Positions 1 to 64,000 of a DNA stretch of 64,000 nucleotides are shown one piece after another (the stretch's first letter is position 1; each line of letters opens with the position of its first letter). This DNA comes from Jatrophihabitans sp. GAS493. GTDB lineage: Bacteria; Actinomycetota; Actinomycetes; Mycobacteriales; Jatrophihabitantaceae. Location: positions 1,612,001 to 1,676,000 of the forward strand of contig NZ_LT907982.1 of NCBI RefSeq assembly GCF_900230215.1. Reading direction: 5' to 3'. Both the position numbers and the translations under genes were made by a program. Below the pieces are notes generated by a model. It was not told where the DNA came from. It was given only the letters and a program-made list of their open reading frames with translations, and did not search any database.

Positions 1-1146
1 GTAAACACCGGCCTCATCGCGCAGTTGGCCGGTGACGCCCACCTCTCCAACTTCGGCGGCTTCGCCACCGCCGAACGTGAGCTGATCTTCGACCTCAACG
101 ACTTCGACGAGACGCTGCCCGGGCCGTTCGAGTGGGATCTCAAGCGTCTGGCGGCGAGCCTGGCGGTGGCCGGACGGGAGATCGGGCTGAGCGAACAGCA
201 GCGCCGCCGGGTCACCACCGGCTCGGTCGCGGCCTACCGCAATGCGATGCGCGACTTCGCTCAGATGCGCCACACCGAGGTCTGGAATCAGCGACTGGAT
301 GCCGATGACGTGCTGCGGCGGCTGGCCAGCGACGGCGGCGCCAAGCGCGTGACCAACTTCAGCCGCGTGATGGCGAAGGCCCGCAGTCGGGACAACCTGC
401 GGGCGCAGGCCAAGCTCGCCACCCAGGTCGACGGACGGGCGCAGCTGATCAGCGCCCCGCCGCTGATGGTCCGCATCGACGAGCTGGCCAGTGCCGAGGT
501 GCTGCTGGAGACGCATGACCGGGTGGCCGAGATGCTCGTGCAGTACCGGCGCAGCCTGGCCGTGGAGCGAGGCCGCCTGGTCGGGCTGTACCGCTACGTG
601 GACGCCGCGCGCAAGGTCGTCGGCGTGGGTAGCGTCGGGACCCGCTGCTGGGTGGTGCTGCTGGAGGGTCGCGACGAGCACGACCCGCTACTGCTGCAGG
701 TGAAGCAGGCGGAGGCTTCGGTACTCGAGGGGCACCTGCCGCCGAGTGAATATCGCGAGCACGGTCGCCGAGTGGTCGAGGGGCAGCGGCTGATGCAGGC
801 CGCCGGTGACCCGCTGCTCGGCTGGTTCCGCACCGCCGGCTTCGACGGGGTCGAGCGGGACTTCTACGTCCGGCAGCTGTGGGACTGGAAGATCTCGCCC
901 GATATCGCGTCGATGGACGCTCCCGGGCTTGGCATCTATGCGCAGATGTGTGGCTGGACGCTGGCCCGGGCCCACGCCCGATCCGGTGATCGGGGGGCGA
1001 TCGCCGGCTATCTGGGCAAGAGCGAGGTCGTCGACCAGGCGCTGGCCGACTTCGCCGAGGTCTACGCCGATCAGAACGAAGAGGACTACCAGCAGGTACT
1101 GCTGGCCGCCGAGAACGGGCTGATCCCGATCGCGCTGGAGTTCTGA
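1..1146 (+). CDS. DUF2252 family protein, 5'-truncated by window edge
   Basis: The frame is open from base 1, so the N-terminus lies outside the window; about 381 residues remain. The motif GDAHLSNFG near the visible start, followed by FDLNDFDE and a WDLKRLA segment, is the hallmark of DUF2252 proteins. These resemble aminoglycoside-phosphotransferase/kinase-like folds and have no established reaction that I know of. The stop at 1144-1146 is followed 63 bases later by the ligase start, in the same direction, so co-transcription is possible. Family assignment is firm and function is unknown. Confidence 0.85.
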   Translation, partial: VNTGLIAQLAGDAHLSNFGGFATAERELIFDLNDFDETLPGPFEWDLKRLAASLAVAGREIGLSEQQRRRVTTGSVAAYRNAMRDFAQMRHTEVWNQRLDADDVLRRLASDGGAKRVTNFSRVMAKARSRDNLRAQAKLATQVDGRAQLISAPPLMVRIDELASAEVLLETHDRVAEMLVQYRRSLAVERGRLVGLYRYVDAARKVVGVGSVGTRCWVVLLEGRDEHDPLLLQVKQAEASVLEGHLPPSEYREHGRRVVEGQRLMQAAGDPLLGWFRTAGFDGVERDFYVRQLWDWKISPDIASMDAPGLGIYAQMCGWTLARAHARSGDRGAIAGYLGKSEVVDQALADFAEVYADQNEEDYQQVLLAAENGLIPIALEF

Positions 1147-1209
1147 GAAGCGCGAGAACTCCTTCGCCGACTCGGCCGGATGAGACCGGTCGGGGGATAC
1201 GCTCGGCTG

Positions 1210-2346
1210 ATGCGCATCGATTTCAATCCGTCGTCGCACACCAGTCTCGGTGTCGAGTGGGAGCTTGAGCTGGTCGATCGCGATTCCCGCGAGCTAGTCA
1301 GCGCCTCCGACGACATCCTGGCGACGCTCTCTCCCGACGGTGACGGTGAGCATCCCAAGGCCAAGCACGAATTGCTGCAGTCCTGCGTCGAGGTGATCAC
1401 CGGCATCTGCGAGACGGTCGCGCAGGCGCGGGCCGATCTGGCCGAGACGGTGGCCGATGTGGCGGCGGTGGCGGAGAAGCAGAACGTCGGGTTGATCTGC
1501 TCCGGCACGCACCCGACCAGCGACTGGGCCGACCAGCAGGTTACCGACACCGATCGCTATATCGGGCTGATGACCCGCAACCAGATCGTCGCCCGGCAGA
1601 TGCAGATCTTCGGCGTGCACGTGCACTGCGGGGTGCGGTCGGAGCGCAAGGCGCTACCCATCGTCAATGCACTGATGACGTATGTGCCGCATTTTCTTGC
1701 CCTTTCTGCCTCGAGTCCCTATTGGGTGGGCGTCGACACCGGTCTGGCCTCCTATCGCAGCAAGATCTTCGAATCGCTGCCGACGGCCGGACTGCCCTAT
1801 CAACTCGCAGGCTGGGGCGACTTCGAGGGGTACGTGGAGGCGCTCATCTCCAGCGGCGCCATCGAGACGATGCGGGAGGTGTGGTGGGACATCCGCCCGC
1901 ACGCCGGCTTCGGCACCGTCGAGCTGCGCATCTGCGACGGGCTGCCTTCGCTGGACGAGATCGCCTGTGTGGCCGCCCTGGCCCAGTGTCTGGTCGAGCG
2001 CTTCGACAAGCAACTCGATGAGGGTTACACGCTGCCGGCGCCACTACCCTGGCTGGCCCGGGAGAACAAGTGGCGAGCCGCCCGCTACGGGCTGGATGCC
2101 GAGATAATCGTGGACAATTCCGGTGTCGTGATGCCGGTCGTACAGGCGCTGACCAACCTCGTGGAGGACCTGCTCCCCACCGCCCAGCGGCTGGACTGCG
2201 CCGACGAGCTGACTTCGATCGTCGCCCTCATGCAGCGCGGGGCGAGCTACCAGCGGCAGCGGGACGCGGCGAAGGCCAGCGGTGGTGACCTGACAGCGGT
2301 GGTCGACCTTTTGCTGGCTGAGATGAGCGGAGGGCTTGACCTGTGA
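1210..2346 (+). CDS. YbdK-type carboxylate-amine ligase (glutamate-cysteine ligase family 2)
   Basis: This 378-residue protein belongs to the GCS2/YbdK group, which couples an amino acid to a carboxylate (classically glutamate and cysteine) using ATP. Visible motifs are GVEWELELVD near the N-terminus, FGVHVHCGV in the middle and HAGFGTVELRICDG in the C-terminal half, all typical of the ATP-grasp-like catalytic core. I chose the ATG at 1210 because the family begins just before the GVEWE motif and a GGGGGA lies about 12 bases upstream; an in-frame ATG at 1180 would add ten residues. Its stop overlaps the GTG of the amidohydrolase by four bases, which suggests translational coupling. The true substrate cannot be read from sequence. 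Confidence 0.85.
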   Translation: MRIDFNPSSHTSLGVEWELELVDRDSRELVSASDDILATLSPDGDGEHPKAKHELLQSCVEVITGICETVAQARADLAETVADVAAVAEKQNVGLICSGTHPTSDWADQQVTDTDRYIGLMTRNQIVARQMQIFGVHVHCGVRSERKALPIVNALMTYVPHFLALSASSPYWVGVDTGLASYRSKIFESLPTAGLPYQLAGWGDFEGYVEALISSGAIETMREVWWDIRPHAGFGTVELRICDGLPSLDEIACVAALAQCLVERFDKQLDEGYTLPAPLPWLARENKWRAARYGLDAEIIVDNSGVVMPVVQALTNLVEDLLPTAQRLDCADELTSIVALMQRGASYQRQRDAAKASGGDLTAVVDLLLAEMSGGLDL

Positions 2347-3539
2347 GTTCGGAGAATGCCCCGGTTGAGACTGACGAGACGGCTCCCACTGACCTGATAG
2401 CGCTTCGCCGCGATCTGCATCGCCATCCTGAGCTGGGCTTCGCCGAGGTGCGGACCACCGGCGTCATCGTGGACTGGCTGCAGGCGCTCGGGCTCAGCCC
2501 GAAGGTGCTGCCGGGCGGCACCGGCGTGCTCTGTGAGATCGGATCGGTGGGGCCGCTCATCGGGTTGCGGGCGGACATCGACGCGCTGCCGCTGCCGGAT
2601 CTGAAGGAGGTCGACTACCGCTCCGAGAACGACGGAGTCGCCCACGCCTGCGGGCACGACGCGCACACTACGATCCTGCTCGGTGCGGCCGTCGAGCTGG
2701 CGCGGCTGCAGCGCCAGGGTGTTCTCCCCGGCCGGATCCGGCTCATCTTCCAGCCGGCCGAGGAGACGGTGCCCGGTGGAGCGTTGGCCGTCAAGGATGC
2801 CGACGCCCTCACCGATGTCCAGCAGATCTATGCGCTGCACTGCGACCCCCGGCTGGACGCCGGACGCATCGGCGTACGGGTCGGGGCGATCACCGCGGCC
2901 TGCGACCGGTTGGATGTGACCCTCTCCGGCGCCGGCGGCCACACCAGCCGCCCGCAGCTCACCGCCGACATCGTCTATGCGCTGGGGCGGCTGATCACCG
3001 ATCTCCCGGGCTTGCTGGGGCGACGCGTCGATCCCCGGGCTGCCCTCTCGCTGGTCTGGGGCTCGGTTCGCGCCGGCAGCGCGGCCAATGCGATCCCGCC
3101 GATCGGCAGCGCATCGGCGACGGTGCGGATGCTGGGGCGGGTCGAGTGGGAGCAGGCCGAGACGCTGGTCTGTCAGCTGATCGACGAGATCGTGGCCCCC
3201 ACCGGTGCCACCGTCGCGACCGTCTACGAGCGGGGCGTCCCGCCGGTGGTGAACGATGCCGGCTGTGTCGCCGTGCAGCGCCGGGCCATCGTCGACGCGC
3301 TCGGACCGTTCGCCCTGGCCACCACCGAGCAGAGCATGGGCGGTGAGGACTTCGCCTGGTATCTGGACAACGTGCCCGGTGCGCTGGCCCGTCTTGGCGT
3401 GCGTTCGCCGGGCGCGTCGCAGACGGTGGACCTGCACCGCTCTAACTTCGACATCGACGAGTCGGCGCTGGAGATCGGCGTGAAGTACACGGTGGCCCTG
3501 GCCGTCACTGCGCTGGGAGATCTGGCGTCGGAGGGTTAG
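2343..3539 (+). CDS. M20 family amidohydrolase/aminoacylase
   Basis: A 398-residue zinc-dependent amide hydrolase of the M20D group (hippurate hydrolase, N-acyl amino acid amidohydrolase, AmiA/AmiB of mycobacteria). The N-terminal DLHRHPELGF, the metal-site motif HACGHDAHT, GLRADIDALPLPD and QPAEE are all present, so both metal and catalytic acid positions look intact. A GAGGHTSRP-type segment matches the dimerisation/lid domain and GGEDFAWY supplies the C-terminal metal ligand. It starts with GTG inside the stop of the upstream ligase (four-base overlap). The pairing suggests one enzyme makes and the other cleaves a related amide bond, but this is inference. Its stop overlaps the convergent membrane gene by four bases. 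Confidence 0.9.
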   Translation: MSSENAPVETDETAPTDLIALRRDLHRHPELGFAEVRTTGVIVDWLQALGLSPKVLPGGTGVLCEIGSVGPLIGLRADIDALPLPDLKEVDYRSENDGVAHACGHDAHTTILLGAAVELARLQRQGVLPGRIRLIFQPAEETVPGGALAVKDADALTDVQQIYALHCDPRLDAGRIGVRVGAITAACDRLDVTLSGAGGHTSRPQLTADIVYALGRLITDLPGLLGRRVDPRAALSLVWGSVRAGSAANAIPPIGSASATVRMLGRVEWEQAETLVCQLIDEIVAPTGATVATVYERGVPPVVNDAGCVAVQRRAIVDALGPFALATTEQSMGGEDFAWYLDNVPGALARLGVRSPGASQTVDLHRSNFDIDESALEIGVKYTVALAVTALGDLASEG

Positions 3540-4033
3540 TCCTCGCGCCGGCGGTCGGTCTCGCCGAAGGCCCGGGTCACCGACTTGAGCATCGACAGGC
3601 AGACCACCATCAGGGTGATCAGCAGTGGTGTCATGAGCAGGATCCGTCCGGCCGAGAGGCCGGCGGCGGCGAAGACGGCGAGTCCGGAGATTGCCAGGGT
3701 GGCTAGGGCCAGCGCCCAGGTCAGCCGGAGCAGCGAGCGGGCGGTTCCGGTGCCGGCGCGTTGCTGCTGACGCTCTCGGCGCTGCAGAGCGGAGCGGATG
3801 CCGTCCAGTTCGCGCAACCCGCCCGCGGCGGCGACGGGTTGCCGGCCGGCGAGCAGCAGCAGCCGGATGTGGTCGATGCGGTCGCGTTCGACGACGCTCA
3901 GCAGCGGGTGTGTCTCGAGCGAATCGGCCAGCCGGAGCGCGTCGCCGCGCTGGCCGCCATCGCCGCCAGCCGGCCTCTCGGCGGGACTACCCGCTGGGGT
4001 CAGGCCCGGGTTGACCGTCGGGTTCTGAGTCAT
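3536..4033 (-). CDS. Small two-TM membrane protein of unknown function
   Basis: The 165-residue protein has a Pro/Gly-rich N-terminus, a charged helical middle (about residues 35-95, with RDRIDHIRLLLLAGRQ and an RRERQQQR stretch) and two C-terminal hydrophobic helices, LTWALALATLAISGLAVFA and ILLMTPLLITLMVVCLSML. It therefore looks like a tail-embedded membrane protein with a cytoplasmic N-terminal domain. I chose the ATG at 4033 because GGAGG lies seven bases before it; an upstream in-frame ATG at 4051 lacks this. I do not recognise a family. It is convergent with the amidohydrolase and overlaps its stop by four bases. Confidence 0.7.
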   Translation of the reverse strand: MTQNPTVNPGLTPAGSPAERPAGGDGGQRGDALRLADSLETHPLLSVVERDRIDHIRLLLLAGRQPVAAAGGLRELDGIRSALQRRERQQQRAGTGTARSLLRLTWALALATLAISGLAVFAAAGLSAGRILLMTPLLITLMVVCLSMLKSVTRAFGETDRRRED

Positions 4034-4277
4034 GTCGGTACCTCCATCCACGTTGCGAACTGTCTTGCCAACTGGCGTTCACTGGAGCGGTTAAACGTGG
4101 TGGTCGCGGCGCTGCGGCCGAAAGCGGTGGCGCATCCTCAGTATGGCAGTTAACAACAGCCATATGTCAATAGTCGTTGGTCAACTGTTGTAGGACAAAG
4201 TAACAATCGCGTGTCCATTCGTCGTGTTGTTTGTGTCGCCGGTACCTGGCGCCTCAAATTGGTGCAACCATGGGCGG

Positions 4278-4949
4278 GTGACGCTGTCTCAGCTGCAGAA
4301 TATCGCCCCGGTCGACCGGATTTCGGTGGTCGAGGAGGTCACCACGCGGCTGCTTCACATCATCCTGGACGGCCGGCTGAAGGCTGGCGACGCGGTCTCC
4401 GAGGACGAGGTTAAGAACGCGCTGCAGGTGTCCCGGGTCACGGCGCGCAGCGCGATCGCCGAATTGACCGCTCGCGGCATCCTCGACAAGGACGCCAATC
4501 GCCCGGCCCGGGTCAAGACGATCAACCACCACGAGGTGCGCAATCTCTATCGGGCCCGGATGCCGGTTGAGCTGGAGGCGGTGCGCTTCTTCACCCATCG
4601 CGGCGGTGCGCTGGACCCCGGCATGGAGGCCTCCATCGACGCGCTGGCCGAGGCCGAGCACTCCCTCGGCCACCTCAGGATCCAGTACAACCTCGACTTC
4701 CACCGGTTGCTGGTGGCCGGCACCGGGAATCCCTGGCTGCTGCGCTGCTACACCTCGATCGAGGGTGGCCTGCAGCTCGCCCTCGCCCAATCGGTGGACC
4801 ACCCGACCTGCCTGGAGACGGCCGAGGTGCACCGGGCCCTTCTCAAGGAGCTGACGGTCGGCAACTGGACGCACGCACGCGACGCGATGATCGAACATCT
4901 CAAGGAGTCCAAGCGCGGTGTGGCCGACTCGATGAACCGCAGCGGGTGA
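4278..4949 (+). CDS. GntR family transcriptional regulator (FadR/FCD type)
   Basis: About 223 residues from GTG 4278. A winged-helix N-terminal domain (LLHIILDGRLKAGDAVSEDEVKNAL, then SRVTARSAIAELTARGIL) is followed by an all-helical effector domain. His and Asp/Asn residues in that domain (DFHRLLVAGTGN and VHRALLKEL) match the metal-binding FCD fold that senses small carboxylates. No strong ribosome site precedes either this GTG or the upstream in-frame GTG at 4224, so the start is uncertain. The short gap to lpdA (29 bases) raises the possibility of co-transcription with it. The 5' region 4034-4277 shows the inverted pair ACAACAG and CTGTTGT around 4152-4191, which may be an operator but is weak. 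Confidence 0.85.
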   Translation: MTLSQLQNIAPVDRISVVEEVTTRLLHIILDGRLKAGDAVSEDEVKNALQVSRVTARSAIAELTARGILDKDANRPARVKTINHHEVRNLYRARMPVELEAVRFFTHRGGALDPGMEASIDALAEAEHSLGHLRIQYNLDFHRLLVAGTGNPWLLRCYTSIEGGLQLALAQSVDHPTCLETAEVHRALLKELTVGNWTHARDAMIEHLKESKRGVADSMNRSG

Positions 4950-4978
4950 CGGGCTAAACAGCTGAGAGAATAGACCGC

Positions 4979-6382
4979 GTGACTCGTATTGCGATTCTTG
5001 GTGGCGGTCCGGCAGGTTATGAATCCGCACTCGTGGCGGCCCAGCTCGGGGCCCAGGTCACCGTGGTGGACTCCGATGGCATCGGCGGCGCCTGCGTGCT
5101 CACCGACTGCGTTCCGAGCAAGACCCTGATCGCCACCAGCGACCGGGTCACCGCCATCCGCGACGCCCCCGAGCTCGGTGTCGGCCTCGGTGGCGGCGAG
5201 GTCAGGATAGACCTGGCGATGGTCAACGAGCGGGTGAAGCGGCTGGCCACCCAGCAGTCCGACGACATCTTCGCCCGGCTGCTACGCGAGGGCGTCACCG
5301 TGCTGGCCGGCACCGGACGCTTCGCCGCGACCCAGACGGGCCGGGTGCATCAGATTGAGGCTCTGGACAGCGCCGGTCGAGTCACCGCCACCGTCGAGGC
5401 CGACGTCGTCCTCATCGCCTCCGGGAGCACCCCGCGGGTGCTGGCCGGCGCTGAGCCCGACGGTGAGCGCATCCTCTCCTGGCGGGACGTCTACGAGCTC
5501 ACGCAGATGCCCGAGCACCTCATCGTCATCGGCTCCGGTGTCACCGGCGCCGAATTCGCCAGCGGATACAGCGAACTCGGCGTGCCGGTCACCCTGGTCT
5601 CCAGTCGCGACCGGGTGCTGCCGAGCGAGGACCCCGACGCCGCCGACGTCATCGAGCGGGTCTTCACCAGCCGGGGTGGCCGACTGGAGAAGCAGGCCCG
5701 GGCGAAGGCGGTCCGGCGTACCCCCGACGGGGTGGTCGTAGAACTGGTCGACGGACGCACGGTGAGCGGCTCGCATGCGCTGATGTGCGTGGGTTCGGTC
5801 CCCAACACCGCCGGTCTGGGGTTGGAGCACGTCGGGGTCGAGGTGGACACGTCCGGGTACCTGAGCGTCGATCGGGTTTCCCGCACCAATGTGGCCTCGA
5901 TCTACGCCGCCGGCGACTGCACCGGCGTGCTGCCGCTGGCCTCGGTGGCCGGGATGCAGGGTCGGATCGCCATGTGGCACGCGTTGGGGGAGGCGGTCAC
6001 GCCGCTTCGGCTGCGCACCGTGGCGGCCAACGTCTTCACCCATCCCGAGATCGCGTCGGTGGGCATCCCGTACCGGATGATCTCCTCCGGCGAGGTCCCG
6101 GCGCGCACCGTAACGCTGCCATTGGCCACCAATGCGCGGGCCAAGATGCTTGGACTTCCCGACGGATTCATCAAGGTCTATTGCCGTCAGGCCACCGGCG
6201 TGGTGATCGGCGGCATCGTCGTCGCGCCGTCGGCATCGGAGTTGATCTTCCCGCTGACGCTCGCCGTTCAGCGTGGATTGCGAGTAAGCGATATCGCCGG
6301 AACAATCGGTGTCTACCCGTCGTTGTCAGGTTCGTTGGCCGAGGCGTCGCGTCGATTGATGCATCACGACGATCTCGACTAG
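4979..6382 (+). CDS. lpdA: LpdA-type NAD(P)H:quinone flavoprotein oxidoreductase
   Basis: A 467-residue class I pyridine-nucleotide disulfide oxidoreductase: FAD-binding GGGPAGYESA at the N-terminus, a redox-site segment with CVLTDC followed by VPSK, a second nucleotide site around GSGVTGAEFA, the FAD clamp YAAGDCTG and a C-terminal dimerisation domain. In true lipoamide dehydrogenases the C-terminus carries a catalytic His-Glu pair (HPTLSE); here the equivalent is YPSLSG, so both are lost. That matches mycobacterial LpdA (Rv3303c), which reduces quinones rather than lipoamide. Unlike what I recall of Rv3303c, both cysteines of the redox pair are present. The GTG at 4979 fits the family start. 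It follows the GntR gene closely. Confidence 0.85.
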   Translation: MTRIAILGGGPAGYESALVAAQLGAQVTVVDSDGIGGACVLTDCVPSKTLIATSDRVTAIRDAPELGVGLGGGEVRIDLAMVNERVKRLATQQSDDIFARLLREGVTVLAGTGRFAATQTGRVHQIEALDSAGRVTATVEADVVLIASGSTPRVLAGAEPDGERILSWRDVYELTQMPEHLIVIGSGVTGAEFASGYSELGVPVTLVSSRDRVLPSEDPDAADVIERVFTSRGGRLEKQARAKAVRRTPDGVVVELVDGRTVSGSHALMCVGSVPNTAGLGLEHVGVEVDTSGYLSVDRVSRTNVASIYAAGDCTGVLPLASVAGMQGRIAMWHALGEAVTPLRLRTVAANVFTHPEIASVGIPYRMISSGEVPARTVTLPLATNARAKMLGLPDGFIKVYCRQATGVVIGGIVVAPSASELIFPLTLAVQRGLRVSDIAGTIGVYPSLSGSLAEASRRLMHHDDLD

Positions 6383-6464
6383 TCGTTCTCGGCCATCCGT
6401 TCTCGACTAACGGTAAACACACAAGAACTAAAAGATACCGGTACCAGCAGTTAGGGGTTTCGTC

Positions 6465-6818
6465 ATGCAGCACCTATCGCCCGAGGCACTCGAACGCGCT
6501 CGCCGCACCATTCTCGTCTCCGACGTTTTTGCCGAGCTGGCGGACGAGATAGTGGCCGCGGTATACGAGGTTCCGGACGCCCATGTGCTGGTCGTGGTTG
6601 TCGATGGCAACCATAAGTTCGCGGGAATGCACCACGTGAAGACTGAGGAATTGGCGGTAAAGGTGCCACCGCTGGAGGGCGACGGTGGCTGGACAATGGT
6701 CTTCTCCACCGGGGCGACGCCGCTGTCGGTGCGGCAGCGTACCGACAAGATGGCCGACCTGGCTCAGCAGCGAATCAATGCCATTGAACGCATAAACGCC
6801 CGCCGATCCGGAGGCTGA
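6465..6818 (+). CDS. Conserved-looking hypothetical protein
   Basis: The 117-residue soluble protein starts LSPEALERARR and has a predicted beta-rich middle (AHVLVVVVDGNHKFAGMHHV) and a helical C-terminus (LAQQRINAIERINAR). There is no signal peptide or membrane segment and I recognise no family. The ATG at 6465 is supported by an AGGGG about ten bases upstream. The gene stands alone between lpdA and lsr2. Its last codons form the left arm of a strong hairpin. Confidence 0.6.
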   Translation: MQHLSPEALERARRTILVSDVFAELADEIVAAVYEVPDAHVLVVVVDGNHKFAGMHHVKTEELAVKVPPLEGDGGWTMVFSTGATPLSVRQRTDKMADLAQQRINAIERINARRSGG

Positions 6819-6838
6819 CCTCCGTACCGACGGGCGTT
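6795..6838. terminator. Bidirectional hairpin terminator spanning a stop codon
   Basis: The outer arms AACGCCCG (6795-6802) and CGGGCGTT (6831-6838) pair perfectly. An inner stem CGGAGG/CCTCCG (6809-6814, 6819-6824) closes on a four-base CTGA loop that contains part of the TGA stop of the upstream gene. The hairpin sits between two convergent genes, as expected for a shared terminator. Confidence 0.7.
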
Positions 6839-6885
6839 GTGAAGCGGCTGTCGACGATCCTGACGAGCAGACCTGACGAACCGAC

Positions 6886-7206
6886 TTAACGAGACTTGTA
6901 GGCCTCGACGACGTTGGCCGGAACGCGGCCCCGGTCCGAGACCGAGAAGCCATTCTCGCGAGCCCAGGCGCGGACGGCCGACAGATCCTCAGATGTGGAT
7001 CGGCGACCGGCTTTGCGGCCGCGAGTGCCGGCACCGGCTTTGCGACCGGCCGATACATACGGACGTATCGACTTCTCGAAGGCGGTTGCGTTCTTCTTGC
7101 TCAAATCAATTTCATATGACTGACCGCCCCAACCGAACGTGATTGTGCTGGCCGCATCGGACCCATCCAAATCATCGGTTAGACGAACGATGGTGGTTTT
7201 CGCCAT
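6886..7206 (-). CDS. lsr2: Lsr2 nucleoid-associated xenogeneic silencer
   Basis: A 106-residue H-NS-like protein that binds the minor groove of AT-rich, usually foreign, DNA and bridges it to silence transcription. The N-terminal half (VRLTDDLDGSDAASTITFGW, then YEIDLSKKNA) forms the oligomerisation domain. A basic linker (RKAGAGTRGRKAGRR) leads to the C-terminal DNA-binding domain with VRAWARENGFSVSDRGRVP, whose RGR is the AT-hook-like element of Lsr2. Length matches the family. The start is supported by GAGAGGAA ten bases upstream. It is monocistronic, between convergent and tandem neighbours. Confidence 0.95.
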   Translation of the reverse strand: MAKTTIVRLTDDLDGSDAASTITFGWGGQSYEIDLSKKNATAFEKSIRPYVSAGRKAGAGTRGRKAGRRSTSEDLSAVRAWARENGFSVSDRGRVPANVVEAYKSR

Positions 7207-7306
7207 GGTTGTGTTCCTCTCAAATTCCGACTCCCTGTAAACACCATAGCTCAGGATTTCTAGCCGGGATGCTTTTAGGGTGTATAACGCGCTGAGAGGT
7301 ACTTAC

Positions 7307-9055
7307 TTACTCCTTGATTTCACAGATCGCGGAGCCGGAGGTAACCACCGAACCCACCTGGGCGTTAAGCGACGAGATGGTTCCGGCCTTGTGCGCGTTA
7401 ATCGGCTGCTCCATCTTCATGGCTTCCAGAACGACGATCAGATCACCGGCGGCGACCACATCACCATCGGATACCGCGACTTTCACGATGGTTCCCTGCA
7501 TCGGCGCGGTGAGGGAGTCACCCGACGCCGCGGCGCCGGCCTTCTTGCCGCCTGAGCGCTTGGGGGCCGCCTTCTTGCTCGGTGCCGCCGCGCCGCCGCC
7601 GAAGCCCGACGGGAGGGAGACCTCCAGGCGCTTGCCGCCGACCTCGACCACGACCGTCTCGCGGGGTTCGGCCTCGGCCGCCGCGTCGGCCCCACCGGTG
7701 AACGGTGGGATCTGGTTGTCGAACTCGGTCTCGATCCAGCGGGTGAAGACGGTGAAGGGGTCGGCGGTGAAGGCCGGGTCGCGGACGACGGCGCGGTGGA
7801 AGGGCAGCGCAGTGGCCATCCCCTCGACCACGAACTCGTCGAGGGCGCGGCGAGCGCGGGCCAGCGCCTCGTCCCGCGTCTCGCCGGTGACGATGAGCTT
7901 GGCCAGCAGCGAGTCGAAGGCGCCGCCGATCACCGAGTTGGGCTCGATGCCGGAGTCGACGCGAACCCCCGGGCCGGCGGGCTCGACGTAGGTGGTGACG
8001 GTGCCCGGGGCGGGCAGGAAGTTGCGTCCCGGGTCCTCACCGTTGATGCGGAACTCGAAGGAGTGGCCGCGCGGAGTCGGGTCCTCGGTGAAGCGGAGCA
8101 CCTCGTTCTCGGCGATCCGGAACTGCTCGCGGACGAGGTCGATGCCGCTGGTCTCCTCGCTCACCGGGTGCTCCACCTGCAGGCGGGTGTTCACCTCGAG
8201 GAAGCTGATCACCCCGTCACTACCGACCAGGTACTCAACGGTGCCGGCCCCGGAGTACTGGGCCTCCAGGCAGATGGCCTTGGCGCTGCTGTGGATGCGA
8301 CCGCGCTGCTCGTCGCTGAGGAATGGCGCCGGGGCCTCCTCGACCAGCTTCTGGTTGCGGCGCTGCAGCGAGCAGTCTCGGGTTCCGACGACGACGACGT
8401 TGCCGTGGTTGTCGGCCAGCACCTGGGCCTCGACGTGGCGGGAGCGGTCCAGGTAGCGCTCGACGAAGCACTCGCCCCGGCCGAAGGCGGAGACGGCCTC
8501 CCGGACGGCGCTGGCGTAGAGCTCGGGGATCTCCTCGATGGTGCGGGCGATCTTCAGACCGCGGCCACCACCGCCGAAGGCGGCCTTGATGGCGACCGGC
8601 AGGCCGAACTCCTGGGCGAAGGCGACGACCTCGTCCGGGCCGGAGACCGGGTCCTTGGTGCCGGGGACGAGTGGTGCGCCGGCCCGCAGCGCGATGTGCC
8701 GCGCGGTGACCTTGTCGCCCAGGTCGCGGATCGCCTGCGGCGAGGGGCCGATCCAGGTGAGTCCGGCGTCGAGGACGGCCTGGGCGAAGTCGGCGTTCTC
8801 GGAGAGGAAGCCGTAGCCGGGGTGCACCGCGTCGGCACCGGACTGCTTGGCGACGTCGATCAGCTTGTCGATCACCAGGTAGGACTCACCGGGGGTGTTA
8901 CCGCCGAGTGCGAATGCCTCATCGGCCATGCGGACGTGCAGGCTGTCCCGGTCGGGCTCGGCGTAGACGGCAACCGACTGGTAACCGGCGTCGCGAGTGG
9001 CGCGAATGACACGGACCGCGATCTCGCCGCGATTGGCAATGAGAACTTTCTGCAC
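7307..9055 (-). CDS. accA3: Acyl-CoA carboxylase alpha subunit (biotin carboxylase + BCCP)
   Basis: A 582-residue protein that carboxylates its own biotin with ATP and bicarbonate for transfer to acetyl- or propionyl-CoA by a beta subunit. The N-terminal biotin carboxylase domain shows [16 protein letters not shown], a glycine-rich ATP loop (GGGGRGLK), and [14 protein letters not shown]. After an Ala/Lys-rich linker comes the biotinyl domain with EAMKMEQPI, the biotinylated Lys being about residue 547, 35 from the C-terminus. I chose the GTG at 9055, preceded by GGAGG eight bases upstream and giving [11 protein letters not shown] at the N-terminus; upstream extension reads non-family sequence. 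Its partners accE and accD5 lie about 15 kb away at 23485-25363, on the same strand. Confidence 0.93.
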
Positions 9056-9307
9056 TGTAGGAGCCTCCGAGGCGTACAAGCTGAGCTGCGAGTTCTGAGC
9101 TGCTCGGGTCCGAGCTGCCGTTTGGGGCGGTAGCGCGTCGAGCGGTTGAGCGTTCTGGTGGAGCTTCGTCGAACGGTAAAGCTTCGTGGCAAAGCCACAG
9201 GATACGTGGCTATTCAACCCTGGATCGAGCTGCATCGAAGAAGTTGAGAGAATGCCGACACAGCCTGGACTTGGTCAGCCGGGAATCAACTGCAAATCAA
9301 CCGCGAA
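9056..9307. other. Intergenic region upstream of accA3
   Basis: There is no gene here that I can support. At 9283-9315 an 11-base unit of the form AATCAACTGCA occurs three times in tandem with small changes and runs into the 3' end of maf. The accA3 promoter should lie in this gap, but I could not pick a convincing -35/-10 pair. Confidence 0.4.
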
Positions 9308-9967
9308 TCAGCCGGGTCGAGGCAGGTCGGCGATGCCGAAGCCGATCTCGGCCAGCATCCGGCGCAATACTGGCAGCGACAACCCGACGACGTTGTGGTG
9401 ATCGCCGGAGATCCGCTCGATGAACCAGCCACCCCGGCCGTCGATGGTGAAGGCGCCGGCCACCTCCAGCGGCTCGCCGGTCGCGACGTAGTCGGCGATC
9501 TCGGCGTCGGTGACGTCGGCGAAGTGGACCTCGGTCGAGCCGACCTCGACCCGGCGCGCGGTGACCTCGCCGTCGTCAACCCGCAGTAACGCGTGGCCGG
9601 TGTGCAGCTTGGCGCTGCGCCCACGCAGTTGACGCCAGCGGTTGGTGGCGGTCGCGGCGTCGCCGGGCTTGCCGAGCGGCTGACCGTCCAGTTCCAGCAA
9701 GGAGTCGCAGCCCAGCACAAGCGCATTGGCCAGCACCAGCGCATCGGTCAGCACCAGCGCGTCGGCGGGTGTCGTCGCGGTCGGGCGGTGAAGTTCGGCG
9801 GCGACGGCGCGAGCCTTCACCTCGGCCAGCGCGGCCACCAGCTTCGGCACCGAGGTGGCCCGAATGGACTCCTCGTCCACCCCGCTGACGACCACCTCCG
9901 GCTCCACGCCGGCCGCGCGCAGGGTCGCCAGTCGAGCCGGCGACCCTGACGCGAGGATGAATCTCAA
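9308..9967 (-). CDS. maf: Maf family nucleotide pyrophosphatase
   Basis: A 219-residue Maf/HAM1-superfamily enzyme that hydrolyses non-canonical or modified nucleoside triphosphates (house-cleaning) and is linked to septum control. RFILASGSPAR at the N-terminus, GVDEESI, LGCDSLLELDG, and the C-terminal GAFTIDGRGG and GDHHNVVGLSL are the family motifs. The TTG at 9967 is the best start, because it puts the conserved LASGSPAR at residue 4 and follows the stop of the acyl-CoA dehydrogenase by eight bases; no ATG or GTG fits. An insertion of near-identical six-residue units (DALVLT, DALVLA, NALVLG) precedes the GCDS motif. It is probably co-transcribed with the dehydrogenase upstream. Confidence 0.87.
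   Translation of the reverse strand: MRFILASGSPARLATLRAAGVEPEVVVSGVDEESIRATSVPKLVAALAEVKARAVAAELHRPTATTPADALVLTDALVLANALVLGCDSLLELDGQPLGKPGDAATATNRWRQLRGRSAKLHTGHALLRVDDGEVTARRVEVGSTEVHFADVTDAEIADYVATGEPLEVAGAFTIDGRGGWFIERISGDHHNVVGLSLPVLRRMLAEIGFGIADLPRPG
9713..9768. repeat. 18-bp tandem repeat inside maf
   Basis: Three near-identical 18-base units (on the coding strand gaTGCGCTGGTGCTGgcc-like) encode six residues each, immediately before the GCDS active-site motif of Maf. The period is a multiple of three, so the frame is kept. Confidence 0.7.
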
Positions 9968-9975
9968 CGTCCGGC

Positions 9976-11121
9976 TCAGATACCCAGAGACCGGCTGATG
10001 ACCTCTTTCATGATCTCGCTCGAGCCGCCGTAGATCCGGGTTACCCGCGCGTCGGCGTAAGCCCGGGCGATCGGGTACTCCAGCATGTAGCCGTAGCCGC
10101 CGTGCAGCTGCAGGCACTTGTCGATGGTGCGACCCTGCAGTTCGGTGCAGTAGAACTTCGCCTTCGAGGCGTCGACCGCGTCGAGGTCGCCGGCGTTCAG
10201 GGCCACTACCGACTGGTCGACGAAGGCCTGGGCGACATCCAGTTCGGTGGCGATCTCGGCCAGCACGAACTTGCTGTTCTGGAAGCTGCCGATCGACTTT
10301 CCGAAGGCCTTCCGCTCATTGACGTAGGCCAGCGTGTTGTTGAAGGCGGCCCGGGCCTCGGCCAGCGCGGAGACGGCGATCGAGAGGCGCTCCTGCGGCA
10401 GCTTCTTCACCAACTGCAGGAAGCCCTTCCCCTCCTCGCCGAGCAGGTTGGCCACCGGAACCCGGACGTCGGTGAAGGAGAGTTCCGCGGTGTCCTGGGA
10501 GTGCAGGCCGATCTTGTTCAGGTTGCGGCCGCGCTCGAAGCCCTCCTGACCGCGCTCGACGATGAGCAGGCTGAGTCCGGTGTGCCGGTCGGGTGAGGTG
10601 CGTACGACGGTAATGACGAGGTCGGCGTTGATGCCGTTGGTGATGAACGTCTTCGCGCCGTTGACGATGTAGTGGTCGCCGTCGCGTACCGCCGACGTGC
10701 GGATGCCGGCGAGGTCGGAGCCCGCGCCGGGCTCGGTCATGCCGACGGCGGTGATCAGGTCGCCGGAGACGATGCCCGGCAGCCAGCGCTCGCGCTGCTC
10801 CTCGTTGGCGTAGGTGAGGAAGTAGGGCAGGCAGGTGTCGTTGTGCAGGGTGATGCCGAGCCCGGTGCCGGTGACTCCGGCGTTGGCCACCTCTTCGGCC
10901 AGGATCTGGTTGAAGCGGAAGTCGTTGCTGCCACCGCCGCCGTACTGCTCGTCGACAGCCATGCCGAGGAAGCCGTTCTTGCCGGCCGCCGTGAAGACCT
11001 CACGGGGGCTGATCTCGGCCTCTTCCCACGCCAGGTAGTGCGGGACGACCTCCTTCTGCAGGAAGGTGCGGACGGAGTCCCCGAACGCCAGGTGGTCTTC
11101 GTCGTAGTGGTTGCGCTTCAT
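9976..11121 (-). CDS. Acyl-CoA dehydrogenase (FadE25-like)
   Basis: A 381-residue FAD-dependent acyl-CoA dehydrogenase for the first step of beta-oxidation or branched-chain catabolism. It has the three usual domains. Visible motifs are AVGMTEPGAGSDLAG (FAD/substrate loop), VNGAKTFITNG, LQLHGGYGYM and a C-terminal IYGGSSEIMKEVI. The Glu usually found as base in the C-terminal YEGTSEI motif is Gly here. The candidate base is instead Glu244 in KLPQERLSIA, the location used by long-chain and isovaleryl-CoA dehydrogenases. AGGAG lies nine bases before the ATG. Maf follows after eight bases. In mycobacteria a similar enzyme (FadE25) lies near the carboxylase genes. Confidence 0.92.
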   Translation of the reverse strand: MKRNHYDEDHLAFGDSVRTFLQKEVVPHYLAWEEAEISPREVFTAAGKNGFLGMAVDEQYGGGGSNDFRFNQILAEEVANAGVTGTGLGITLHNDTCLPYFLTYANEEQRERWLPGIVSGDLITAVGMTEPGAGSDLAGIRTSAVRDGDHYIVNGAKTFITNGINADLVITVVRTSPDRHTGLSLLIVERGQEGFERGRNLNKIGLHSQDTAELSFTDVRVPVANLLGEEGKGFLQLVKKLPQERLSIAVSALAEARAAFNNTLAYVNERKAFGKSIGSFQNSKFVLAEIATELDVAQAFVDQSVVALNAGDLDAVDASKAKFYCTELQGRTIDKCLQLHGGYGYMLEYPIARAYADARVTRIYGGSSEIMKEVISRSLGI

Positions 11122-11382
11122 TGCGGGTCTCCTGCGGCGGATCGTGGTGGCACCGCCCAGCGTCTACCGGGGCGGCATTTGGTCCAGGGTAAGTGCTGCA
11201 CGCTAAGCCGGTACCCACGCATTGACGACCATCACACCCGTACTGGCAACGTATCGGAGCAAACGGGTACAGGTCGAGCAATTCGCGGGACTTGCAGTAT
11301 CGCGTACTTGGCGTCCGGACCGGTTTGGCCGACCGGCCGCCCGTAGCGCCGGCCTCGACCGGCTGCGCGCTAGCGTGTCTGC
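11122..11382. other. Divergent intergenic region
   Basis: These 261 bases separate the dehydrogenase and the phosphorylase, which diverge, so both promoters should lie here. I see no gene and no clean palindrome. Confidence 0.4.
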
Positions 11383-12234
11383 GTGACCAACTCTCCCGCT
11401 GCTGCCGCCGATCTGGCCGATGTCGGAGTGATCGGTGGCTCTGGCTTCTACTCGCTGCTGGCCGATGCGCACAGCGTCGCCGTCTCAACGCCGTTCGGCG
11501 AGCCGAGCGCCGAACTCACGATCGGTACCTTCGCCGGGCGGCGGGTCGCCTTTCTCCCGCGCCACGGCGTCGATCATCGCTTCGCCCCGCACCTCGTTCC
11601 GTACCGGGCCAATCTCTGGGCACTTCGCTCGGTCGGTGTTCGTCAGGTCGTGAGCCTCTCGGCCGTCGGATCATTGAAGGCTGAGCTCGGCACCGGGACG
11701 CTGGTGGTCCCCGATCAGCTGGCCGATCGGACCTACGGCCGGCCGGCGACCTTCGTGCGTGACGGCGCCGGAGTGGCGCACATCTCGTTGGCTGATCCGT
11801 ACTGTGCCCGAGGCCGGGCGGCGGCGTTGAACCCTGGTGCCGCCGATGGTGGAGCTGGGGCTGGGGCGGCGAGGGTCGTCGACGGTGGCGTGCTGGTGGT
11901 GATCAACGGCCCGCGCTTCTCGACCCGGGCCGAGTCGCTGGAGTACCAGTCCCACGGCTGGTCGATCATCGGAATGACCGGGATGCCGGAGGCGATCCTG
12001 GCTCGCGAGCTCGCCCTCTGCTACACCACGCTGGCGCTGGTCACCGACCTCGATGCCGGCGTGGAGGCCGGCGCCGGAGTCACCCACGGCGAGGTGCTGG
12101 CCGCCTTCGCCCGCAACCTGCCTTCGCTGCGTGACCTGCTCGCCACCACCCTGACGAATCTCCCTATTTCACAAGGAGATTGTGCCTGCGGCGCGGTCTA
12201 CGCCGACGTGCCGGCGCCCTATGAGCTGCCCTGA
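11383..12234 (+). CDS. mtnP: S-methyl-5'-thioadenosine phosphorylase-type nucleoside phosphorylase
   Basis: This 283-residue enzyme phosphorolyses methylthioadenosine (or a purine nucleoside) in purine and methionine salvage. Family motifs are GVIGGSGFY, PRHGVDHRFAPHLVPYRANLWAL, SAVGSL, INGPRFSTRAES and GMTGMPEA, covering the phosphate, ribose and base sites. Substrate preference between MTA and other purines cannot be fixed by eye. A Gly/Ala-rich stretch (GAADGGAGAGAARVV) is inserted around residue 155 relative to family members I know. The start is GTG 11383. The stop shares one base with the ATG of the epimerase. Confidence 0.85.
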   Translation: MTNSPAAAADLADVGVIGGSGFYSLLADAHSVAVSTPFGEPSAELTIGTFAGRRVAFLPRHGVDHRFAPHLVPYRANLWALRSVGVRQVVSLSAVGSLKAELGTGTLVVPDQLADRTYGRPATFVRDGAGVAHISLADPYCARGRAAALNPGAADGGAGAGAARVVDGGVLVVINGPRFSTRAESLEYQSHGWSIIGMTGMPEAILARELALCYTTLALVTDLDAGVEAGAGVTHGEVLAAFARNLPSLRDLLATTLTNLPISQGDCACGAVYADVPAPYELP

Positions 12235-13256
12235 TGCGAGTGCTCGTCACCGGTGGAGCCGGTTTCATCGGGCGACATCTGGTTCGTGAGCTGCTGACCC
12301 GCGGGCACGAGGTGCTGGTCTTCGATTCGCTGCGCCCGGACGTCCACCACGGAGTGCGTCCGCAGCTCGAAACGCGGCTGCTGGTCGGCGATGTGCGGGA
12401 CCCGGCGGCGGTGGAGGGGGCGCTGGCCGGAGTTGACGGGGTTTGCCACCTGGCGGCCAAGGTCGGTCTCGGGGTCGACGTGCAGGATCTGCCCGACTAC
12501 GCCGACTCCAACGATCACGGCACCGCGGTGCTGCTGGCCGCGATGGCCCGCACCGGGGTGAGCCGGCTGGTGTTGGCCAGCTCGATGGTCGTCTACGGCG
12601 AGGGGTTCGGCCGCTGCCTGACGCACGGTCTCGTCTCGCCGGCGCCCCGACTGGAGGCGGCGCTGGAGCGTGGGCAATTCGAACCGCCCTGCCCGATCTG
12701 TGGCCGGCCGCTGGCCCCGGCACTGGTTGCCGAGGACGCGCCGCTGGACCCGCGCAACGCCTACGCCGCCACCAAGCTGGCTCAGGAGCACCTCGCCTCA
12801 TCGTGGGCCCGCTCGACCGGCGCCACCGTGGCCGCCATGCGGTATCACAACGTCTACGGTCCGGGCATGCCGCGCGACACCCCCTACGCCGGAGTGGCCG
12901 CGATCTTCCTGTCGACGCTGCGCCGCGGGGAGGCACCGCAGGTCTACGAGGACGGTGGGCAGCGACGAGACTTCGTGCACGTCCGTGACGTGGCCGCCGC
13001 CACCGCTCAGGCGTTGGATGCCGAGGTCACCGGCGTGCGGGCCTTCAACGTCGGATCCGGCGTGGTGCGCACCGTCGGTGAGATGGCTCGGGCGCTGGCC
13101 GTGAGCACCGGCGGCCCGGAGCCGATCGTCACCGGCGCCTACCGGCTGGGCGACGTTCGTCATATAACTGCGGACTCTTCCCGGCTACGGGCCGAGTTCG
13201 GCCTCGGCGCCGGGGTCGACTTCAACGACGGCATGCGAGAACTCGCCCAGCAGTAG
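12234..13256 (+). CDS. NAD-dependent sugar epimerase/dehydratase with inserted CxxC motif
   Basis: A 340-residue extended short-chain dehydrogenase acting on a nucleotide sugar. Rossmann GGAGFIGRH, NAD-contact HLAAKVGLG, the serine of SSMVVYGEG and the YAATK catalytic pair are present, with RDFVHVRDVA downstream. Between the Ser motif and YxxxK lies an insertion containing CPICGRPL, a possible half-site for zinc. A similar insertion occurs in dTDP-L-rhamnose 4-epimerase-like proteins as I recall them. Its start overlaps the phosphorylase stop by one base. The glycosyltransferases further on (15698-20918) could use its product, but this is inference. Confidence 0.85.
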   Translation: MRVLVTGGAGFIGRHLVRELLTRGHEVLVFDSLRPDVHHGVRPQLETRLLVGDVRDPAAVEGALAGVDGVCHLAAKVGLGVDVQDLPDYADSNDHGTAVLLAAMARTGVSRLVLASSMVVYGEGFGRCLTHGLVSPAPRLEAALERGQFEPPCPICGRPLAPALVAEDAPLDPRNAYAATKLAQEHLASSWARSTGATVAAMRYHNVYGPGMPRDTPYAGVAAIFLSTLRRGEAPQVYEDGGQRRDFVHVRDVAAATAQALDAEVTGVRAFNVGSGVVRTVGEMARALAVSTGGPEPIVTGAYRLGDVRHITADSSRLRAEFGLGAGVDFNDGMRELAQQ

Positions 13257-13264
13257 CCGGCCGC

Positions 13265-13597
13265 TCAGTGCCGGGGGATGTACATGATCACGCCGACCCC
13301 GATCAGGCAGATCCCCGCGCCGATAAGGTCGTAGCGATCGGGCCGGTAGCCGTCGACCACGGTGCCCCAGGCCAGCGATCCGGCGACGAAGACCCCGCCG
13401 TAGGCGGCCAGAATGCGTCCGAAGTGCGGGTCGGGCTGCAGCGTCGCGACGAAGCCATAAGCACCGAGCGCCACCACTCCGGCACCGGCCCAGAGCAGGC
13501 CACGATGCTCCCGCACGCCCTGCCAGATGAGCCAGGCCCCGCCGATCTCAGCAATTGCGGCCAGCAGGAAGAGCAGCAACGAGCGAGCGATGGTCAC
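13265..13597 (-). CDS. YnfA/UPF0060 small membrane protein
   Basis: A 110-residue, four-helix inner-membrane protein. [42 protein letters not shown] and [17 protein letters not shown] match the UPF0060/YnfA family, which is related in size to small multidrug transporters but without an agreed substrate. It converges on the epimerase gene (eight-base gap) and its 5' region contains a 13-bp triple repeat. Confidence 0.9.
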
Positions 13598-13618
13598 CGC
13601 CCAACGGTAGCTGCAGCC

Positions 13619-13657
13619 GGCGGTGGGAGCGGGCGGTGGGAGCGGGCGGTGGGAGCG
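13619..13657. repeat. 13-bp tandem repeat, three copies
   Basis: Three exact copies of GGCGGTGGGAGCG lie between the YnfA start and the histidine kinase stop. The period is not a multiple of three, so it is not coding in any consistent frame. No function is apparent. Confidence 0.7.
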
Positions 13658-13666
13658 GCGGTGCGG

Positions 13667-14815
13667 TCAGGCCGCGGTGGGGAGGCGAACGGTGAAGCGG
13701 CAGCCACCGTCGACGTTGCAGACCTCGATTGTGCCCCGATGCGCTTCGACGATCCCGCGGGTGATGGCCAAGCCGAATCCGGCACTCACGTCCTGCTCGT
13801 GCTGCGGGGTACGGGCCGCCTCGCCACGGAAGCCGATCTCGAAGACGCGCTCGAGGTCTTCGCGGGGAATGCCCCCGCACTCATCACGCACGATCACCTC
13901 GGCCAGCGGCGGGTTCGTGCTCACCTTCACCGTCACCTCGATGGCACCGTCGGTGCGAGTGTGCCGAATGGCGTTGGCGACCAGGTTCGTCATGGCCCGA
14001 TTCAGTTCATGGCCGTCGCCGCTCACCGTCGCCGCTCCGCTGCTCTGCCCGCTCAGCCGAACCGACCGAGCGCGGGCCAGCGGGGCCAGTGCGGCCAGGC
14101 AGTCGGAGACGACGTCGTCGAGTGCGACCGTCTCGGTGCTGAGGGCGAAGGACCCGGCCTGGATGCGGGAGAGGTCGAAGAGGTCGTTCACCATGTTGGT
14201 CAGCCGCTCGACCTCGACCCGAATCTGCTTGTAATACAGGTCGGGTGAGTCGGCGACACCATCCTCCAGCGCTTCGGACATGGCCCGCAGTCCGGCCAGC
14301 GGCGTCCGCAGATCATGGCTGAGAAACGCCACCAACTCACGACGAGACGTCTCGACGGCCCGCTCCCGCTCGCGGGACTCGGTGAGTCGGCGACCGGTCT
14401 CCTCGAGCTGCCCGCGCAGGGTCTCCAGCTCGGCGCTGAGCCGGCGACCGTCGGTGCTCGGAACGCGTCCCTCCTCGATGTCGTGTACCGCGTCGTGCAG
14501 CACCTCACGGTCCTTCACCAGCCGGCGGATGCTCATCCAGGCCGTGAGCGAGGCGACGATGCCCGCGGCCAGTGCGACCGTCACCGTGAGGGCCAACTCG
14601 TTCGTGGAGATGAACATGGCCCGGAAGCTGCCGACCATGGCCGCAACCGATGCGGTGGTGCCGACGAAGACGACGCTGGCCAGTACGTAGGCCAGCGAGC
14701 GACGCCGCAACGGGACCGTGATCAGCCACGCGGCCACTCCGCCGGCGACGGCCCACTCCGCCGCGACCAGGATGTCGTGCGGGCTCGGTGTCATCGCCAC
14801 TGCAAGACCAGCCAC
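13667..14815 (-). CDS. Sensor histidine kinase
   Basis: A 382-residue membrane sensor kinase. Three hydrophobic helices occupy about residues 15-95 with almost no extracytoplasmic loop. A HAMP-like coiled linker (residues 97-155) is followed by the H-box FLSHDLRTPLAGL, with phospho-acceptor His167. The N-box NLVANAIRHTRTDG, a modified G1 box DECGGIP and G2 box GFGLAI complete the ATPase domain. It follows its response regulator by 43 bases on the same strand. The small sensor loop suggests it reads a membrane-internal or envelope signal. An internal ATG eight codons in is an alternative start. Confidence 0.93.
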   Translation of the reverse strand: MAGLAVAMTPSPHDILVAAEWAVAGGVAAWLITVPLRRRSLAYVLASVVFVGTTASVAAMVGSFRAMFISTNELALTVTVALAAGIVASLTAWMSIRRLVKDREVLHDAVHDIEEGRVPSTDGRRLSAELETLRGQLEETGRRLTESRERERAVETSRRELVAFLSHDLRTPLAGLRAMSEALEDGVADSPDLYYKQIRVEVERLTNMVNDLFDLSRIQAGSFALSTETVALDDVVSDCLAALAPLARARSVRLSGQSSGAATVSGDGHELNRAMTNLVANAIRHTRTDGAIEVTVKVSTNPPLAEVIVRDECGGIPREDLERVFEIGFRGEAARTPQHEQDVSAGFGLAITRGIVEAHRGTIEVCNVDGGCRFTVRLPTAA

Positions 14816-14858
14816 GTCAGACCCCGCCGCTGCTGTGCCAGCCGATGAGCGCGGCGGT

Positions 14859-15581
14859 TCACGGGAGCTCCAACCGGTAACCGATGCCCCAGACGGTCTG
14901 GATCAGGGTCGGATGCATCGGGTCCGTCTCGACCTTCTCCCGCAGCCGCCGCACATGCACCGTCACGGTCGAGTGATCACCGAAGGTCCAGCCCCAGACA
15001 TCCCGCATCAGTTCCTCGCGGTTGAAGGCCCGCCCCGGGTTTCGCAGCAGAAAGACGAGCAGATCCAGTTCACGGACGGTGAGGGTGAGTTCGGTGTCGC
15101 CGCGGGTGACCCGGCGGCTGAGCGGATTCACCGTCAGATCCCCGGCCCGCAGCAGCTCCTCCACCGCAGCGCGCGGCGTTTCGACAGCATCGCCGGAGGG
15201 AATCGACGCGAGCGGCGGCTGGATGCGACGCAGCACCGACTCGACCCGCAGCACCAGTTCGCGCGGGGAGAAGGGTTTGGTCAGGTAGTCGTCGGCCCCC
15301 ATCTCCAGACCGGCGATGCGGTCCTCAGCGTCGGCCAGTGCGGTGAGCATGATGATCGGCAGGTCCGGGTGATTCTCCCGCAGGATGGCGCACACTTTCA
15401 GCCCGTCGACGCTCGGGAGCATCACGTCGAGGATGAGCAGGTCCGGGGTGGCGTCGGCCAGTGCGTCCAGCGCGAGCTGACCGTCGCCGAGGACGGACGA
15501 GGTATGTCCGGCGCGGCGCAGATAGCTCACCACGACCTCGGCCACGGTGGTGTCATCGTCGACTACCAGGATGTTGGCCAT
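14859..15581 (-). CDS. OmpR/PhoB-family response regulator
   Basis: The 240-residue protein has a receiver domain (acidic DDD at residues 8-10, phospho-acceptor Asp52 in LILDVMLP, Thr of MLTAL and Lys of LTKPFSPREL) and a C-terminal winged helix with VWGWTFGDHSTVTVHVRRLREKV and WGIGYRLE. It is the first gene of a two-gene system with the downstream kinase. A GGAG ribosome site lies a few bases before its ATG. It is divergent from the GT2 gene, 116 bases away, so it may control that cluster, but no operator repeats are clear. Confidence 0.95.
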   Translation of the reverse strand: MANILVVDDDTTVAEVVVSYLRRAGHTSSVLGDGQLALDALADATPDLLILDVMLPSVDGLKVCAILRENHPDLPIIMLTALADAEDRIAGLEMGADDYLTKPFSPRELVLRVESVLRRIQPPLASIPSGDAVETPRAAVEELLRAGDLTVNPLSRRVTRGDTELTLTVRELDLLVFLLRNPGRAFNREELMRDVWGWTFGDHSTVTVHVRRLREKVETDPMHPTLIQTVWGIGYRLELP

Positions 15582-15697
15582 ATGGAAGGAGTCTAGGTCG
15601 CCCGACGGGTCGAGCGGTGCTCTCCGCCCTGGCTGACCGAAGCGTTACGTAGTTCGTAATCCTCTGCGCCGGGTGCCGGTCGCCGCGCGCCCTTAAC

Positions 15698-16393
15698 GTG
15701 AAATGCATGAGCATCGACAACCCCGCTCCGGGCGCGGATGGAGTTCATATCGATCTGGTGCTGCCCTGTCTCAACGAGGCACGGGCCCTGCCCTGGGTGC
15801 TCGATCGGGTCCCCGAGGGGGTTCGAGCGATCGTCGTGGACAACGGCTCAACCGACGGATCGCCGGAGATCGCCCGCCGGCTGGGAGCGGCGGTCGTGCA
15901 CTGCGAAACCCGCGGCTATGGGGCGGCCTGCCATGTCGGTCTGCAGGCGGCGACGGCCGAGTTCGTCGCCTTCTGCGACTGTGACGCCTCGATCGACCCG
16001 TTCGAGGTGATCCGGTTTGCCCGACCGGTGCAGCACGGGTGGGCCGAGATGTCGGTGGCCCGGCGCCGCCCGACATCGCTCGGTGCCTGGCCGCTGCACG
16101 CTCGTCTGGCCAACAAGGAGGTGGCCCGGCGCTTTCGGCGAGCCAGCGGCGTGCCGCTGTCGGACGTCGGCCCACTGCGGTTGGCGCGCCGTGAGGCACT
16201 GCTGGAGCTGCCGATCCGGGACCGGCGCAGCGGCTACCCGTTGGAGACCGTGTTGCGGGCCGTGCAGGCGGGCTGGCGGCTGGAGCAGATCGACGTCGAC
16301 TACCGGCCGAGGTCGGGGCGCTCCAAGGTCACCGGCACCGCCCGGGGCACGCTGCAGGCGATTCGGGACATGAGCGGGGTTCTCAGCTCGTGA
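15698..16393 (+). CDS. Family 2 glycosyltransferase (polyprenyl-phosphate hexose synthase-like)
   Basis: A 231-residue GT-A fold enzyme without membrane segments, similar to dolichyl/polyprenyl-phosphate mannose synthases. VLPCLNEARALPWVL, VVDNGSTDGS, the metal-binding CDCDASIDP (DXD) and a late RSGYPLET and YRPRSGRSKVTGT are visible. It probably transfers a sugar from a nucleotide donor to a lipid carrier that a GT-C enzyme (19434) could then use. The GTG at 15698 and the ATG at 15707 are both possible. The stop overlaps the next gene by four bases (GTGA). Confidence 0.85.
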   Translation: MKCMSIDNPAPGADGVHIDLVLPCLNEARALPWVLDRVPEGVRAIVVDNGSTDGSPEIARRLGAAVVHCETRGYGAACHVGLQAATAEFVAFCDCDASIDPFEVIRFARPVQHGWAEMSVARRRPTSLGAWPLHARLANKEVARRFRRASGVPLSDVGPLRLARREALLELPIRDRRSGYPLETVLRAVQAGWRLEQIDVDYRPRSGRSKVTGTARGTLQAIRDMSGVLSS

Positions 16394-17046
16394 ACCCGGA
16401 TCAGCGGGCAGCGAAGTATCGATCTTTACTGGTGATTGCTAAGGAGCCGGTGGCCGGGCGGGTTAAGACCCGGCTCGCGGCCGGCGTCGGATTCGCCTCG
16501 GCGGCGGCACTGGCGCAGGCCGCCCTTCAGGACACCTTCGTCGCGGGTGAACTGGTCGTCGGGGTGCGACACGTCATCGCCCTGGACGGGCGGCCGGGGA
16601 GCTGGGTGCCGGCGCAGTGGGGCGTCGTCGGGCAGTGTGGCGGTGGCTTGGACCGACGGCTGAGCGATGCCTTCGCCCGCGTCGCGACCGCTGGCCCCGC
16701 ACTACTGGTCGGCATGGATACCCCGCAGATTACCGCGGATCTGCTGACCGAATTCGATCCATCCCGCTACGACGCCTGCCTCGGCCCGGCTGTCGACGGT
16801 GGCTACTGGGCGATCGGATTCGCCCGGCCGGAACTGGCCGCGGGGGTCATCCACGGCGTGCCGATGTCGACCCCGCATACCGGTTCGGCTCAGCTTCGAC
16901 GGATGGTGGAGGCCGGAATGAGTGTGCAGTTGCTACCAGTGCTCACCGACGTGGACACCCTCGCCGACGCCACCGAAGTAGCCCGAGCCGCGCCCGGGAC
17001 CCGCTTCGCCCAATCACTGAGCCAGCTCCGCCCTGCGGTGGCCTGA
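16390..17046 (+). CDS. TIGR04282/DUF2064 transferase
   Basis: A 218-residue nucleotidyl/glycosyltransferase-like protein of the DUF2064 family: LLVIAKEPVAGRVKTRL at the N-terminus, VGMDTPQITADLL and CLGPAVDGGYWAIGF are typical. Members fold like GT-A nucleotidyltransferases and are often found beside GT2 enzymes; in some bacteria they are tied to arsenosugar or other unusual sugar metabolites. It is coupled to the genes on both sides by 4-base and 1-base overlaps. The exact donor is unknown. Confidence 0.85.
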   Translation: MNPDQRAAKYRSLLVIAKEPVAGRVKTRLAAGVGFASAAALAQAALQDTFVAGELVVGVRHVIALDGRPGSWVPAQWGVVGQCGGGLDRRLSDAFARVATAGPALLVGMDTPQITADLLTEFDPSRYDACLGPAVDGGYWAIGFARPELAAGVIHGVPMSTPHTGSAQLRRMVEAGMSVQLLPVLTDVDTLADATEVARAAPGTRFAQSLSQLRPAVA

Positions 17047-17717
17047 TGCGCGCCGACGCACTGCGCCCGTACGAAGCGTCGCTGCTGGCCCCCGCCCCCA
17101 GCTCGCTCGCGCTCGTCTGCGAGGACGAGACGCTGCTGCACCTGGACGTGGCCCGCTGGATGGCGCCGGTGGATGAGACCGATACCCCGGTGCTGGACCG
17201 CTGTGTCGGCCCGGTACTCGATGTCGGGTGCGGTCCGGGGCGATTCGTTCGTGCGCTCGGCGAGCGCGGAATCGCCGCCCTGGGCGTGGACATCTCCGAC
17301 GCGGCCGTAGAGCTCACCCGTCGGCTCGGCGTGCCCGCGTTGGGTCGCAGCATCTTCGACCAGGTGCCCGGCGAGGGGCGCTGGGCCACCGTGCTGCTGA
17401 TGGACGGCAACCTGGGAATCGGTGGCGACGTGCCCCGACTGCTGAGTCGCACGGCCCAGGTCATGCGGTACAGCGGCCGGGTGATCGTCGAATCGAGTGC
17501 TGACGGCGACGTCGATGAGGTGCTCTCAGTGCGCTTCAGTGCTGAGGGGAGTGCCGTCGGCCCGTCCTTCGAATGGGCGCGGATGGGGATCGATGCATTG
17601 CAGCGCCGGGCCGTCGCCGCCGGGTACTACGTCGAAGAGGTGTTCACCGTCGGTGGCCGGTCATTCGCCTGCCTGCGGCGGTCGGCCCGGGCGTCGCGGA
17701 TCACGGTGGCCAGGTAG
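17046..17717 (+). CDS. Class I SAM-dependent methyltransferase
   Basis: A 223-residue methyltransferase with SAM motif I VLDVGCGPGRFVRAL and the acidic ribose contact GVDISDAAVEL. The start ATG shares one base with the previous stop, making a three-gene transcription unit with GT2 and DUF2064. The substrate is unknown; the context suggests a glycan or glycolipid. The last 91 bases overlap the 3' end of the opposite-strand membrane gene. Confidence 0.85.
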   Translation: MRADALRPYEASLLAPAPSSLALVCEDETLLHLDVARWMAPVDETDTPVLDRCVGPVLDVGCGPGRFVRALGERGIAALGVDISDAAVELTRRLGVPALGRSIFDQVPGEGRWATVLLMDGNLGIGGDVPRLLSRTAQVMRYSGRVIVESSADGDVDEVLSVRFSAEGSAVGPSFEWARMGIDALQRRAVAAGYYVEEVFTVGGRSFACLRRSARASRITVAR

Positions 17718-18163
17718 CCGAGCAGGGTCACCGCCCCCACAATGCTCAACAAAATATAGAGGTTGGCCGTGTAGTTCTGCTGCAGCCAGGCTTTCGCTGC
17801 CGGCTGCGTACCCTCGCGGTAGATCTCCGGCCATGCGATAAGAGCCAGTGATCCACCGACGACCAGGGCGAATTGAACGAAGCGCCGGGCCCGCGGGCGC
17901 ACCGTCCGGCTCAGTCCGAAGCCGATGAGCGAGACCAGTGGGACAAAGATCCCGTCATGGATCACCGCCGCCGCGATGAGCCACTTGGCGAGGCCGGCCG
18001 GATTGGTCTGCTGCGAGTTGGCCAGGATGCGGATGCCGCCGTAGGCGATCAACGCGACGCCGGCTCCGCCCAGCAGCAGGCGCGCCTTCGACGGGCGGCT
18101 CTTCGACGGGCGGCTCTTCGACGGGCCGGGCACCGGCCGGTCGCCGTTCGGTTCGGCGATCAT
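17627..18163 (-). CDS. Membrane protein of unknown function linked to molybdoenzyme
   Basis: The 178-residue protein has a Pro/Ser/Lys/Arg-rich N-terminus containing a fivefold-residue repeat (PSKSR twice, then PSKAR) and about four membrane helices (LLLGGAGVALIAYGGIRIL, LIAAAVIHDGIFVPLVSLIGF, FALVVGGSLALIAW, LYILLSIVGAVTLLGYLA). The ATG at 18163 overlaps the stop of the molybdopterin oxidoreductase (ATGA), so it is probably translated with it and may be part of the same membrane complex. I recognise no family. Its 3' end runs 91 bases into the convergent methyltransferase gene. Confidence 0.7.
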   Translation of the reverse strand: MIAEPNGDRPVPGPSKSRPSKSRPSKARLLLGGAGVALIAYGGIRILANSQQTNPAGLAKWLIAAAVIHDGIFVPLVSLIGFGLSRTVRPRARRFVQFALVVGGSLALIAWPEIYREGTQPAAKAWLQQNYTANLYILLSIVGAVTLLGYLATVIRDARADRRRQANDRPPTVNTSST

Positions 18164-19365
18164 CCGAGCACCACCACATTCGCCAGCCATTTCGTGTTGA
18201 GCACACCGGCTCGGTTCGGGGCGATGAGGCGTACCGGATAGCCGTGATCGTGCACGATTCGCTCGCCGTTCAGATGGGTCGCCAGCAGTGCCTGCTTCAG
18301 CTGCGGTCCGAATACCGTGGAGGTCCGGTACGAGCCGCCCTGCTGCAGCGACTCGACGCGCACGTGCGAATCGGCACTGCCGCCAGCCCGCTCCACCAGG
18401 CTCAGCAGGGTGGGGCCACTCCAATGCGCGGCAACGCTCCACCCCTCCACGCAGGCCAGCGGGAAGTGTTTGCCGCTGCGCTCCAGCGTCTCCAACTCGG
18501 CCAGGGTGAGCTCGAACGGCTTTGGCCCGAGGACGTGCAGCCGGTAATCCGGGTCGCCGAGCAGCGCCGTCACCTTGGCCTCGGCGGCGGTGGTGTTGAT
18601 CGGTACCCGCTGCGGCCCCCGGCTCGGCTGCCGGTCGGCCAGCAGCCCGATTGGCTCCAGCGGGCTCACCGTCCGGCCGACGGTCACCAGGGTCACGGCG
18701 GCGGCGCTTACCCCGGTCGTGATGAGCAGTCCGCGCCGGGTGATGCCAGCGCCGGCTTCGGGGGGGTTCTCACCCGGCCCCGGCTCCGCCGCCGGCGGAT
18801 AGACCGACGCGAGCGGGGTGGCGAGCCCGCGTTTGATCGTCTCCAGCTTCACCGCAATGTGCAGCATGATCGAGCCGGCGACCACGAAGGCCAATAAAAA
18901 GTGGACGATCACGAAGTGCCAGGGCCACGGGTACCAGCCTAGGATGTTGATGAAGCCGGTGAAGAGTTCGAGGATCGCGCTGCCGACGAGCAGGCCGACA
19001 CTGAGGCGCTCGATTCCCTCCAGCGGATTGCGCGCCGGTGGCCAGCTGAACAGGCGCGGGTAGACCGTCCAGAGCTTCACCAGCAGCAGGGGGATGGCGG
19101 CGATTCCGGTGGTGACGTGGAGGCCCTGGGTGAGCCGGTAGCCCCAGGCCGGTGCGCCGGGAATCGGCAGCCAGTTCCAGGGGCCGTATTGGTAGTGGCT
19201 GAGCAGACCGGTGATGAAGCAGATCGTGAAGGCGATGCCGAGGACCCGCCCGACCCGGGCCGTCACCGCCTCGTGGTGCAGTGAACTGCTGAACTTCGGC
19301 CAGATCGGGGGTGGTTCGCGCAGCAGGGTGCGCACCTTCACGCGCACCCGCTCCCTCCGGCTCAT
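18160..19365 (-). CDS. Membrane cytochrome-type molybdopterin-dependent oxidoreductase
   Basis: A 401-residue fusion. Residues 1-190 form a cytochrome b561-like four-helix membrane domain with candidate heme His residues (QGLHVTTG, WHFVIVHFLL and IMLHIAVKL). A twin-arginine-like segment ITRRGLLITTGVSAAAVTLV leads to a sulfite-oxidase-fold molybdopterin domain. There CVEGWSVAAHWSG supplies the Mo-binding Cys, and HDHGYPVRLIAPNRAGVLNTKW is the usual C-terminal motif. The protein likely passes electrons between an extracytoplasmic substrate and the membrane. The substrate is not evident. The next gene is coupled by overlap. Confidence 0.85.
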   Translation of the reverse strand: MSRRERVRVKVRTLLREPPPIWPKFSSSLHHEAVTARVGRVLGIAFTICFITGLLSHYQYGPWNWLPIPGAPAWGYRLTQGLHVTTGIAAIPLLLVKLWTVYPRLFSWPPARNPLEGIERLSVGLLVGSAILELFTGFINILGWYPWPWHFVIVHFLLAFVVAGSIMLHIAVKLETIKRGLATPLASVYPPAAEPGPGENPPEAGAGITRRGLLITTGVSAAAVTLVTVGRTVSPLEPIGLLADRQPSRGPQRVPINTTAAEAKVTALLGDPDYRLHVLGPKPFELTLAELETLERSGKHFPLACVEGWSVAAHWSGPTLLSLVERAGGSADSHVRVESLQQGGSYRTSTVFGPQLKQALLATHLNGERIVHDHGYPVRLIAPNRAGVLNTKWLANVVVLG

Positions 19366-19433
19366 GTCCCTAAGTTCGCATAGATTCGGGCGATCGGTTC
19401 ACGACAAACCCTTACGAGGTTGGGAACGTCGCG

Positions 19434-20918
19434 GTGACGAGCCCGGTCGAGCCGTTTCGGTCGCGCCGGTCGTGTCAATGTGGAGCGGTGACCTCGACTC
19501 TCCCGGGCAGCGCGACGACGCACGAGCGGCGTGTCTCCTACCGTCTCCTGCTCGTCTTGGCGCTGCTCGGCGAGGCCGCGATGATCGCGGCCATCAGCAA
19601 TCCGTGGCATCCGGCGAAGGCCTCGGGGGTGCTGAGCTACGAAGCGGCCGCAGCGGGATTCTTCCTGATCGGATTGCTGGCTTTCACCCGCTCCCGGCTG
19701 AGCAGCCGCGTCGCCGTCTGGCTCATCTTCGCGGTGGCGATCGGGTTGAACCTGCTGGCCCTGCTGTCGGGCCCCACCTCCAGCGACGACGACTTCCGCT
19801 ACGCCTGGGATGCCAAAGTGCAGCTCTCAGGGACCGATCCGTATCGCTACGTCCCGGCGGATCCCATTCTTCTCCCAGAGCGAGATGCCTTTACTTTTCC
19901 GACTGATCGTCCCTGCAGGCACCGTCCGGTGGCCGCCGATGGATGCACCCAGATCAATCGCCCGGACGTGCACACCATCTATCCACCGGTGGCCCAGGCC
20001 TCCTTCGTCGGGATGCGGCTGCTCTCCTTCGGTGGACGCGGAGGTCACCTCCCGCTGCAGCTCACCGAGGCGCTGGCCAGCCTCGGTGTGACGCTGCTGC
20101 TGGTGCGCAACGCCCGGCGCCGGGGCCGCCCGCTCTGGAGCGCCGCGGTCTGGGCCTGGTGCCCGATCGCGGTGCTGGAACTGGCCAACGACGCCCACAT
20201 CGAGGGGATCGCGGTGCTGCTGAGCATCGCCGGCGTGCTGGCCAGTGCACGGGGACGAGACCGGGCCGCCGCCCTCTGGGTGGGGGCAGCCATTGCGACC
20301 AAGCTCTATCCGGCGCTACTGCTGCCGGCCCTCATGCGCCGCCGGCCCGGGCTGGTGGCCGGCACAGCGGTCGGCTTCGTGGCGCTGAGCTATGTCCCGC
20401 ACGTCCTGGCCGTCGGTCGCGAGGTGATCGGCTACCTGCCGGGCTACCTGCAGGAGGGGGACTACCTCGACGGCGGGCGGTTCCTGCTCCTGAACGTGGT
20501 CTTCCCCGAGGCAGTCTCGCCGTATGTCGCCGTACTGCTGCTGGCGGCGATCGCGGTGGCGGTCTGGCGGCGGGGCGATCCGCAGCGCCCGGAGCTGGGG
20601 TCACTGCTGATGGTGGGCGCATTCTTCCTGATCGCGACGCCGGACCTGAGTTGGTATTCGCTGCTGCTGCTGGCCCTCTGCGCGCTCGCGGTACGGCCGG
20701 AGTGGCTCGGCGTCGTGGCGGCGCCGACGCTCATCTACCTTGGCGTGAAACTGCACTGGGACCCGACGGTCGTCGGGGTATGGGCCTACGCCGCCGGCGG
20801 GCTACTCGTCGCCGCGGTCGCGCTCGGCCGGCACCGCAGCGACCGTCACGGTCGCGGTTACGAGGTCCCGCTGCTGGGGCAGCGCGTCGCCCGGTTCTGG
20901 CAGGTCGACGCTCGGTGA
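19434..20918 (+). CDS. GT-C polytopic mannosyltransferase-like protein (GT87/DUF2029)
   Basis: About 494 residues with some ten or more membrane helices. The first extracytoplasmic loop carries acidic residues (SSDDDFRYAWDAKVQLSGTDPY), typical of GT-C enzymes that use polyprenyl-phosphate sugars; YPPVAQ, ANDAHIEG and ATKLYPALLLPAL fit DUF2029/alpha-1,6-mannosyltransferase proteins. It could extend a glycan using the product of the GT2 enzyme at 15698. GTG starts at 19434 and 19488 are both in frame; the later one is preceded by GGAGCG. The last 117 bases overlap the convergent EamA gene. Confidence 0.8.
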   Translation: MTSPVEPFRSRRSCQCGAVTSTLPGSATTHERRVSYRLLLVLALLGEAAMIAAISNPWHPAKASGVLSYEAAAAGFFLIGLLAFTRSRLSSRVAVWLIFAVAIGLNLLALLSGPTSSDDDFRYAWDAKVQLSGTDPYRYVPADPILLPERDAFTFPTDRPCRHRPVAADGCTQINRPDVHTIYPPVAQASFVGMRLLSFGGRGGHLPLQLTEALASLGVTLLLVRNARRRGRPLWSAAVWAWCPIAVLELANDAHIEGIAVLLSIAGVLASARGRDRAAALWVGAAIATKLYPALLLPALMRRRPGLVAGTAVGFVALSYVPHVLAVGREVIGYLPGYLQEGDYLDGGRFLLLNVVFPEAVSPYVAVLLLAAIAVAVWRRGDPQRPELGSLLMVGAFFLIATPDLSWYSLLLLALCALAVRPEWLGVVAAPTLIYLGVKLHWDPTVVGVWAYAAGGLLVAAVALGRHRSDRHGRGYEVPLLGQRVARFWQVDAR

Positions 20919-21827
20919 GCGGAGCTCGTCGATACGCACGAGTGTCACGCCGGCCAGCATCAGAGCGCCCCCGACGAACTGGATCGGAGCCGGCACCTGG
21001 CCGAGCAGGATCCAGGCGAAGATGACCGCGAAGAGCACCTCGGTGAGCCCGGCGAAGGAGGAGACCTTGGCCCCGAGGAGACGGGCGGCGCCGATTCCGG
21101 AGACGTAGGCGAAGGCGCCGGCCAGCAGGGATAGGCAGAGTACCGGGACGATCCAGCTGACCTGATGGGAGAAGAGCGTCACGTCGACCAGCGGGGCCCG
21201 TACCGGCAGCACGCCGGTCAGATCGAGGGCGAGCAGCCCGAGGGCGCCGACGCACATGCCCGACCAGGCCAGCACGAGGGGCGGAAGGGCGGAGCCGTCG
21301 TGGGAGGAGACGACGAAGTAGACGGCGAGCCCGACCGCGGCGGCCAGACCCCAGAGCACGCCCACCGGATCGAGGTGATGCGAGCTGGCCAGGTTGAGGA
21401 CCAGCACCAGACCGGCGATCGCGGTGACGCCGCCGATGACGGTGAGGCGCTGCGGGCGGTGGCCGTGAGCGATCCAGAGCCAGCCGACGACCAGGATCGT
21501 GCCGAGGTACTCCAGAAGCAGCGCGACACCGACCGACAGGTGCTGCAGCGCGTTGAAGTAGAAGAGCTGGCAGCCGGCCACCGCGATGAAGCCGAAGGCG
21601 GCGATGGTGCGCCGCGCCCCCCAGAGCAGCCCCCACTGGCCGTGGAGTTGGCGCAGGGCGAAGGGCGTCAGCACCAGGGCGGCGATGATGATTCGGGCCG
21701 TCACGGCGGCTCCAGGCGTCCAGCCGGCGCCGATCAGGGCGGAGCCGAAGGAGCCTGAGGTGCCGAAGGTTGCCGCGGATAGTGCCGCCAGCGTCAGTCC
21801 GGTGCTGCGACCGAGCAGCTGGGGCAT
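20802..21827 (-). CDS. EamA/RhaT-family drug/metabolite transporter
   Basis: A 341-residue DMT transporter with ten predicted helices in two EamA repeats (the first around residues 12-145, the second 155-290). The second includes GAKVSSFAGLTEVLFAVIFAW and LLGQVPAPIQFVGGALMLAGV. The hydrophilic C-terminal tail of about 45 residues lies in the overlap with the mannosyltransferase gene. It is divergent from a CGNR-type regulator 112 bases away, which may control it. The substrate cannot be inferred. Confidence 0.88.
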   Translation of the reverse strand: MPQLLGRSTGLTLAALSAATFGTSGSFGSALIGAGWTPGAAVTARIIIAALVLTPFALRQLHGQWGLLWGARRTIAAFGFIAVAGCQLFYFNALQHLSVGVALLLEYLGTILVVGWLWIAHGHRPQRLTVIGGVTAIAGLVLVLNLASSHHLDPVGVLWGLAAAVGLAVYFVVSSHDGSALPPLVLAWSGMCVGALGLLALDLTGVLPVRAPLVDVTLFSHQVSWIVPVLCLSLLAGAFAYVSGIGAARLLGAKVSSFAGLTEVLFAVIFAWILLGQVPAPIQFVGGALMLAGVTLVRIDELRSPSVDLPEPGDALPQQRDLVTATVTVAAVPAERDRGDE

Positions 21828-21939
21828 GGTGAAGACCTCGTCACGTCTGGATGGCCACGCAAGCGCGCAGGCCGGTAATTAGCAAAATGGAATACACTCG
21901 TTACACCTAGAACTTAGCCCGGCGCCTGAAAGGAGTCAA

Positions 21940-22479
21940 ATGCTTTTTGCCCATGACACAGAGCATGCCCTCGCCGGCGCCGCGGCCCTGGTGAACACCG
22001 ATCAGCCCGACGGTGATCTGCTGGCCGATGTGGCGGCGCTGGATAGCTTCGTCCAGGAGTGGGGCTGGACCGGCCAGCTGCGTCACGACCAGGCCGAGCT
22101 GGATGCCGTGCGCCGGCTACGTCCGCGGCTGCGCCAGCTCTGGTTTCTGGACGAGCCGGCGGCCGCGGAGCTGGTGAATACCTTGCTGCGCCAGACGAAC
22201 GCGCTGCCGCAACTGGTGCGCCACGATGCCTGGGACTACCACCTGCATGCGACACCGCCCGACGCGCCGTTGGCGGATCGGATGGCGGTGGAGGCGGCGA
22301 TGGCGATGATCGATGTCATCCGGCAGAAGGAGCTGCCGCGGCTGCAACTCTGTGCGGCGGCCGACTGTGGCGACGTGCTGGTCGACCTCTCCAAGAACCG
22401 GTCGCGGCGCTTCTGCAGCACCTCCTGCTCCAATCGCACCAATGTCGCCGCGTTCCGGGCCCGCAAGGCCAATGAGTAA
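21940..22479 (+). CDS. CGNR zinc-finger regulator (ABATE domain)
   Basis: A 179-residue protein with an N-terminal ABATE-type helical domain and a C-terminal CGNR zinc finger. The finger reads C-x4-C-x16-C-x3-C: CAAADCGDV, then RRFCSTSCSNRTNVAAFRAR. These are regarded as stress-related transcription regulators. A GAAAGGAG ribosome site lies just before the ATG. It is divergent from the EamA transporter and converges on the OhrR gene with a three-base gap. Confidence 0.9.
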   Translation: MLFAHDTEHALAGAAALVNTDQPDGDLLADVAALDSFVQEWGWTGQLRHDQAELDAVRRLRPRLRQLWFLDEPAAAELVNTLLRQTNALPQLVRHDAWDYHLHATPPDAPLADRMAVEAAMAMIDVIRQKELPRLQLCAAADCGDVLVDLSKNRSRRFCSTSCSNRTNVAAFRARKANE

Positions 22480-22482
22480 CGC

Positions 22483-22938
22483 TCAGCCGGCGGACTTCAC
22501 CGCGGCGATGACCCGGGTCAGCGATGCGTGCAGCTGCTCGAGTTCGGGTAGCTCGATCTGCAGCCTCGCCATCACCGCGGCCGGGATCAGCAGCGCCTGT
22601 TCGCGCAGGCGTCGACCAGAGTCGGTGAGGGTGATCTCGAGGTTGCGTTCGTCGGTGGCGCTGCGCTCGCGTCGCAGGTAGCCGGAGGCCTCCAGGCGCT
22701 TCACCAGCGGCGAGAGCGTCCCCGGGTCGAGCGCGAGGAGCTGGCTAAGGTCCTTAACCGAGAGTGGTTGCTGCTGCCAGAGGGCGAGCATCACCAGGTA
22801 CTGCGGGTGGGTCAGCCCCATCGGTTCCAGCAGCGGCCGATAGACCGACACCACGCCGCGGGAGGCGACGGAGAGCGCGAAGCAGACCTGTCGCTCCAGG
22901 GCCAATGGGTCGATCGTCTCGTCGAGCTCAGTCTTCAC
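22483..22938 (-). CDS. ohrR: MarR-family peroxide repressor, OhrR type
   Basis: A 151-residue winged-helix repressor. The N-terminal LERQVCFALSVASR places a single cysteine (Cys19) exactly where OhrR proteins carry their organic-hydroperoxide-sensing thiol, and YRPLLEPMGLTHPQYLVMLALW continues the OhrR pattern. DNA contact helix: DPGTLSPLVKRLEASGYLRRE. It is divergent from a DUF5313 membrane protein, and a perfect palindrome lies in the gap, so autoregulation and control of that gene are likely. No ohr peroxidase gene is in the window. Confidence 0.88.
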   Translation of the reverse strand: MKTELDETIDPLALERQVCFALSVASRGVVSVYRPLLEPMGLTHPQYLVMLALWQQQPLSVKDLSQLLALDPGTLSPLVKRLEASGYLRRERSATDERNLEITLTDSGRRLREQALLIPAAVMARLQIELPELEQLHASLTRVIAAVKSAG

Positions 22939-22961
22939 ATCAGAAGCGTACCAATAGTTTG

Positions 22962-22980
22962 TACACCAATGATTGGTGTA
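22962..22980. promoter_or_regulatory. OhrR-type operator palindrome
   Basis: A perfect 9-1-9 inverted repeat, TACACCAATGATTGGTGTA, lies 23 bases from the ohrR start and 11 bases from the start of the divergent gene. Position and symmetry fit a dimeric MarR repressor acting on both promoters. Confidence 0.8.
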
Positions 22981-22991
22981 ACGTGGTCAAC

Positions 22992-23447
22992 ATGGACGAG
23001 AAGCGGGCTCCGGTCGCGGAGCCAAGTGTGGTACCCCAGCGTTCGCGCCCCAACGCGGTCGAGTGGCTGCGCTACGCCTGGGGCGGCGGGTTGCCCCCGT
23101 CGCTGCGTGACTGGGTGCTCAAGGATCTCACCGGCCGGACCTGGCTGCTGCGGCAGTCAGCGCGCTCGATCGTGCTGCTGGCGCCGTTCGCGGCCGCCAT
23201 TCTGATCTTCGTTCCGGGCGCGTTCTGGATCCGCGGGGTCGCCGTGATCGGCGGGACGTTCATGGGCCTGCTCTTCGGCTTCGCCTACGTCGTCGAGACC
23301 AGTGAGACCCGACTCCTCAGGGCCGGCTACCCGGCCGGGCTCGGTGAGCGCATTCGTCGCCGGCGCGCAGCTGAGGCACACTCGGCCGGAGTGGCCCGGC
23401 GGCGGGAGAAGCGCGCCCGCAAATCTCCTGCATATCGCGGGCTATAG
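22992..23447 (+). CDS. DUF5313-like small membrane protein
   Basis: The 151-residue protein has an N-terminal cytoplasmic segment RPNAVEWLRYAWGGGLP, which matches the actinobacterial DUF5313 pattern. DWVLKDLTGRTWLLRQ follows, then two membrane helices (SIVLLAPFAAAILIFVPGAFW and GVAVIGGTFMGLLFGFAYVV) and a basic C-terminus. The ATG is only 11 bases after the operator, so the mRNA leader must be very short or absent. No function is known to me. Regulation by the divergent OhrR implies a role in oxidative or envelope stress. Confidence 0.8.
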   Translation: MDEKRAPVAEPSVVPQRSRPNAVEWLRYAWGGGLPPSLRDWVLKDLTGRTWLLRQSARSIVLLAPFAAAILIFVPGAFWIRGVAVIGGTFMGLLFGFAYVVETSETRLLRAGYPAGLGERIRRRRAAEAHSAGVARRREKRARKSPAYRGL

Positions 23448-23464
23448 CGCGCAGGATGCAGGAG
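23425..23464. terminator. Hairpin between convergent genes
   Basis: Arms CTCCTGCAT (23425-23433) and ATGCAGGAG (23456-23464) pair perfectly around a GC-rich inner segment. The hairpin includes the stop codon of the membrane protein and faces the accE stop, so it could end transcription from both sides. Confidence 0.6.
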
Positions 23465-23484
23465 GTTCGGCAAGTCGGCGCTGA

Positions 23485-23754
23485 CTAACGGGCGTTCCGC
23501 CATGCGCCGGCGCCGGCCCGCAGCGGTGGACGGGTCAGTTGAGCCGGGTCGGCCCAGCCGCCGGCGCGACTCTGCTTCGGCTCCGCCGGTTCAGCTGAAC
23601 CGCGCGCGGAGAAGAGCGCCGTCACCACGGCGAGCTCCTCCGGGGTGGGCTCACCCTTGACGATGCGTAGCACCGGACGGGCCGAGGCAACCTCCGCCTC
23701 GGGCGTCGATGACTCCGCCACCTCGTCGGCATCAGGTGCGCGATGCTTGCTCAC
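23485..23754 (-). CDS. accE: Acyl-CoA carboxylase epsilon subunit
   Basis: An 89-residue accessory subunit that binds and stimulates actinobacterial acyl-CoA carboxylases. LRIVKGEPTPEELAVVTALF and the C-terminal tryptophan-containing segment ending AGAGAWRNAR are the family signature; the Asp/Glu/Ser-rich N-terminus is variable. It follows the beta subunit by 16 bases on the same strand. Confidence 0.92.
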   Translation of the reverse strand: MSKHRAPDADEVAESSTPEAEVASARPVLRIVKGEPTPEELAVVTALFSARGSAEPAEPKQSRAGGWADPAQLTRPPLRAGAGAWRNAR

Positions 23755-23770
23755 AGAATCCCCATCCTGC

Positions 23771-25363
23771 TCATAGTGGGATGTTTCCGTGCTTCTTCGG
23801 CGGCAGGCTCTCGCGCTTGTTGCTCAGCATGCGCAGCGACTTGATGATGTACGCGCGGGTGTGCGACGGCGGGATCACCGAGTCGATGTAGCCCCGCTCG
23901 GCGGCGACGTAGGGGTTGACCAGGGTGTCCTCGTAGTCGGTGACGACCTGGGCCCGTAGCGCCTCCGGGTCCTCGGCCGCGGCGATCTCCTTGCGGTACA
24001 GGATGTTCACCGCACCCTGGGCCCCCATGACCGCGATCTGCGCCGTCGGCCAGGCGACGTTGATGTCCGCCCCCAGGTGCTTGGACCCCATGACGTCGTA
24101 GGCCCCACCGAACGCCTTGCGGGTGATGACGGTGATCTTCGGGACGGTGGCCTCGCAGTAGGCGTAGATGAGCTTCGCGCCGCGGCGGATGATGCCGGTG
24201 TGCTCCTGGCTGACGCCGGGCAGGAAGCCGGGGACGTCGACGAGGGTGATAACTGGGATGTTGAAGGCGTCGCAGGTGCGTACGAAGCGGGCCGCCTTCT
24301 CCGACGCGTCGATGTCCAGGCAGCCGGCGAAGTGCATCGGCTGGTTGGCCACGACGCCGACCGGCGAGCCCTCGATGCGGCCGAAGCCGACGATGATGTT
24401 CGGCGCGAAGAGCGCGTGCACCTCGAGGAACTCCTCGTCGTCCACGATGTGGGTGATGAGCTCGTGCATGTCATACGGCTGGTTGGCCGAGTCCGGAATG
24501 AACGTGTCCAGGAACGCGTCCTCGTCGGTCACCGTGTCGGTGACGTCGGTGTCGTAGGTCGGCAGCGGGTCGAGGTTGTTGCTCGGCAGGTAGGAGAGCA
24601 GGCCCTTGACGTAGTTGATCGCGTCGTCCTCGTCGGTGCCGAGGTAGTGGGCGTTGCCGCTGGTCGTGTTGTGGGTGCGGGCGCCGCCGAGCTCCTCCAG
24701 CGTGACGTCCTCGCCGGTGACCGTCTTGACGACGTCCGGGCCGGTGATGAACATCTGCGAGGTCTTGTCGACCATGACGATGAAGTCGGTGAGCGCGGGG
24801 GAATAGACGTGCCCGCCGGCCGCCGCGCCCATGATCAGGGAGATCTGCGGGACCACGCCCGAGGCTCGCACGTTGCGCATGAAGATCTCGCCGTAGAGCC
24901 CGAGCGATGCCACACCCTCCTGGATGCGCGCGCCGCCACCTTCATTGATGCCGACCACCGGGCAGCCGGTCTTGAGGGCCAGGTCGAGGACCTTCACGAT
25001 CTTCTCGCCGTAGACCTCACCGAGCGCGCCGCCGAAGACGGTGACGTCCTGGCTGAAGACGCAGACCGGGCGGCCGTCCACGGTGCCGTAGCCGGTCACC
25101 ACGCCGTCGCCGAAGGGGCGGTTCTTCTCCATGCCGAAGACCGTCGAGCGGTGCCGGGCGAACTCGTCCATCTCGATGAAGGAGCCCTCGTCGAGCAGCG
25201 CGTCGATGCGCTCGCGAGCCGTCTTCTTCCCCTTCGCGTGCTGCCGCTCGACCGCGCGGGCCGATCCGGCGTGCACAGCCTCGTCGTAGCGACGGTCGAG
25301 GTCGGCCAGCTTTCCGGCGGTGGTGTGCGGATCGGGCGCTTCGGGAAGAGCTTCTGCAGTCAC
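23771..25363 (-). CDS. accD5: Acyl-CoA carboxylase beta subunit (propionyl-CoA type)
   Basis: A 530-residue carboxyltransferase that moves carboxyl groups from biotin to acyl-CoA, giving methylmalonyl- or malonyl-CoA. Two crotonase-like halves are visible: [30 protein letters not shown] in the first, [42 protein letters not shown] in the second. The Asp in GGAYDVM sits where the literature on Streptomyces PccB/AccB places the residue that favours propionyl-CoA (Ile in the acetyl-preferring type). It starts with GTG 25363 and is the first gene of a pair with accE; its alpha partner is at 7307-9055. Confidence 0.93.
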
Positions 25364-25464
25364 GAGAGCAGAGCTTAGTGCCCCGGTCAGCGCGGCGAGC
25401 AGAGAACGTGACGGACTCCGCAGCCGCCCGGCCGGCTACTGCCCAGTCACCCCGTCAGCCGGCA

Positions 25465-26100
25465 CTAGACCTTGGTGACGTGCGTTCCGGCCCCGTAGTT
25501 ATGCACCGTCGGAGTTCCCCGCTGGTACAGCACCGTGACGTGTTTGCCCGATATGTACGCCAAGTTGAACTGGTCCACGTTGAGAATCACCGAGTCGGCG
25601 GTGATCACGACCGCCGCGCAGTGCCCGCTGATCGTCACGTGCGCGTGGGGCGCCGTGATCTGTACCGAAGTACCGGCGCTGCAGCTCCCGGAGACGGTCG
25701 TGTTCGGCTGGGTGACCGCCATGACGTAGCCGGTGAGGGTCGGCGCCGGCGGTACCGCGACCGGCGTCGGCATCCTCCAGATGTGCGTCGGCGCGGCCGG
25801 AGTGGGTGGCGGCGTCGGTGTCGGGCTCCCGCCGGGGACTGCAGGGTGGGGCGCCGTCGGGTGGGTCTGGGCCGTGGACGCCCGGGCCAGCCCGATGTCG
25901 TAGTGGGCGTAGGAACTCAGCGCCGCCAGCGCGAGCACCGCGCCCCCGGCGATGCGGGCCAGCAACCGTGGGTGCAGCGACCGAGGGTGCAGCGACCGCT
26001 GCCGGGCAGCGGCACTGCGGCGGTGGCTCTGGCGGGAGGTCATCATCTGGAGACCAATTTTCACATGCCGCGGTGGGTGGCGCGAGAGGAGCGCCATCAC
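25465..26100 (-). CDS. Secreted or anchored DUF3060 protein
   Basis: Up to 211 residues: a very basic N-terminus, one membrane helix (LLARIAGGAVLALAALSSYA), a Pro/Thr-rich linker (PTPTPPPTPAAPT) and a C-terminal beta-repeat domain (VSGSCSAGTSVQITAPHAHVTISGHCAAVVI) of the DUF3060 type. The domain therefore lies outside the membrane, tethered by the linker. An in-frame ATG at 26046 is an equally good start and leaves more room for the divergent oxidoreductase promoter. Two conserved Cys may form a disulfide. Function is unknown. Confidence 0.7.
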   Translation of the reverse strand: MMALLSRHPPRHVKIGLQMMTSRQSHRRSAAARQRSLHPRSLHPRLLARIAGGAVLALAALSSYAHYDIGLARASTAQTHPTAPHPAVPGGSPTPTPPPTPAAPTHIWRMPTPVAVPPAPTLTGYVMAVTQPNTTVSGSCSAGTSVQITAPHAHVTISGHCAAVVITADSVILNVDQFNLAYISGKHVTVLYQRGTPTVHNYGAGTHVTKV

Positions 26101-26129
26101 CGCCCCGGCCCCGAACTAGGGTGAGGCGC

Positions 26130-27686
26130 ATGGATGTGGTGGTCGCCGGTGGAGGGCACAACGGTCTGGTCGCGGCGATCCTGGCCGCTCAGGCCGGGCG
26201 GTCGGTGCTGCTGCTGGAGCGCTCCGACCACGTCGGGGGCGCCGCCGTCTCCGCTCAGGTCTTCGCCGGCCGGCCGGCCCGACTCAGCAAGTACTCCTAC
26301 CTGGTCAGCCTCTTCCCGGACGAGCTGCAGCGACGCCTCGGCGTGCGGGTCGAACTGCGCTCGCGGGCCGTCTCCTCCTATACCCCGCTGCAGCGTGACG
26401 GACGGGCCACCGGCCTGCTGGTCGAGCGCGAGCCGAGCTCGGCCACCGAGGCCTCCTTCCGAGCGCTCACCGGGTCGGAGGCCGAATGGCGGGCCTGGCA
26501 GCAGCTCTACTCCGAACTCGCGGTCCTGGCCCGGGTGCTCGCCCCGGGTCTCACCGGCGAGCTGCACAGCCGCTCGCAGGCCCGGGACGCCGTGCTCGCC
26601 GCCGGCGGGTCGCGAATCTGGGAGGAGGTCGTCCAGGCGCCGGTCGCCGAGCTGATCACCAGCCGCTTCGCCGACGACTCGGTGCGCGGCATCGTCGCCA
26701 CCGACGCCCTCATCGGCACCTTCACCTCGCTGGCCGACGAGAGCCTGCTGGCCAACCGCTGCTTCCTCTACCACCTGATCGGGCGCGGCACCGGTGAGTG
26801 GCTGGTGCCGGTGGGTGGGATGGGTGCGCTCTCCGACGCGCTGCTGACGCGGGCGCTCGAACTGGGGGTGGAGGTGCGCACCGGGGTCGAGGTGCGGTCC
26901 GTCGACGAGGATGCGGTCGGAGTGACGCTGCAGGCCGAGCTCAGCGGTGGCGGGGAGCTTGAGGTGAGGGCGACGAACCTGCTGGCCGCGGTGGCCCCGG
27001 TCACCATCGACCGCTGGCGCGGGCGAGTCAGCGCCGCCGCTCCGGAGGGGGCGCAGCTGAAGATCAACATGCTCCTCGATCGATTGCCCCGGCTGAAGTC
27101 CGGCATCGACCCCAACGTCGCCTTCGCCGGGACCACCCACTTCGAGGAGGACTACAGCCAGCTGGAGGAGGCCTACCGGGTGGCCGGCGCCGGCGAAGTG
27201 CCGGCGCTGCTCCCGGCCGAGATCTACTGCCACTCCCTCACCGACCCGTCGATCCTGCAGGGGTACCCGGGCCACACGCTCACCCTCTTCGGCCTGCATG
27301 CGCCGGCTCGCCTCTTCGCCGAGGACCCGGAGCTGGCCAAGCAGCGGGTGACGCAGGCCGCCCTGGCCTCGCTGCAGCGCCACCTCGCCGAGCCGCTGGA
27401 GGATTGTCTGGCCCGCGACGAGAACGGCTGGCTCTGCCTCGATGTCGCCACGCCGGTTGACGTCGAGCAGAGCGTCGGGATGCCGGGTGGGCATATTTTC
27501 CACGGCGATCTGCAGTGGCCCTGGCTCGATGACGACGCCGACCGGTCAACGCCGGCGCAGCGCTACGGCGTCGCGGTGGCCGACAGCGAGCGCATCCTCA
27601 TCGCGGGCAGCGGATCGCGAAGGGGTGGCGCCGTCTCCGGTCTGGGTGGGGCGGCCGCCGTCGACGCGCTACTGGCCACCCGCTGA
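26130..27686 (+). CDS. FAD-dependent oxidoreductase, phytoene desaturase/PYROXD2-like
   Basis: A 518-residue flavoprotein of the amine-oxidase/carotenoid desaturase superfamily. The N-terminal VVVAGGGHNGLVAAILAAQ and LLLERSDHVGGAA bind FAD; GTGEWLVPVGGMGALSDAL and the C-terminal GSGSRRGGAVSGLGGAAA complete the FAD site. KINMLLDRLP lies in the substrate domain. No carotenoid genes surround it, so a pigment role is not supported. It starts at ATG 26130 and its 3' end overlaps the convergent helicase gene by 18 bases. Confidence 0.87.
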   Translation: MDVVVAGGGHNGLVAAILAAQAGRSVLLLERSDHVGGAAVSAQVFAGRPARLSKYSYLVSLFPDELQRRLGVRVELRSRAVSSYTPLQRDGRATGLLVEREPSSATEASFRALTGSEAEWRAWQQLYSELAVLARVLAPGLTGELHSRSQARDAVLAAGGSRIWEEVVQAPVAELITSRFADDSVRGIVATDALIGTFTSLADESLLANRCFLYHLIGRGTGEWLVPVGGMGALSDALLTRALELGVEVRTGVEVRSVDEDAVGVTLQAELSGGGELEVRATNLLAAVAPVTIDRWRGRVSAAAPEGAQLKINMLLDRLPRLKSGIDPNVAFAGTTHFEEDYSQLEEAYRVAGAGEVPALLPAEIYCHSLTDPSILQGYPGHTLTLFGLHAPARLFAEDPELAKQRVTQAALASLQRHLAEPLEDCLARDENGWLCLDVATPVDVEQSVGMPGGHIFHGDLQWPWLDDDADRSTPAQRYGVAVADSERILIAGSGSRRGGAVSGLGGAAAVDALLATR

Positions 27687-29993
27687 GCTGAGCGCGCCCA
27701 ACTGCTCCAAGACCACCCCCAGTAACGAGATTGCCCCGGCTTTATCAAGGGGTTCGTTGCCGTTGCCGCACTTCGGCGACTGCACACAGGACGGGCAGCC
27801 GTCGCGGCACTCGCAGGCGCTCACCGCGGCGTGGGTGGCGGCCAGCCAGTCCGGCAGCAGCGCGTAGCCCCGTTCGGCGAAGCCGGCCCCGCCCGCGTGA
27901 CCGTCGTAGACGAAGATCGTCGCCTCACCGGTGTCGGGGTGCAGCGCGGTGGAGACGCCGCCGATATCCCAGCGGTCGCAGGTTGCGAAGAGCGGGAGCA
28001 GCCCGATGGCGGCGTGCTCAGCGGCGTGCGCGGCACCGGCCAGATCCAGTGATTCCCCTAAGGTTCGCAGGGCGTTCGCCTCGATCGTGTACCAGACGGC
28101 CCGGGTTCGCAGCTGTCGTGGCGGCAGGTCGAGAGGGGTCTCGTCGATGAGTTCGGAGCTGTCCAGCCGGCGGCGTTGGAAGCTCACAACCTGATTGGTG
28201 ACGTCCACCGTGCCGAAGAAGGTCCCGACCGCACCGGCCCGGGAAGACTGCTCAACCGAGACGATCGCGATGTCGGTGGTGTCGCGGGCGTTGGTCGAGT
28301 AGTACGGGTTGTCGGCGTGGACCAGCGCCGCGCTGTGCGCGAGGTCCAGCTCCTCGACCAGATAGGAGCGGCCCAGGTGCAGATAGACCGCACCCGGGTG
28401 CACCGAGGAGTGGGCGGCCCCGGCGTCGACGGTTCCCAGCAGCGCTCCGGTACTCGACTCGACGATGCTGACCGGATCCCCGCCCGATCCACGGATGTCG
28501 GCCGATGGACGCTCACGCGAGGTCCAGAACCACCCGGCCGGACGGGCCCGCAGCTGCCCGGCCGCCACCAGGTCGGCCAGCACCGCCCGGGCCACCTCGC
28601 CCCCGAAGAGTGGCAGGTCGGCCTCGGTGATCGGCTGCTCGGCCGCCGCGCAACACAGCTGTGGACCCAGCACGTAGGGGTTGGCCGGGTCGCAGACGCT
28701 CGACTCGATGGGACGCCCGAAGACGGCCGACGGATGGTGGACGAGGTAGGTGTCCAGCGGGTCGTCGCGGGCCACGAAGACCACCAGCGCGTCCCGGCCC
28801 GAGCGACCGGCTCGCCCGGCCTGCTGCCAGAACGAGGCCAGCGTGCCCGGGAAACCCGCGATGAGTACGGCGTCCAGGCCGCTGATGTCCAGCCCCAGTT
28901 CGAGGGCGTTGGTGGCGGCCACGCCGAGGAGTTCGCCGGCGGTGAGCGCCGCCTCGATGCTGCGCCGCTCCTCGCGCAGGTAGCCGCCGCGGTAGCCGCT
29001 GACCCGCTCGGCCAGTTCGCCTGCGCCCGCCTCGGTGAGCGCCCGCTGCGCGCCGAGCGCGGTGAGCTCAGCCCCCCGGCGGGAGCGGACGAAGGCGAGC
29101 GTGCGCGCTCCGGAGATCACCAGGCTGGCCAGTAGATCCGACGTCTGGGCACCGGCGCTCCGCCGCAACGGCGCGCCGTTCTCGCCGACCAGCCCGGTGA
29201 GCGGCGGCTCCCAGAGCGCGACCAGCCGCTGGCCGTGCGGCGCGGTGTCGCGGGCCACGCAGGTCACCGGCAGCCCGACCAGCCGGCCGGCCGAAGTCGC
29301 CGGGTCACGCGAGGTGGCCGAGGCGAGGATGAAGACAGGGGCGGCGCCGTAGCGCTGGCAGAGTCGCCGAAGCCGCCGGATGATGAGGCAGACGTGGGAC
29401 CCGAAGACGCCCCGATAGCTATGGCACTCGTCGATCACCACGTAGCGCAGCCGGCGCAGGTAGGAGGCCCACCGGTCATGCTGGGCCAGGATGCCGCGGT
29501 GCAGCATGTCCGGGTTGGTGAGGATCCAGTTGGCGTGCGAGCGCACCCAGTCCCGCTCGCCCATTGGCGTGTCACCGTCATAGGTGGCGGCCCGCACCCC
29601 GCTGATGCCGAGTTCGTGCAGCGAGCGCAGTTGATCCCCGGCCAGCGCCTTGGTCGGGGACAGGTACAGCACCCGGGCGCGGTCGTCGCCCAGCAGCGCG
29701 GTGAGCGCCGGCAGCTGATAGGCCAGTGACTTCCCGGACGCCGTGGTGGTGGCGATGACGACATGCTCGCCCCGGTGCGCCGCCTCGGCCGCCTCGACCT
29801 GATGCAGCCAGGGCTCGGCGATGCCGTCGGCGATGAAGCGCTCGCGCAGCTCGTCCGGGACCCAACCCGGCCAGCCGACCGTCTCGGCCGCCCGGGCCGG
29901 GACCGTCTCGACGTGCGTGAGCGAGTCCTTGGTGGCGGGGCTGACCAAGCGCCGTAGCAGCTCCGGGGCAGTCAGCGTGGGCACGATGGCCAC
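27669..29993 (-). CDS. sftH: SftH/MrfA-type SF2 DEAH helicase with DUF1998 domain
   Basis: A 774-residue 3'-5' DNA helicase of the MrfA/Hrq1/SftH group, implicated in mitomycin-type DNA damage repair. Walker A TTTASGKSLAYQLPALT, motif II VIDECHSYRG, motif III SATSRDP, motif VI QAGRAGRSGRDALV and the late DUF1998 cysteine cluster CECRDGCPSCVQSPKCGNGN are all present, the last forming a metal site. GTG at 29993 gives a start just before the conserved helicase region; another GTG lies nine bases further in. It is divergent from the STAS gene by 58 bases. Mycobacteria have the same gene near topA. Confidence 0.92.
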   Translation of the reverse strand: MAIVPTLTAPELLRRLVSPATKDSLTHVETVPARAAETVGWPGWVPDELRERFIADGIAEPWLHQVEAAEAAHRGEHVVIATTTASGKSLAYQLPALTALLGDDRARVLYLSPTKALAGDQLRSLHELGISGVRAATYDGDTPMGERDWVRSHANWILTNPDMLHRGILAQHDRWASYLRRLRYVVIDECHSYRGVFGSHVCLIIRRLRRLCQRYGAAPVFILASATSRDPATSAGRLVGLPVTCVARDTAPHGQRLVALWEPPLTGLVGENGAPLRRSAGAQTSDLLASLVISGARTLAFVRSRRGAELTALGAQRALTEAGAGELAERVSGYRGGYLREERRSIEAALTAGELLGVAATNALELGLDISGLDAVLIAGFPGTLASFWQQAGRAGRSGRDALVVFVARDDPLDTYLVHHPSAVFGRPIESSVCDPANPYVLGPQLCCAAAEQPITEADLPLFGGEVARAVLADLVAAGQLRARPAGWFWTSRERPSADIRGSGGDPVSIVESSTGALLGTVDAGAAHSSVHPGAVYLHLGRSYLVEELDLAHSAALVHADNPYYSTNARDTTDIAIVSVEQSSRAGAVGTFFGTVDVTNQVVSFQRRRLDSSELIDETPLDLPPRQLRTRAVWYTIEANALRTLGESLDLAGAAHAAEHAAIGLLPLFATCDRWDIGGVSTALHPDTGEATIFVYDGHAGGAGFAERGYALLPDWLAATHAAVSACECRDGCPSCVQSPKCGNGNEPLDKAGAISLLGVVLEQLGALSSAGGQ

Positions 29994-30051
29994 GCTAGCC
30001 GTGGGCTGTGACCATATCTGCCGATCGCGGCGTCTGTGGCACGATTGCCTG

Positions 30052-30399
30052 GTGGAGATCTCGCTGAACACCGCAGTGACCGAGGTTGCGTCCGTGCTGG
30101 ACGTCCGTGGCGACGTGGACTTCTATTCGGCTCCGGCGCTACGGGAGCGTCTCACCGATCTGCTCGAGGAGGGGGAGCGGCCGGTGATCGTCGACCTCTC
30201 CGCCGTCGGCTTCATCGACTCGACCGGACTCGGTGCCCTGGTCGCGGCGTTGAACCTGGCCAACGAGCGGGCCCGCACCCTCTCCATCGTCGCCAACCAG
30301 GATCGGGTCACCAAGCTCTTCCGGATCACCGGCTTGGACGGCGTCTTCGCGATCTCCGACAGCGTCGAAGGGGCCCTGGCCGGCGTCGGCGAGGCCTGA
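30052..30399 (+). CDS. STAS-domain anti-sigma factor antagonist
   Basis: A 115-residue single STAS domain like SpoIIAA/RsbV, which frees a sigma factor by binding its anti-sigma kinase when unphosphorylated. The phosphorylatable Ser57 lies in FIDSTGLGALVAA; IVDLSAVG and LFRITGLDGVFAI are typical flanks. The start is GTG 30052. No kinase or sigma gene is adjacent, so its partner is encoded elsewhere. Confidence 0.92.
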   Translation: MEISLNTAVTEVASVLDVRGDVDFYSAPALRERLTDLLEEGERPVIVDLSAVGFIDSTGLGALVAALNLANERARTLSIVANQDRVTKLFRITGLDGVFAISDSVEGALAGVGEA

Positions 30400-30403
30400 A
30401 ATC

Positions 30404-30420
30404 CGCTCCGTTTCGGAGTG
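30404..30420 (+). terminator. Short hairpin after STAS gene
   Basis: CGCTCCG and CGGAGTG pair (one G-T) around a TTT loop five bases after the stop. No U-tract follows. Confidence 0.45.
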
Positions 30421-30614
30421 ATGTGTGCCACATAGTGACGCCGGTTAACAACAATTCGGTGACCTGGACCACTTAACGTCGATCTCTCCCGCTAAACTCC
30501 GCCGAATCACCAGGCGCACAGTCGTACGGGGATCGAAGACCAGCAAAACCCGCCCTGCAGCTTCTGCGCGCAACGTCGATTTCGGCACAACGCTGTGCCC
30601 GCGAAGGAGTCCGC

Positions 30615-33065
30615 ATGGCCATACGAGACCTGACAGCCGTGACCGTAACCCGGGTTGACCCCGGGATATCGAATGGCGACAAGCTCTGGGTAGTCGCGAT
30701 CGGCGTCATCGCCCTCGCCGCCCTTGCATTCGCCTACTTCCTGTCACGGGAGGTGCTCGCGGCCGATACCGGCACGCCGAAGATGGTGGAGATCGCCAAG
30801 GCGGTGCAGGAGGGTGCGGCCGCCTACCTGAACCGTCAGTTCAAGACGCTGGCCGTCTTCGCCGGGATCGTCTTCGTGGTGCTGCTGGTCCTGCCGGTGA
30901 ACCACGGCGGTTTCAGCGTCCAGTTCGGACGGGCCCTCTTCTTCCTCGTCGGGGCGGTCTTCTCCGCGGCGGTGGGGTACATCGGCATGACGCTGGCCAC
31001 CCGGGCCAACGTCCGGGTGGCGGCCGCAGCACGCGGTGGCGGCCGCGAGCGGGGCTTCCACGTAGCCTTCCGCACCGGCGGCATCGTCGGCATGCTCACC
31101 GTCGGCCTCGGCCTCTTCGGGGCCAGCGTCGTGCTCTTCTGCTACAACAGCAACGCCCCCACCGTGCTGGAGGGCTTCGGCTTCGGTGGCGCGCTGCTGG
31201 CGATGTTCATGCGCGTCGGTGGCGGCATCTTCACGAAGGCGGCCGACGTCGGGGCCGACCTGGTCGGCAAGGTCGAGGCCGGCATTCCGGAGGACGACCC
31301 GCGGAACGCGGCCACCATCGCCGACAACGTGGGCGACAACGTCGGTGACTGCGCCGGCATGGCGGCCGACCTCTTCGAGTCCTACGCCGTGACCCTCGTC
31401 GCCGCGCTCATTCTCGGACAGTCGGCCTTCGGCTCCAAGGGTCTGCTGCTGCCGCTGCTCATCGGCGCGGTCGGCATCATCAGTTCGGTCGTCGGCATCC
31501 TCACCACCAAGCTGCGGGCGGCCGACCGCACCGGTCTGGTGCCGATCAACCGTGGCTTCTTCATCACCGCGGCCGTCTCGCTGATCCTGGTCGCGATCGT
31601 CGCCTTCGCCTACCTGCCGTCCAGCTTCGAGGAGCTGAACGGATCCGACCCGGGCACCGGCAACCCGCGGGTCATCGCCTTCGTCGCCGTCCTCATCGGC
31701 ATCGTGCTCGCGGTGATCATCCAGCAGCTCACCGGGTACTTCACCGACACCATCCGCCGCCCGGTCACCGACGTCGCGAAGGCTTCGCTGACCGGTCCCG
31801 CGACCGTGATTCTCTCGGGAATCTCGCTCGGTCTGGAGTCGGCCGTCTACTCGGCGCTGGTCATCGGTGCCGCCGTCTACGGGGCGTTCCTGCTCGGCGG
31901 CGGGGCGACCTTCGTCGCGCTCTATGCGGTGGCGCTGGCCGGCTGCGGCCTGCTCACCACGGCCGGTGTCATCGTCGCGATGGACACCTTCGGCCCGGTG
32001 AGTGACAACGCACAGGGGATCGCGGAGATGAGCGGTGACATCGACGAGCAGGGTGCTCGCGTGCTCACCGATCTCGACGCGGTCGGAAACACCACCAAGG
32101 CGATCACCAAGGGAATCGCGATCGCCACCGCCGTGCTCGCCGCGACGGCGCTCTTCGGCTCCTTCAACAAGGCCTTCACCGACGCCCTGAGCCAGGCGCG
32201 GGGCGTCACGGTGACGCTGTTCAACAACGTCACCGTGGTGCAGGTTCCCGGTGGGAAGCTGACGTCGCTCTCGTTCAACCTGGACCTCTCACAGCCGAAC
32301 AACCTGGTCGGTGTGATCATCGGTGCCGCTGTTGTCTTCTTCTTCAGCGGTCTGGCCATTCGGGCCGTCGAGCGGGCGGCCGGGCGGGTCGTCTACGAGG
32401 TCCGCGAGCAGTTCCGTACCAAGCCCGGAATCATGGACTTCACCGAGAAGCCCGACTATGGACGCGTCGTCGACATCTGCACCAAGGACTCCCTGCGGGA
32501 GCTGGCGACGCCCGGGGTGCTGGCCATCCTGGCCCCGATCGGCGTGGGCTTCCTGCTCGGCATCGGCCCGCTGGCCGGCTACCTCGCCGGGGCCATCGGA
32601 GCCGGTGTGCTGATGGCGATCTACCTGGCCAACTCGGGTGGGGCCTGGGACAACGCCAAGAAGATGGTGGAGGACGGGGCCTACGGCGGAAAGGGCACCG
32701 ACGCCCATGCGGCCACCGTAATCGGCGACACCGTCGGTGATCCGTTCAAGGACACCGCCGGCCCGGCGATCAACCCGCTGATCAAGGTGATGAACCTGGT
32801 GGCGGTGCTGGTGGCGCCGGCTGTCGTGAAGCTAACGGTCGGCACGCACGCCTCGATCCCGCTGCGCATTCTGATCGGGCTCGTCGCCTTCGCGATCATC
32901 GCGGTGGCCGTCATCGTGGCCAAGCGCCGAGTCGTCTCGATGGGACCGAGCGCCGACAGCTCGGCCTCCTCCGGTGCCGGCTCCAACGATTCAGGCACCC
33001 CGGCCGGAACGCACCTCCCAAGCCGCGGCGCCGACGACGACACACCGGCCGCCAGCCACCCGTAG
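30615..33065 (+). CDS. hppA: Proton-translocating pyrophosphatase, K+-independent type
   Basis: An 816-residue, about 16-helix membrane pump that uses pyrophosphate hydrolysis to export protons. The signature DVGADLVGKVEAGIPEDDPRN, the acidic DNVGDNVGDCAGMAADLFESY and the C-terminal GDTVGDPFKDTAGPAINPLIK form the substrate site. In GNTTKAITKG, the Lys after TT is the residue that marks K+-independent enzymes (K+-dependent ones have Ala). The Ser/Gly-rich tail of about 45 residues is extra. GAAGGAG precedes the ATG by seven bases. The 215-base upstream region holds no gene. Confidence 0.95.
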   Translation: MAIRDLTAVTVTRVDPGISNGDKLWVVAIGVIALAALAFAYFLSREVLAADTGTPKMVEIAKAVQEGAAAYLNRQFKTLAVFAGIVFVVLLVLPVNHGGFSVQFGRALFFLVGAVFSAAVGYIGMTLATRANVRVAAAARGGGRERGFHVAFRTGGIVGMLTVGLGLFGASVVLFCYNSNAPTVLEGFGFGGALLAMFMRVGGGIFTKAADVGADLVGKVEAGIPEDDPRNAATIADNVGDNVGDCAGMAADLFESYAVTLVAALILGQSAFGSKGLLLPLLIGAVGIISSVVGILTTKLRAADRTGLVPINRGFFITAAVSLILVAIVAFAYLPSSFEELNGSDPGTGNPRVIAFVAVLIGIVLAVIIQQLTGYFTDTIRRPVTDVAKASLTGPATVILSGISLGLESAVYSALVIGAAVYGAFLLGGGATFVALYAVALAGCGLLTTAGVIVAMDTFGPVSDNAQGIAEMSGDIDEQGARVLTDLDAVGNTTKAITKGIAIATAVLAATALFGSFNKAFTDALSQARGVTVTLFNNVTVVQVPGGKLTSLSFNLDLSQPNNLVGVIIGAAVVFFFSGLAIRAVERAAGRVVYEVREQFRTKPGIMDFTEKPDYGRVVDICTKDSLRELATPGVLAILAPIGVGFLLGIGPLAGYLAGAIGAGVLMAIYLANSGGAWDNAKKMVEDGAYGGKGTDAHAATVIGDTVGDPFKDTAGPAINPLIKVMNLVAVLVAPAVVKLTVGTHASIPLRILIGLVAFAIIAVAVIVAKRRVVSMGPSADSSASSGAGSNDSGTPAGTHLPSRGADDDTPAASHP

Positions 33066-33159
33066 CCGGGCCTGCGCGTCCTGACGCTCCAGCCGCGGCG
33101 CCGGTGAGAATCTCATCGGCGTCCCGGCGGGAGCGTCCGCCCAGCACTACGCTGTTGCA

Positions 33160-33735
33160 ATGCAGTTTTCGCTCTTCGGGGCCGCCACCGCCGACCCGAT
33201 CCTCGCCGATTTCGACGGCGTGCTCATCGGTGGCGGGCACTGGGTTCGCCACGGTGACACCGCCCGCCTCTCGGTCGTTGTCGCCGACCGCTGGCGGGCC
33301 GATGAACTGCACCACGCCTTTCACGAGAGAGGCGTTGGGGAGGGCAGCGATCCGATCGTGCGGGCCGAGGAGGGCTTCGCCGTCCGATCGGCATTCACCG
33401 CTGACCTGCGGGCCCAAGCCGACCGCTGGACGGTCGGGGCGAACGAGGCACCACCACCCGGATTTCAGCTGGACGTCGGTGGCCTGCGTCTGTGGGCGGT
33501 GACGGCCGGCCGGGCTGATGAGGTCGGCTACCTGCTCGGCACCGACGCGCCCGATGACGTCATCCACACCATCTCGGGTGCCCAGCTGTCACGTCTGGGT
33601 CTGGCCGCGGTCTCGCTGACCGCCCGCTCCGGCGGGCCGGGCTGGCGAGTTACATCGGCCAAGCGTCTGCGCCGACTGGCCGAACTGCTGGGCGAGGCGC
33701 CGGTCGGCTCGGACCGGGACTGGCCGACGTTCTAG
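33160..33735 (+). CDS. Conserved actinobacterial hypothetical protein near topA
   Basis: A 191-residue soluble protein starting MQFSLFGAATADPI, with WVRHGDTARLSVVVADRWRADEL and a C-terminal RVTSAKRLRRLAELLGEAP. Length and N-terminus resemble the hypothetical protein that precedes topA in mycobacteria (Rv3647c), from memory. No motif reveals a reaction. It is followed by a long perfect inverted repeat. Confidence 0.75.
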   Translation: MQFSLFGAATADPILADFDGVLIGGGHWVRHGDTARLSVVVADRWRADELHHAFHERGVGEGSDPIVRAEEGFAVRSAFTADLRAQADRWTVGANEAPPPGFQLDVGGLRLWAVTAGRADEVGYLLGTDAPDDVIHTISGAQLSRLGLAAVSLTARSGGPGWRVTSAKRLRRLAELLGEAPVGSDRDWPTF

Positions 33736-33750
33736 TGCGGTAATGCCGAT

Positions 33751-33793
33751 TTGGGGAGTTTCATGCCCGGATTCCGGGCATGAAACTCCCCAA
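33751..33793. terminator. 43-bp perfect inverted repeat, probable bidirectional terminator
   Basis: A 21-base arm beginning TTGGGGAGTTTCATG is followed after one central base by its exact complement. It lies 15 bases from the stop of the plus-strand gene and 15 from the stop of the minus-strand transporter. There is no T-run on either side, but the stem is far longer than ordinary terminators. Confidence 0.7.
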
Positions 33794-33808
33794 GCTGGGT
33801 GAGGCTGG

Positions 33809-35353
33809 TTAGAACGCTTCCGCTAGGTCGGCCGACTCGACGGCGCGCAGTTCGTCGTCGAGATCGGTCTCGGCCAGGGCGGGCTGCTCCCGCCGCACGG
33901 TGACCGCGATGAGCACCACCGTCACGGCCAGGAAGATCGTCGCGGCGAGGAAGCCTCGCTGAGCCCCGACGACGAAGGCGTGCTGAGCGCGAGCCGCCGC
34001 GTCCATGCTGAGCGGGGCGTCGGCCGCCGCCCGGCGACTGGCCGAACCGAAGACGGTGACCAGCACCGCCAGTCCGACCGACCCGCCGAGCTGCTGCATC
34101 ACGTTGACCATGCCCGAGGCAGCACCGGCGTCCTCCTGCTGCACGCCCCGCAGGGCCATCGCGGTCAGCGGCACGAACGCCGTGCCGTTGCCGAGTCCGA
34201 AGAGGACGAGCGGGCCGAGCAGAGCCCAGTAGCTACTGGTGGCCGACAGCTGGGTCAGCCAGGCCAGCCCGGTGGTCGAGATGATCAGGCCGCCTAGCAT
34301 GAGCGTCTTCGCGTCGAAGCGGTCGGTGAGAACCCGGGCGCTGATGTTCGACGAAGTGAAGACGGCGATGGTCAGCGGCAGGAACGCCACCCCGGAGGCG
34401 AAGGCACCGTAGCCGAGCACGGTCTGCAGGAACTGCGAGAGGAAGAAGAACATCCCCATCATTCCGGCCACCATCAGCAGTCGGGCCACATACGAAACCG
34501 AGCGATTGCGATCGGCGAAGAGGCGCAGCGGCGTGATCGGCGACTTGGCCCGGCTCTCGATCACGACGAACGCGGCCAGCAGCAGCACTCCGGCCACGAA
34601 GGCGAGGATGGTTCCGGGGTCCGACCAGCCGTCGCTGGCGGCCCGCACGAGGCCGTAGACGATCGAGGTCATGCCCAGCGTCGAGGTGAAGGCCCCGGCG
34701 AGATCGAAGTGGCCCTTGCGGCGCGGCGTCTCGACCATGACGCGCCAAGCGAGCGCCAGCACGACGAGGCCGATCGGCACGTTCACAAAGAGAACCCAGC
34801 GCCAGGAGGCCCATTCGGTGAGCAGCCCGCCGGCGATGAGGCCGACGGCCGCGCCGCCGATCGATACGGCGGTGTAGAGACCGACCGCGCGGGTGCGCTC
34901 GCGACCGTCCGGGTAGGTGACCATGAGCAGGGCCAGGGCCGCCGGTGAGGCGAAGGCCGCGCCCACACCCTGAGCGGCACGGGCGATGAGCAGCATCTCG
35001 GCGTTGCCGGCGAAGCCGCCGACCAGCGAGGCCAGCGTGAACAACGCCAGACCGCCGATGAAGGTGCGGCGGCGCCCGAGAATGTCACCGGCGCGGGCAC
35101 CGAGCAGCAGTAGTCCGCCGAAGCTCAGCGTGTAGGCGTTGATGACCCAGGAGAGCCCGGTCGGCGTGAAGCCGAGTGAGCTCTTGATCTCGGGCAGCGC
35201 GATGTTGACGATCGTCGCGTCCAGCACGACCATCAGCTGGCAGGTGAGGATGACGGCGAGCAGCAGGCCGGGGTGGCCGGGACGAATTGCGCCCAGACGG
35301 CCGAGGCGGCTGGCTCGGCTGTTCGCGTTGGGTGGATTGGTGGTGACAGACAT
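33809..35353 (-). CDS. DHA2-family MFS multidrug exporter (EmrB/QacA type)
   Basis: A 514-residue, 14-helix proton-coupled exporter. MVVLDATIVNIALPEI (motif D1 of the 14-TM group), WVINAYTLSFGGLLLLGARAGDILGRRRTF (covering motif A) and the motif C-like IGGAAVGLIAGGLL region are visible. It starts at ATG 35353, preceded by AAGGAG. It is divergent from a TetR regulator with a palindrome in between, the usual layout for an inducible drug pump. Substrate unknown. Confidence 0.9.
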   Translation of the reverse strand: MSVTTNPPNANSRASRLGRLGAIRPGHPGLLLAVILTCQLMVVLDATIVNIALPEIKSSLGFTPTGLSWVINAYTLSFGGLLLLGARAGDILGRRRTFIGGLALFTLASLVGGFAGNAEMLLIARAAQGVGAAFASPAALALLMVTYPDGRERTRAVGLYTAVSIGGAAVGLIAGGLLTEWASWRWVLFVNVPIGLVVLALAWRVMVETPRRKGHFDLAGAFTSTLGMTSIVYGLVRAASDGWSDPGTILAFVAGVLLLAAFVVIESRAKSPITPLRLFADRNRSVSYVARLLMVAGMMGMFFFLSQFLQTVLGYGAFASGVAFLPLTIAVFTSSNISARVLTDRFDAKTLMLGGLIISTTGLAWLTQLSATSSYWALLGPLVLFGLGNGTAFVPLTAMALRGVQQEDAGAASGMVNVMQQLGGSVGLAVLVTVFGSASRRAAADAPLSMDAAARAQHAFVVGAQRGFLAATIFLAVTVVLIAVTVRREQPALAETDLDDELRAVESADLAEAF

Positions 35354-35416
35354 TGTGTGTCTCCTTGCGGTAACATCGACACGGAAGCGGATGGACCCTC
35401 CGGTACATTCGACGAT

Positions 35417-35433
35417 ACGGAGGCTGCCTCCGT
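35417..35433. promoter_or_regulatory. Probable TetR operator
   Basis: ACGGAGGCTGCCTCCGT is a perfect 8-1-8 palindrome between the divergent MFS and TetR genes, 64 and 77 bases from their starts. An additional CCTCCG half-site lies about 20 bases to the left. Confidence 0.7.
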
Positions 35434-35509
35434 TTCGCAAATCTTTTTTGTGCTGCCCGGCGCGTCGGGCAGAATCGGGACCCAGGATGGGCACGCAGGA
35501 GGTGTCGGA

Positions 35510-36262
35510 ATGAGCGCAACGGTGCGCACAGCTGATGCGCCTGACGCTGCCGGTGTCTCCGAGTCCGTGTCCCAGCCCGAGTCCGCCAAGTCCGAGTCCC
35601 TGGCTTCCCTCCCGCCGTGCGCTCAGGGCCAGAAGCCCATGCGGGCCGACGCCAAGCGCAACTACGACCAGCTGCTGATCGCCGCGTCGGCCGCTTTCCA
35701 GGCCTCCGGTGTGGATACCTCGCTGGAGGAGATCGCCCGCCAGGCCGGTGTCGGAATCGGCACCCTGTACCGCCACTTCCCGACCCGCAACGCCCTCATC
35801 GAGTCGGTCTACCGGCGCGAGGTCGAGCTGATGTGCGCCCGGGCCGACGAGTTACTGCGCAGCGAACCGGCCGAGCGGGCTCTGTCCGAGTGGATGGGTG
35901 GTTTCGTCCGGCATGTGGCGAAGAAGCGAGGCATGGCCACCGCGCTCAAGGCGGCGGCCGCGGAGGCGGCCGAGGCCTCCGGCGGCAGCACTGCTCCGGG
36001 TGACTCCGAGCTCTTCACCTACTCCCGGGGGCTGATGTACGGTGCGGCCAACCGGCTGCTGGCCGCGGCCGTGGCCGACGGCGCGATCCGGGCCGACGTG
36101 GACTCCCAGGATCTGGTGCGGGCCATGAGCGGCATCTGCCTGGCCAATGACCAGCCCGACTGGCAGGACCAGGCGGCGCGTCTGGTGAACCTGCTGATGG
36201 ACGGTCTGCGCTTCGGTGCAACCGGCGTCCCAGCGACTGCGACTGACACCGCTAGCCCGTAA
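35510..36262 (+). CDS. TetR-family repressor of the adjacent MFS pump
   Basis: A 250-residue regulator. After a 45-residue Ser/Ala-rich leader comes the TetR helix-turn-helix: KRNYDQLLIAASAAFQASG, LEEIARQAGVGIGTLYRHFP, then TRNALIESVYRREV. The ligand domain (residues 100-230) is helical. AGGAGG nine bases before the ATG fixes the start. Divergent placement next to the pump implies local repression, relieved by a pump substrate. Confidence 0.88.
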   Translation: MSATVRTADAPDAAGVSESVSQPESAKSESLASLPPCAQGQKPMRADAKRNYDQLLIAASAAFQASGVDTSLEEIARQAGVGIGTLYRHFPTRNALIESVYRREVELMCARADELLRSEPAERALSEWMGGFVRHVAKKRGMATALKAAAAEAAEASGGSTAPGDSELFTYSRGLMYGAANRLLAAAVADGAIRADVDSQDLVRAMSGICLANDQPDWQDQAARLVNLLMDGLRFGATGVPATATDTASP

Positions 36263-36296
36263 AATTCAGGCAAATAGCACCGCCGTACCGGGGTGA

Positions 36297-36325
36297 GTCA
36301 CAGCCGCTCCCAGGAGGCCTGTGAC
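36297..36325 (+). terminator. Hairpin downstream of tetR
   Basis: GTCACAG (36297-36303) and CTGTGAC (36319-36325) pair perfectly around a 15-base loop, 35 bases after the tetR stop and well before topA. No U-tract is present. Confidence 0.4.
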
Positions 36326-36442
36326 ACGGTGGATGCACGGTCGTCCACGCAACGTCGCTAAAGTCATGTACCGTCCGGCCTGAAAAGGCATCTCATTTGT
36401 CAATACTCGAAGTCAACTTTTCTGTAGACGCAGGGAGTACAT

Positions 36443-39316
36443 GTGGCTAGCGGCACCTCGGCAGCGGGCAAGGCGGGCACCAAACTGGTGATCGTCGAGT
36501 CGCCGGCCAAGGCCAAGACGATCGGCGGTTACCTCGGCTCGGGGTATGTCGTCGAGGCGTCGATCGGCCACATCCGCGACCTGCCGCGCAACGCCGCCGA
36601 CGTCCCGGCCAAGTACAAGGGCGAGGCCTGGGCCCGTCTCGGCGTCGACACCGACAACAACTTCGAGCCGCTGTACGTGATCAGCAACGACCGCAAGCAG
36701 CAGGTCAGCAAGCTCAAGTCACTGGTCAAGGACGCCTCCGAGGTTTACCTGGCCACAGATGAGGACCGCGAGGGTGAGGCGATCGCCTGGCATCTGGTGC
36801 AGACACTCGCCCCCAAGGTTCCGGTGCGCCGGATGGTCTTCCACGAGATCACCCCGCAGGCCATCGCCGCGGCCATCGAGTCGCCGCGGGACATCGACGT
36901 CAACCTGGTCGACGCCCAGGAGACCCGACGCATCCTCGACCGTCTCTATGGCTATGAGGTTTCGCCAGTTCTCTGGAAGAAGGTTCTGCCGAAGCTCTCG
37001 GCCGGCCGTGTGCAGTCGGTGGCCACCCGGATCGTCGTTGAGCGCGAGCGGGCCCGGATGCGCTTCCGTACGGCCGAGTATTGGGACATCGAGGGCACCT
37101 TCGCCGCTGTCGAGCGCAAGGCCGACGACCCGGAGACCTTCACCGCGAAGCTGGTCAGTTACAACGACGTCCGGGTCGCCACCGGCCGCGACTTCGACCC
37201 GGAGACCGGGATCGCCGAGTCGACGGTCGAGCACCTGGACGAGACGGCGGCGCGCGGCCTGGCCGCCCGGCTGGAGGGGCGCCCGTTCGAGGTGCTCCGG
37301 GTCGAGGAGAAGCCCTACCGCCGCAAGCCCTACGCACCGTTCATGACGTCGACGCTGCAGCAGGAGGCCGGTCGCAAACTGCGCTGGTCCTCGGCCGTGG
37401 TGATGCGGGTGGCCCAGCGGCTGTACGAGAACGGCCACATCACCTATATGCGTACCGACTCGACGAACCTGTCGGAGACTGCGGTCACCGCGGCCCGGGC
37501 CCAGGCCCGTGAGCTCTACGGCGATGCGTACGTGCCGGCCGAGCCGCGCCGCTACAGCCGGAAGGTGAAGAACGCGCAGGAGGCTCACGAGGCGATCCGG
37601 CCGGCCGGCGACAGCTTCCGCACCCCCGGTCAGCTCGCCTCGCAGCTCTCCTCGGACGAGTTCCGGTTGTACGAGCTGATCTGGCAGCGCACCCTTGCCT
37701 CGCAGATGGAGGACGCGGTCGGCACCACCGTCTCGGTGCGGCTGGGCGCCTCCTCGATCACCGACGAGCGGGCCGAGTTCGCGACCTCGGGGCGCACCAT
37801 CACCTTCCCCGGATTCCTACGGGCCTACGTCGAGGAGACCGACGACTCGGCCGAGGCCGACGACGCCCAGAAGCGGCTGCCGCGCCTGGCTCGGGGCGAG
37901 GCCATCGACGCCCGCCACTTCGAGCCGGAGGGGCACACCACCTCGCCGCCGGCCCGCTACACCGAGCCGTCGCTGACCAAGGCCCTGGAGGAGCTCGGCA
38001 TCGGCCGACCCTCCACCTACGCATCGATCATGCAGACCATCCAGGACCGTGGCTACGTCTGGAAGAAGGGTGCGGCCCTGGTGCCGTCCTGGATCGCCTT
38101 CGCGGTGACCGGGCTGCTCGAGTCGTACTTCAGTCGCCTCGTCGACTATGACTTCACCGCCAGCGTCGAGACCGACCTGGACTCGATCGCCGATGGCGAG
38201 GCTTCGCGGATCGATTGGCTAAGGGGTTTCTACTTCGGCGACGGATCGAGCGCTCCAAACGGCGCCGGGCCGGATACCTCGCCGGACGCCGGTTCAGGGC
38301 GGATTTCGGCTCAGGGCGGGTTGAAGCAACTCATCTCCGATCGTCTGGAGCAGATCGACGCCCGCGGGGTGAACTCCATCCCGCTGGCCGGCACCGACGT
38401 AGTGGTGCGGGTCGGACGCTACGGGCCCTACCTGCAGAAGGGTGCGGCCGAAGACGGTGTGCGGGCCTCGGTACCGGAGGACCTGGCCCCGGACGAGCTG
38501 ACCCCCGAGAAGGTCGAGGAGCTCCTCTCTGCGCCGTCGGGTGACCGGGTGCTCGGGGTGGATCTGGACTCCGGCCTGGAGATCACCGCCAAGAACGGCC
38601 GTTACGGCCCGTACGTCACGGACGGCGAGAAGTCGGCGTCGCTCTTCAAGACGATGTCGGTGACTGAGCTGACGCTGGCCGAGGCACAGAAACTGCTGAC
38701 GCTGCCCCGGGTCCTCGGCGTGCTCGACGGCGAGGAGGTGACCGCGCAGAACGGCCGCTACGGCCCGTACATCAAGCGTGGCACCGACTCTCGCTCTCTG
38801 GAGACCGAGGAGCAGCTCTTCACGATCACCCTGGACGAGTCGGCGGCGATCTTCGCCCAGCCGAAGCTGCGCGGTCGGGCCGCGGCCAAGCCGCCGCTGA
38901 AGGAGGTCGGCAACGACCCGGTGTCGGGGAAGCCGATGGTGGTCCGCGAGGGTCGCTTCGGGCCCTACGTCACCGACGGTGAGACCAACGCTTCGCTCCG
39001 CCGGGGCGACACGCCCGAGGAGCTGACGGTGGACCGGGCGGCGGAGCTGCTGGCCGACCGCCGCTCGCGCGGTCCAGCACCGAAGAAGACGGCCAAGAAG
39101 GCCGCAAAGAAGGCTCCGGTGAAGAAGGCCACCGCGACGAAGTCGGCCGCGGCCAAGACGACTGCCGCCAAGAAGGCTCCCGCCAAGAAGACCGCCGCCA
39201 AGAAGGCCGCCGCCAAGAAAGCACCGGCCAAGAAGGTCGCGCCTAAGAAGGTGACGGCCACCGTCGTGCCGACCGATCTGACGACGTCAGCGCTCGAGCC
39301 CGTCTCGGTCGAGTAG
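36443..39316 (+). CDS. topA: DNA topoisomerase I
   Basis: A 957-residue type IA topoisomerase that relaxes negative supercoils. The TOPRIM domain starts [18 protein letters not shown] with the acidic DEDREGEA. The catalytic Tyr is residue 335 in [11 protein letters not shown]. Four C-terminal repeats each contain a G-R-(Y/F)-GPY motif, as in actinobacterial TopA lacking zinc fingers. The last 80 residues are a Lys/Ala tail ([15 protein letters not shown]), known in mycobacterial TopA to raise DNA binding. The start is GTG 36443 with GGGAG seven bases upstream. The 180-base upstream region carries its promoter, not resolved here. Confidence 0.96.
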
Positions 39317-39332
39317 AGCGCCTCAGCGGGTT

Positions 39333-39402
39333 AGCCGCCGAAACATCCTGCGCGTTGGGCGCCGGGCTGCACGATATGCAGGACCTTTGCGGCGCGGCGG
39401 CT
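39333..39402. terminator. Possible bidirectional terminator between topA and tam
   Basis: The outer arms AGCCGCCG/CGGCGGCT (39333-39340, 39395-39402) and inner TCCTGC/GCAGGA could fold into a long imperfect hairpin between convergent genes. Confidence 0.45.
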
Positions 39403-39413
39403 CGTCCAGTCGG

Positions 39414-40181
39414 CTAGGGCTTGTAGCCAACGCAGAAGGTGCGGGTGAACGGGAAGGTCGTCCGACCGTCGGAGTCGCTGGGGTAGGCCGCGCGGAGTTC
39501 GGCGGCGTACTCCTGCTCGAACTCGGCCGCGTCGCTGGCGGAGAGGGCCTGTAGCACCGGGCGCAGTCCGGTGCCGCGCACCCACTTCAGTACCGGGTCC
39601 GCCCCCTCGAGCAGGTGCAGATAGGTCGTCTGCCAGACGTCGGTGCGAAGGCCGGCCCGGCGCAGCAGTGCGCCATATTCGCCGGGTCGGGCCACCGTGT
39701 CGTGATGACGCAACACGCCACCGAGCTGGTCACGCCAGCGCGGTGACTTGGCCCGGGAACGCATCAGCTGATGGGAGGGTGCGCCGAAGTTGTCGGGCAC
39801 CTGGAAGGCGAGCCAGCCACCGGTCGGCAGCGCCTCGGCCCAGCGGGCGATTACGGCCGGATGATCGGGCACCCACTGCAGCGTGGCGTTGCTGATCAGC
39901 ACGTCGCAGTCGGTCGGTGGCTGGAATTCGGTGGCGTCACCGAGTCGGGCATCAACTCCCGGGACGGCGGAGGCCTGCGCCACCATCTGCGGTGAGGAGT
40001 CGATGCCCTCGATGATCGCGTCTGGCCAGCGGGCAGCCAGTAGGGCGGTGAGATTGCCCGGTCCACAGCCGACATCGACCACCCGACGCGGCTTCTGGGC
40101 CCGGACGCGCCCGAGGAGATCCAGAAATGGACGCCCCCGCTCGTCGGCAAACTCAAGGTATTGCTGTGGATTCCAGTCCAT
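39414..40181 (-). CDS. tam: Trans-aconitate 2-methyltransferase
   Basis: A 255-residue SAM-dependent enzyme that methylates trans-aconitate, an inhibitor of aconitase formed spontaneously from cis-aconitate. The N-terminus MDWNPQQYLEFADERGRPF is diagnostic of Tam. Motif I is VVDVGCGPGNLTALLA, followed by GIDSSPQMV and SNATLQWVPDH. GAGAGGAA lies six bases before the ATG. It is divergent from a MarR gene with a long inverted repeat between them, the arrangement reported for tam/tamR in Streptomyces. Confidence 0.92.
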   Translation of the reverse strand: MDWNPQQYLEFADERGRPFLDLLGRVRAQKPRRVVDVGCGPGNLTALLAARWPDAIIEGIDSSPQMVAQASAVPGVDARLGDATEFQPPTDCDVLISNATLQWVPDHPAVIARWAEALPTGGWLAFQVPDNFGAPSHQLMRSRAKSPRWRDQLGGVLRHHDTVARPGEYGALLRRAGLRTDVWQTTYLHLLEGADPVLKWVRGTGLRPVLQALSASDAAEFEQEYAAELRAAYPSDSDGRTTFPFTRTFCVGYKP

Positions 40182-40189
40182 GAAAATTC

Positions 40190-40226
40190 CTCTCGACGTC
40201 AAGAGACTATATCTTGACGTCGAGAG
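40190..40226. promoter_or_regulatory. TamR-type operator, 15-bp inverted repeat
   Basis: CTCTCGACGTCAAGA (40190-40204) and its exact complement TCTTGACGTCGAGAG (40212-40226) are separated by seven bases between tam and tamR. Each arm contains GACGTC, so two repressor dimers might bind. Confidence 0.8.
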
Positions 40227-40244
40227 AGCGCTACACTTCCAACC

Positions 40245-40733
40245 ATGGGTGACGAGGTCGACGAGATAGTCGATGCGTGGCGCCACGAGCGCCCCGAGCT
40301 TGATTTGAGCCCGCTGCAGATTCTCTCGCGAGTCAGCCGCCTGGCCGATGTTCTCGACGAACGCCGCACGGCCGCGTTTGTCGAGCATGGCCTGCAGACG
40401 CACGAGTTCGACGTGCTCTCCGCGCTGCGCCGCAGCGGCGGTGAGTTCGAGATGACCGCCGGTGAGCTCTGCGTCGCCACGCACGTCACGTCCGGCACCA
40501 TGACCAGCCGGCTGGACCGGCTGGTGGCCCGGAAATTGGTGATCCGACGCCCCGACCCGGGCGACGGGAGGCTGGTGCAGGTTCGCCTGACGACGCTCGG
40601 CCGTAAACGGGTGGATGCCGCGTTCGAAGCGCTGCTGGAGTCGGAGAAGGGCCTCATCGAGGACATCACCGAGGAGCGCCGCGAAGAGTTGGCCGGCGCG
40701 CTGCGCGACCTGCTCGCCGCCACCGATCGGTGA
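40245..40733 (+). CDS. tamR: MarR-family regulator TamR
   Basis: A 162-residue MarR protein with a longer N-terminal helix (DEIVDAWRHERPELDLSPLQILSRVSRL) typical of the UrtR/TamR subgroup. The winged helix is SGTMTSRLDRLVARKLVIRR, with wing DPGDGRLVQVRLT. In Streptomyces TamR senses citrate, cis- and trans-aconitate and isocitrate and controls tam and aconitase. Position beside tam and the perfect operator supports the same role here. Confidence 0.87.
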   Translation: MGDEVDEIVDAWRHERPELDLSPLQILSRVSRLADVLDERRTAAFVEHGLQTHEFDVLSALRRSGGEFEMTAGELCVATHVTSGTMTSRLDRLVARKLVIRRPDPGDGRLVQVRLTTLGRKRVDAAFEALLESEKGLIEDITEERREELAGALRDLLAATDR

Positions 40734-40830
40734 GCTCTGCGGCTGCGCGTGCGGGCAGCTAGTCAGACCCACAGATAAGCTAAGGGCTTACCGGCAAGAT
40801 ACGGAGCAGGCGATCAGCAAGGACAAAGAG

Positions 40831-42930
40831 ATGAGCGCGACCGCAGACGCGGCCGCCAGTCCCGTCTCAGCCGCCGCCGGAATCCGCGGGGTGCTGCGGG
40901 TGACGCCGTTCCGGCGGCTCTGGTACTCAACGTTTCTCTCCAGCCTCGGTGATTGGCTCGGCCTGCTGGCCACCACCGCGCTGGCCGCGTCGCTGGCCAC
41001 CGGCTACTCGCAGCAGTCCTTCGCCCTCGGCGGGGTGCTGCTGGTGCGACTGCTTCCGGCGATGGTGCTCGGTCCGGTCGCCGGTGTCTTCGCCGACCGG
41101 TTCAACCGCCGCTACACCATGGTCATCTCCGACCTCATCCGCTTCGCTCTCTTTCTGACGATTCCGCTGGCCCATCTGGTGGTGAGTGCCGACCGCACCC
41201 TCTGGTGGCTCTACGTCGTCACCTTCTTCATCGAGTGCGTGAGCCTCTTCTGGCTTCCGGCCAAGGACGCGTCGGTGCCCAACCTGGTACGCCGCGACCA
41301 GATCGAAGCGGCCAATCAACTCGGCCTGATCACCACGTACGGCATCACGCCGGTGCTGGGCGCGCTGCTCTTCGCCGCGCTGGCCCGCATCACCGACGCG
41401 CTGGCCAAACACCTCTCCTTCTTCAAGGCGAACCCGACCAATCTGGCGCTCTACTTCAATGCGGCCACCTTCCTCGTCGGTGCGCTGGTCGTGTATTTCA
41501 TCAAGGAAATAAGTGGAAGTCGCGGCCGCGGTGCTCCGGGTACCCAACCGACGCTTCGCTCGCTGGCTCGGGAGGCCGGCCAATTCCTCCGTACTTCCCG
41601 GCTACTTCGCGGTCTGATCATCGGAATCTCCGGGGCCTTCGCCGCCGGGGGAGCAGTGATCGGCGCCGGGCGTTTCTTCGTCAGCAGCCTCGGTGGCGGG
41701 GACGCGGCCTACGGCGTGCTCTTCGGTGCGGTCTTCGTCGGCCTCGGACTGGGCATGGCATTTGGCCCACGTTTTGCTCGGGAAGTCTCGCGTCGGCGCC
41801 TCTTCGGTCTCTCCATCGTGGCCTCCGGCTCCTGCTTGGCCTTGACCGCGGTGATGCCGCTGATCTGGCTCGCGGTGATCTTCGTCGTGCTCCTCGGCTT
41901 CGGAGCCGGGAACGGTTACCTGGCCGCGGTGACGCTGCTGGGCACTGAGATCGACGATCAGATCCGCGGTCGGGTCTTCGCCATTCTGCAGACGCTGATT
42001 CGGGTCGTGCTCATCCTCAGTCTGGCCGTCGTCCCCTTCCTGGTCGGGGCGATCGGCACCACCGACATCACCATCGGTGCACTGGACATCACGGTCGACG
42101 GAACCAGAATCGTGCTCTTCGCGGCCGGTCTGCTGGCGATGGGTACCGGCGTGCTGGCCTATCGGTACATGGACGACAAGCACCATGTTTCGATCTGGGT
42201 CGACTTGGTCACCTCGCTGCGGGGTGATTCGACGGCCCGCCGCCGGCTGCACTCCGGTGGTGTCTTCGTGGCGTTCGAGGGTGGCGAGGGTTCGGGGAAG
42301 TCAACCCAGATCGGGCTGCTGGCCGCCTCCCTGACCGAAGTTGGTCTGCCGGTGCGGATCACCCGCGAGCCCGGGGCGACGGCGCTCGGGGAGCAGATCC
42401 GGGCGCTGGTGCTGCATCGCGAGGAGTCGATCTCGCCCCGCGCCGAGGCGCTTCTCTTCGCCGCCGACCGGGCCCATCATGTGACGACGGTGATCCGCCC
42501 GTCGCTGGATGCCGGATGCGTTGTGCTTACCGATCGCTACGTCGACTCATCGCTGGCCTACCAGGGCGCCGGGCGCGACCTGACGATGGACGAGGTGCGG
42601 CGGATCTCGCGCTGGGCCACCGACAACCTCCGCCCCGACCTCACCATCCTGCTCGACATCGACGTCGAGATCGGCCTGGCCCGGGCCACCCGGTCGGCTC
42701 AGGCCGACAAGCTGGAGGCGGAGTCGGTGGCCTTCCATCAGCGTGTGCGGCAGGCCTTCCGGACACTGGCCGAGTCCTCGCCAGACCGCTATCTGGTGCT
42801 GGATGCGTCGCTTCCGCCGGAGGAGCTGGCCCGGCAGATCCTGGTGCAGGTGCAGCGACTGCTGCCGGCGCGCCCGCACTCGGTCGGGTCATCGCCCACC
42901 GCCACCGGAGAGGGCACGGTGATGGCATGA
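40831..42930 (+). CDS. tmk: Fused MFS transporter and thymidylate kinase
   Basis: A 699-residue fusion. Residues about 20-455 form a 12-helix MFS-like membrane domain (TPFRRLWYSTFLSSLGDWLGL, DRFNRRYTMVISDL, GRVFAILQTLIRV). Residues about 478-690 are a complete dTMP kinase making dTDP for DNA synthesis: P-loop FEGGEGSGKST, REPGATALGE, DRYVDSSLAYQGAGRDL and RATRSAQADKLE. Both parts look intact with no frame break. ATG 40831 fits; AAGGACAAAGAG precedes it. Its stop overlaps the holB start by four bases. Similar fusions are known in some actinobacteria. Whether the membrane half transports nucleosides or only anchors the kinase is unknown. Confidence 0.92.
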   Translation: MSATADAAASPVSAAAGIRGVLRVTPFRRLWYSTFLSSLGDWLGLLATTALAASLATGYSQQSFALGGVLLVRLLPAMVLGPVAGVFADRFNRRYTMVISDLIRFALFLTIPLAHLVVSADRTLWWLYVVTFFIECVSLFWLPAKDASVPNLVRRDQIEAANQLGLITTYGITPVLGALLFAALARITDALAKHLSFFKANPTNLALYFNAATFLVGALVVYFIKEISGSRGRGAPGTQPTLRSLAREAGQFLRTSRLLRGLIIGISGAFAAGGAVIGAGRFFVSSLGGGDAAYGVLFGAVFVGLGLGMAFGPRFAREVSRRRLFGLSIVASGSCLALTAVMPLIWLAVIFVVLLGFGAGNGYLAAVTLLGTEIDDQIRGRVFAILQTLIRVVLILSLAVVPFLVGAIGTTDITIGALDITVDGTRIVLFAAGLLAMGTGVLAYRYMDDKHHVSIWVDLVTSLRGDSTARRRLHSGGVFVAFEGGEGSGKSTQIGLLAASLTEVGLPVRITREPGATALGEQIRALVLHREESISPRAEALLFAADRAHHVTTVIRPSLDAGCVVLTDRYVDSSLAYQGAGRDLTMDEVRRISRWATDNLRPDLTILLDIDVEIGLARATRSAQADKLEAESVAFHQRVRQAFRTLAESSPDRYLVLDASLPPEELARQILVQVQRLLPARPHSVGSSPTATGEGTVMA

Positions 42931-44132
42931 CGGTCTGGCGTTCTCTGGTCGGGCAGAGCGAGTCGGTGCAGGTGCTTCAGCGGGCGGGCGCCGCCGGACG
43001 GGAGATCGCCGAGGGGCGCGCGGTGGCGGCCGGGTCCATGACGCACGCCTGGCTCTTCACCGGCCCACCCGGCTCCGGCCGTTCGGTGGCGGCCCGCGCC
43101 TTCGCCGCCGCGCTGGAGTGCGATCGGAGTGACGAGCTGGGCTGCGGGGTCTGTCCGGCCTGCCACATGGTGCTGGCCGGCACCCACCCCGACGTGCACG
43201 CCGTGGTGCCGGACGGGCTGTCGATCTCGGTCGCCGAGATGCGGGCCGTCGTGCAGAACGCGGCCCGGATGCCCGCTTTCGGGCGCTGGCAGGTCGTCGT
43301 GATCGAGGATGCCGACCGTCTCACCGAGGCGGCTTCCAATGCCTTGCTGAAGGCGGTGGAGGAGCCGGCCGATCGGACCGTCTTCCTGCTCTGCGCCCCG
43401 TCGACCCACCCCGATGACGTCTCGGTGACCATCCGCTCCCGATGCCGCACCGTCGCGCTGCGCACCCCTTCGGCTGAGTCGGTGGCCGAGGTTCTGGTCG
43501 CCGATGGGGCCGATCCCGCGCAGGCGGCGTGGGCCGCGCAGGCCTCCCAGGGGCACGTCGGCCGGGCTCGGCGGTTGATCCGTGACGAGCAGGCCCGCGG
43601 CCGCCGCTCGGCGGTGCTGGCCATTCCCGCTTCGTTGACATCGCTGCAGGCCTGCCTGAACGCGGCCGACCACCTGATCGGTGCGGCCGAGGCCGAATCG
43701 GCCGCCTACTCGGCCTCCCGCAACGAAGAGGAGACCGAGGCGCTGAAGGTGGCGCTGGGTGCCGGTGGCACCGGCAAGGGTGCGGTCGCGGCGACGCGGG
43801 GCTCGGCCGGCGCGGTTAAGGAGCTGGAGAAGCGGCAGAAGTCGCGGGCCACCCGCAGTCAGCGTGACTCACTGGACCGTGCGCTCACCGATTTGGCGGC
43901 CTTCTACCGCGACGTGCTGCTGGTCCAGGGACGGGCCGATCGGGGTCCGGCCGCGGTGGCGTCGGCGCACCCCGATTTTGACGATGAGGTGCGGGCGGTG
44001 GCGCTGCGGGTGACGCCGGCCGGTGCCCTGACCCGTCTGGATGCGGTGCTGGCCTGCCGGGAGGCGCTGGAGTTGAACGTCAAACCGCGGTTCGCCGTCG
44101 AGGCGATGACGGCAGCACTGCGGCTGCCCTGA
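42927..44132 (+). CDS. holB: DNA polymerase III delta' subunit
   Basis: A 401-residue clamp-loader subunit. HAWLFTGPPGSGRSVAARAFAAAL has the P-loop with Arg in place of the usual Lys, in keeping with delta' being a non-hydrolysing member. A four-Cys zinc module follows (C-x7-C-x2-C-x2-C, ending CGVCPACH). VVVIEDADRLTEAASNALLKAVEEP and the sensor IRSRCRTV are conserved. An Ala/Lys-rich stretch is inserted before the C-terminal domain. It is translationally coupled to the fused tmk gene, matching the common tmk-holB order. Confidence 0.92.
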   Translation: MTVWRSLVGQSESVQVLQRAGAAGREIAEGRAVAAGSMTHAWLFTGPPGSGRSVAARAFAAALECDRSDELGCGVCPACHMVLAGTHPDVHAVVPDGLSISVAEMRAVVQNAARMPAFGRWQVVVIEDADRLTEAASNALLKAVEEPADRTVFLLCAPSTHPDDVSVTIRSRCRTVALRTPSAESVAEVLVADGADPAQAAWAAQASQGHVGRARRLIRDEQARGRRSAVLAIPASLTSLQACLNAADHLIGAAEAESAAYSASRNEEETEALKVALGAGGTGKGAVAATRGSAGAVKELEKRQKSRATRSQRDSLDRALTDLAAFYRDVLLVQGRADRGPAAVASAHPDFDDEVRAVALRVTPAGALTRLDAVLACREALELNVKPRFAVEAMTAALRLP

Positions 44133-44160
44133 GGCTGCCCGCTGCCCGCGCGAGCGGACG

Positions 44161-44196
44161 CCGGGTCGAGCGAGAACCGGCTCCCGTTCGACCCGG
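44161..44196. terminator. Hairpin after holB
   Basis: CCGGGTCGAGCG pairs with CGTTCGACCCGG (one G-T pair) between holB and the convergent small pseudogene. Confidence 0.6.
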
Positions 44197-44209
44197 ATCG
44201 TCCTAGCTT

Positions 44210-44507
44210 TCAGAGGGTGTTGTCGTAGAGCAGGCCCTGCTGCAGGGTCGAGGCGAGCGAGGAGAGTGAGACCCCTCTGCTGCTGAGCAGGTCGGAGAGG
44301 CTGGTGCCGCTCTTGAGCTGGTCGGTGAGCGTTGTCGGGTCAGTCTTGAGCCCTCTTGCCGGACTTGAGTTCAGTGGTGAGGTCGGACTTGGACATACCG
44401 AAGAGGTTGGCTGCGACGTCGAGCGGGCTCTTCGGGCGGGAGCTGGTGTTGGCGGTCAGTAGTGAGGTGGAGGAGAGGGCGGTGGTACTTGCGTTGATGG
44501 AGGTCAT
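44210..44507 (-). pseudogene. Frameshifted small repeat protein
   Basis: From an ATG at 44507 the frame reads about 50 sensible residues (TSLLTANTSSRPKSPLDVAA, then NLFGMSKSDLTTELKSGK) and stops at 44340. The same style resumes in another frame with TDPTTLTDQLKSGTSLSDLL, SSRGVSLSSLASTLQQGL and a stop at 44210. The two parts look like one protein of about 100 residues built of LKSGxSLSDLxSxxGVS helical repeats, broken by an indel near 44345-44365. A sequencing error is also possible. No function known. Confidence 0.6.
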
Positions 44508-44691
44508 TCGCGCGCTTTCTCGTCACGTCCCGAATTGGCTCGGGGACACCGAATCTCGGCTCGACTGATACGTCGGCCGCCCCATCGCGATTTATGAGCT
44601 ACCCGGCATCACGCTTACCGTGGCGCTAACCAACGCCTACCCCCGTCCCACATGACCCAGCGAACCCACTCAGCTGATGCGGGGGAACCAC

Positions 44692-45066
44692 TCAGCCGCG
44701 GGGTGGCATCTGCTGCAGCGCCCAGGTGTTGCCGTCCGGATCGGCGAAGTGAACGAAGTGGCCCCACGCCTGGACGTCGACTTCGCTGGCGTCGACACCG
44801 TTGGCGAGGAGTTGGGCCCGGGCCGCCTGGGCGTCGGCGATGACGACCTGCACTCCGCGCTGGGAGCCGACCTCCATGTCGATGCCGAGACCGGTGCCGA
44901 AGGCCACCGAGCAGGCTGAGCCGGGTGGTGTCAGCTGCACGAAACGCAGCTCGGGGCTCACCTGGACGTCATGGTCGGCGTGAAAGCCGACCTGATCGAC
45001 GTAGAAGGCCTTCGCACGGTCGACGTCGCTGACCGGCAGGAAGATGAGTTCGATTTTCCAGTCCAT
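44692..45066 (-). CDS. VOC/glyoxalase superfamily protein
   Basis: A 124-residue single-copy vicinal-oxygen-chelate domain. The N-terminal FLPVSDVDRAKAFYVDQVGF and the C-terminal FVHFADPDGNTWALQQ are the classic pattern, with the Asp/Asn turn before the metal-ligand strand. Such proteins act as glyoxalases, dioxygenases or binding proteins; nothing here tells which. It is divergent from ricT. Confidence 0.9.
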   Translation of the reverse strand: MDWKIELIFLPVSDVDRAKAFYVDQVGFHADHDVQVSPELRFVQLTPPGSACSVAFGTGLGIDMEVGSQRGVQVVIADAQAARAQLLANGVDASEVDVQAWGHFVHFADPDGNTWALQQMPPRG

Positions 45067-45115
45067 GCCTGCAACCTAAACCCGAGGTCTGACACTTACC
45101 GCTAGTCTCGATTTC

Positions 45116-45940
45116 GTGGGCATGATGTGTGCGGTGACGTTCGAGCCGAAGGGGCGTCTTTACTACGCCGACCCGGGGTCGCTCCGGCCGGCCGTGGGTG
45201 ATCACGTGCTCTACCCGACTGAGCTTGGTCCCGAGGTCGCGCGGGTAACCTGGGCCGCCGAATACGTCTCCGAGGATGTCGGCGGGCTGCCGGCGCTGCT
45301 CGGGATGGCGACGGCCGCGCAGTTGGATGACGCCGTCCGCAGCCGGAAGAAGAAGGCGTATGCGCGGGTCGCGTCGCGGAAGCTGATTCGCGAGCACCAG
45401 CTGCCGATGAAGATCAGCGGTGTCGATTACTCCGCAGCTGAGAACCAGACGACGATCTACTTCACCGCGCCGCACCGTGTCGATTTCCGTGGGCTGGTGC
45501 GGGACCTGGCGGCGACGCTCTCCGGGCGGGTCGAGCTGCGACAGCTGTCGGCCCGGGACGAGGCGAAGCTCAGTGGCGGAATCGGCTCCTGCGGGCGGGA
45601 ACTGTGCTGTTCGACGTTCCTGGTCGATTTCGAGCCGGTGTCGGTGCGCATGGCCAAGGATCAGGACCTGCCGCTGAACCCGATGCGAATCTCCGGCGCC
45701 TGCGGCAAGCTGATGTGCTGCCTGAAGTACGAACACCCGCTGTATCAAGACTTCGCCGAGCAGGCCCCCAAGCTCGGTGAGCAGGTGGAGACGCCAGACG
45801 GCGCCGGCACGGTGGTCGGGCACAACGTACCGAGCGAGACCGTGGTGATCCGGATGGCGGCCGACGGGAAGCGTTCACCCTGCGCGCTGGCATCGGTCTG
45901 CTCGTCGCGGAAGGCCTACGACTCCCGCGACAACAGCTGA
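45116..45940 (+). CDS. ricT: PSP1/RicT (YaaT) iron-sulfur regulatory protein
   Basis: A 274-residue PSP1-domain protein. In Bacillus RicT (YaaT) joins RicA and RicF in a complex that carries iron-sulfur clusters and helps mRNA processing by RNase Y. The conserved cysteines are visible in GIGSCGRELCCSTFL and ISGACGKLMCCLKYEHPLY, and KDQDLPLNPMRISG lies between. Here it follows tmk-holB, a common bacterial gene order. Actinobacteria lack RNase Y as I understand it, so the role may differ. The start is GTG 45116; an ATG nine bases later is possible. Confidence 0.9.
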   Translation: MGMMCAVTFEPKGRLYYADPGSLRPAVGDHVLYPTELGPEVARVTWAAEYVSEDVGGLPALLGMATAAQLDDAVRSRKKKAYARVASRKLIREHQLPMKISGVDYSAAENQTTIYFTAPHRVDFRGLVRDLAATLSGRVELRQLSARDEAKLSGGIGSCGRELCCSTFLVDFEPVSVRMAKDQDLPLNPMRISGACGKLMCCLKYEHPLYQDFAEQAPKLGEQVETPDGAGTVVGHNVPSETVVIRMAADGKRSPCALASVCSSRKAYDSRDNS

Positions 45941-45945
45941 CTCCG

Positions 45946-46158
45946 GTGTCGTCGCATGCCGTTGGGCGTTCCGTCCTCTCGCTGCTGCTGGGGGTCGCCA
46001 TGATCGTGGTGGGGGTGGTGCTCTGCCTCGACTACCGCGAGATGGCCAGCCGCTACGCCGGAGTCGCGATGCCGCTCTGGCTGGTGCGGGGGATCGGTGT
46101 GCTCTTCGCGGTGGTCGGCGTCGTCGTCTTCCTGGAAGCGCTGCTGGCCCTCTTCTAG
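45946..46158 (+). CDS. Small two-helix membrane protein
   Basis: Seventy residues from GTG 45946: helix one SVLSLLLGVAMIVVGVVLCL, a short polar loop DYREMASRYAG, and helix two GIGVLFAVVGVVVFLEALLAL. It begins five bases after the ricT stop, so it is probably co-transcribed. I know no function. Confidence 0.6.
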   Translation: MSSHAVGRSVLSLLLGVAMIVVGVVLCLDYREMASRYAGVAMPLWLVRGIGVLFAVVGVVVFLEALLALF

Positions 46159-46176
46159 GCGACGGTGGGGCCTGGT

Positions 46177-46206
46177 TTCACATTGTCCCGATGTGATGGA
46201 TAGACT
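46177..46206 (+). promoter_or_regulatory. Candidate promoter of tRNA-Thr
   Basis: TTCACA (46177-46182) and TAGACT (46201-46206) are spaced by 18 bases and lie 30 bases before the tRNA 5' end. Confidence 0.5.
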
Positions 46207-46235
46207 GCTCCGGTTGCGTTGGTACGCCAGCGCAC

Positions 46236-46311
46236 GCCGCCTTAGCTCAGTCGGTAGAGCACCTCACTCGTAATGAGGTTGTCCGGAGTTCGATTCTCCG
46301 AGGCGGCTCCA
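46236..46311 (+). tRNA. tRNA-Thr (CGT)
   Basis: A complete 76-base cloverleaf: acceptor GCCGCCT/AGGCGGC, D-arm GCTC/GAGC, anticodon stem CCTCA/TGAGG with loop CTCGTAA (anticodon CGT, reading ACG), T-arm CGGAG/CTCCG with TTCGATT loop, and encoded CCA. It is the integration target of the element that follows: its last 46 bases recur exactly at 53848-53893. Confidence 0.96.
46266..46311 (+). repeat. attL core, 46-bp direct repeat
   Basis: From ACTCGTAATG in the anticodon arm through the CCA end of tRNA-Thr; identical to 53848-53893. The sequences outside the repeat differ at both ends, as expected for the crossover region of a tRNA-targeting integrase. Confidence 0.88.
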
Positions 46312-46353
46312 TCTCCAGGTCCCAGATTTAGGGGCCTCCGTCGCCAATACCCC

Positions 46354-46402
46354 GTGTGCCGTACTCCCGTTTCGCAGTCCGTGTCCCCATGGTGTCCCCG
46401 GA
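46354..46402 (+). repeat. Imperfect direct repeat, copy A
   Basis: A stretch ending TCCGTGTCCCCATGGTGTCC resembles copy B at 46990-47038 (TCCGTGTCCCGGTGGTGTCC). The pair flanks the hypothetical gene between them. Confidence 0.5.
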
Positions 46403-46424
46403 GTTCCGCCGACGGACCGGGACG

Positions 46425-46913
46425 CTATGGAGCCGTGGGATCCGCGATGATGTCGCTGACTGCGGCCGCCCACTCGGCGAAGGTCATGGAGTCGGTTGCG
46501 TCCGTTCGGCAGAGACATACGCCTGCGTCCGGGCCGCCAGTGCTCCAGCGTGCCGGATCAGCCACGAGCGCCCGCGCGTCGGAGCGCTGGAGTACCCAGT
46601 AATCCTTGTTGAGGGTTGCCCGGGATTGCCAATCGGCGTCGTAGGTGTACCGATGGATCTCCGCGGGCTTACGGATGGTGTGCGATCGCGCTACTGCGAT
46701 GCAATGAAGCCATCCGGCGTCGAACCATCGCAATAGAACCGCGCTGCAGCTTTCGATGCTCCACGGCCCCTCAACGAACGTTTGGTCTCCACCGAGGTAT
46801 TCAGTTACGGGCGAGCCAATCTCCCAGAACGGGGCTTCCTCGTAGACGAGTGTGAGCATCTGACCGACCAGACCGGTTGGGGTCAGTGAGCGTTGTTGTT
46901 CAGGTTCGGCCAC
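46425..46913 (-). CDS. Hypothetical protein of the integrated element
   Basis: A 162-residue soluble protein from GTG 46913, with segments VGQMLTLVYEEAPFWEIGSP, WSIESCSAVLLRWFDAGWLHC and WVLQRSDARALVADPARW. The aromatic and acidic pattern looks like a genuine protein but I recognise no family. It is the only gene between the tRNA and the first insertion sequence and is flanked by imperfect direct repeats. It could be an element-borne immunity or accessory protein; nothing proves this. Confidence 0.6.
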   Translation of the reverse strand: MAEPEQQRSLTPTGLVGQMLTLVYEEAPFWEIGSPVTEYLGGDQTFVEGPWSIESCSAVLLRWFDAGWLHCIAVARSHTIRKPAEIHRYTYDADWQSRATLNKDYWVLQRSDARALVADPARWSTGGPDAGVCLCRTDATDSMTFAEWAAAVSDIIADPTAP

Positions 46914-46989
46914 GAAGCGAACCTACCCGGCCCAAGTGCGGAGATCTACCGATCGGAGCAGCGTCATGCTCCCTCAGCCGTTGGCCCTT

Positions 46990-47038
46990 CTGTGCCATCG
47001 TCTGCATACGCATTCCGTGTCCCGGTGGTGTCCCGGGA
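46990..47038 (+). repeat. Imperfect direct repeat, copy B
   Basis: The partner of copy A at 46354-46402, about three-quarters identical by eye. It ends about 20 bases before the truncated IS256 sequence begins. Confidence 0.5.
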
Positions 47039-47061
47039 GATTCTGGGTTTACCACACCCGG

Positions 47062-47206
47062 TCGTTGTATGCGAAGAGGATGACGACTGGTGACATCGCC
47101 AACCACCTAGCCGATATCTACGGAACTGACGTCTCTCGGGAGTTGGTGTCGAAGGTGACCGACGCCGTGATCGGCGAGATGCAGGAGTGGCAGTCACGCC
47201 CATTTG
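47062..47206 (+). pseudogene. IS256 transposase, 5' fragment
   Basis: Reads RMTTGDIANHLADIYGTDVS, then RELVSKVTDAVIGEMQEWQSRPFD, the region before the first catalytic Asp of IS256 transposases. The N-terminal part is absent and the frame ends at the IS30 insertion. Confidence 0.8.
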
Positions 47207-47217
47207 ACCGCGGGCGG

Positions 47218-48448
47218 ATTCCAGTGATCGTTGCGAATCAGCTGGCGATGAGATGACTACGCCATCGTGCCATTAGCTGGTGTGGAGTGCGGTCTTGGAG
47301 GCATTCTCTCGGGCGGTCGTTGAGTTCGTCGGCGACCTCGCGCAGACGCTCATCGCTGATGATGCTTAGGTCGCTGCCTTTCGGGAAGTACTGACGGAGC
47401 AGCCCGTTGGTGTTTTCGTTCGTTCCGCGTTGCCAGGGTGAGTGGGCGTCGGCGAAGTAGATCTTCGTTCCGGTGGCAAGTTCGATCCGTTCGTGGTGGA
47501 ACAGTTCGTTGCCTTGGTCCCAGGTCAAGGTGCGGCGCAGTCCGTGCGGGAGGTTGTGCAACGCAGCGATAAGAGCGTCACCGACGCGGGGGGGCGGTCC
47601 ACGGGCCACGGATCGGGACCAGGATGGTGTGTCGAGTCTTCCGCTCGACGAGAGTTGCTATGGCGGAGTGGCGTCCGCATCCGAGGATAAGGTCGCCCTC
47701 CCAGTGGCCGATCTGTGTCCGGGTCTCGACAATCGGCGGCCGATGATGGATGGACTTCATGTTCGTCAACTGCTTCAGAGCACCGTCGCGGGTGCGTCCT
47801 CGTCCGCGTTTGTGTCGGTAAATACGGCCGGTCCGTAGTGTCTGTCGGTCGATGACTACGACCAAGCCGCGATAGACGGCTTCGTAGATGGTCTCCACGC
47901 TCAGATGCCATGACCTGCGGCGCGGCCAGCGGCGCCGCAGCCACCGACTGATCTGGCGCGGTGACCAGTGCCGCCGAAGTTTCACCGCGATCACGGCCCT
48001 CAACTGTTCGTCGACTGCAACTCGCCGCGGTTTTGGCCGCTGCCGACGCAGGTATGCCTGGTTGTGAGCAAACCAGGGTTGGTAGCGGCCATCGGCCTTA
48101 CTGTTACGTGCGATTTCCCGATAGACAGTCTGGTAGCTCTTGCCGATCCGGGCCGCGATGAACTTGACTTTCTCGCCAGCGGCGAGGCCGTCGGCGATCT
48201 CGATACGGTCGTCTTGAGTCAGGTAACGGCCGCTGATAGGCCGCTCAAGGAAGTTCACGCTCCCAGCGTCGATGAACCACAGCGACCCACAGCTCGGCGA
48301 CACTCCGACCGCAAGCGATGCCTGCACCCCGGTGGCCCCGAGCCGGGTCAGGTCGAAGAACCTACGCTTCGACTCAGCCGACGCCTTGTTCCACGCCCAG
48401 TGCGGCATGACGAATCCTTCCCTCAGGATTCGCAACGACCGTTAGAAA
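47218..48448 (-). mobile_element. IS30-family insertion sequence
   Basis: About 1.23 kb with imperfect terminal inverted repeats sharing GTCGTTGCGAATC (left, 47218-47245; right, 48421-48448) and one transposase gene reading leftward. It sits inside the IS256 transposase gene just before the segment encoding VYPVVLIDA. A target-site duplication is not clear. Confidence 0.8.
47238..48408 (-). pseudogene. IS30-family transposase with frameshift
   Basis: From ATG 48408 the frame covers the N-terminal helix-turn-helix (KFIAARIGKSYQTVYREIARN), RRHWSPRQISRWLRRRWP and the first catalytic Asp in HWEGDLILGCG. It then runs out near 47578. In the next frame the DDE core continues: LTWDQGNELFHHERI (second Asp) and HSPWQRGTNENTNGLLRQYF (catalytic Glu), ending at 47238 inside the left terminal repeat. 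The break lies at a run of seven C (47588-47594 region); removing one C restores a full-length protein of about 390 residues. It is therefore either mutated or read by slippage. Confidence 0.85.
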
Positions 48449-48449
48449 C

Positions 48450-49197
48450 CGCCGCGTGTATCCGGTGGTGTTGATCGACGCGATCGTGTTGAAAGTGCGC
48501 GACGGCCAGGTCGCGAACCGCCCGGTCTCGTGGCGATGGGTATCACCGTCGACGGGCAACGTGACGTGCTCGGGATGTGGGTCGGGCCCTCAGGTGGGGA
48601 GGGCGCGAAGCAGTGGATGAACATGCTGACGGAGCTGCGTAATCGTGGGATCCTCGACCTGTGCATCGTGTGCTGCGACGGGTTGAAGGGTCTGCCCGAC
48701 GCGATCACCGCGACCTGGCCCCTCGCGGTCGTGCAGACGTGTGTGGTGCATTTGGTACGCAACAGCCTGGCTACGCGTCGAAGGCCGACTGGGGCAAGAT
48801 CACCGCCGAACTGAGGACGATTTACACCGCAACGACGGTGACCGCGGCCGAGGAACGCTTCGCCGAGTTCACCCAGAAATGGCAGCCCAAGTACCCGGCG
48901 ATGATCGGGATGTGGCAACGGTCGTGGACGGAGTTCACACCGTTCCTCGACTTCCCCGTCGAGATCCGGAAACTGATCTACACGACCAACGGCATAGAGT
49001 CCTTGAACGCTCGTTTTCGGCAGGCGACCCGACGGCGTGGGCACTTCCCCAACGAGCAAGCCGCACTGAAGATCCTGTACCTGACCGTCAAAGAACGCCG
49101 CCCGAACCGGGCCAATCCGACCGGCCAGATCAACGGCTGGAAATCCATCCTGAACACCCTGGCAATGACCTACGGCGACCGCCTAGGAATCAACTAG
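48450..49197 (+). pseudogene. IS256 transposase, 3' fragment with frameshifts
   Basis: Reads VYPVVLIDAIVLKVRDGQVA (first catalytic Asp), then VAMGITVDGQRDVLGMWVGP, CCDGLKGLPDAI (second Asp) and HLVRNS. After a frame change near 48775 it reads ADWGKITAELRTIYTATTVT, FLDFPVEIRKLIYTTNGIES (catalytic Glu) and the usual ERRPNRANPTGQINGWKSIL end with a stop at 49195. At least two lesions, near 48520 and 48775, plus the upstream IS30 insertion, make it non-functional. Confidence 0.85.
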
Positions 49198-49230
49198 CCA
49201 TGACCCCTTACACAGAAAATCTGACAGACC

Positions 49231-49343
49231 CCCGAGTGGGAGCCGCCAAACGCGAGCAGTCGGGCTAGGAGTTCGCCTGGATCGGATTGACCCAGAAACA
49301 GTTAGGCAGTCCACTGCAAGTTCTTTCAGCTCGACAAACACTT
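49231..49343. other. Short gap after IS256
   Basis: I see no gene here. It separates the IS256 right end from the 3' end of the repeat lipoprotein gene. Confidence 0.4.
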
Positions 49344-49931
49344 CTATGCCCTTGCGAGGGGTGTTGGCGTCGGAGGCACACCACCGTTGTGGGCGCAGGA
49401 CGGAACCTGACACGGCGACGTGCCCGCACCGGTGATGGGTGTCGGTGTCGGCACCGGAGGCACACCACCGTTGTGGGCGCAGGACGGAACCTGACACGGC
49501 GACGTGCCCGCACCGGTGATGGGTGTCGGTGTCGGCACCGGAGGCACACCACCGTTGTGGGCGCAGGACGGAACCTGACACGGCGACGTGCCCGCACCGG
49601 TGATGGGTGTCGGTGTCGGCACCGGAGGCACACCACCGTTGTGGGCGCAGGACGGAACCTGACACGGCGACGTGCCCGCACCGGTGATGGGTGTCGGTGT
49701 CGGTGTCGGCGTCGGAGGCACACCACCGTTGTGGGCGCAGGACGGAACCTGACACGGCGACGTGCCCGCACCGCCGACCACCGACGTGCCTTGCTTCGCG
49801 ACCGGGCGGGCCACCGTCCCATCGCCGTTAGGGGCGGGACAACTCACGAGGGCGGCGGCTGTCACAGCCACCACGATGAGACCGATATATCGGCCGAGTG
49901 CAGTTCGACTTCGTTTGCTAGCGGAGAACAT
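49344..49931 (-). CDS. Lipoprotein with five Cys-containing 28-30-residue repeats
   Basis: The 195-residue protein starts with a signal peptide (SRTALGRYIGLIVVAVTAAA) and lipobox LVSC, so Cys31 would be lipidated. After a short spacer come five near-identical units of the type GAGTSPCQVPSCAHNGGVPP followed by PTPTPIT. Each carries two Cys five apart and a Pro/Thr linker; the unit nearest the N-terminus has an extra PT pair. The protein ends LARA. The ATG is one base after the stop of the G1 peptidase-like gene, so the two are an operon. The unit could be a disulfide-closed mini-domain displayed on a PT stalk, or a substrate of the peptidase. I know no such family. Confidence 0.75.
   Translation of the reverse strand: MFSASKRSRTALGRYIGLIVVAVTAAALVSCPAPNGDGTVARPVAKQGTSVVGGAGTSPCQVPSCAHNGGVPPTPTPTPTPITGAGTSPCQVPSCAHNGGVPPVPTPTPITGAGTSPCQVPSCAHNGGVPPVPTPTPITGAGTSPCQVPSCAHNGGVPPVPTPTPITGAGTSPCQVPSCAHNGGVPPTPTPLARA
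49372..49785. repeat. 84-bp tandem repeat, five copies
   Basis: Units begin with GGAGGCACACC at 49372, 49456, 49540, 49624 and 49714: three steps of 84 bases and one of 90, where an extra GTCGGT is present. Copies are nearly identical in DNA, which implies recent expansion or gene conversion. Because the period is a multiple of three, other frames also stay open through the array. Confidence 0.92.
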
Positions 49932-49932
49932 G

Positions 49933-50625
49933 TCAGGTACCTTCAGTTCCGCAGGTCTTAAAAGTATCCGTAAATGCGTCCGTTGTCGCACCGCCGGACA
50001 CACCAGAATACCAAGTTCCTGCGTCGTTGTACATATCGATTCCGAGGTGCGCCGCCAAACTGCGGATTGGCGAAAGCGCCCCGCCGTTGATGGAAACTTC
50101 GGAGTTCGTCCACGCGTCGCTACCATAGTTTCGAAGCGTTGACAGACTACCCGAAACGGTCGCACGCTCCTCGATCATTTCACCAGACAACCCGCTGTAG
50201 AAGGTGCTCGTGTAGTAAATGCTGCCGCCGACGTAGAATTCGGCGTACGGGCCGAGGTTAGCAATTGCACCGGTGTCCAAGTCATGCCACTGAAACGTGA
50301 CGACCGGCCCGCCTGTGGCGGATCCCGTTGCATCTACGTTCGTCGCAATGTTAAACAGGTCTCCGACTCCGTTACTAGGGTCTCCCGAGATCGTGACCGG
50401 CACTGTGCCTGTGTCAATTCCGCCATTCAGGGCCTCGTAGAACGGATAGGTACCAATTGTGTGGCCCGTAAAGCATCCATTCTGCAGCAACTTGGTGTCG
50501 CCGCCGGCACCACCAATTCCGACCCAATTGGTGTACCTGTCCGGTTGTATCACGCATTGGGCGCCCTTAACATAAGATGTTCGACCGTAGGCCTCAGTCA
50601 CGCCAGATTGCTGATCTATCATTTC
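49933..50625 (-). CDS. G1 (eqolisin) glutamic peptidase-like protein, no signal peptide seen
   Basis: Starting from ATG 50625 it has 230 residues. TNWVGIGGAGGDTKLLQNG matches the conserved Trp-Val-Gly and catalytic Gln of G1 peptidases (Gln47). GEMIEERA followed by LRNYGSDAWTNSEVSINGG matches the segment with the catalytic Glu (Glu148). YPFYEAL, VPVTISGDP and FQWHDLDTGA are the expected strands between. G1 enzymes are normally secreted, but no signal peptide is in frame directly upstream, so the true start may differ or the 5' end may be truncated. It is followed after one base by the repeat lipoprotein and is divergent from another lipoprotein at 50684. Confidence 0.72.
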   Translation of the reverse strand, partial: EMIDQQSGVTEAYGRTSYVKGAQCVIQPDRYTNWVGIGGAGGDTKLLQNGCFTGHTIGTYPFYEALNGGIDTGTVPVTISGDPSNGVGDLFNIATNVDATGSATGGPVVTFQWHDLDTGAIANLGPYAEFYVGGSIYYTSTFYSGLSGEMIEERATVSGSLSTLRNYGSDAWTNSEVSINGGALSPIRSLAAHLGIDMYNDAGTWYSGVSGGATTDAFTDTFKTCGTEGT

Positions 50626-50683
50626 CGCAGTCGATATACTGGACGTGTACCTACAACTCACTGCGAAGCGGGAACGGTGGCAC

Positions 50684-51193
50684 ATGCTAGATCGATCGTC
50701 CGATCGCCGACCGGGCCGGCGCCGAGCTCGATATGCGTTCGTTGCTGCCGCAGCGATAGGCGCCGGGCTGATCTCGGGGTGTGCGTCCGCGGCGGATCGC
50801 CCCGCTTCTTCGGTCGAATCAACCGCAGTGTCCGGACAGCCAATCGATCCAAACTCCTCGAAAATCCTCGGGTTGGTATCGCAGGCCGGCACGCTTAACA
50901 GCGATCCGAACCCGACGGATATCACTTGGGTGTACGCCTCCCGAGGTGCCATCGCCAAGACGATGGACTTTGGGATTCCAGACGACGAAGCGCAGCATCA
51001 ACAGGTCCTAATCGTTGCCCACGGGAACTTTACGAGTACAACAGCACGTGTGCCAGCAGGCGCTACGGCACCAACCGGCAACGTTATGGAGCTGGTGTAC
51101 GACACGACCACCTGGGAGAGCACCGATTTCGGTCTGGCCACGTCTGCGCCCGACCTGACCCCGCTTGGACAGATTTACAAGTCCAACGGCTAG
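50684..51193 (+). CDS. Lipoprotein of unknown function
   Basis: The 169-residue protein has an Arg-rich N-terminus, hydrophobic stretch YAFVAAAAIGAGLI and lipobox LISGC, making Cys33 the lipidated residue. The mature part (KILGLVSQAGTLNSDPNPTD, ITWVYASRGAIAKTMDFGIP, MELVYDTTTWESTDFGLA) has mixed strands and no recognised domain. GCGGGAACGG lies upstream of ATG 50684. It diverges from the G1-like gene by about 58 bases, so the three secreted genes may share a regulatory region. Confidence 0.65.
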   Translation: MLDRSSDRRPGRRRARYAFVAAAAIGAGLISGCASAADRPASSVESTAVSGQPIDPNSSKILGLVSQAGTLNSDPNPTDITWVYASRGAIAKTMDFGIPDDEAQHQQVLIVAHGNFTSTTARVPAGATAPTGNVMELVYDTTTWESTDFGLATSAPDLTPLGQIYKSNG

Positions 51194-51599
51194 GGCGGCG
51201 AACTTTCACCCATGCTGGCTCGGTCGTGTGGAGCGTGCAGACCTTGACGTCCTACTCGCTGAGTTGCGAGTTCACGGTCCCAGGTCCACGAGCGCAAGTA
51301 CAGCAGCAAGTACAGCAGTCCAGGACGAGATCATCGAGGGCATCCTCTGGCCGTCGCAACCAACGAACTGGCCGCGAAGCCCCCTGCACCCTAGCCTCCA
51401 TCCGCTGACAGCCCACAAGCTCGGGGGAGCGGCCGTGTGGGAGTGCCCGTCCGACCGGACCACCGTAGCTAGAATCGGCACGCTGACCGCCGACGGCCTC
51501 GACCAACGATCCGAGCAGATTTTTGCGCGTACGTTGCTGTCCGGGAAGGTGGGTTGGGTGCCCGGCGCGATGGGCTGTGACGGCATCCCTCTGTGCATG
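51194..51599. other. Stretch without a supported gene
   Basis: Some 400 bases between the lipoprotein and the IS110 remnant. Frames are open on both strands but show no family motif, ribosome site or consistent codon pattern. It may be decayed DNA from the IS110 element or the host element. Confidence 0.4.
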
Positions 51600-51961
51600 A
51601 CGCGACGAGCTGAAGGCGGACTGGGTCCGTGGGGTGAACCGGTTGCGGGCGATGCTGGGCGCGATCTTCCCCACCTTGGAGCGGGCTTTGCCCTACACCA
51701 GTCGTGGCCGCTGATTCTGTTGACCGGCTTCCAAACCCGCAGTGCCCTCCGCGACGCCGGACCGGAGATCGTGCGCGCTCACCTGGTCGAGAACGGTACG
51801 CACTCTCCGTCGGTCCCGGGGATCGTCACCAAGGCGATGCGGGCAGCGGCCGAGCAGACGATCAGTGTTCCCGGCTCGGTGATCTGCCCCGTCTCGACCG
51901 GAGGTTCAAGCTACTCGAGAAGCAGCTCTTTGCCGAAGTCTCGCCGTTGCACACTCATTGA
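51600..51961 (+). pseudogene. IS110-family transposase remnant
   Basis: Three frames joined together read DELKADWVRGVNRLRAMLGA, IFPTLERALPYTSRG, then (after one base) PLILLTGFQTRSALRDAGPE and GIVTKAMRAAAEQTISVPG, then RLDRRFKLLEKQLFAEVSPL before a stop at 51961. This is the middle and helical region of IS110 transposases. The N-terminal DEDD domain and the C-terminal Ser domain are missing, so it is a dead fragment with at least two frameshifts. Confidence 0.75.
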
Positions 51962-52015
51962 GAGTTCCGGAATCGACCGGTTACTTGGCCACCTCGGTCC
52001 TTGCTGGCTGGGGTG

Positions 52016-53416
52016 TCATCGGCTGGTGATGTCGCCGAGTTTCCAGGTGCGGTCGAAGTAGGTTTCGAGTGGTCCGTAGAGGCGGAAGTAGCTGAACCAG
52101 TGTCGACCGGGAATGGTTTGCACCCAGTTGGTGTCGCCGGTGTCCGGCGGGTTCGGGCCGAGGTAGAGGTCGATCGATCCGTCGTCGTTGTAGTGCAGGT
52201 CTTCATCCCGTGAGCCGCGGTCGCCGCGTTGTTGGGAGTTGTCGATCAGGCAGCGGGTCCAGACGTCATAGACGGTGAACGACCAGAACAGCTTGGCTGG
52301 CGGGTTGGCTGGGATGTGGATCGTGTAGTCCTTCGCGCCGTCGAGCCACTTACCGTCCGCGTCCGTGTAGCCGCCGAGGTAGGCCTGTCCTTGGCCCGGT
52401 GTCTGACTCTTCATCGCGGCGGAGAAGCTGACCGCTTCGTAGAACCACGACGCCCGTTCGAGGAGTTGGTCGTGATCGGGGCCACGCTGATCGGAGCTGT
52501 CCAGGTCGATGGCCAGGAACCATTGGCGATCAGGCCACCAACGGGCGTCGGGGAAGCGCTTGGCGAAGGTATTGGCCTGGGCCATCAGTTCCCCCGCCTC
52601 TGCACCCTGGGTCAAGATCGAGGTGAGGCGCTCGTCGGGGGTGAACGGTTTGCCTTTCTCAATGCCGAGTTGTTTGAGCATAGCCAGGTAGAAGCGGTCG
52701 CGTTCGTCGACGATTTCGCGCTGGTAGATGTCGTGCAACCGGACCCAGTAGTCCAGGCCGCGCGGTTGATCACCAGTCCACCGCCGGCCTTCGGGCGAGA
52801 CGATCCGGGTCGGCGGCGTGTCCCGCTCGGAGTACGGGTAGACCTTCACGCCCCGCACGAGCGCATCCGAACGTTGCGGGTCCGGGTCAAGAGTGCGGAA
52901 GCCGAACATGATGTTCATCCCCGTCGCATGCTGGACGTAGTAGTCATCGCCGACGTCAGGCGCCTGTTGGCCCGGTGGGACCACGACGTGCTTGCCACCC
53001 TGCCCGTGGTCCGGACCCATCTCTCCCAGGACCGCGCATTCTCGCTGCCAGAAGTCGGAGATGCCGCCCGCCGTCGGTCCGGGCGGTAGCTCAATCACGA
53101 GTGGCCCCGTCTCGGCGAGGTCGAAGAAGTTCAGGACATAGGGCGTCGTCGCGTTCGCAGTAATGAGGCCCAGCCGATCTCGGTAGCTGAGATAGCGAAC
53201 GAGATCCGAACTGGTCGCACCGAACACCTCGTAATGCTGGATTTTCCATTGCGCGTACGACACCAGTGGCAGCGCCCACAAGTAGGCCTGACAGGCCATC
53301 TGATAGTCGAGCTCATCGAAGATCAACCCGACGTCGGCAACCCGCGGCAGCTCCGCATCACGTCCCACTGCGCCGAGCCGACCTGGCAATCCCGACTTCG
53401 CGTCCCCAACAGACAT
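52016..53416 (-). CDS. DUF1254/DUF1214 domain protein
   Basis: A 466-residue protein with an N-terminal DUF1254 part (YQMACQAYLWALPLVSYAQW, ANATTPYVLNFFDLAETGPL, VIELPPG) and a C-terminal DUF1214 part (YFRLYGPLETYFDRTWKLGD at the end, PAKLFWSFTVYDVWTRCLID before it). The reaction is unknown; members are often secreted, but no signal peptide is visible here. It is full-length and has no frame break. It lies within the integrated element, converging on the IS110 remnant. Confidence 0.85.
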   Translation of the reverse strand: MSVGDAKSGLPGRLGAVGRDAELPRVADVGLIFDELDYQMACQAYLWALPLVSYAQWKIQHYEVFGATSSDLVRYLSYRDRLGLITANATTPYVLNFFDLAETGPLVIELPPGPTAGGISDFWQRECAVLGEMGPDHGQGGKHVVVPPGQQAPDVGDDYYVQHATGMNIMFGFRTLDPDPQRSDALVRGVKVYPYSERDTPPTRIVSPEGRRWTGDQPRGLDYWVRLHDIYQREIVDERDRFYLAMLKQLGIEKGKPFTPDERLTSILTQGAEAGELMAQANTFAKRFPDARWWPDRQWFLAIDLDSSDQRGPDHDQLLERASWFYEAVSFSAAMKSQTPGQGQAYLGGYTDADGKWLDGAKDYTIHIPANPPAKLFWSFTVYDVWTRCLIDNSQQRGDRGSRDEDLHYNDDGSIDLYLGPNPPDTGDTNWVQTIPGRHWFSYFRLYGPLETYFDRTWKLGDITSR

Positions 53417-53847
53417 GCGACCACCAATCCTCGATTGACCCCGCGACGCGTCAGAGCGCGGTCCCTCTCTTCAAACTAAAGGATGGTCCATCGAGGATGA
53501 CCCCCGCTCGTCGGCGTGTCCGGTAAACAGGCCTCGAACCGTATTTGATCGCTCTGAGCGGCGATCCGGCATCGAGGTGCGAACAGGCGCCACCACCGAG
53601 CCGCAGCAAGCACCAGCAGTACCGTCGACTGGTGGCGGCTGGACTCGGTTGGTGTCGAACTACGGCAGCAAGGCTCAGGCGATGTTCGAATCGGTGAGCG
53701 GGGGGAGCCCGAGGCCACAAAGAATGTCACCAGATGCCCCGGAACTGCGCAACACGGCGAAGAAGGCGGTGACGGCGAAAGCCGGCGAACATAGCACCTG
53801 TGGGCCCTGATCGACACGGCCTGGTACTTGCAATCACAGAAGTTGCG
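53417..53847. other. Gene-poor end of the integrated element
   Basis: These 431 bases between the DUF1254 gene start and attR contain no convincing gene. A plus-strand open stretch ending near 53810 (SVSGGSPRPQRMSPDAPELR) lacks a ribosome site and family similarity. The position is where an integrase or excisionase would often lie, but none is recognisable. Confidence 0.45.
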
Positions 53848-53893
53848 ACTCGTAATGAGGTTGTCCGGAGTTCGATTCTCCGAGGCGGCTCCA
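53848..53893 (+). repeat. attR core, 46-bp direct repeat of the tRNA-Thr 3' end
   Basis: An exact copy of 46266-46311, including CCA. The preceding bases do not continue the tRNA (TGCG instead of CCTC), so this is a fragment, not a second tRNA gene. Confidence 0.88.
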
Positions 53894-54658
53894 GGCTTCG
53901 GCCTCGTTCAACGAAGCCGCCTCGGCCGGGCTGTACGAGGACGGGATTGTCGCACTGGTGATGAGTTCGATGCGGGATCTCTCTGAGCAACGCAACTGGG
54001 CAAGATCCGTGGTGGCGAGCCGGCCCGGCGACGCGGTAAGGCAGGCGCGGGCGTGAACGTCATCGAGACGACGGGTCTGGCCGCCGCTACGATTGAGCGC
54101 CGCGATCCTCGCCTTCGTCCTGCTCGTCATGGCCGTAGCACGCCAGCTGTCCGGCTCCTGATGGTCCACTCAACTACCGGAAGCCCTCCGTACGAACCTG
54201 TCGATCTGAGCGGACTCGCGCAGCGTCCGTGACCCGCGAGCGTATCCCGAACGATGAATTGAGCACTTCCGCTGGCGGTGGCGGCCATCGTGGTTGGGTC
54301 TGTGTTGTGGGGGCGCGCGTTCCGCCCAGCGGGCGTGGAGGGGCAGGATGACGCGGCCGTCTGTTCGGTGAGGACTGAGTGGGTCGTCGCCGATGCTGAT
54401 CGTAGGCCGAACGATGATCGACTCTCGGCCTGGCGGCGCTGTTTTGCTCGGTATGGATGACGCCGTCATCTCACGTCGATTGCCACGCTCCCCATGGTCG
54501 AGAGTGCCCTTCGATGAACCGATTGCCGCCCGCCGAACCCGACTAGCGCAAGCTGCGCCGCGCGCCGTCCCGCCGGCTACTTACAGAGCCGATCGAGTGC
54601 ATTGGCCTCAACAAGTGTGCCCTCAGGTCATGTTCGATCGGCATAGCGAAAGATTTCG
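53894..54658. other. Gene-poor region after attR
   Basis: There is no gene I can support in 765 bases. A small hairpin with arms GGCTTCG/CGAAGCC starts at about 53894. A short plus-strand hydrophobic stretch (LSAAILAFVLLVMAVARQL, about 54100-54160) ends in a stop and may be a remnant of a membrane protein. The right end carries the regulatory region of the sugar cluster. Confidence 0.4.
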
Positions 54659-54659
54659 A

Positions 54660-54679
54660 AATCGTTATCGATAACGATT
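54660..54679. promoter_or_regulatory. LacI-type operator upstream of sugar ABC genes
   Basis: AATCGTTATCGATAACGATT is a perfect 20-base palindrome with the central CG typical of LacI/GalR operators. It overlaps the start of a candidate -35 box. A variant lies before the lacI gene at 60514-60531. Confidence 0.88.
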
Positions 54680-54706
54680 GACATCGTCATTCTGAGGTGC
54701 CAGGCT
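54678..54706 (+). promoter_or_regulatory. Candidate promoter of the sugar ABC operon
   Basis: TTGACA (54678-54683) and CAGGCT (54701-54706) with 17-base spacing. The -35 box shares its first two bases with the operator palindrome, so bound repressor would block polymerase. Confidence 0.6.
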
Positions 54707-54758
54707 CGCTCCTGGCAGTTGCCTCCCAGGTCCGCCCGACGAGACAGAGGAGTTACAC

Positions 54759-56072
54759 ATGATCAGAAAGACACGGGTTGCGGCATTCGTCGCGCTCGGT
54801 GCGAGCGTTGCGCTCCTTACGACCGCGTGCACCAGTAGCAGCGGGGGGAGCGGGAGCGACAGCAGCAGCGGCGCGTCGGCGACGCTCACGCTGTGGACGA
54901 ACGCGACGACGGGTCCAGGCTCGCAGTTCTTCACCGAGACGGTGAAGTCATTCGAGAGCGCACATCCGAACGTCACGATCAAGATTCAGATCGTTCAAAA
55001 CGAAGACCTCGACGGCAAGTTGCAGACCGCCCTACAGGGGGGTAAGAGCACAGCACCGGACATCTTCCTCCAGCGTGGTGGTGGCAAGCTTTCGGCGATG
55101 GTGCAGGCCAACCAGGTGCTCGACATCTCCGATTCGATTTCGCCGGATACCAAGGAGGCGGTTAGTCAAGGCGCGTTCGCCGCTGAGCAGGTCGATGGGA
55201 AAACCTACGCAATGCCGGTATCCGTTCTTCCGGGCGGCTTCTGGTACAGCAAGGACGTCTTCGACCACGCAGGCGTAACCACTCCGCCCACAACGTTGGA
55301 CTCGCTGAACCAAGCGGTCACCAAGCTGAAGGCCTCTGGCGTCGCCCCGATCGCCCTCGGCGGCAAGGACGCCTGGCCCGCGGCTCACTGGTACTACTGG
55401 TTCGCCCTGCGCGAGTGCAGCCAGAGCGTCCTGAACTCGACCGCCAAGAGTTTGAAGTTCGAGGATCCGTGCTGGACGAAAGCCGGCAACGACCTGCAGG
55501 CCTTCGCCGCGACGAAGCCCTACAACGATGGGTTCCTCAACACCTCGGCTCAACAGGGTGCTGGAAGCTCGGCCGGCCTGATCGCCAACCACAAGGCCGG
55601 CGCCGAAGTTATGGGTGCCTGGGATCCGGGCGTCATCGGCTCCTTGACGCCGGACCAGAAGGCTCTTCCGGACCTCGGGTTCTTCCCGTTCGTTCAGGTG
55701 CCGGGCGGCCAGGGCGATCCGAAGGCGATCATGGGTGGCGTTGACGCCTACTCCTGCTCCGCGTGGGCGCCGAAGCAGGCATGCACCGACTTCCTGAACT
55801 ACCTGGATACCCCGACGGTCCAGGAGGGTTACTACAAGGCCTTCCAGGCGCCGCCGGTGAACAAGACGGCGCAGTCGGTCGTGACTGAGCCTTACCTGCA
55901 GGCCGTCATCCAGGCGTTCAACAGTGCACCGTATGTGTCGCTGTGGCTCGACACGCTCTACGGCCAGAACGTCGGCAACGCCCTGAATACCGCCGTCGTC
56001 AACCTGCTGGCGGGTAAGGGCTCGGCCGAGGACATCATCAAGTCGGTCGACAAGGCCTCGGCGAAGGGGTAG
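54759..56072 (+). CDS. ABC sugar transporter substrate-binding lipoprotein
   Basis: A 437-residue family 1 binding protein. Signal VAAFVALGASVALLTTAC gives lipidated Cys24, followed by a Ser/Gly linker. The mature part has TLTLWTNATTGPGSQFFTET, APDIFLQRGGGKL, MPVSVLPGGFWYSKDVFDHA and EVMGAWDPG, as in binding proteins for oligosaccharides. GAGGAG lies eight bases before the ATG. It is the first gene of an operon with two permeases, a GH3 enzyme and a LacI repressor, and probably delivers the sugar that the GH3 enzyme cuts. Confidence 0.92.
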   Translation: MIRKTRVAAFVALGASVALLTTACTSSSGGSGSDSSSGASATLTLWTNATTGPGSQFFTETVKSFESAHPNVTIKIQIVQNEDLDGKLQTALQGGKSTAPDIFLQRGGGKLSAMVQANQVLDISDSISPDTKEAVSQGAFAAEQVDGKTYAMPVSVLPGGFWYSKDVFDHAGVTTPPTTLDSLNQAVTKLKASGVAPIALGGKDAWPAAHWYYWFALRECSQSVLNSTAKSLKFEDPCWTKAGNDLQAFAATKPYNDGFLNTSAQQGAGSSAGLIANHKAGAEVMGAWDPGVIGSLTPDQKALPDLGFFPFVQVPGGQGDPKAIMGGVDAYSCSAWAPKQACTDFLNYLDTPTVQEGYYKAFQAPPVNKTAQSVVTEPYLQAVIQAFNSAPYVSLWLDTLYGQNVGNALNTAVVNLLAGKGSAEDIIKSVDKASAKG

Positions 56073-56081
56073 TTCCAGGCC

Positions 56082-57113
56082 ATGAGCGACACGCACGTCG
56101 AGAACTCTTCGACCCTGAAAGATTCGCTCGACGGCGTTGAGGCTGTCGGCGGCGGCCGGGCAACCGTGCCGTCGCCGGCGGTTCGTCGGCGCGGCCGCCG
56201 GAGGAGGACCAGCTGGCGAGCACGCTTCGAGATCGCGCTTCTCGCCGGTCCGGCGATCCTCATCTTTGTCGGGTTCGTCATTCTCCCCGTCGGACTTGCC
56301 GCCTACTACGGCTTCTATCGGTGGAAAGGCTACGGCCCGCCGACGGACTGGGTTGGTCTCCATAACTACTATGTGATCTTCACCGACAGCGACTTCCAGG
56401 CGGCGCTGAGGCACAACATCTACATTGTCCTACTTTCATTGCTCATTCAGGGCCCCCTGGCGATTCTGCTGGCGTTGTTGCTGAACCGGGATATTCGCGG
56501 CCGGAACCTGATCAGGGTGTTGATCTTCGTGCCCTGGGTGATTTCGGAGGTCATCGCCGGCACCGGGTGGAGCTTGATCCTCGCCACGAACGGCGCGTTC
56601 AACGACCTGCTCCGCAACGTCGGGCTTGGGCGCTTCACCGCCGACTGGTTGTCCGATCCACATTGGGCGTTGTGGTCACTGATGGCGATCCTCACCTGGA
56701 AGTACTTGGGATTCGCGGTGCTGCTCTTCATGGCTGGGATGCAGAACATCCCGGAGGAGGTCTACGAAGCCGCCTCGATCGACGGCGCCAGTTACTGGCA
56801 GTTGCACCGCAGGATCACGCTGCCGCTGCTCGCCCCGACGATCCGGATATGGGCTTTCCTGTCGATCATCGGGTCGCTGCAGCTGTTCGATCTGGTGTAC
56901 ATCATCTGGGGTCAGTACGTCGCGGGCACCGCCGGCGTCTCCACCATGGCGACCTACATGGTGCAGAACGGACGCAACGCGGGCAACTACGGCTACGGCA
57001 ACGCGGTCGCGGTTGTCCTCTTTCTGATCTCGCTATTCATCGCGCTGGTCTACCAGCGATTCGTCCTCAGGCGCGACACCGAAGGTGCCATCACGATCGG
57101 AGACAAGCGGTGA
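56082..57113 (+). CDS. ABC sugar transporter permease, MalF type
   Basis: A 343-residue inner-membrane permease with six main helices after a 50-residue basic cytoplasmic N-terminus. The EAA loop is EEVYEAASIDGASYWQLHRR, followed by ITLPLLAPTI, the contact site for the ATPase. It starts nine bases after the binding protein and overlaps the next permease by four bases. Confidence 0.92.
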   Translation: MSDTHVENSSTLKDSLDGVEAVGGGRATVPSPAVRRRGRRRRTSWRARFEIALLAGPAILIFVGFVILPVGLAAYYGFYRWKGYGPPTDWVGLHNYYVIFTDSDFQAALRHNIYIVLLSLLIQGPLAILLALLLNRDIRGRNLIRVLIFVPWVISEVIAGTGWSLILATNGAFNDLLRNVGLGRFTADWLSDPHWALWSLMAILTWKYLGFAVLLFMAGMQNIPEEVYEAASIDGASYWQLHRRITLPLLAPTIRIWAFLSIIGSLQLFDLVYIIWGQYVAGTAGVSTMATYMVQNGRNAGNYGYGNAVAVVLFLISLFIALVYQRFVLRRDTEGAITIGDKR

Positions 57114-57982
57114 GCACACAAACCCTTGCCAGGACCGGACGTTCCCGGCGCAAGCCGACCAGGACCCGGCACTGGGACAGCCCGGTCGTGTACTTCGTCG
57201 CTCTCGTCGCCGTTGCGCTCACTGTCGCCCCGGTTGCGTACCTCATTCTCGGTGGATTCCGGACGAACTCGCAGATCACCGTCAGCCCGGCGGGGTTGCC
57301 GAACCCGTGGAAGATCGAAAACTACATCGATGTCCTGAAGAGTCAGACGTTCTGGCGCGAGGCGGGGAACTCGACCGTCGTCGCGCTGGCGACGACGCTC
57401 GGCGTCGTCATCCTCGGCGTGATGGCGAGCTTCACCCTCGCGCGGTACACATTCCGGGGACGGGGCGCGATGTACGCGCTGTTCGCGGCCGGGTTGATGT
57501 TTCCGATCACGGTGGCGATCACCCCGCTTTACCTGGTGCTCAAGGACATCCACTTGCTGAACACCCTCGGCGGCGTGATCTTGCCCCAGATCGCCTTCGG
57601 CCTGCCGACGACGATCATCATCCTGGTGCCGTTCCTCAGAGCGATTCCGCTGGAGATCGAGGAGGCAGCGACCGTCGACGGGTGCAGCAAGCTGGGGTTC
57701 TTCGTCCGCATCGTCCTACCGCTGTCACTGCCAGGTGTGCTCACCACCGCGATCCTCGCCTTCATCGCCAGCTGGAACTCGTACCTTCTGCCACTCTTCA
57801 TCCTCAACAGCCAGGACACGTTCACGCTTCCGCTCGGTGTTCAGGCCTTCAGCTCGCAGTACTCCACGGACACAGCCAAGGTTCTGGCGTTCACATCGAT
57901 GTCGATGATCCCGGCGCTGATCTTCTTCGCGTTGTTCCAGCGGCGCATCGTCAGTGGGCTGCAGGGTGCGGTCAAGGGCTGA
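57110..57982 (+). CDS. ABC sugar transporter permease, MalG type
   Basis: A 290-residue partner permease with six helices; EAA loop EIEEAATVDGCSKLGFFVRI followed by VLPLSLPGV. The GTG start overlaps the previous stop (GTGA). No ATPase gene is in the cluster. In actinobacteria such importers commonly share a multipurpose ATPase (MsiK) encoded elsewhere. Confidence 0.92.
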   Translation: MSTQTLARTGRSRRKPTRTRHWDSPVVYFVALVAVALTVAPVAYLILGGFRTNSQITVSPAGLPNPWKIENYIDVLKSQTFWREAGNSTVVALATTLGVVILGVMASFTLARYTFRGRGAMYALFAAGLMFPITVAITPLYLVLKDIHLLNTLGGVILPQIAFGLPTTIIILVPFLRAIPLEIEEAATVDGCSKLGFFVRIVLPLSLPGVLTTAILAFIASWNSYLLPLFILNSQDTFTLPLGVQAFSSQYSTDTAKVLAFTSMSMIPALIFFALFQRRIVSGLQGAVKG

Positions 57983-58047
57983 CGCCGTCGCCGTCGTGTC
58001 GTCGTCTCACCTACGCACTGCAGTCCCCGTTTTAGGAAAGGAATTCC

Positions 58048-60468
58048 GTGGTTGAAGTTCGCGCCATGCCCGAGGCATCCGAACAGGTCCGTGCACTGCT
58101 GACCCGCATGACGCTCGAGGAGAAGCTCGCCCAACTCACCGGATACTGGTTGGACCAGGGCGGGAACGTCGTAGCGCCCATGCAGGACGAGATGGCAGTG
58201 CGGCACGAGTCCGAGAGCCTTGCCGACATCACCCGCCACGGAATGGGTCACTACACCCGCGTGTACGGCACCCGTCCGGTGGAACCAGTTGAACGCGCAG
58301 CCTGGCTGTGGAACGAGCAACGGCGACTCAAGCGCGAGACCCGACTCGGGATTCCCGCGCTCGTGCACGAGGAGTGCCTGACCGGGCTTGCGGCGTGGAA
58401 GGCGGCCACGTTCCCGACGCCGCTGGCCTGGGGGGCGTCCTTCGACCCAGACTTGCTCTTCGAGGTGGGCCAGGTGATCGGTCGGTCGATGCGCGAACTC
58501 GGCATCCACCAGGGCCTGGCGCCAGTCCTCGACGTCGTCCGCGACCCTCGCTGGGGCCGTGTCGACGAGTGCATCGGCGAGGACCCGTACCTGGTCGGGA
58601 CCATCGGCACCTCATACACTCGCGGCCTGCAAGCGGCCGGGGTGCACGCGACACTCAAACACTTTCTCGGATACTCCGGATCGAAAGCTGGCCGGAATCA
58701 CGCGCCCGTAGCGGTCGGACCGCGCGAACTGGCAGATATCTTCCTGCCGCCGTTCGAGATGGCCATCCTTGACGGTGGCGCCCGGTCGGTCATGAACTCC
58801 TACAGCGACGTCGACGGACTGCCGGTCGCCGCGAACGTGGACTACCTCACCGGCGTGCTTCGGGAGAAGCTGGGCTTTGACGGAGTGGTCGTCGGCGACT
58901 ATTTCTCGGTCGCATTCCTCGAGGTGTTGCACGCAGTGGCCAGAGACCGCGGCGAAGCTGGCGCCATCGCCCTCGAGGCGGGCATCGATATCGAACTGCC
59001 GACCGGCGACGCCTACCTGAGCCCGCTCGCCGAACGGATCCGCGCCGGCGAGTTCGACGAACGATACGTAGACCGTTCGGTGCTGCGAGCGTTGACCCAG
59101 AAGGAGGCACTCGGCCTGCTCGACCCCGAGGTCTTCGAGGATTCGCCACCGCAGAACATCGACCTCGACTCGCCGCGGCACCGGGAGCTGGCGCACCGCC
59201 TGGCGGCCGAATCGGTGATCCTGCTGTCCAACGACGGCCTGCTGCCCATCTCCGGATGGCCGCGGCCGCCACGCCGAATTGCCGTCATCGGCCCGAATGC
59301 GGACCGGGTCGAGTCGTTGCAGGGCTGCTACTCGTTCCAGAACCACGTGCTTACGCAGTTCCCTGACTACGCACCGGGGTTCGCGATCCCGACCGTTCTC
59401 CAAGCGCTGGCGCCAGCCTTGGCCTCCGTCGGGTTGGGCACTTCCGAGATTGCGTTCGCCATGGGCTGCACGGTCGACGATCCGGACAGCTCTGGAATCG
59501 AGTCGGCGGCTGAGGCGGCCCGCGGCGCCGAACTCGCCATAGTGGTGGTCGGTGACCAGGCGGGTCTGTTCGGCCGGGGGACGGTCGGCGAGGGCAACGA
59601 TGCGGAGTCACTTGAATTGCCTGGGGTACAGCGACAACTAGTCGAGTCGGTCGTCGCGACGGGGACGCCGGTCGTGCTCGTGCTGGTGACCGGGCGCCCG
59701 TACGCGATCGGGTGGGCGCTGGATGGAGACCACCCCAAACCGGCCGCAGTCCTGCAGGCCTACTTCCCGGGCGAGGGTGGCGGTCTGGCTATCGCCGACA
59801 TCCTCACCGGCCGGATCAATCCCTCCGGACGCCTGCCCGTGTCGATGCCCCGCTCGTCCGGAGCGCAGCCGTACTCGTACCTGCACCCGATCCTGGGCGG
59901 CCCGTCCGATGTCACGGCGGCCGACTCGACTCCGTTACGCCCGTTCGGATTCGGACTGTCCTACACCAGCTACCACTACTCGGATCTGGTCGTCGACGAC
60001 GAGGTCTCGGCCGGTGGGGAGTTCAGCGCGACGGTCACCGTGACGAACAGCGGCGATGTGGCCGGTACGGACGTTGTCCAGCTTTACGGACAGGACATCT
60101 ACGCGACCATCACCCGCCCGGTTGCGCAACTGCTCGGCTACGCCCGCGTCGAACTCGCTGCCGGCGAGTCCAAGCAGGTGCAGTTCTCTGTACCCACGAC
60201 TCGGTTCGCGTTCACCGATCGGCGCCTGGTCAAGATCATCGAGCCGGGTGATGCCGAAGTGTGGGTCGGATCGCACGCCCTGGCCTCGTACGCCGGCGCT
60301 GACGTCGCTGCGAGCACCGGTGGCTCGATCGTCAATCACAAAGTCACGCAACGTTCGCGGACTCCCGGGACGGCGACGCCGCGGCTCACGATCGCGATCA
60401 CCGGCGACACCTACAAGGTCACCCCGGCCGACCCGCGTTGGGTAAATGTCAAAGTCACCCCGCCGTAG
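58048..60468 (+). CDS. Family 3 glycoside hydrolase (beta-glucosidase/xylosidase)
   Basis: An 806-residue retaining glycosidase without a signal peptide, so it acts in the cytoplasm on imported oligosaccharides. The N-terminal barrel holds LAPVLDVVRDPRWGRVDECI, LKHFLGYSGSKAGRNHAPV and the nucleophile Asp284 in FDGVVVGDYFSV. The second alpha/beta domain begins near AVIGPNADRVESLQGCYSF, and a C-terminal fibronectin-III-like domain follows RPFGFGLSYTSYHYSDLVV. The GTG start is supported by AAAGGAA seven bases upstream. Whether glucosides or xylosides are cleaved cannot be read by eye. Confidence 0.9.
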   Translation: MVEVRAMPEASEQVRALLTRMTLEEKLAQLTGYWLDQGGNVVAPMQDEMAVRHESESLADITRHGMGHYTRVYGTRPVEPVERAAWLWNEQRRLKRETRLGIPALVHEECLTGLAAWKAATFPTPLAWGASFDPDLLFEVGQVIGRSMRELGIHQGLAPVLDVVRDPRWGRVDECIGEDPYLVGTIGTSYTRGLQAAGVHATLKHFLGYSGSKAGRNHAPVAVGPRELADIFLPPFEMAILDGGARSVMNSYSDVDGLPVAANVDYLTGVLREKLGFDGVVVGDYFSVAFLEVLHAVARDRGEAGAIALEAGIDIELPTGDAYLSPLAERIRAGEFDERYVDRSVLRALTQKEALGLLDPEVFEDSPPQNIDLDSPRHRELAHRLAAESVILLSNDGLLPISGWPRPPRRIAVIGPNADRVESLQGCYSFQNHVLTQFPDYAPGFAIPTVLQALAPALASVGLGTSEIAFAMGCTVDDPDSSGIESAAEAARGAELAIVVVGDQAGLFGRGTVGEGNDAESLELPGVQRQLVESVVATGTPVVLVLVTGRPYAIGWALDGDHPKPAAVLQAYFPGEGGGLAIADILTGRINPSGRLPVSMPRSSGAQPYSYLHPILGGPSDVTAADSTPLRPFGFGLSYTSYHYSDLVVDDEVSAGGEFSATVTVTNSGDVAGTDVVQLYGQDIYATITRPVAQLLGYARVELAAGESKQVQFSVPTTRFAFTDRRLVKIIEPGDAEVWVGSHALASYAGADVAASTGGSIVNHKVTQRSRTPGTATPRLTIAITGDTYKVTPADPRWVNVKVTPP

Positions 60469-60513
60469 GTGGCGGCGTGGCGCCGGACGCCGACACCGAT
60501 GATAGGGGTCTCA

Positions 60514-60531
60514 AACGTTGTCGATAACGAT
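60514..60531. promoter_or_regulatory. LacI-type operator upstream of the repressor gene
   Basis: AACGTTGTCGATAACGAT is an imperfect palindrome around a central CG and shares its right arm with the operator at 54660-54679. It lies 22 bases before the lacI start, so autoregulation is likely. Confidence 0.78.
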
Positions 60532-60553
60532 CTCTAGCCGATAGTGTCACCCA

Positions 60554-61567
60554 GTGATGTCCAAGAGCTCTCGTGTCACCATTCACGACGTGGCACGGGA
60601 AGCAGGAGTCTCCCTATCGACAGTGTCGAAAGTGATCAACAACCGATACGGCGTCGCGGCCGCGACCTCTGCACGCGTGCAGAAGGTTATCGCCGAACTC
60701 GGGTACGAGGCCAGTCTGGTTGCGCAGAGTCTGCGCAACCACGAGACCAAGGTCATCGGGATCCTCGTCGCCGATCTGGAACCGTTCAGCACGGAACTTT
60801 TGAAGGGTGCTGCCGAAGGTGTCCGAGGCACCGGTTACGAGCTGGTCATCTACTCAGCGGGTGGTCGCACTGAAGCGCGCGACGGTTGGGAGCGGCGGTA
60901 TCTCTCACGACTGTCGGGCACCCTAATCGACGGCGCGGTGTTGGTCACCCCAACGATCGTCAGCGCTCAGTACGGCGCGCCGTTCGTTGCGGTCGACCCG
61001 CACACCGGCACGTCAGAGATACCCACCGTCGACGCCGACAACCTCCGCGGAGCGCAGACCGCTGTGCATCATCTGATCGAGCTCGGACACCGTCGCATCG
61101 CCATGCTCACCGGCCGCCCCGACCTGATGTCGGCGCAGTTGCGCGAACAGGGCTTCCGCACCGGTATGGCGCAGGCGGGCGTGCCCGTCGACGAGAGCCT
61201 CCTGCTGGTCGGCGACTACCGGGCAGACATCTCCGCGGAGGCAGCGAAAGCTCTGTTGACGATGGACGAACCTCCGACCGCGATCTTCGCCGCCAATGAC
61301 ATCTCCGCGATTGCAACGCTTGAAGTCGCGGTCGATCTCGGCCTTGAAGTACCGCGGGACCTGTCGATCGTCGGATTTGACAACGTCCCTGAATCCGTCC
61401 TGTGCACGCCGTCGCTGACCACCGTCGAGCAGCCGATCAGGGAGATGGGGCTGCGTGCCGTCGAGCTACTCCTGCAGCTACTACGAGCCGAATCGATACC
61501 AGCAACCCACCTCACTCTCGACACACGTCTCGTTGTGCGGCAGTCCACGTCCGCTCCACGGCGCTAG
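60554..61567 (+). CDS. LacI-family repressor of the sugar cluster
   Basis: A 337-residue regulator with N-terminal helix-turn-helix VTIHDVAREAGVSLSTVSKV and hinge helix (VAQSLRN region), followed by a periplasmic-binding-like domain (VIGILVADLEPFSTELLKGA, MLTGRPDLMSAQLREQGF, FAANDISAIATLEVAVDLGL, LSIVGFDNVPES). GTG 60554 and ATG 60557 are both possible starts. Matching operators before this gene and before the binding-protein gene link it to both. Confidence 0.93.
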   Translation: MMSKSSRVTIHDVAREAGVSLSTVSKVINNRYGVAAATSARVQKVIAELGYEASLVAQSLRNHETKVIGILVADLEPFSTELLKGAAEGVRGTGYELVIYSAGGRTEARDGWERRYLSRLSGTLIDGAVLVTPTIVSAQYGAPFVAVDPHTGTSEIPTVDADNLRGAQTAVHHLIELGHRRIAMLTGRPDLMSAQLREQGFRTGMAQAGVPVDESLLLVGDYRADISAEAAKALLTMDEPPTAIFAANDISAIATLEVAVDLGLEVPRDLSIVGFDNVPESVLCTPSLTTVEQPIREMGLRAVELLLQLLRAESIPATHLTLDTRLVVRQSTSAPRR

Positions 61568-61716
61568 AAACCTGATTCCGACCTGCTCATTCCGGCCCGT
61601 CCCGCCGCAGTGCTGTCATCTCAGCCTAGAACGTCCGTTCGCCGCGGCGGTGCCCATCAACTGAAGCCAGCGTGTTACCCATCAAGCGGGTACTCCGACA
61701 GTGTCTGGTGTCCCTG
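61568..61716. other. Gap between lacI and IS256 copy 2
   Basis: There is no gene in 149 bases. It ends at the IS256 left inverted repeat. Confidence 0.4.
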
Positions 61717-62901
61717 GGTCTGTCAGGAATTTTGTGTAGGCGTCACGGCCTGACGTCCACGGATTCGGGTCGTGAGATGGGGACGATTACGCATGGCAAG
61801 TAACGAGCTTGTGCCGGCAACGGTCGGTGAGTTGATGGCCGCGACGGTCGGCGACGATGAGCGATTGGCGGCGTTGGCGGAGAGGTTGGTGTCGGCCGCT
61901 AGGACGTTCACCCCGGCGGTGAGCCCGAAGCATCAACGCCGTCTGGCCGGCTTCGATGAAGCGGTGCTGTCGTTATATGCGAAGGGGATGACGACCGGGG
62001 ACATCGCTAACCACCTCGCCGATATTTACGGCACCGACGTCTCTCGGGAGTTGGTGTCGAAGGTGGCCGACGCGGTTATCTCAGAGATGCAGGAGTGGCA
62101 AATCGCGACCGCTCGATGCGGTGTATCCGGTGGTGCTGATCGATGCGATCCTGTTGAAAGTCCGCGACGGCCAAGTCGCCAACCGCCCGGTATATGTGGC
62201 GATGGGCATCACTCTGGACGGGCAACGTGACGTGCTCGGTATGTGGGTCGGCCCATCCGGTGGCGAAGATGCGAAGCAGTGGATGAACCTGCTGTCGGAG
62301 CTTCGTAATCGTGGGATCCTCGACGTGTGCATCGTGTGCTGCGACGGGTTGAAGGGCCTGCCCGACGCGATCACCGCGACCTGGCCGCATGCGGTCGTGC
62401 AAGACATGCGTGTGCACTTGGTCCGCAACAGCCTGCGGTATGCCGCGAAGGCCGACTGGGCCAAGATCACCGGCGAATTTGAAGACGATCTACACCGCAG
62501 CGACCGTTACCGCCGCCGAAGAACGCTTCGCCGAGTTCGCTGAACGCTGGCAGACCAAGTACCCGGCGATGATCGGGATGTGGCAACGGTCGTGGACGGA
62601 GTTCACCCCGCTTCCTCGACTTCCCCGTCGAGATCCGGAAACTGCTCTACACCACCAACGGCATCGAATCGCTGGACGCGAGGTTCCGGCAGGCGACCCG
62701 CCGACGTGGGCACTTCCGCAACGAGGAAGCCGCACTGAAGGTCCTGTACCTCACCGTCAAGGAACGCCGACCCCAACCGGGGCCAACCCCACCGGCCAGA
62801 CCAACGGCTGGAAATCCATCCTGCACACCCTGGCAATGACCTACGGCGACCGCCTCGGAACCAACTAGCCATGACGCCTTGCACAGAAAATCTGACAGAC
62901 C
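61717..62901 (+). mobile_element. IS256-family element, copy 2 (decayed)
   Basis: Terminal inverted repeats are visible: left GGTCTGTCAGGAATTTTGTG from 61717 and right, reading outward, GGTCTGTCAGATTTTCTGTG ending at 62901. The bases just outside (GTGTCCCT and AGGTCGCG) do not form a target duplication. The interior holds one broken transposase gene. Confidence 0.87.
61793..62868 (+). pseudogene. IS256 transposase with several frameshifts
   Basis: The N-terminal part is intact (LVPATVGELMAATVGDDERL, LYAKGMTTGDIANHLADIYG) to MQEWQ. One extra A near 62101 then shifts the frame; the next segment carries VYPVVLIDAILLK (first Asp) and CCDGLKGLPDAI (second Asp). Further shifts near 62480, 62610 and 62770 break the part with TTNGIESLDARFRQ (catalytic Glu) and the GWKSILHTLAMTYGDRL end. 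It is inactive. Confidence 0.87.
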
Positions 62902-63126
62902 AGGTCGCGGCGGTGGCGGGGTCCCGCGCATCGCCACCGCAGCCGAGGTCGTAGGTCTGCCAGGTGGACCCGCGTATCCGCAATCCCTATAAGGGGATCC
63001 GGCAGTGCCTTGCGGTGGGATGCGTTCACTAGACGGTTTGAACGCGGCGCGGGCTCTGCGCCGTGAGGGTGAGGACAGATAGATCGCCGGTGACATGGGG
63101 CCGCACTATTGAGACAGGACATCGAG
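62902..63126. other. Region between IS256 copy 2 and the G1 peptidase
   Basis: There is no supported gene. The promoter of the peptidase should be here; I could not place it. Confidence 0.4.
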
Positions 63127-63942
63127 ATGACGAGGAAACGATCCCATGCCGGGGTGTTGCGGTCGGCCAGACGGGCGGCGGCAGCGGGTTTGGCTGTTGT
63201 TGTCGGAGCAGTTGGCTTCGGTACGGGTATCGCCCACGCCGACCCATCATCGTTCAGCCCCGGCGGGTGGAGTGGCTACGTGGCTTGGGGAGGGCCGTAC
63301 ACATCGGCGGCGGCGGATTTCATCGTGCCGGTCGGGGTCTGTTCGCCCGGGCAGAGTGGGGGGATGGCAAATGCCTACTGGGTAGGCATCCAAGGCGACA
63401 ACGGCGGAGGCGGCGCCGCTGCGATTGTCCAGACCGGCTTTGGCCTTGGCTGCAACGACGGTCAGCCCGAGTATTACGCCCTGCATGCCGACTCAGTAGG
63501 CAATTGGATCTTCAGTCCCGAGCCAGTGCGGCCCGGCGACCTCATTCATGCCTCCGTGTCGTGTGATACCAGCGACATCTGCTGGGAGGACCTCGTCAAC
63601 GAAACCCAGAACTGGTGGAATAACACGACCGTGCAGGTGCCCGGGGGATTCTCCACGTACGTCGCCGCGGTCGCTGCCGAATCGTATAACGGGGGCATCA
63701 ATGACTTCCCCGTACAGGTGAGCAACGCGAGGATCAACGGCGTGCCGATCGCTTGGTCCGCACCTCAAGCCAATGAAGAGACGCCAAGCCTCTACGGCGG
63801 GACCGCTGGCATAGATCCCAGCCCGCTCGACTCGACCGGGATGGGTTTCTACTTCTACTGGAATGGTGTGCCTGGTCTGAGCCCAGGCGTGAGCCCAACC
63901 CAGTACCTGGAGCCCCGGAACAACGGGCTGCCTCCGGCTTGA
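63127..63942 (+). CDS. Secreted G1 (eqolisin) glutamic peptidase
   Basis: A 271-residue secreted acid peptidase of family G1. An Arg-rich signal peptide (AAAAGLAVVVGAVGFGTGIA, cleavage after AHA) leads to the mature domain with WSGYVAWGGPYTSAAADFIV, AYWVGIQGD, IVQTGFGLGC (catalytic Gln102), PEYYALHAD, VRPGDLIHASV and VAAESYNGG (catalytic Glu185). The Gln-Glu spacing of 83 residues equals that of scytalidoglutamic peptidase (Gln53, Glu136). Several Cys suggest disulfides. I prefer ATG 63127; a TTG at 63109 would add six residues. It lies just after an IS256 remnant. Confidence 0.82.
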   Translation: MTRKRSHAGVLRSARRAAAAGLAVVVGAVGFGTGIAHADPSSFSPGGWSGYVAWGGPYTSAAADFIVPVGVCSPGQSGGMANAYWVGIQGDNGGGGAAAIVQTGFGLGCNDGQPEYYALHADSVGNWIFSPEPVRPGDLIHASVSCDTSDICWEDLVNETQNWWNNTTVQVPGGFSTYVAAVAAESYNGGINDFPVQVSNARINGVPIAWSAPQANEETPSLYGGTAGIDPSPLDSTGMGFYFYWNGVPGLSPGVSPTQYLEPRNNGLPPA

Positions 63943-64000
63943 CGTGGTCGTCGTTGGACGGCGTCAAGCCGACTCGCGGTCCGTTGAGGTCAACGGGGTG

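Follow-up and report, generated by a model that had tools for sequence, protein, structure and literature searches.

Features of the tRNA-Thr(CGT) locus

The genome under study (G000) was a single contig of 4.88 Mb. The window analysed was a 64-kb stretch of this contig (G000:C1:1612001-1676000), whose sole tRNA gene, predicted with ARAGORN, was a tRNA-Thr(CGT) at 46236-46311 on the + strand. A repeat search of the window matched bases 46266-46311 to 53848-53893 at a spacing of 7582. The match was 46/46 bases, in agreement with the exact tRNA-Thr repeats around approximately 7.6 kb described in the initial annotation. The repeated bases are the end of the tRNA, from the anticodon loop through CCA. 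The element of approximately 7.5 to 7.6 kb between the two att copies (genome positions 1,658,312-1,665,847) is referred to as E1. Features of the locus, in window coordinates, were as follows.

46236..46311, + strand: intact tRNA-Thr(CGT) (ARAGORN); bases 46266-46311 form the left att core
46381..46401, + strand: putative integrase arm site, left (P') end; two period-11 units, 70 bp past the core
46425..46913, − strand: ORF, 162 aa, no family found
46991..47039, + strand: second copy of the left-arm region, 37/49 bases; no att core adjoining
47061..47192, + strand: IS256-family element, first block; 89% identical to a second copy at 61969-62100
47213..48453, − strand: IS30-family element; 27-nt terminal inverted repeats, 81% complementary
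48456..49230, + strand: IS256-family element, second block and C-terminal part of the transposase; 88% identical to 62121-62901
49344..50165, − strand: ORF containing tandem repeats of 84 bp; repeat region 49276-49779
49933..50958, − strand: ORF, 341 aa, no family found
50645..51193, + strand: ORF, 182 aa, lipoprotein-like by eye; overlaps the 341-aa ORF
52016..53416, − strand: DUF1254/DUF1214 protein, 466 aa (profile match)
53682..53847, + strand: right (P) end; 72% identical over 212 nt (including the core) to the right end of element A in the sister species G001
53724..53742, + strand: degenerate arm-like motif; the right core follows after 124 bp
53848..53893, + strand: right att copy, 46/46 identical to the 3' part of the tRNA

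The two cores lie in unlike flanks, with 8/30 bases matching just before them and 10/30 just after. The abrupt edge of identity at the anticodon loop is the expected footprint of an integrase insertion of the anticodon type, a class recorded by Islander (PMC4383910), and not that of a tRNA duplication. The initial annotation had held that its reading would fall if the second copy had arisen by tRNA duplication. An origin by chance or by such a duplication, with no site-specific recombination, has nothing in its favour beyond the repeat itself. A duplication would have placed the 5' part of the tRNA next to the second copy; this part was absent (the 8/30 match above), and the copy is not the product of whole-tRNA duplication. 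The same arrangement was also found at the same tRNA in other genomes. Given complete identity within the core and its sharp edge, this origin was rejected, and its probability is considered negligible.

The IS30 transposase is split over two overlapping frames (47238-47609 and 47578-48435). The IS30 element separates the two remaining blocks of the IS256 element, the second copy of which spans 61969-62901. The earlier statement that E1 lacks any recombinase was too strong, because IS30 and IS256 transposase genes are present. A weak match of the 182-aa ORF to CU044_5270 fell under the cut-off. A suspected IS110-like remnant at approximately 51.6-51.9 kb, picked by eye, gave no Pfam match and no tblastn match with a local IS110 protein and was discarded. 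The E1 ORFs that were scanned gave no match to a relaxase or Tra protein (some short ORFs lay outside the scan), and PADLOC detected no defence genes among five E1 proteins.

The GC content of E1 was 62.3%, versus 68.4% in the upstream 46 kb and 64.0% downstream. When 200 related genomes were searched with the 2-kb cargo stretch 49961-52015, the other 199 contained no long match; short matches of at most approximately 60 bp occurred in 21 of them. With the same stretch, no parent ICE or IME carrying the cargo of E1 was found among these 199 relatives. The description of the material as clearly foreign is supported by these results, together with the loss of synteny at the tRNA described below. 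Presence of the same 7.6 kb in all relatives with the second repeat missing, which had been named as counting against a mobile element, was not observed, the searched stretch not being common to them. Plasmid records matching the whole element numbered 588; among 15 listed, the matches covered the IS region or the DUF1254 gene only. A similar core was present in two plasmid records.

E1 could also be what is left of a prophage or phage satellite integrated at tRNA-Thr. A few actinophage records contain partly similar tRNA-Thr 3' sequence, in some cases near the end of the record, as would suit this origin. A place partly similar to the core was found in 10/50,697 phage records, four of which are from Rhodococcus phages and have an annotated tRNA-Thr. 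Against a phage origin, 0/7 E1 proteins matched a PHROG at E 0.01 (a set that excluded the IS proteins and the 84-bp-repeat ORF), and the 45-base core had no exact match in viral_contigs. We consider this origin very improbable.

Integrases and att copies in this and other genomes

None of the 10 E1 ORFs matched PF00589. A tblastn search with 27 proteins (approximately 20 real integrases, the remainder mis-picked ORFs) at E up to 1 gave matches to E1 at the tRNA/att borders only. An integrase fragment from G024, a genome of another family in the same order, matched E1 at E 5-9 only. No integrase remnant was seen within E1, and the initial annotation was correct in reporting no integrase. The whole genome contained 15 PF00589 matches, none between 1,254,087 and 2,093,087. 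No tRNA-Thr was found beside the 13 of these 15 that were checked; the two outside the tRNA scan lie around 3224000 and 3596000. The tRNAs near the scanned integrases were Ala, Met, Val, Gly, Pro and Arg. A 20-kb stretch of the genome (L035) contained tRNA-Phe, Asp, Glu and Ser, and four stretches with PF00589 matches (L059, L060, L062 and L063) contained no tRNA.

Two att copies of G000 lie inside islands at other tRNAs. The copy at 1265179 is 255 bp inside an exact 56-bp tRNA-Ser repeat (1265480-1265535) and shares its island with an integrase (1253419-1254675), which adjoins tRNA-Ser. The copy at 4727082 is approximately 310 bp inside a tRNA-Ala island with a far repeat (47 bp, 91%) at 4713310. 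These remote copies may be fossils of earlier att sites.

Synteny between G000 and G001, for which 239 kb of G001 were compared, reaches the tRNA (G000 1658337 = G001 3950313), is lost there, and is back at approximately 1769000-1772000 in G000, equivalent to approximately 3897000 in G001. Because synteny breaks at the tRNA and resumes beyond, the tRNA heads a variable region of approximately 110 kb in G000 and 53 kb in G001, and E1 is the tRNA-proximal part of this larger region. The two variable regions have nothing in common except the att-flanking ends and a single 866-bp stretch (G000 1757957-1758821, 73%). Window positions 53894-61900 gave one 49-bp match when compared with all of G001. 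A further diverged att copy (41/46, same orientation) is located at G000 1758949. In G001, further att copies at 3946342 (46/46) and 3942290 (diverged) bound two segments of approximately 4 kb, elements A and B. Element A encodes a B3/4-domain protein, an HTH-cupin regulator and an FMN-binding protein; element B encodes a caspase-domain protein and EACC1. PF00589 had no match in the tRNA-Thr variable region of G000 or G001. No empty tRNA-Thr site was found in the sister G001 (the only other genome of the genus compared), where the site is likewise occupied. The larger variable region, three more chromosomal att copies and the transposases are additional to what the initial annotation described.

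Such an arrangement might be produced by a satellite-like passenger that never had an integrase, E1 being moved in trans by a helper recognising the tRNA-Thr core and arm sites. Conserved ends enclose wholly different cargo, E1 and element A having only the right end in common. Three small att-bounded segments in two species are without a PF00589 match, and the first right-hand att copy is 46/46 in both. All of this would fit a passenger; the lack of an integrase gene beside tRNA-Thr in either species does not, nor does the degenerate right arm motif of E1, and the truncated integrases at the same tRNA elsewhere offer a simpler route. We regard mobilisation of this kind as unlikely.

A search for the core returned matches in 174/397 genomes, mostly the tRNA itself, and the 45-base core was also present in contigs titled Frankiales, Pseudonocardiales and Actinomycetota MAGs. 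Within the family, the core was found with up to 3 mismatches in 7/24 genomes and at least twice in 4/24 (G000, G001, G004 and G014). An integrase census was taken of selected genomes with two copies or integrase hints and is not a full survey. The integrase at tRNA-Thr(CGT) was open in five (G004, G088, G126, G270 and G356), truncated in three (G014, G019 and G024) and not found in two (G000 and G001). Over 64 residues, the G019 integrase piece shares 64% identity with that of G024, and no second att copy was found in the 12 kb of G019 that were read. Outside the census were G043 (one contig with two diverged copies 3.4 kb apart, and the tRNA on a separate contig), G124 (att copies split between two contigs), and G044 and G071 (partial integrase-like tblastn matches adjoining the tRNA). 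The progression from open through truncated to absent integrases at tRNA-Thr(CGT) is an apparent decay series, which bears indirectly on E1.

Arm-like motifs at the element ends

Elements at tRNA-Thr carry short direct repeats with a period of 11-12 outside the core, which we interpret as putative integrase arm sites. In G024, a tRNA-Thr element of 4.5 kb, whose integrase is truncated, has one 21-base motif at both ends; the left copy follows the tRNA by 85 bp and the right copy precedes the core by 114 bp. The left motif of E1 belongs to the same motif family as both G024 ends. The motif also precedes, by 113 bp, the att copies at G000 1265179 and G000 1758949 and the right core of element B in G001.

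A search of 13 genomes with the motif pattern gave 35 matches (4 exact, 1 with one mismatch and 30 with two mismatches); a reversed-pattern control gave 10. All five matches with 0-1 mismatch adjoin tRNA-Thr att copies, the right-hand ones at 113-114 bp from the core. Among the 30 two-mismatch matches, two are putative arm sites, at G000 1659017 (inside E1) and G001 3942429. These pattern matches are not independent, because the sites in E1 and G024 and the ends at 1265179, at 1758949 and of G001 element B had been seen before the pattern was written. The informative part of the search is that no other place in the 13 genomes is as close.

The open-integrase elements of G004, G088 and G126 each have their own repeated motif on both sides (p 0.007-0.147, uncorrected); for G126, the right end and second att copy are on another short contig. 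The 462-aa integrase of G004 contains an Arm-DNA-bind_4 domain. Two tests for period-11 repeats were applied, with uncorrected p values throughout. The left end of E1 was suggestive (p 0.090 in the stricter test, 0.013 in the other) and the right end was not significant (0.485 and 0.193, respectively). The right end of G004 gave p 1.000 in the stricter test versus 0.027 in the other. The left ends of E1 and G004 are alike by eye at a similarity below z 4, and the P arms of the two were likewise below z 4. The right ends of E1 and G001 element A gave z 20.8.

Both att sites are retained in E1, with exact cores, the left arm motif kept and the right arm motif degenerate. The left att of E1 looks complete and the right arm does not. 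At 37/49 bases, the internal copy at 46991-47039 is the best match to the left arm, as nowhere else in the window reaches 30. The two ends of E1 may derive from different insertions, because the right end is like that of G001 element A and a second left-arm region lies inside E1. The duplicated left-arm region would suggest a fusion of two successive insertions.

The tRNA-Thr of the genus might instead host a family of cassette-like passengers with only the att core and arm sites in common. These would be moved in trans by visiting integrases, swapping ends and cargo, and the att copies inside the tRNA-Ser and tRNA-Ala islands would mark integration-site switches. This scheme is held to be distinctly improbable.

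Origin of E1 and comparison with known systems

The att repeats, their sharp boundary, the shared motif, the lack of an integrase and the hot-spot context are direct observations. We consider it likely that E1 is a CIME-type relic, a tyrosine-integrase element minus its integrase gene. Insertion of an element with a tyrosine integrase would have involved a crossover within the tRNA-Thr(CGT) anticodon loop, with the tRNA regenerated at the left end and the 46-bp copy left behind at the right end. Its integrase gene, expected adjoining the tRNA, would later have been lost by deletion or rearrangement; this loss is inferred from the relatives, because no integrase remnant was seen in E1 itself. 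IS256 and IS30 copies have inserted within E1. The element has kept its two att cores and the left arm-like site; the right arm-like site is degenerate. The motifs are putative integrase-binding sites. E1 is probably incapable of self-excision; it might travel with a later element entering the same tRNA, or respond to an integrase in trans.

A decayed integrative element and a passenger mobilised in trans had been offered as alternatives at the outset. The first is the likelier, and that half of the proposal is supported by the arm-like ends, the truncated integrases in G014, G019 and G024 and the IS-broken cargo; the second is considered unlikely.

By the definition of CIMEs given in PMC5704250, E1 is like them in keeping attL and attR, in that integration and transfer genes were not found, and in its accretion-prone target gene. 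Unlike them, it is without a found parent ICE or IME of the same cargo. Among the Dehalococcoides ssrA islands, 15 are described as being without an integration module and were suggested to be CIMEs (PMC3146451). As here, those islands are in tandem, within approximately 100 kb downstream of one RNA gene, and bounded by copies of its 3' end. They involve a serine recombinase and the tmRNA T loop (PMC3146451), whereas the target here is a tRNA anticodon loop and the relatives' integrases at this tRNA are tyrosine recombinases. For AICEs, which target tRNA 3' ends, pSE211-type integrases at a tRNA-Thr gene, tandem arrays, and remnants have been described (PMC3218068). E1 is like AICEs in the use of a tRNA 3' end as target and unlike them in that none of the AICE gene set int, rep or tra was found in it. 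In combining a tRNA with a displaced 3' fragment at an anticodon-type attachment site, E1 resembles the islands recorded by Islander (PMC4383910). Candidates without an integrase are described as being filtered out by Islander, and E1 would therefore escape it (PMC4383910).

E1 is of a kind already known and is probably an unremarkable case of a decayed mobile island at a hot spot of integration; the evidence for arm sites and the nested att copies extend the initial annotation. These results suggest that arm sites can persist after loss of their integrase and may be used to trace decayed islands that are rejected by integrase-based finders. If such relics are movable in trans, they would form a hidden reservoir of mobile cargo.

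Repeats and ORFs in the window

The left-arm region of E1, the 7.6-kb integrase-less element at tRNA-Thr(CGT), comprises the sequence around a putative integrase arm site. This region was found duplicated inside E1 at window positions 46991-47039, with the adjoining att core absent. Further features of the window were recorded as follows.

49276-49779: 84-bp tandem repeats within an ORF, five in-register copies
61969-62901: second IS256-family copy, without IS30 insertion
63109-63942: ORF with Peptidase_A4 (G1 peptidase) domain

By eye and without HMM support, the 341-aa ORF of E1 resembles the Peptidase_A4 ORF in places.

Cargo of small segments in other genomes

Small tRNA-Thr att-bounded segments in the sister species G001 (element B) and in G024, from another family of the order, were observed to carry conflict- or defence-like genes.

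G001 element B, L024 8840-10854: caspase domain and EACC1
G024 element, L146 3152-7247: Abi_2, DUF6414 and AAA ATPase

A stretch of the GAS493 genome (1462321-1464499) is 78% similar to the caspase-domain/EACC1 pair.

tRNA-Thr att copies at other tRNAs

Two further tRNA-Thr att copies were located in GAS493 within islands integrated at other tRNAs.

1265179-1265225 (L021 3180-3226): 255 bp inside the tRNA-Ser island
4727082-4727127 (L023 8083-8128): approximately 310 bp inside the tRNA-Ala island

These copies are possibly fossils of an integration-site switch.
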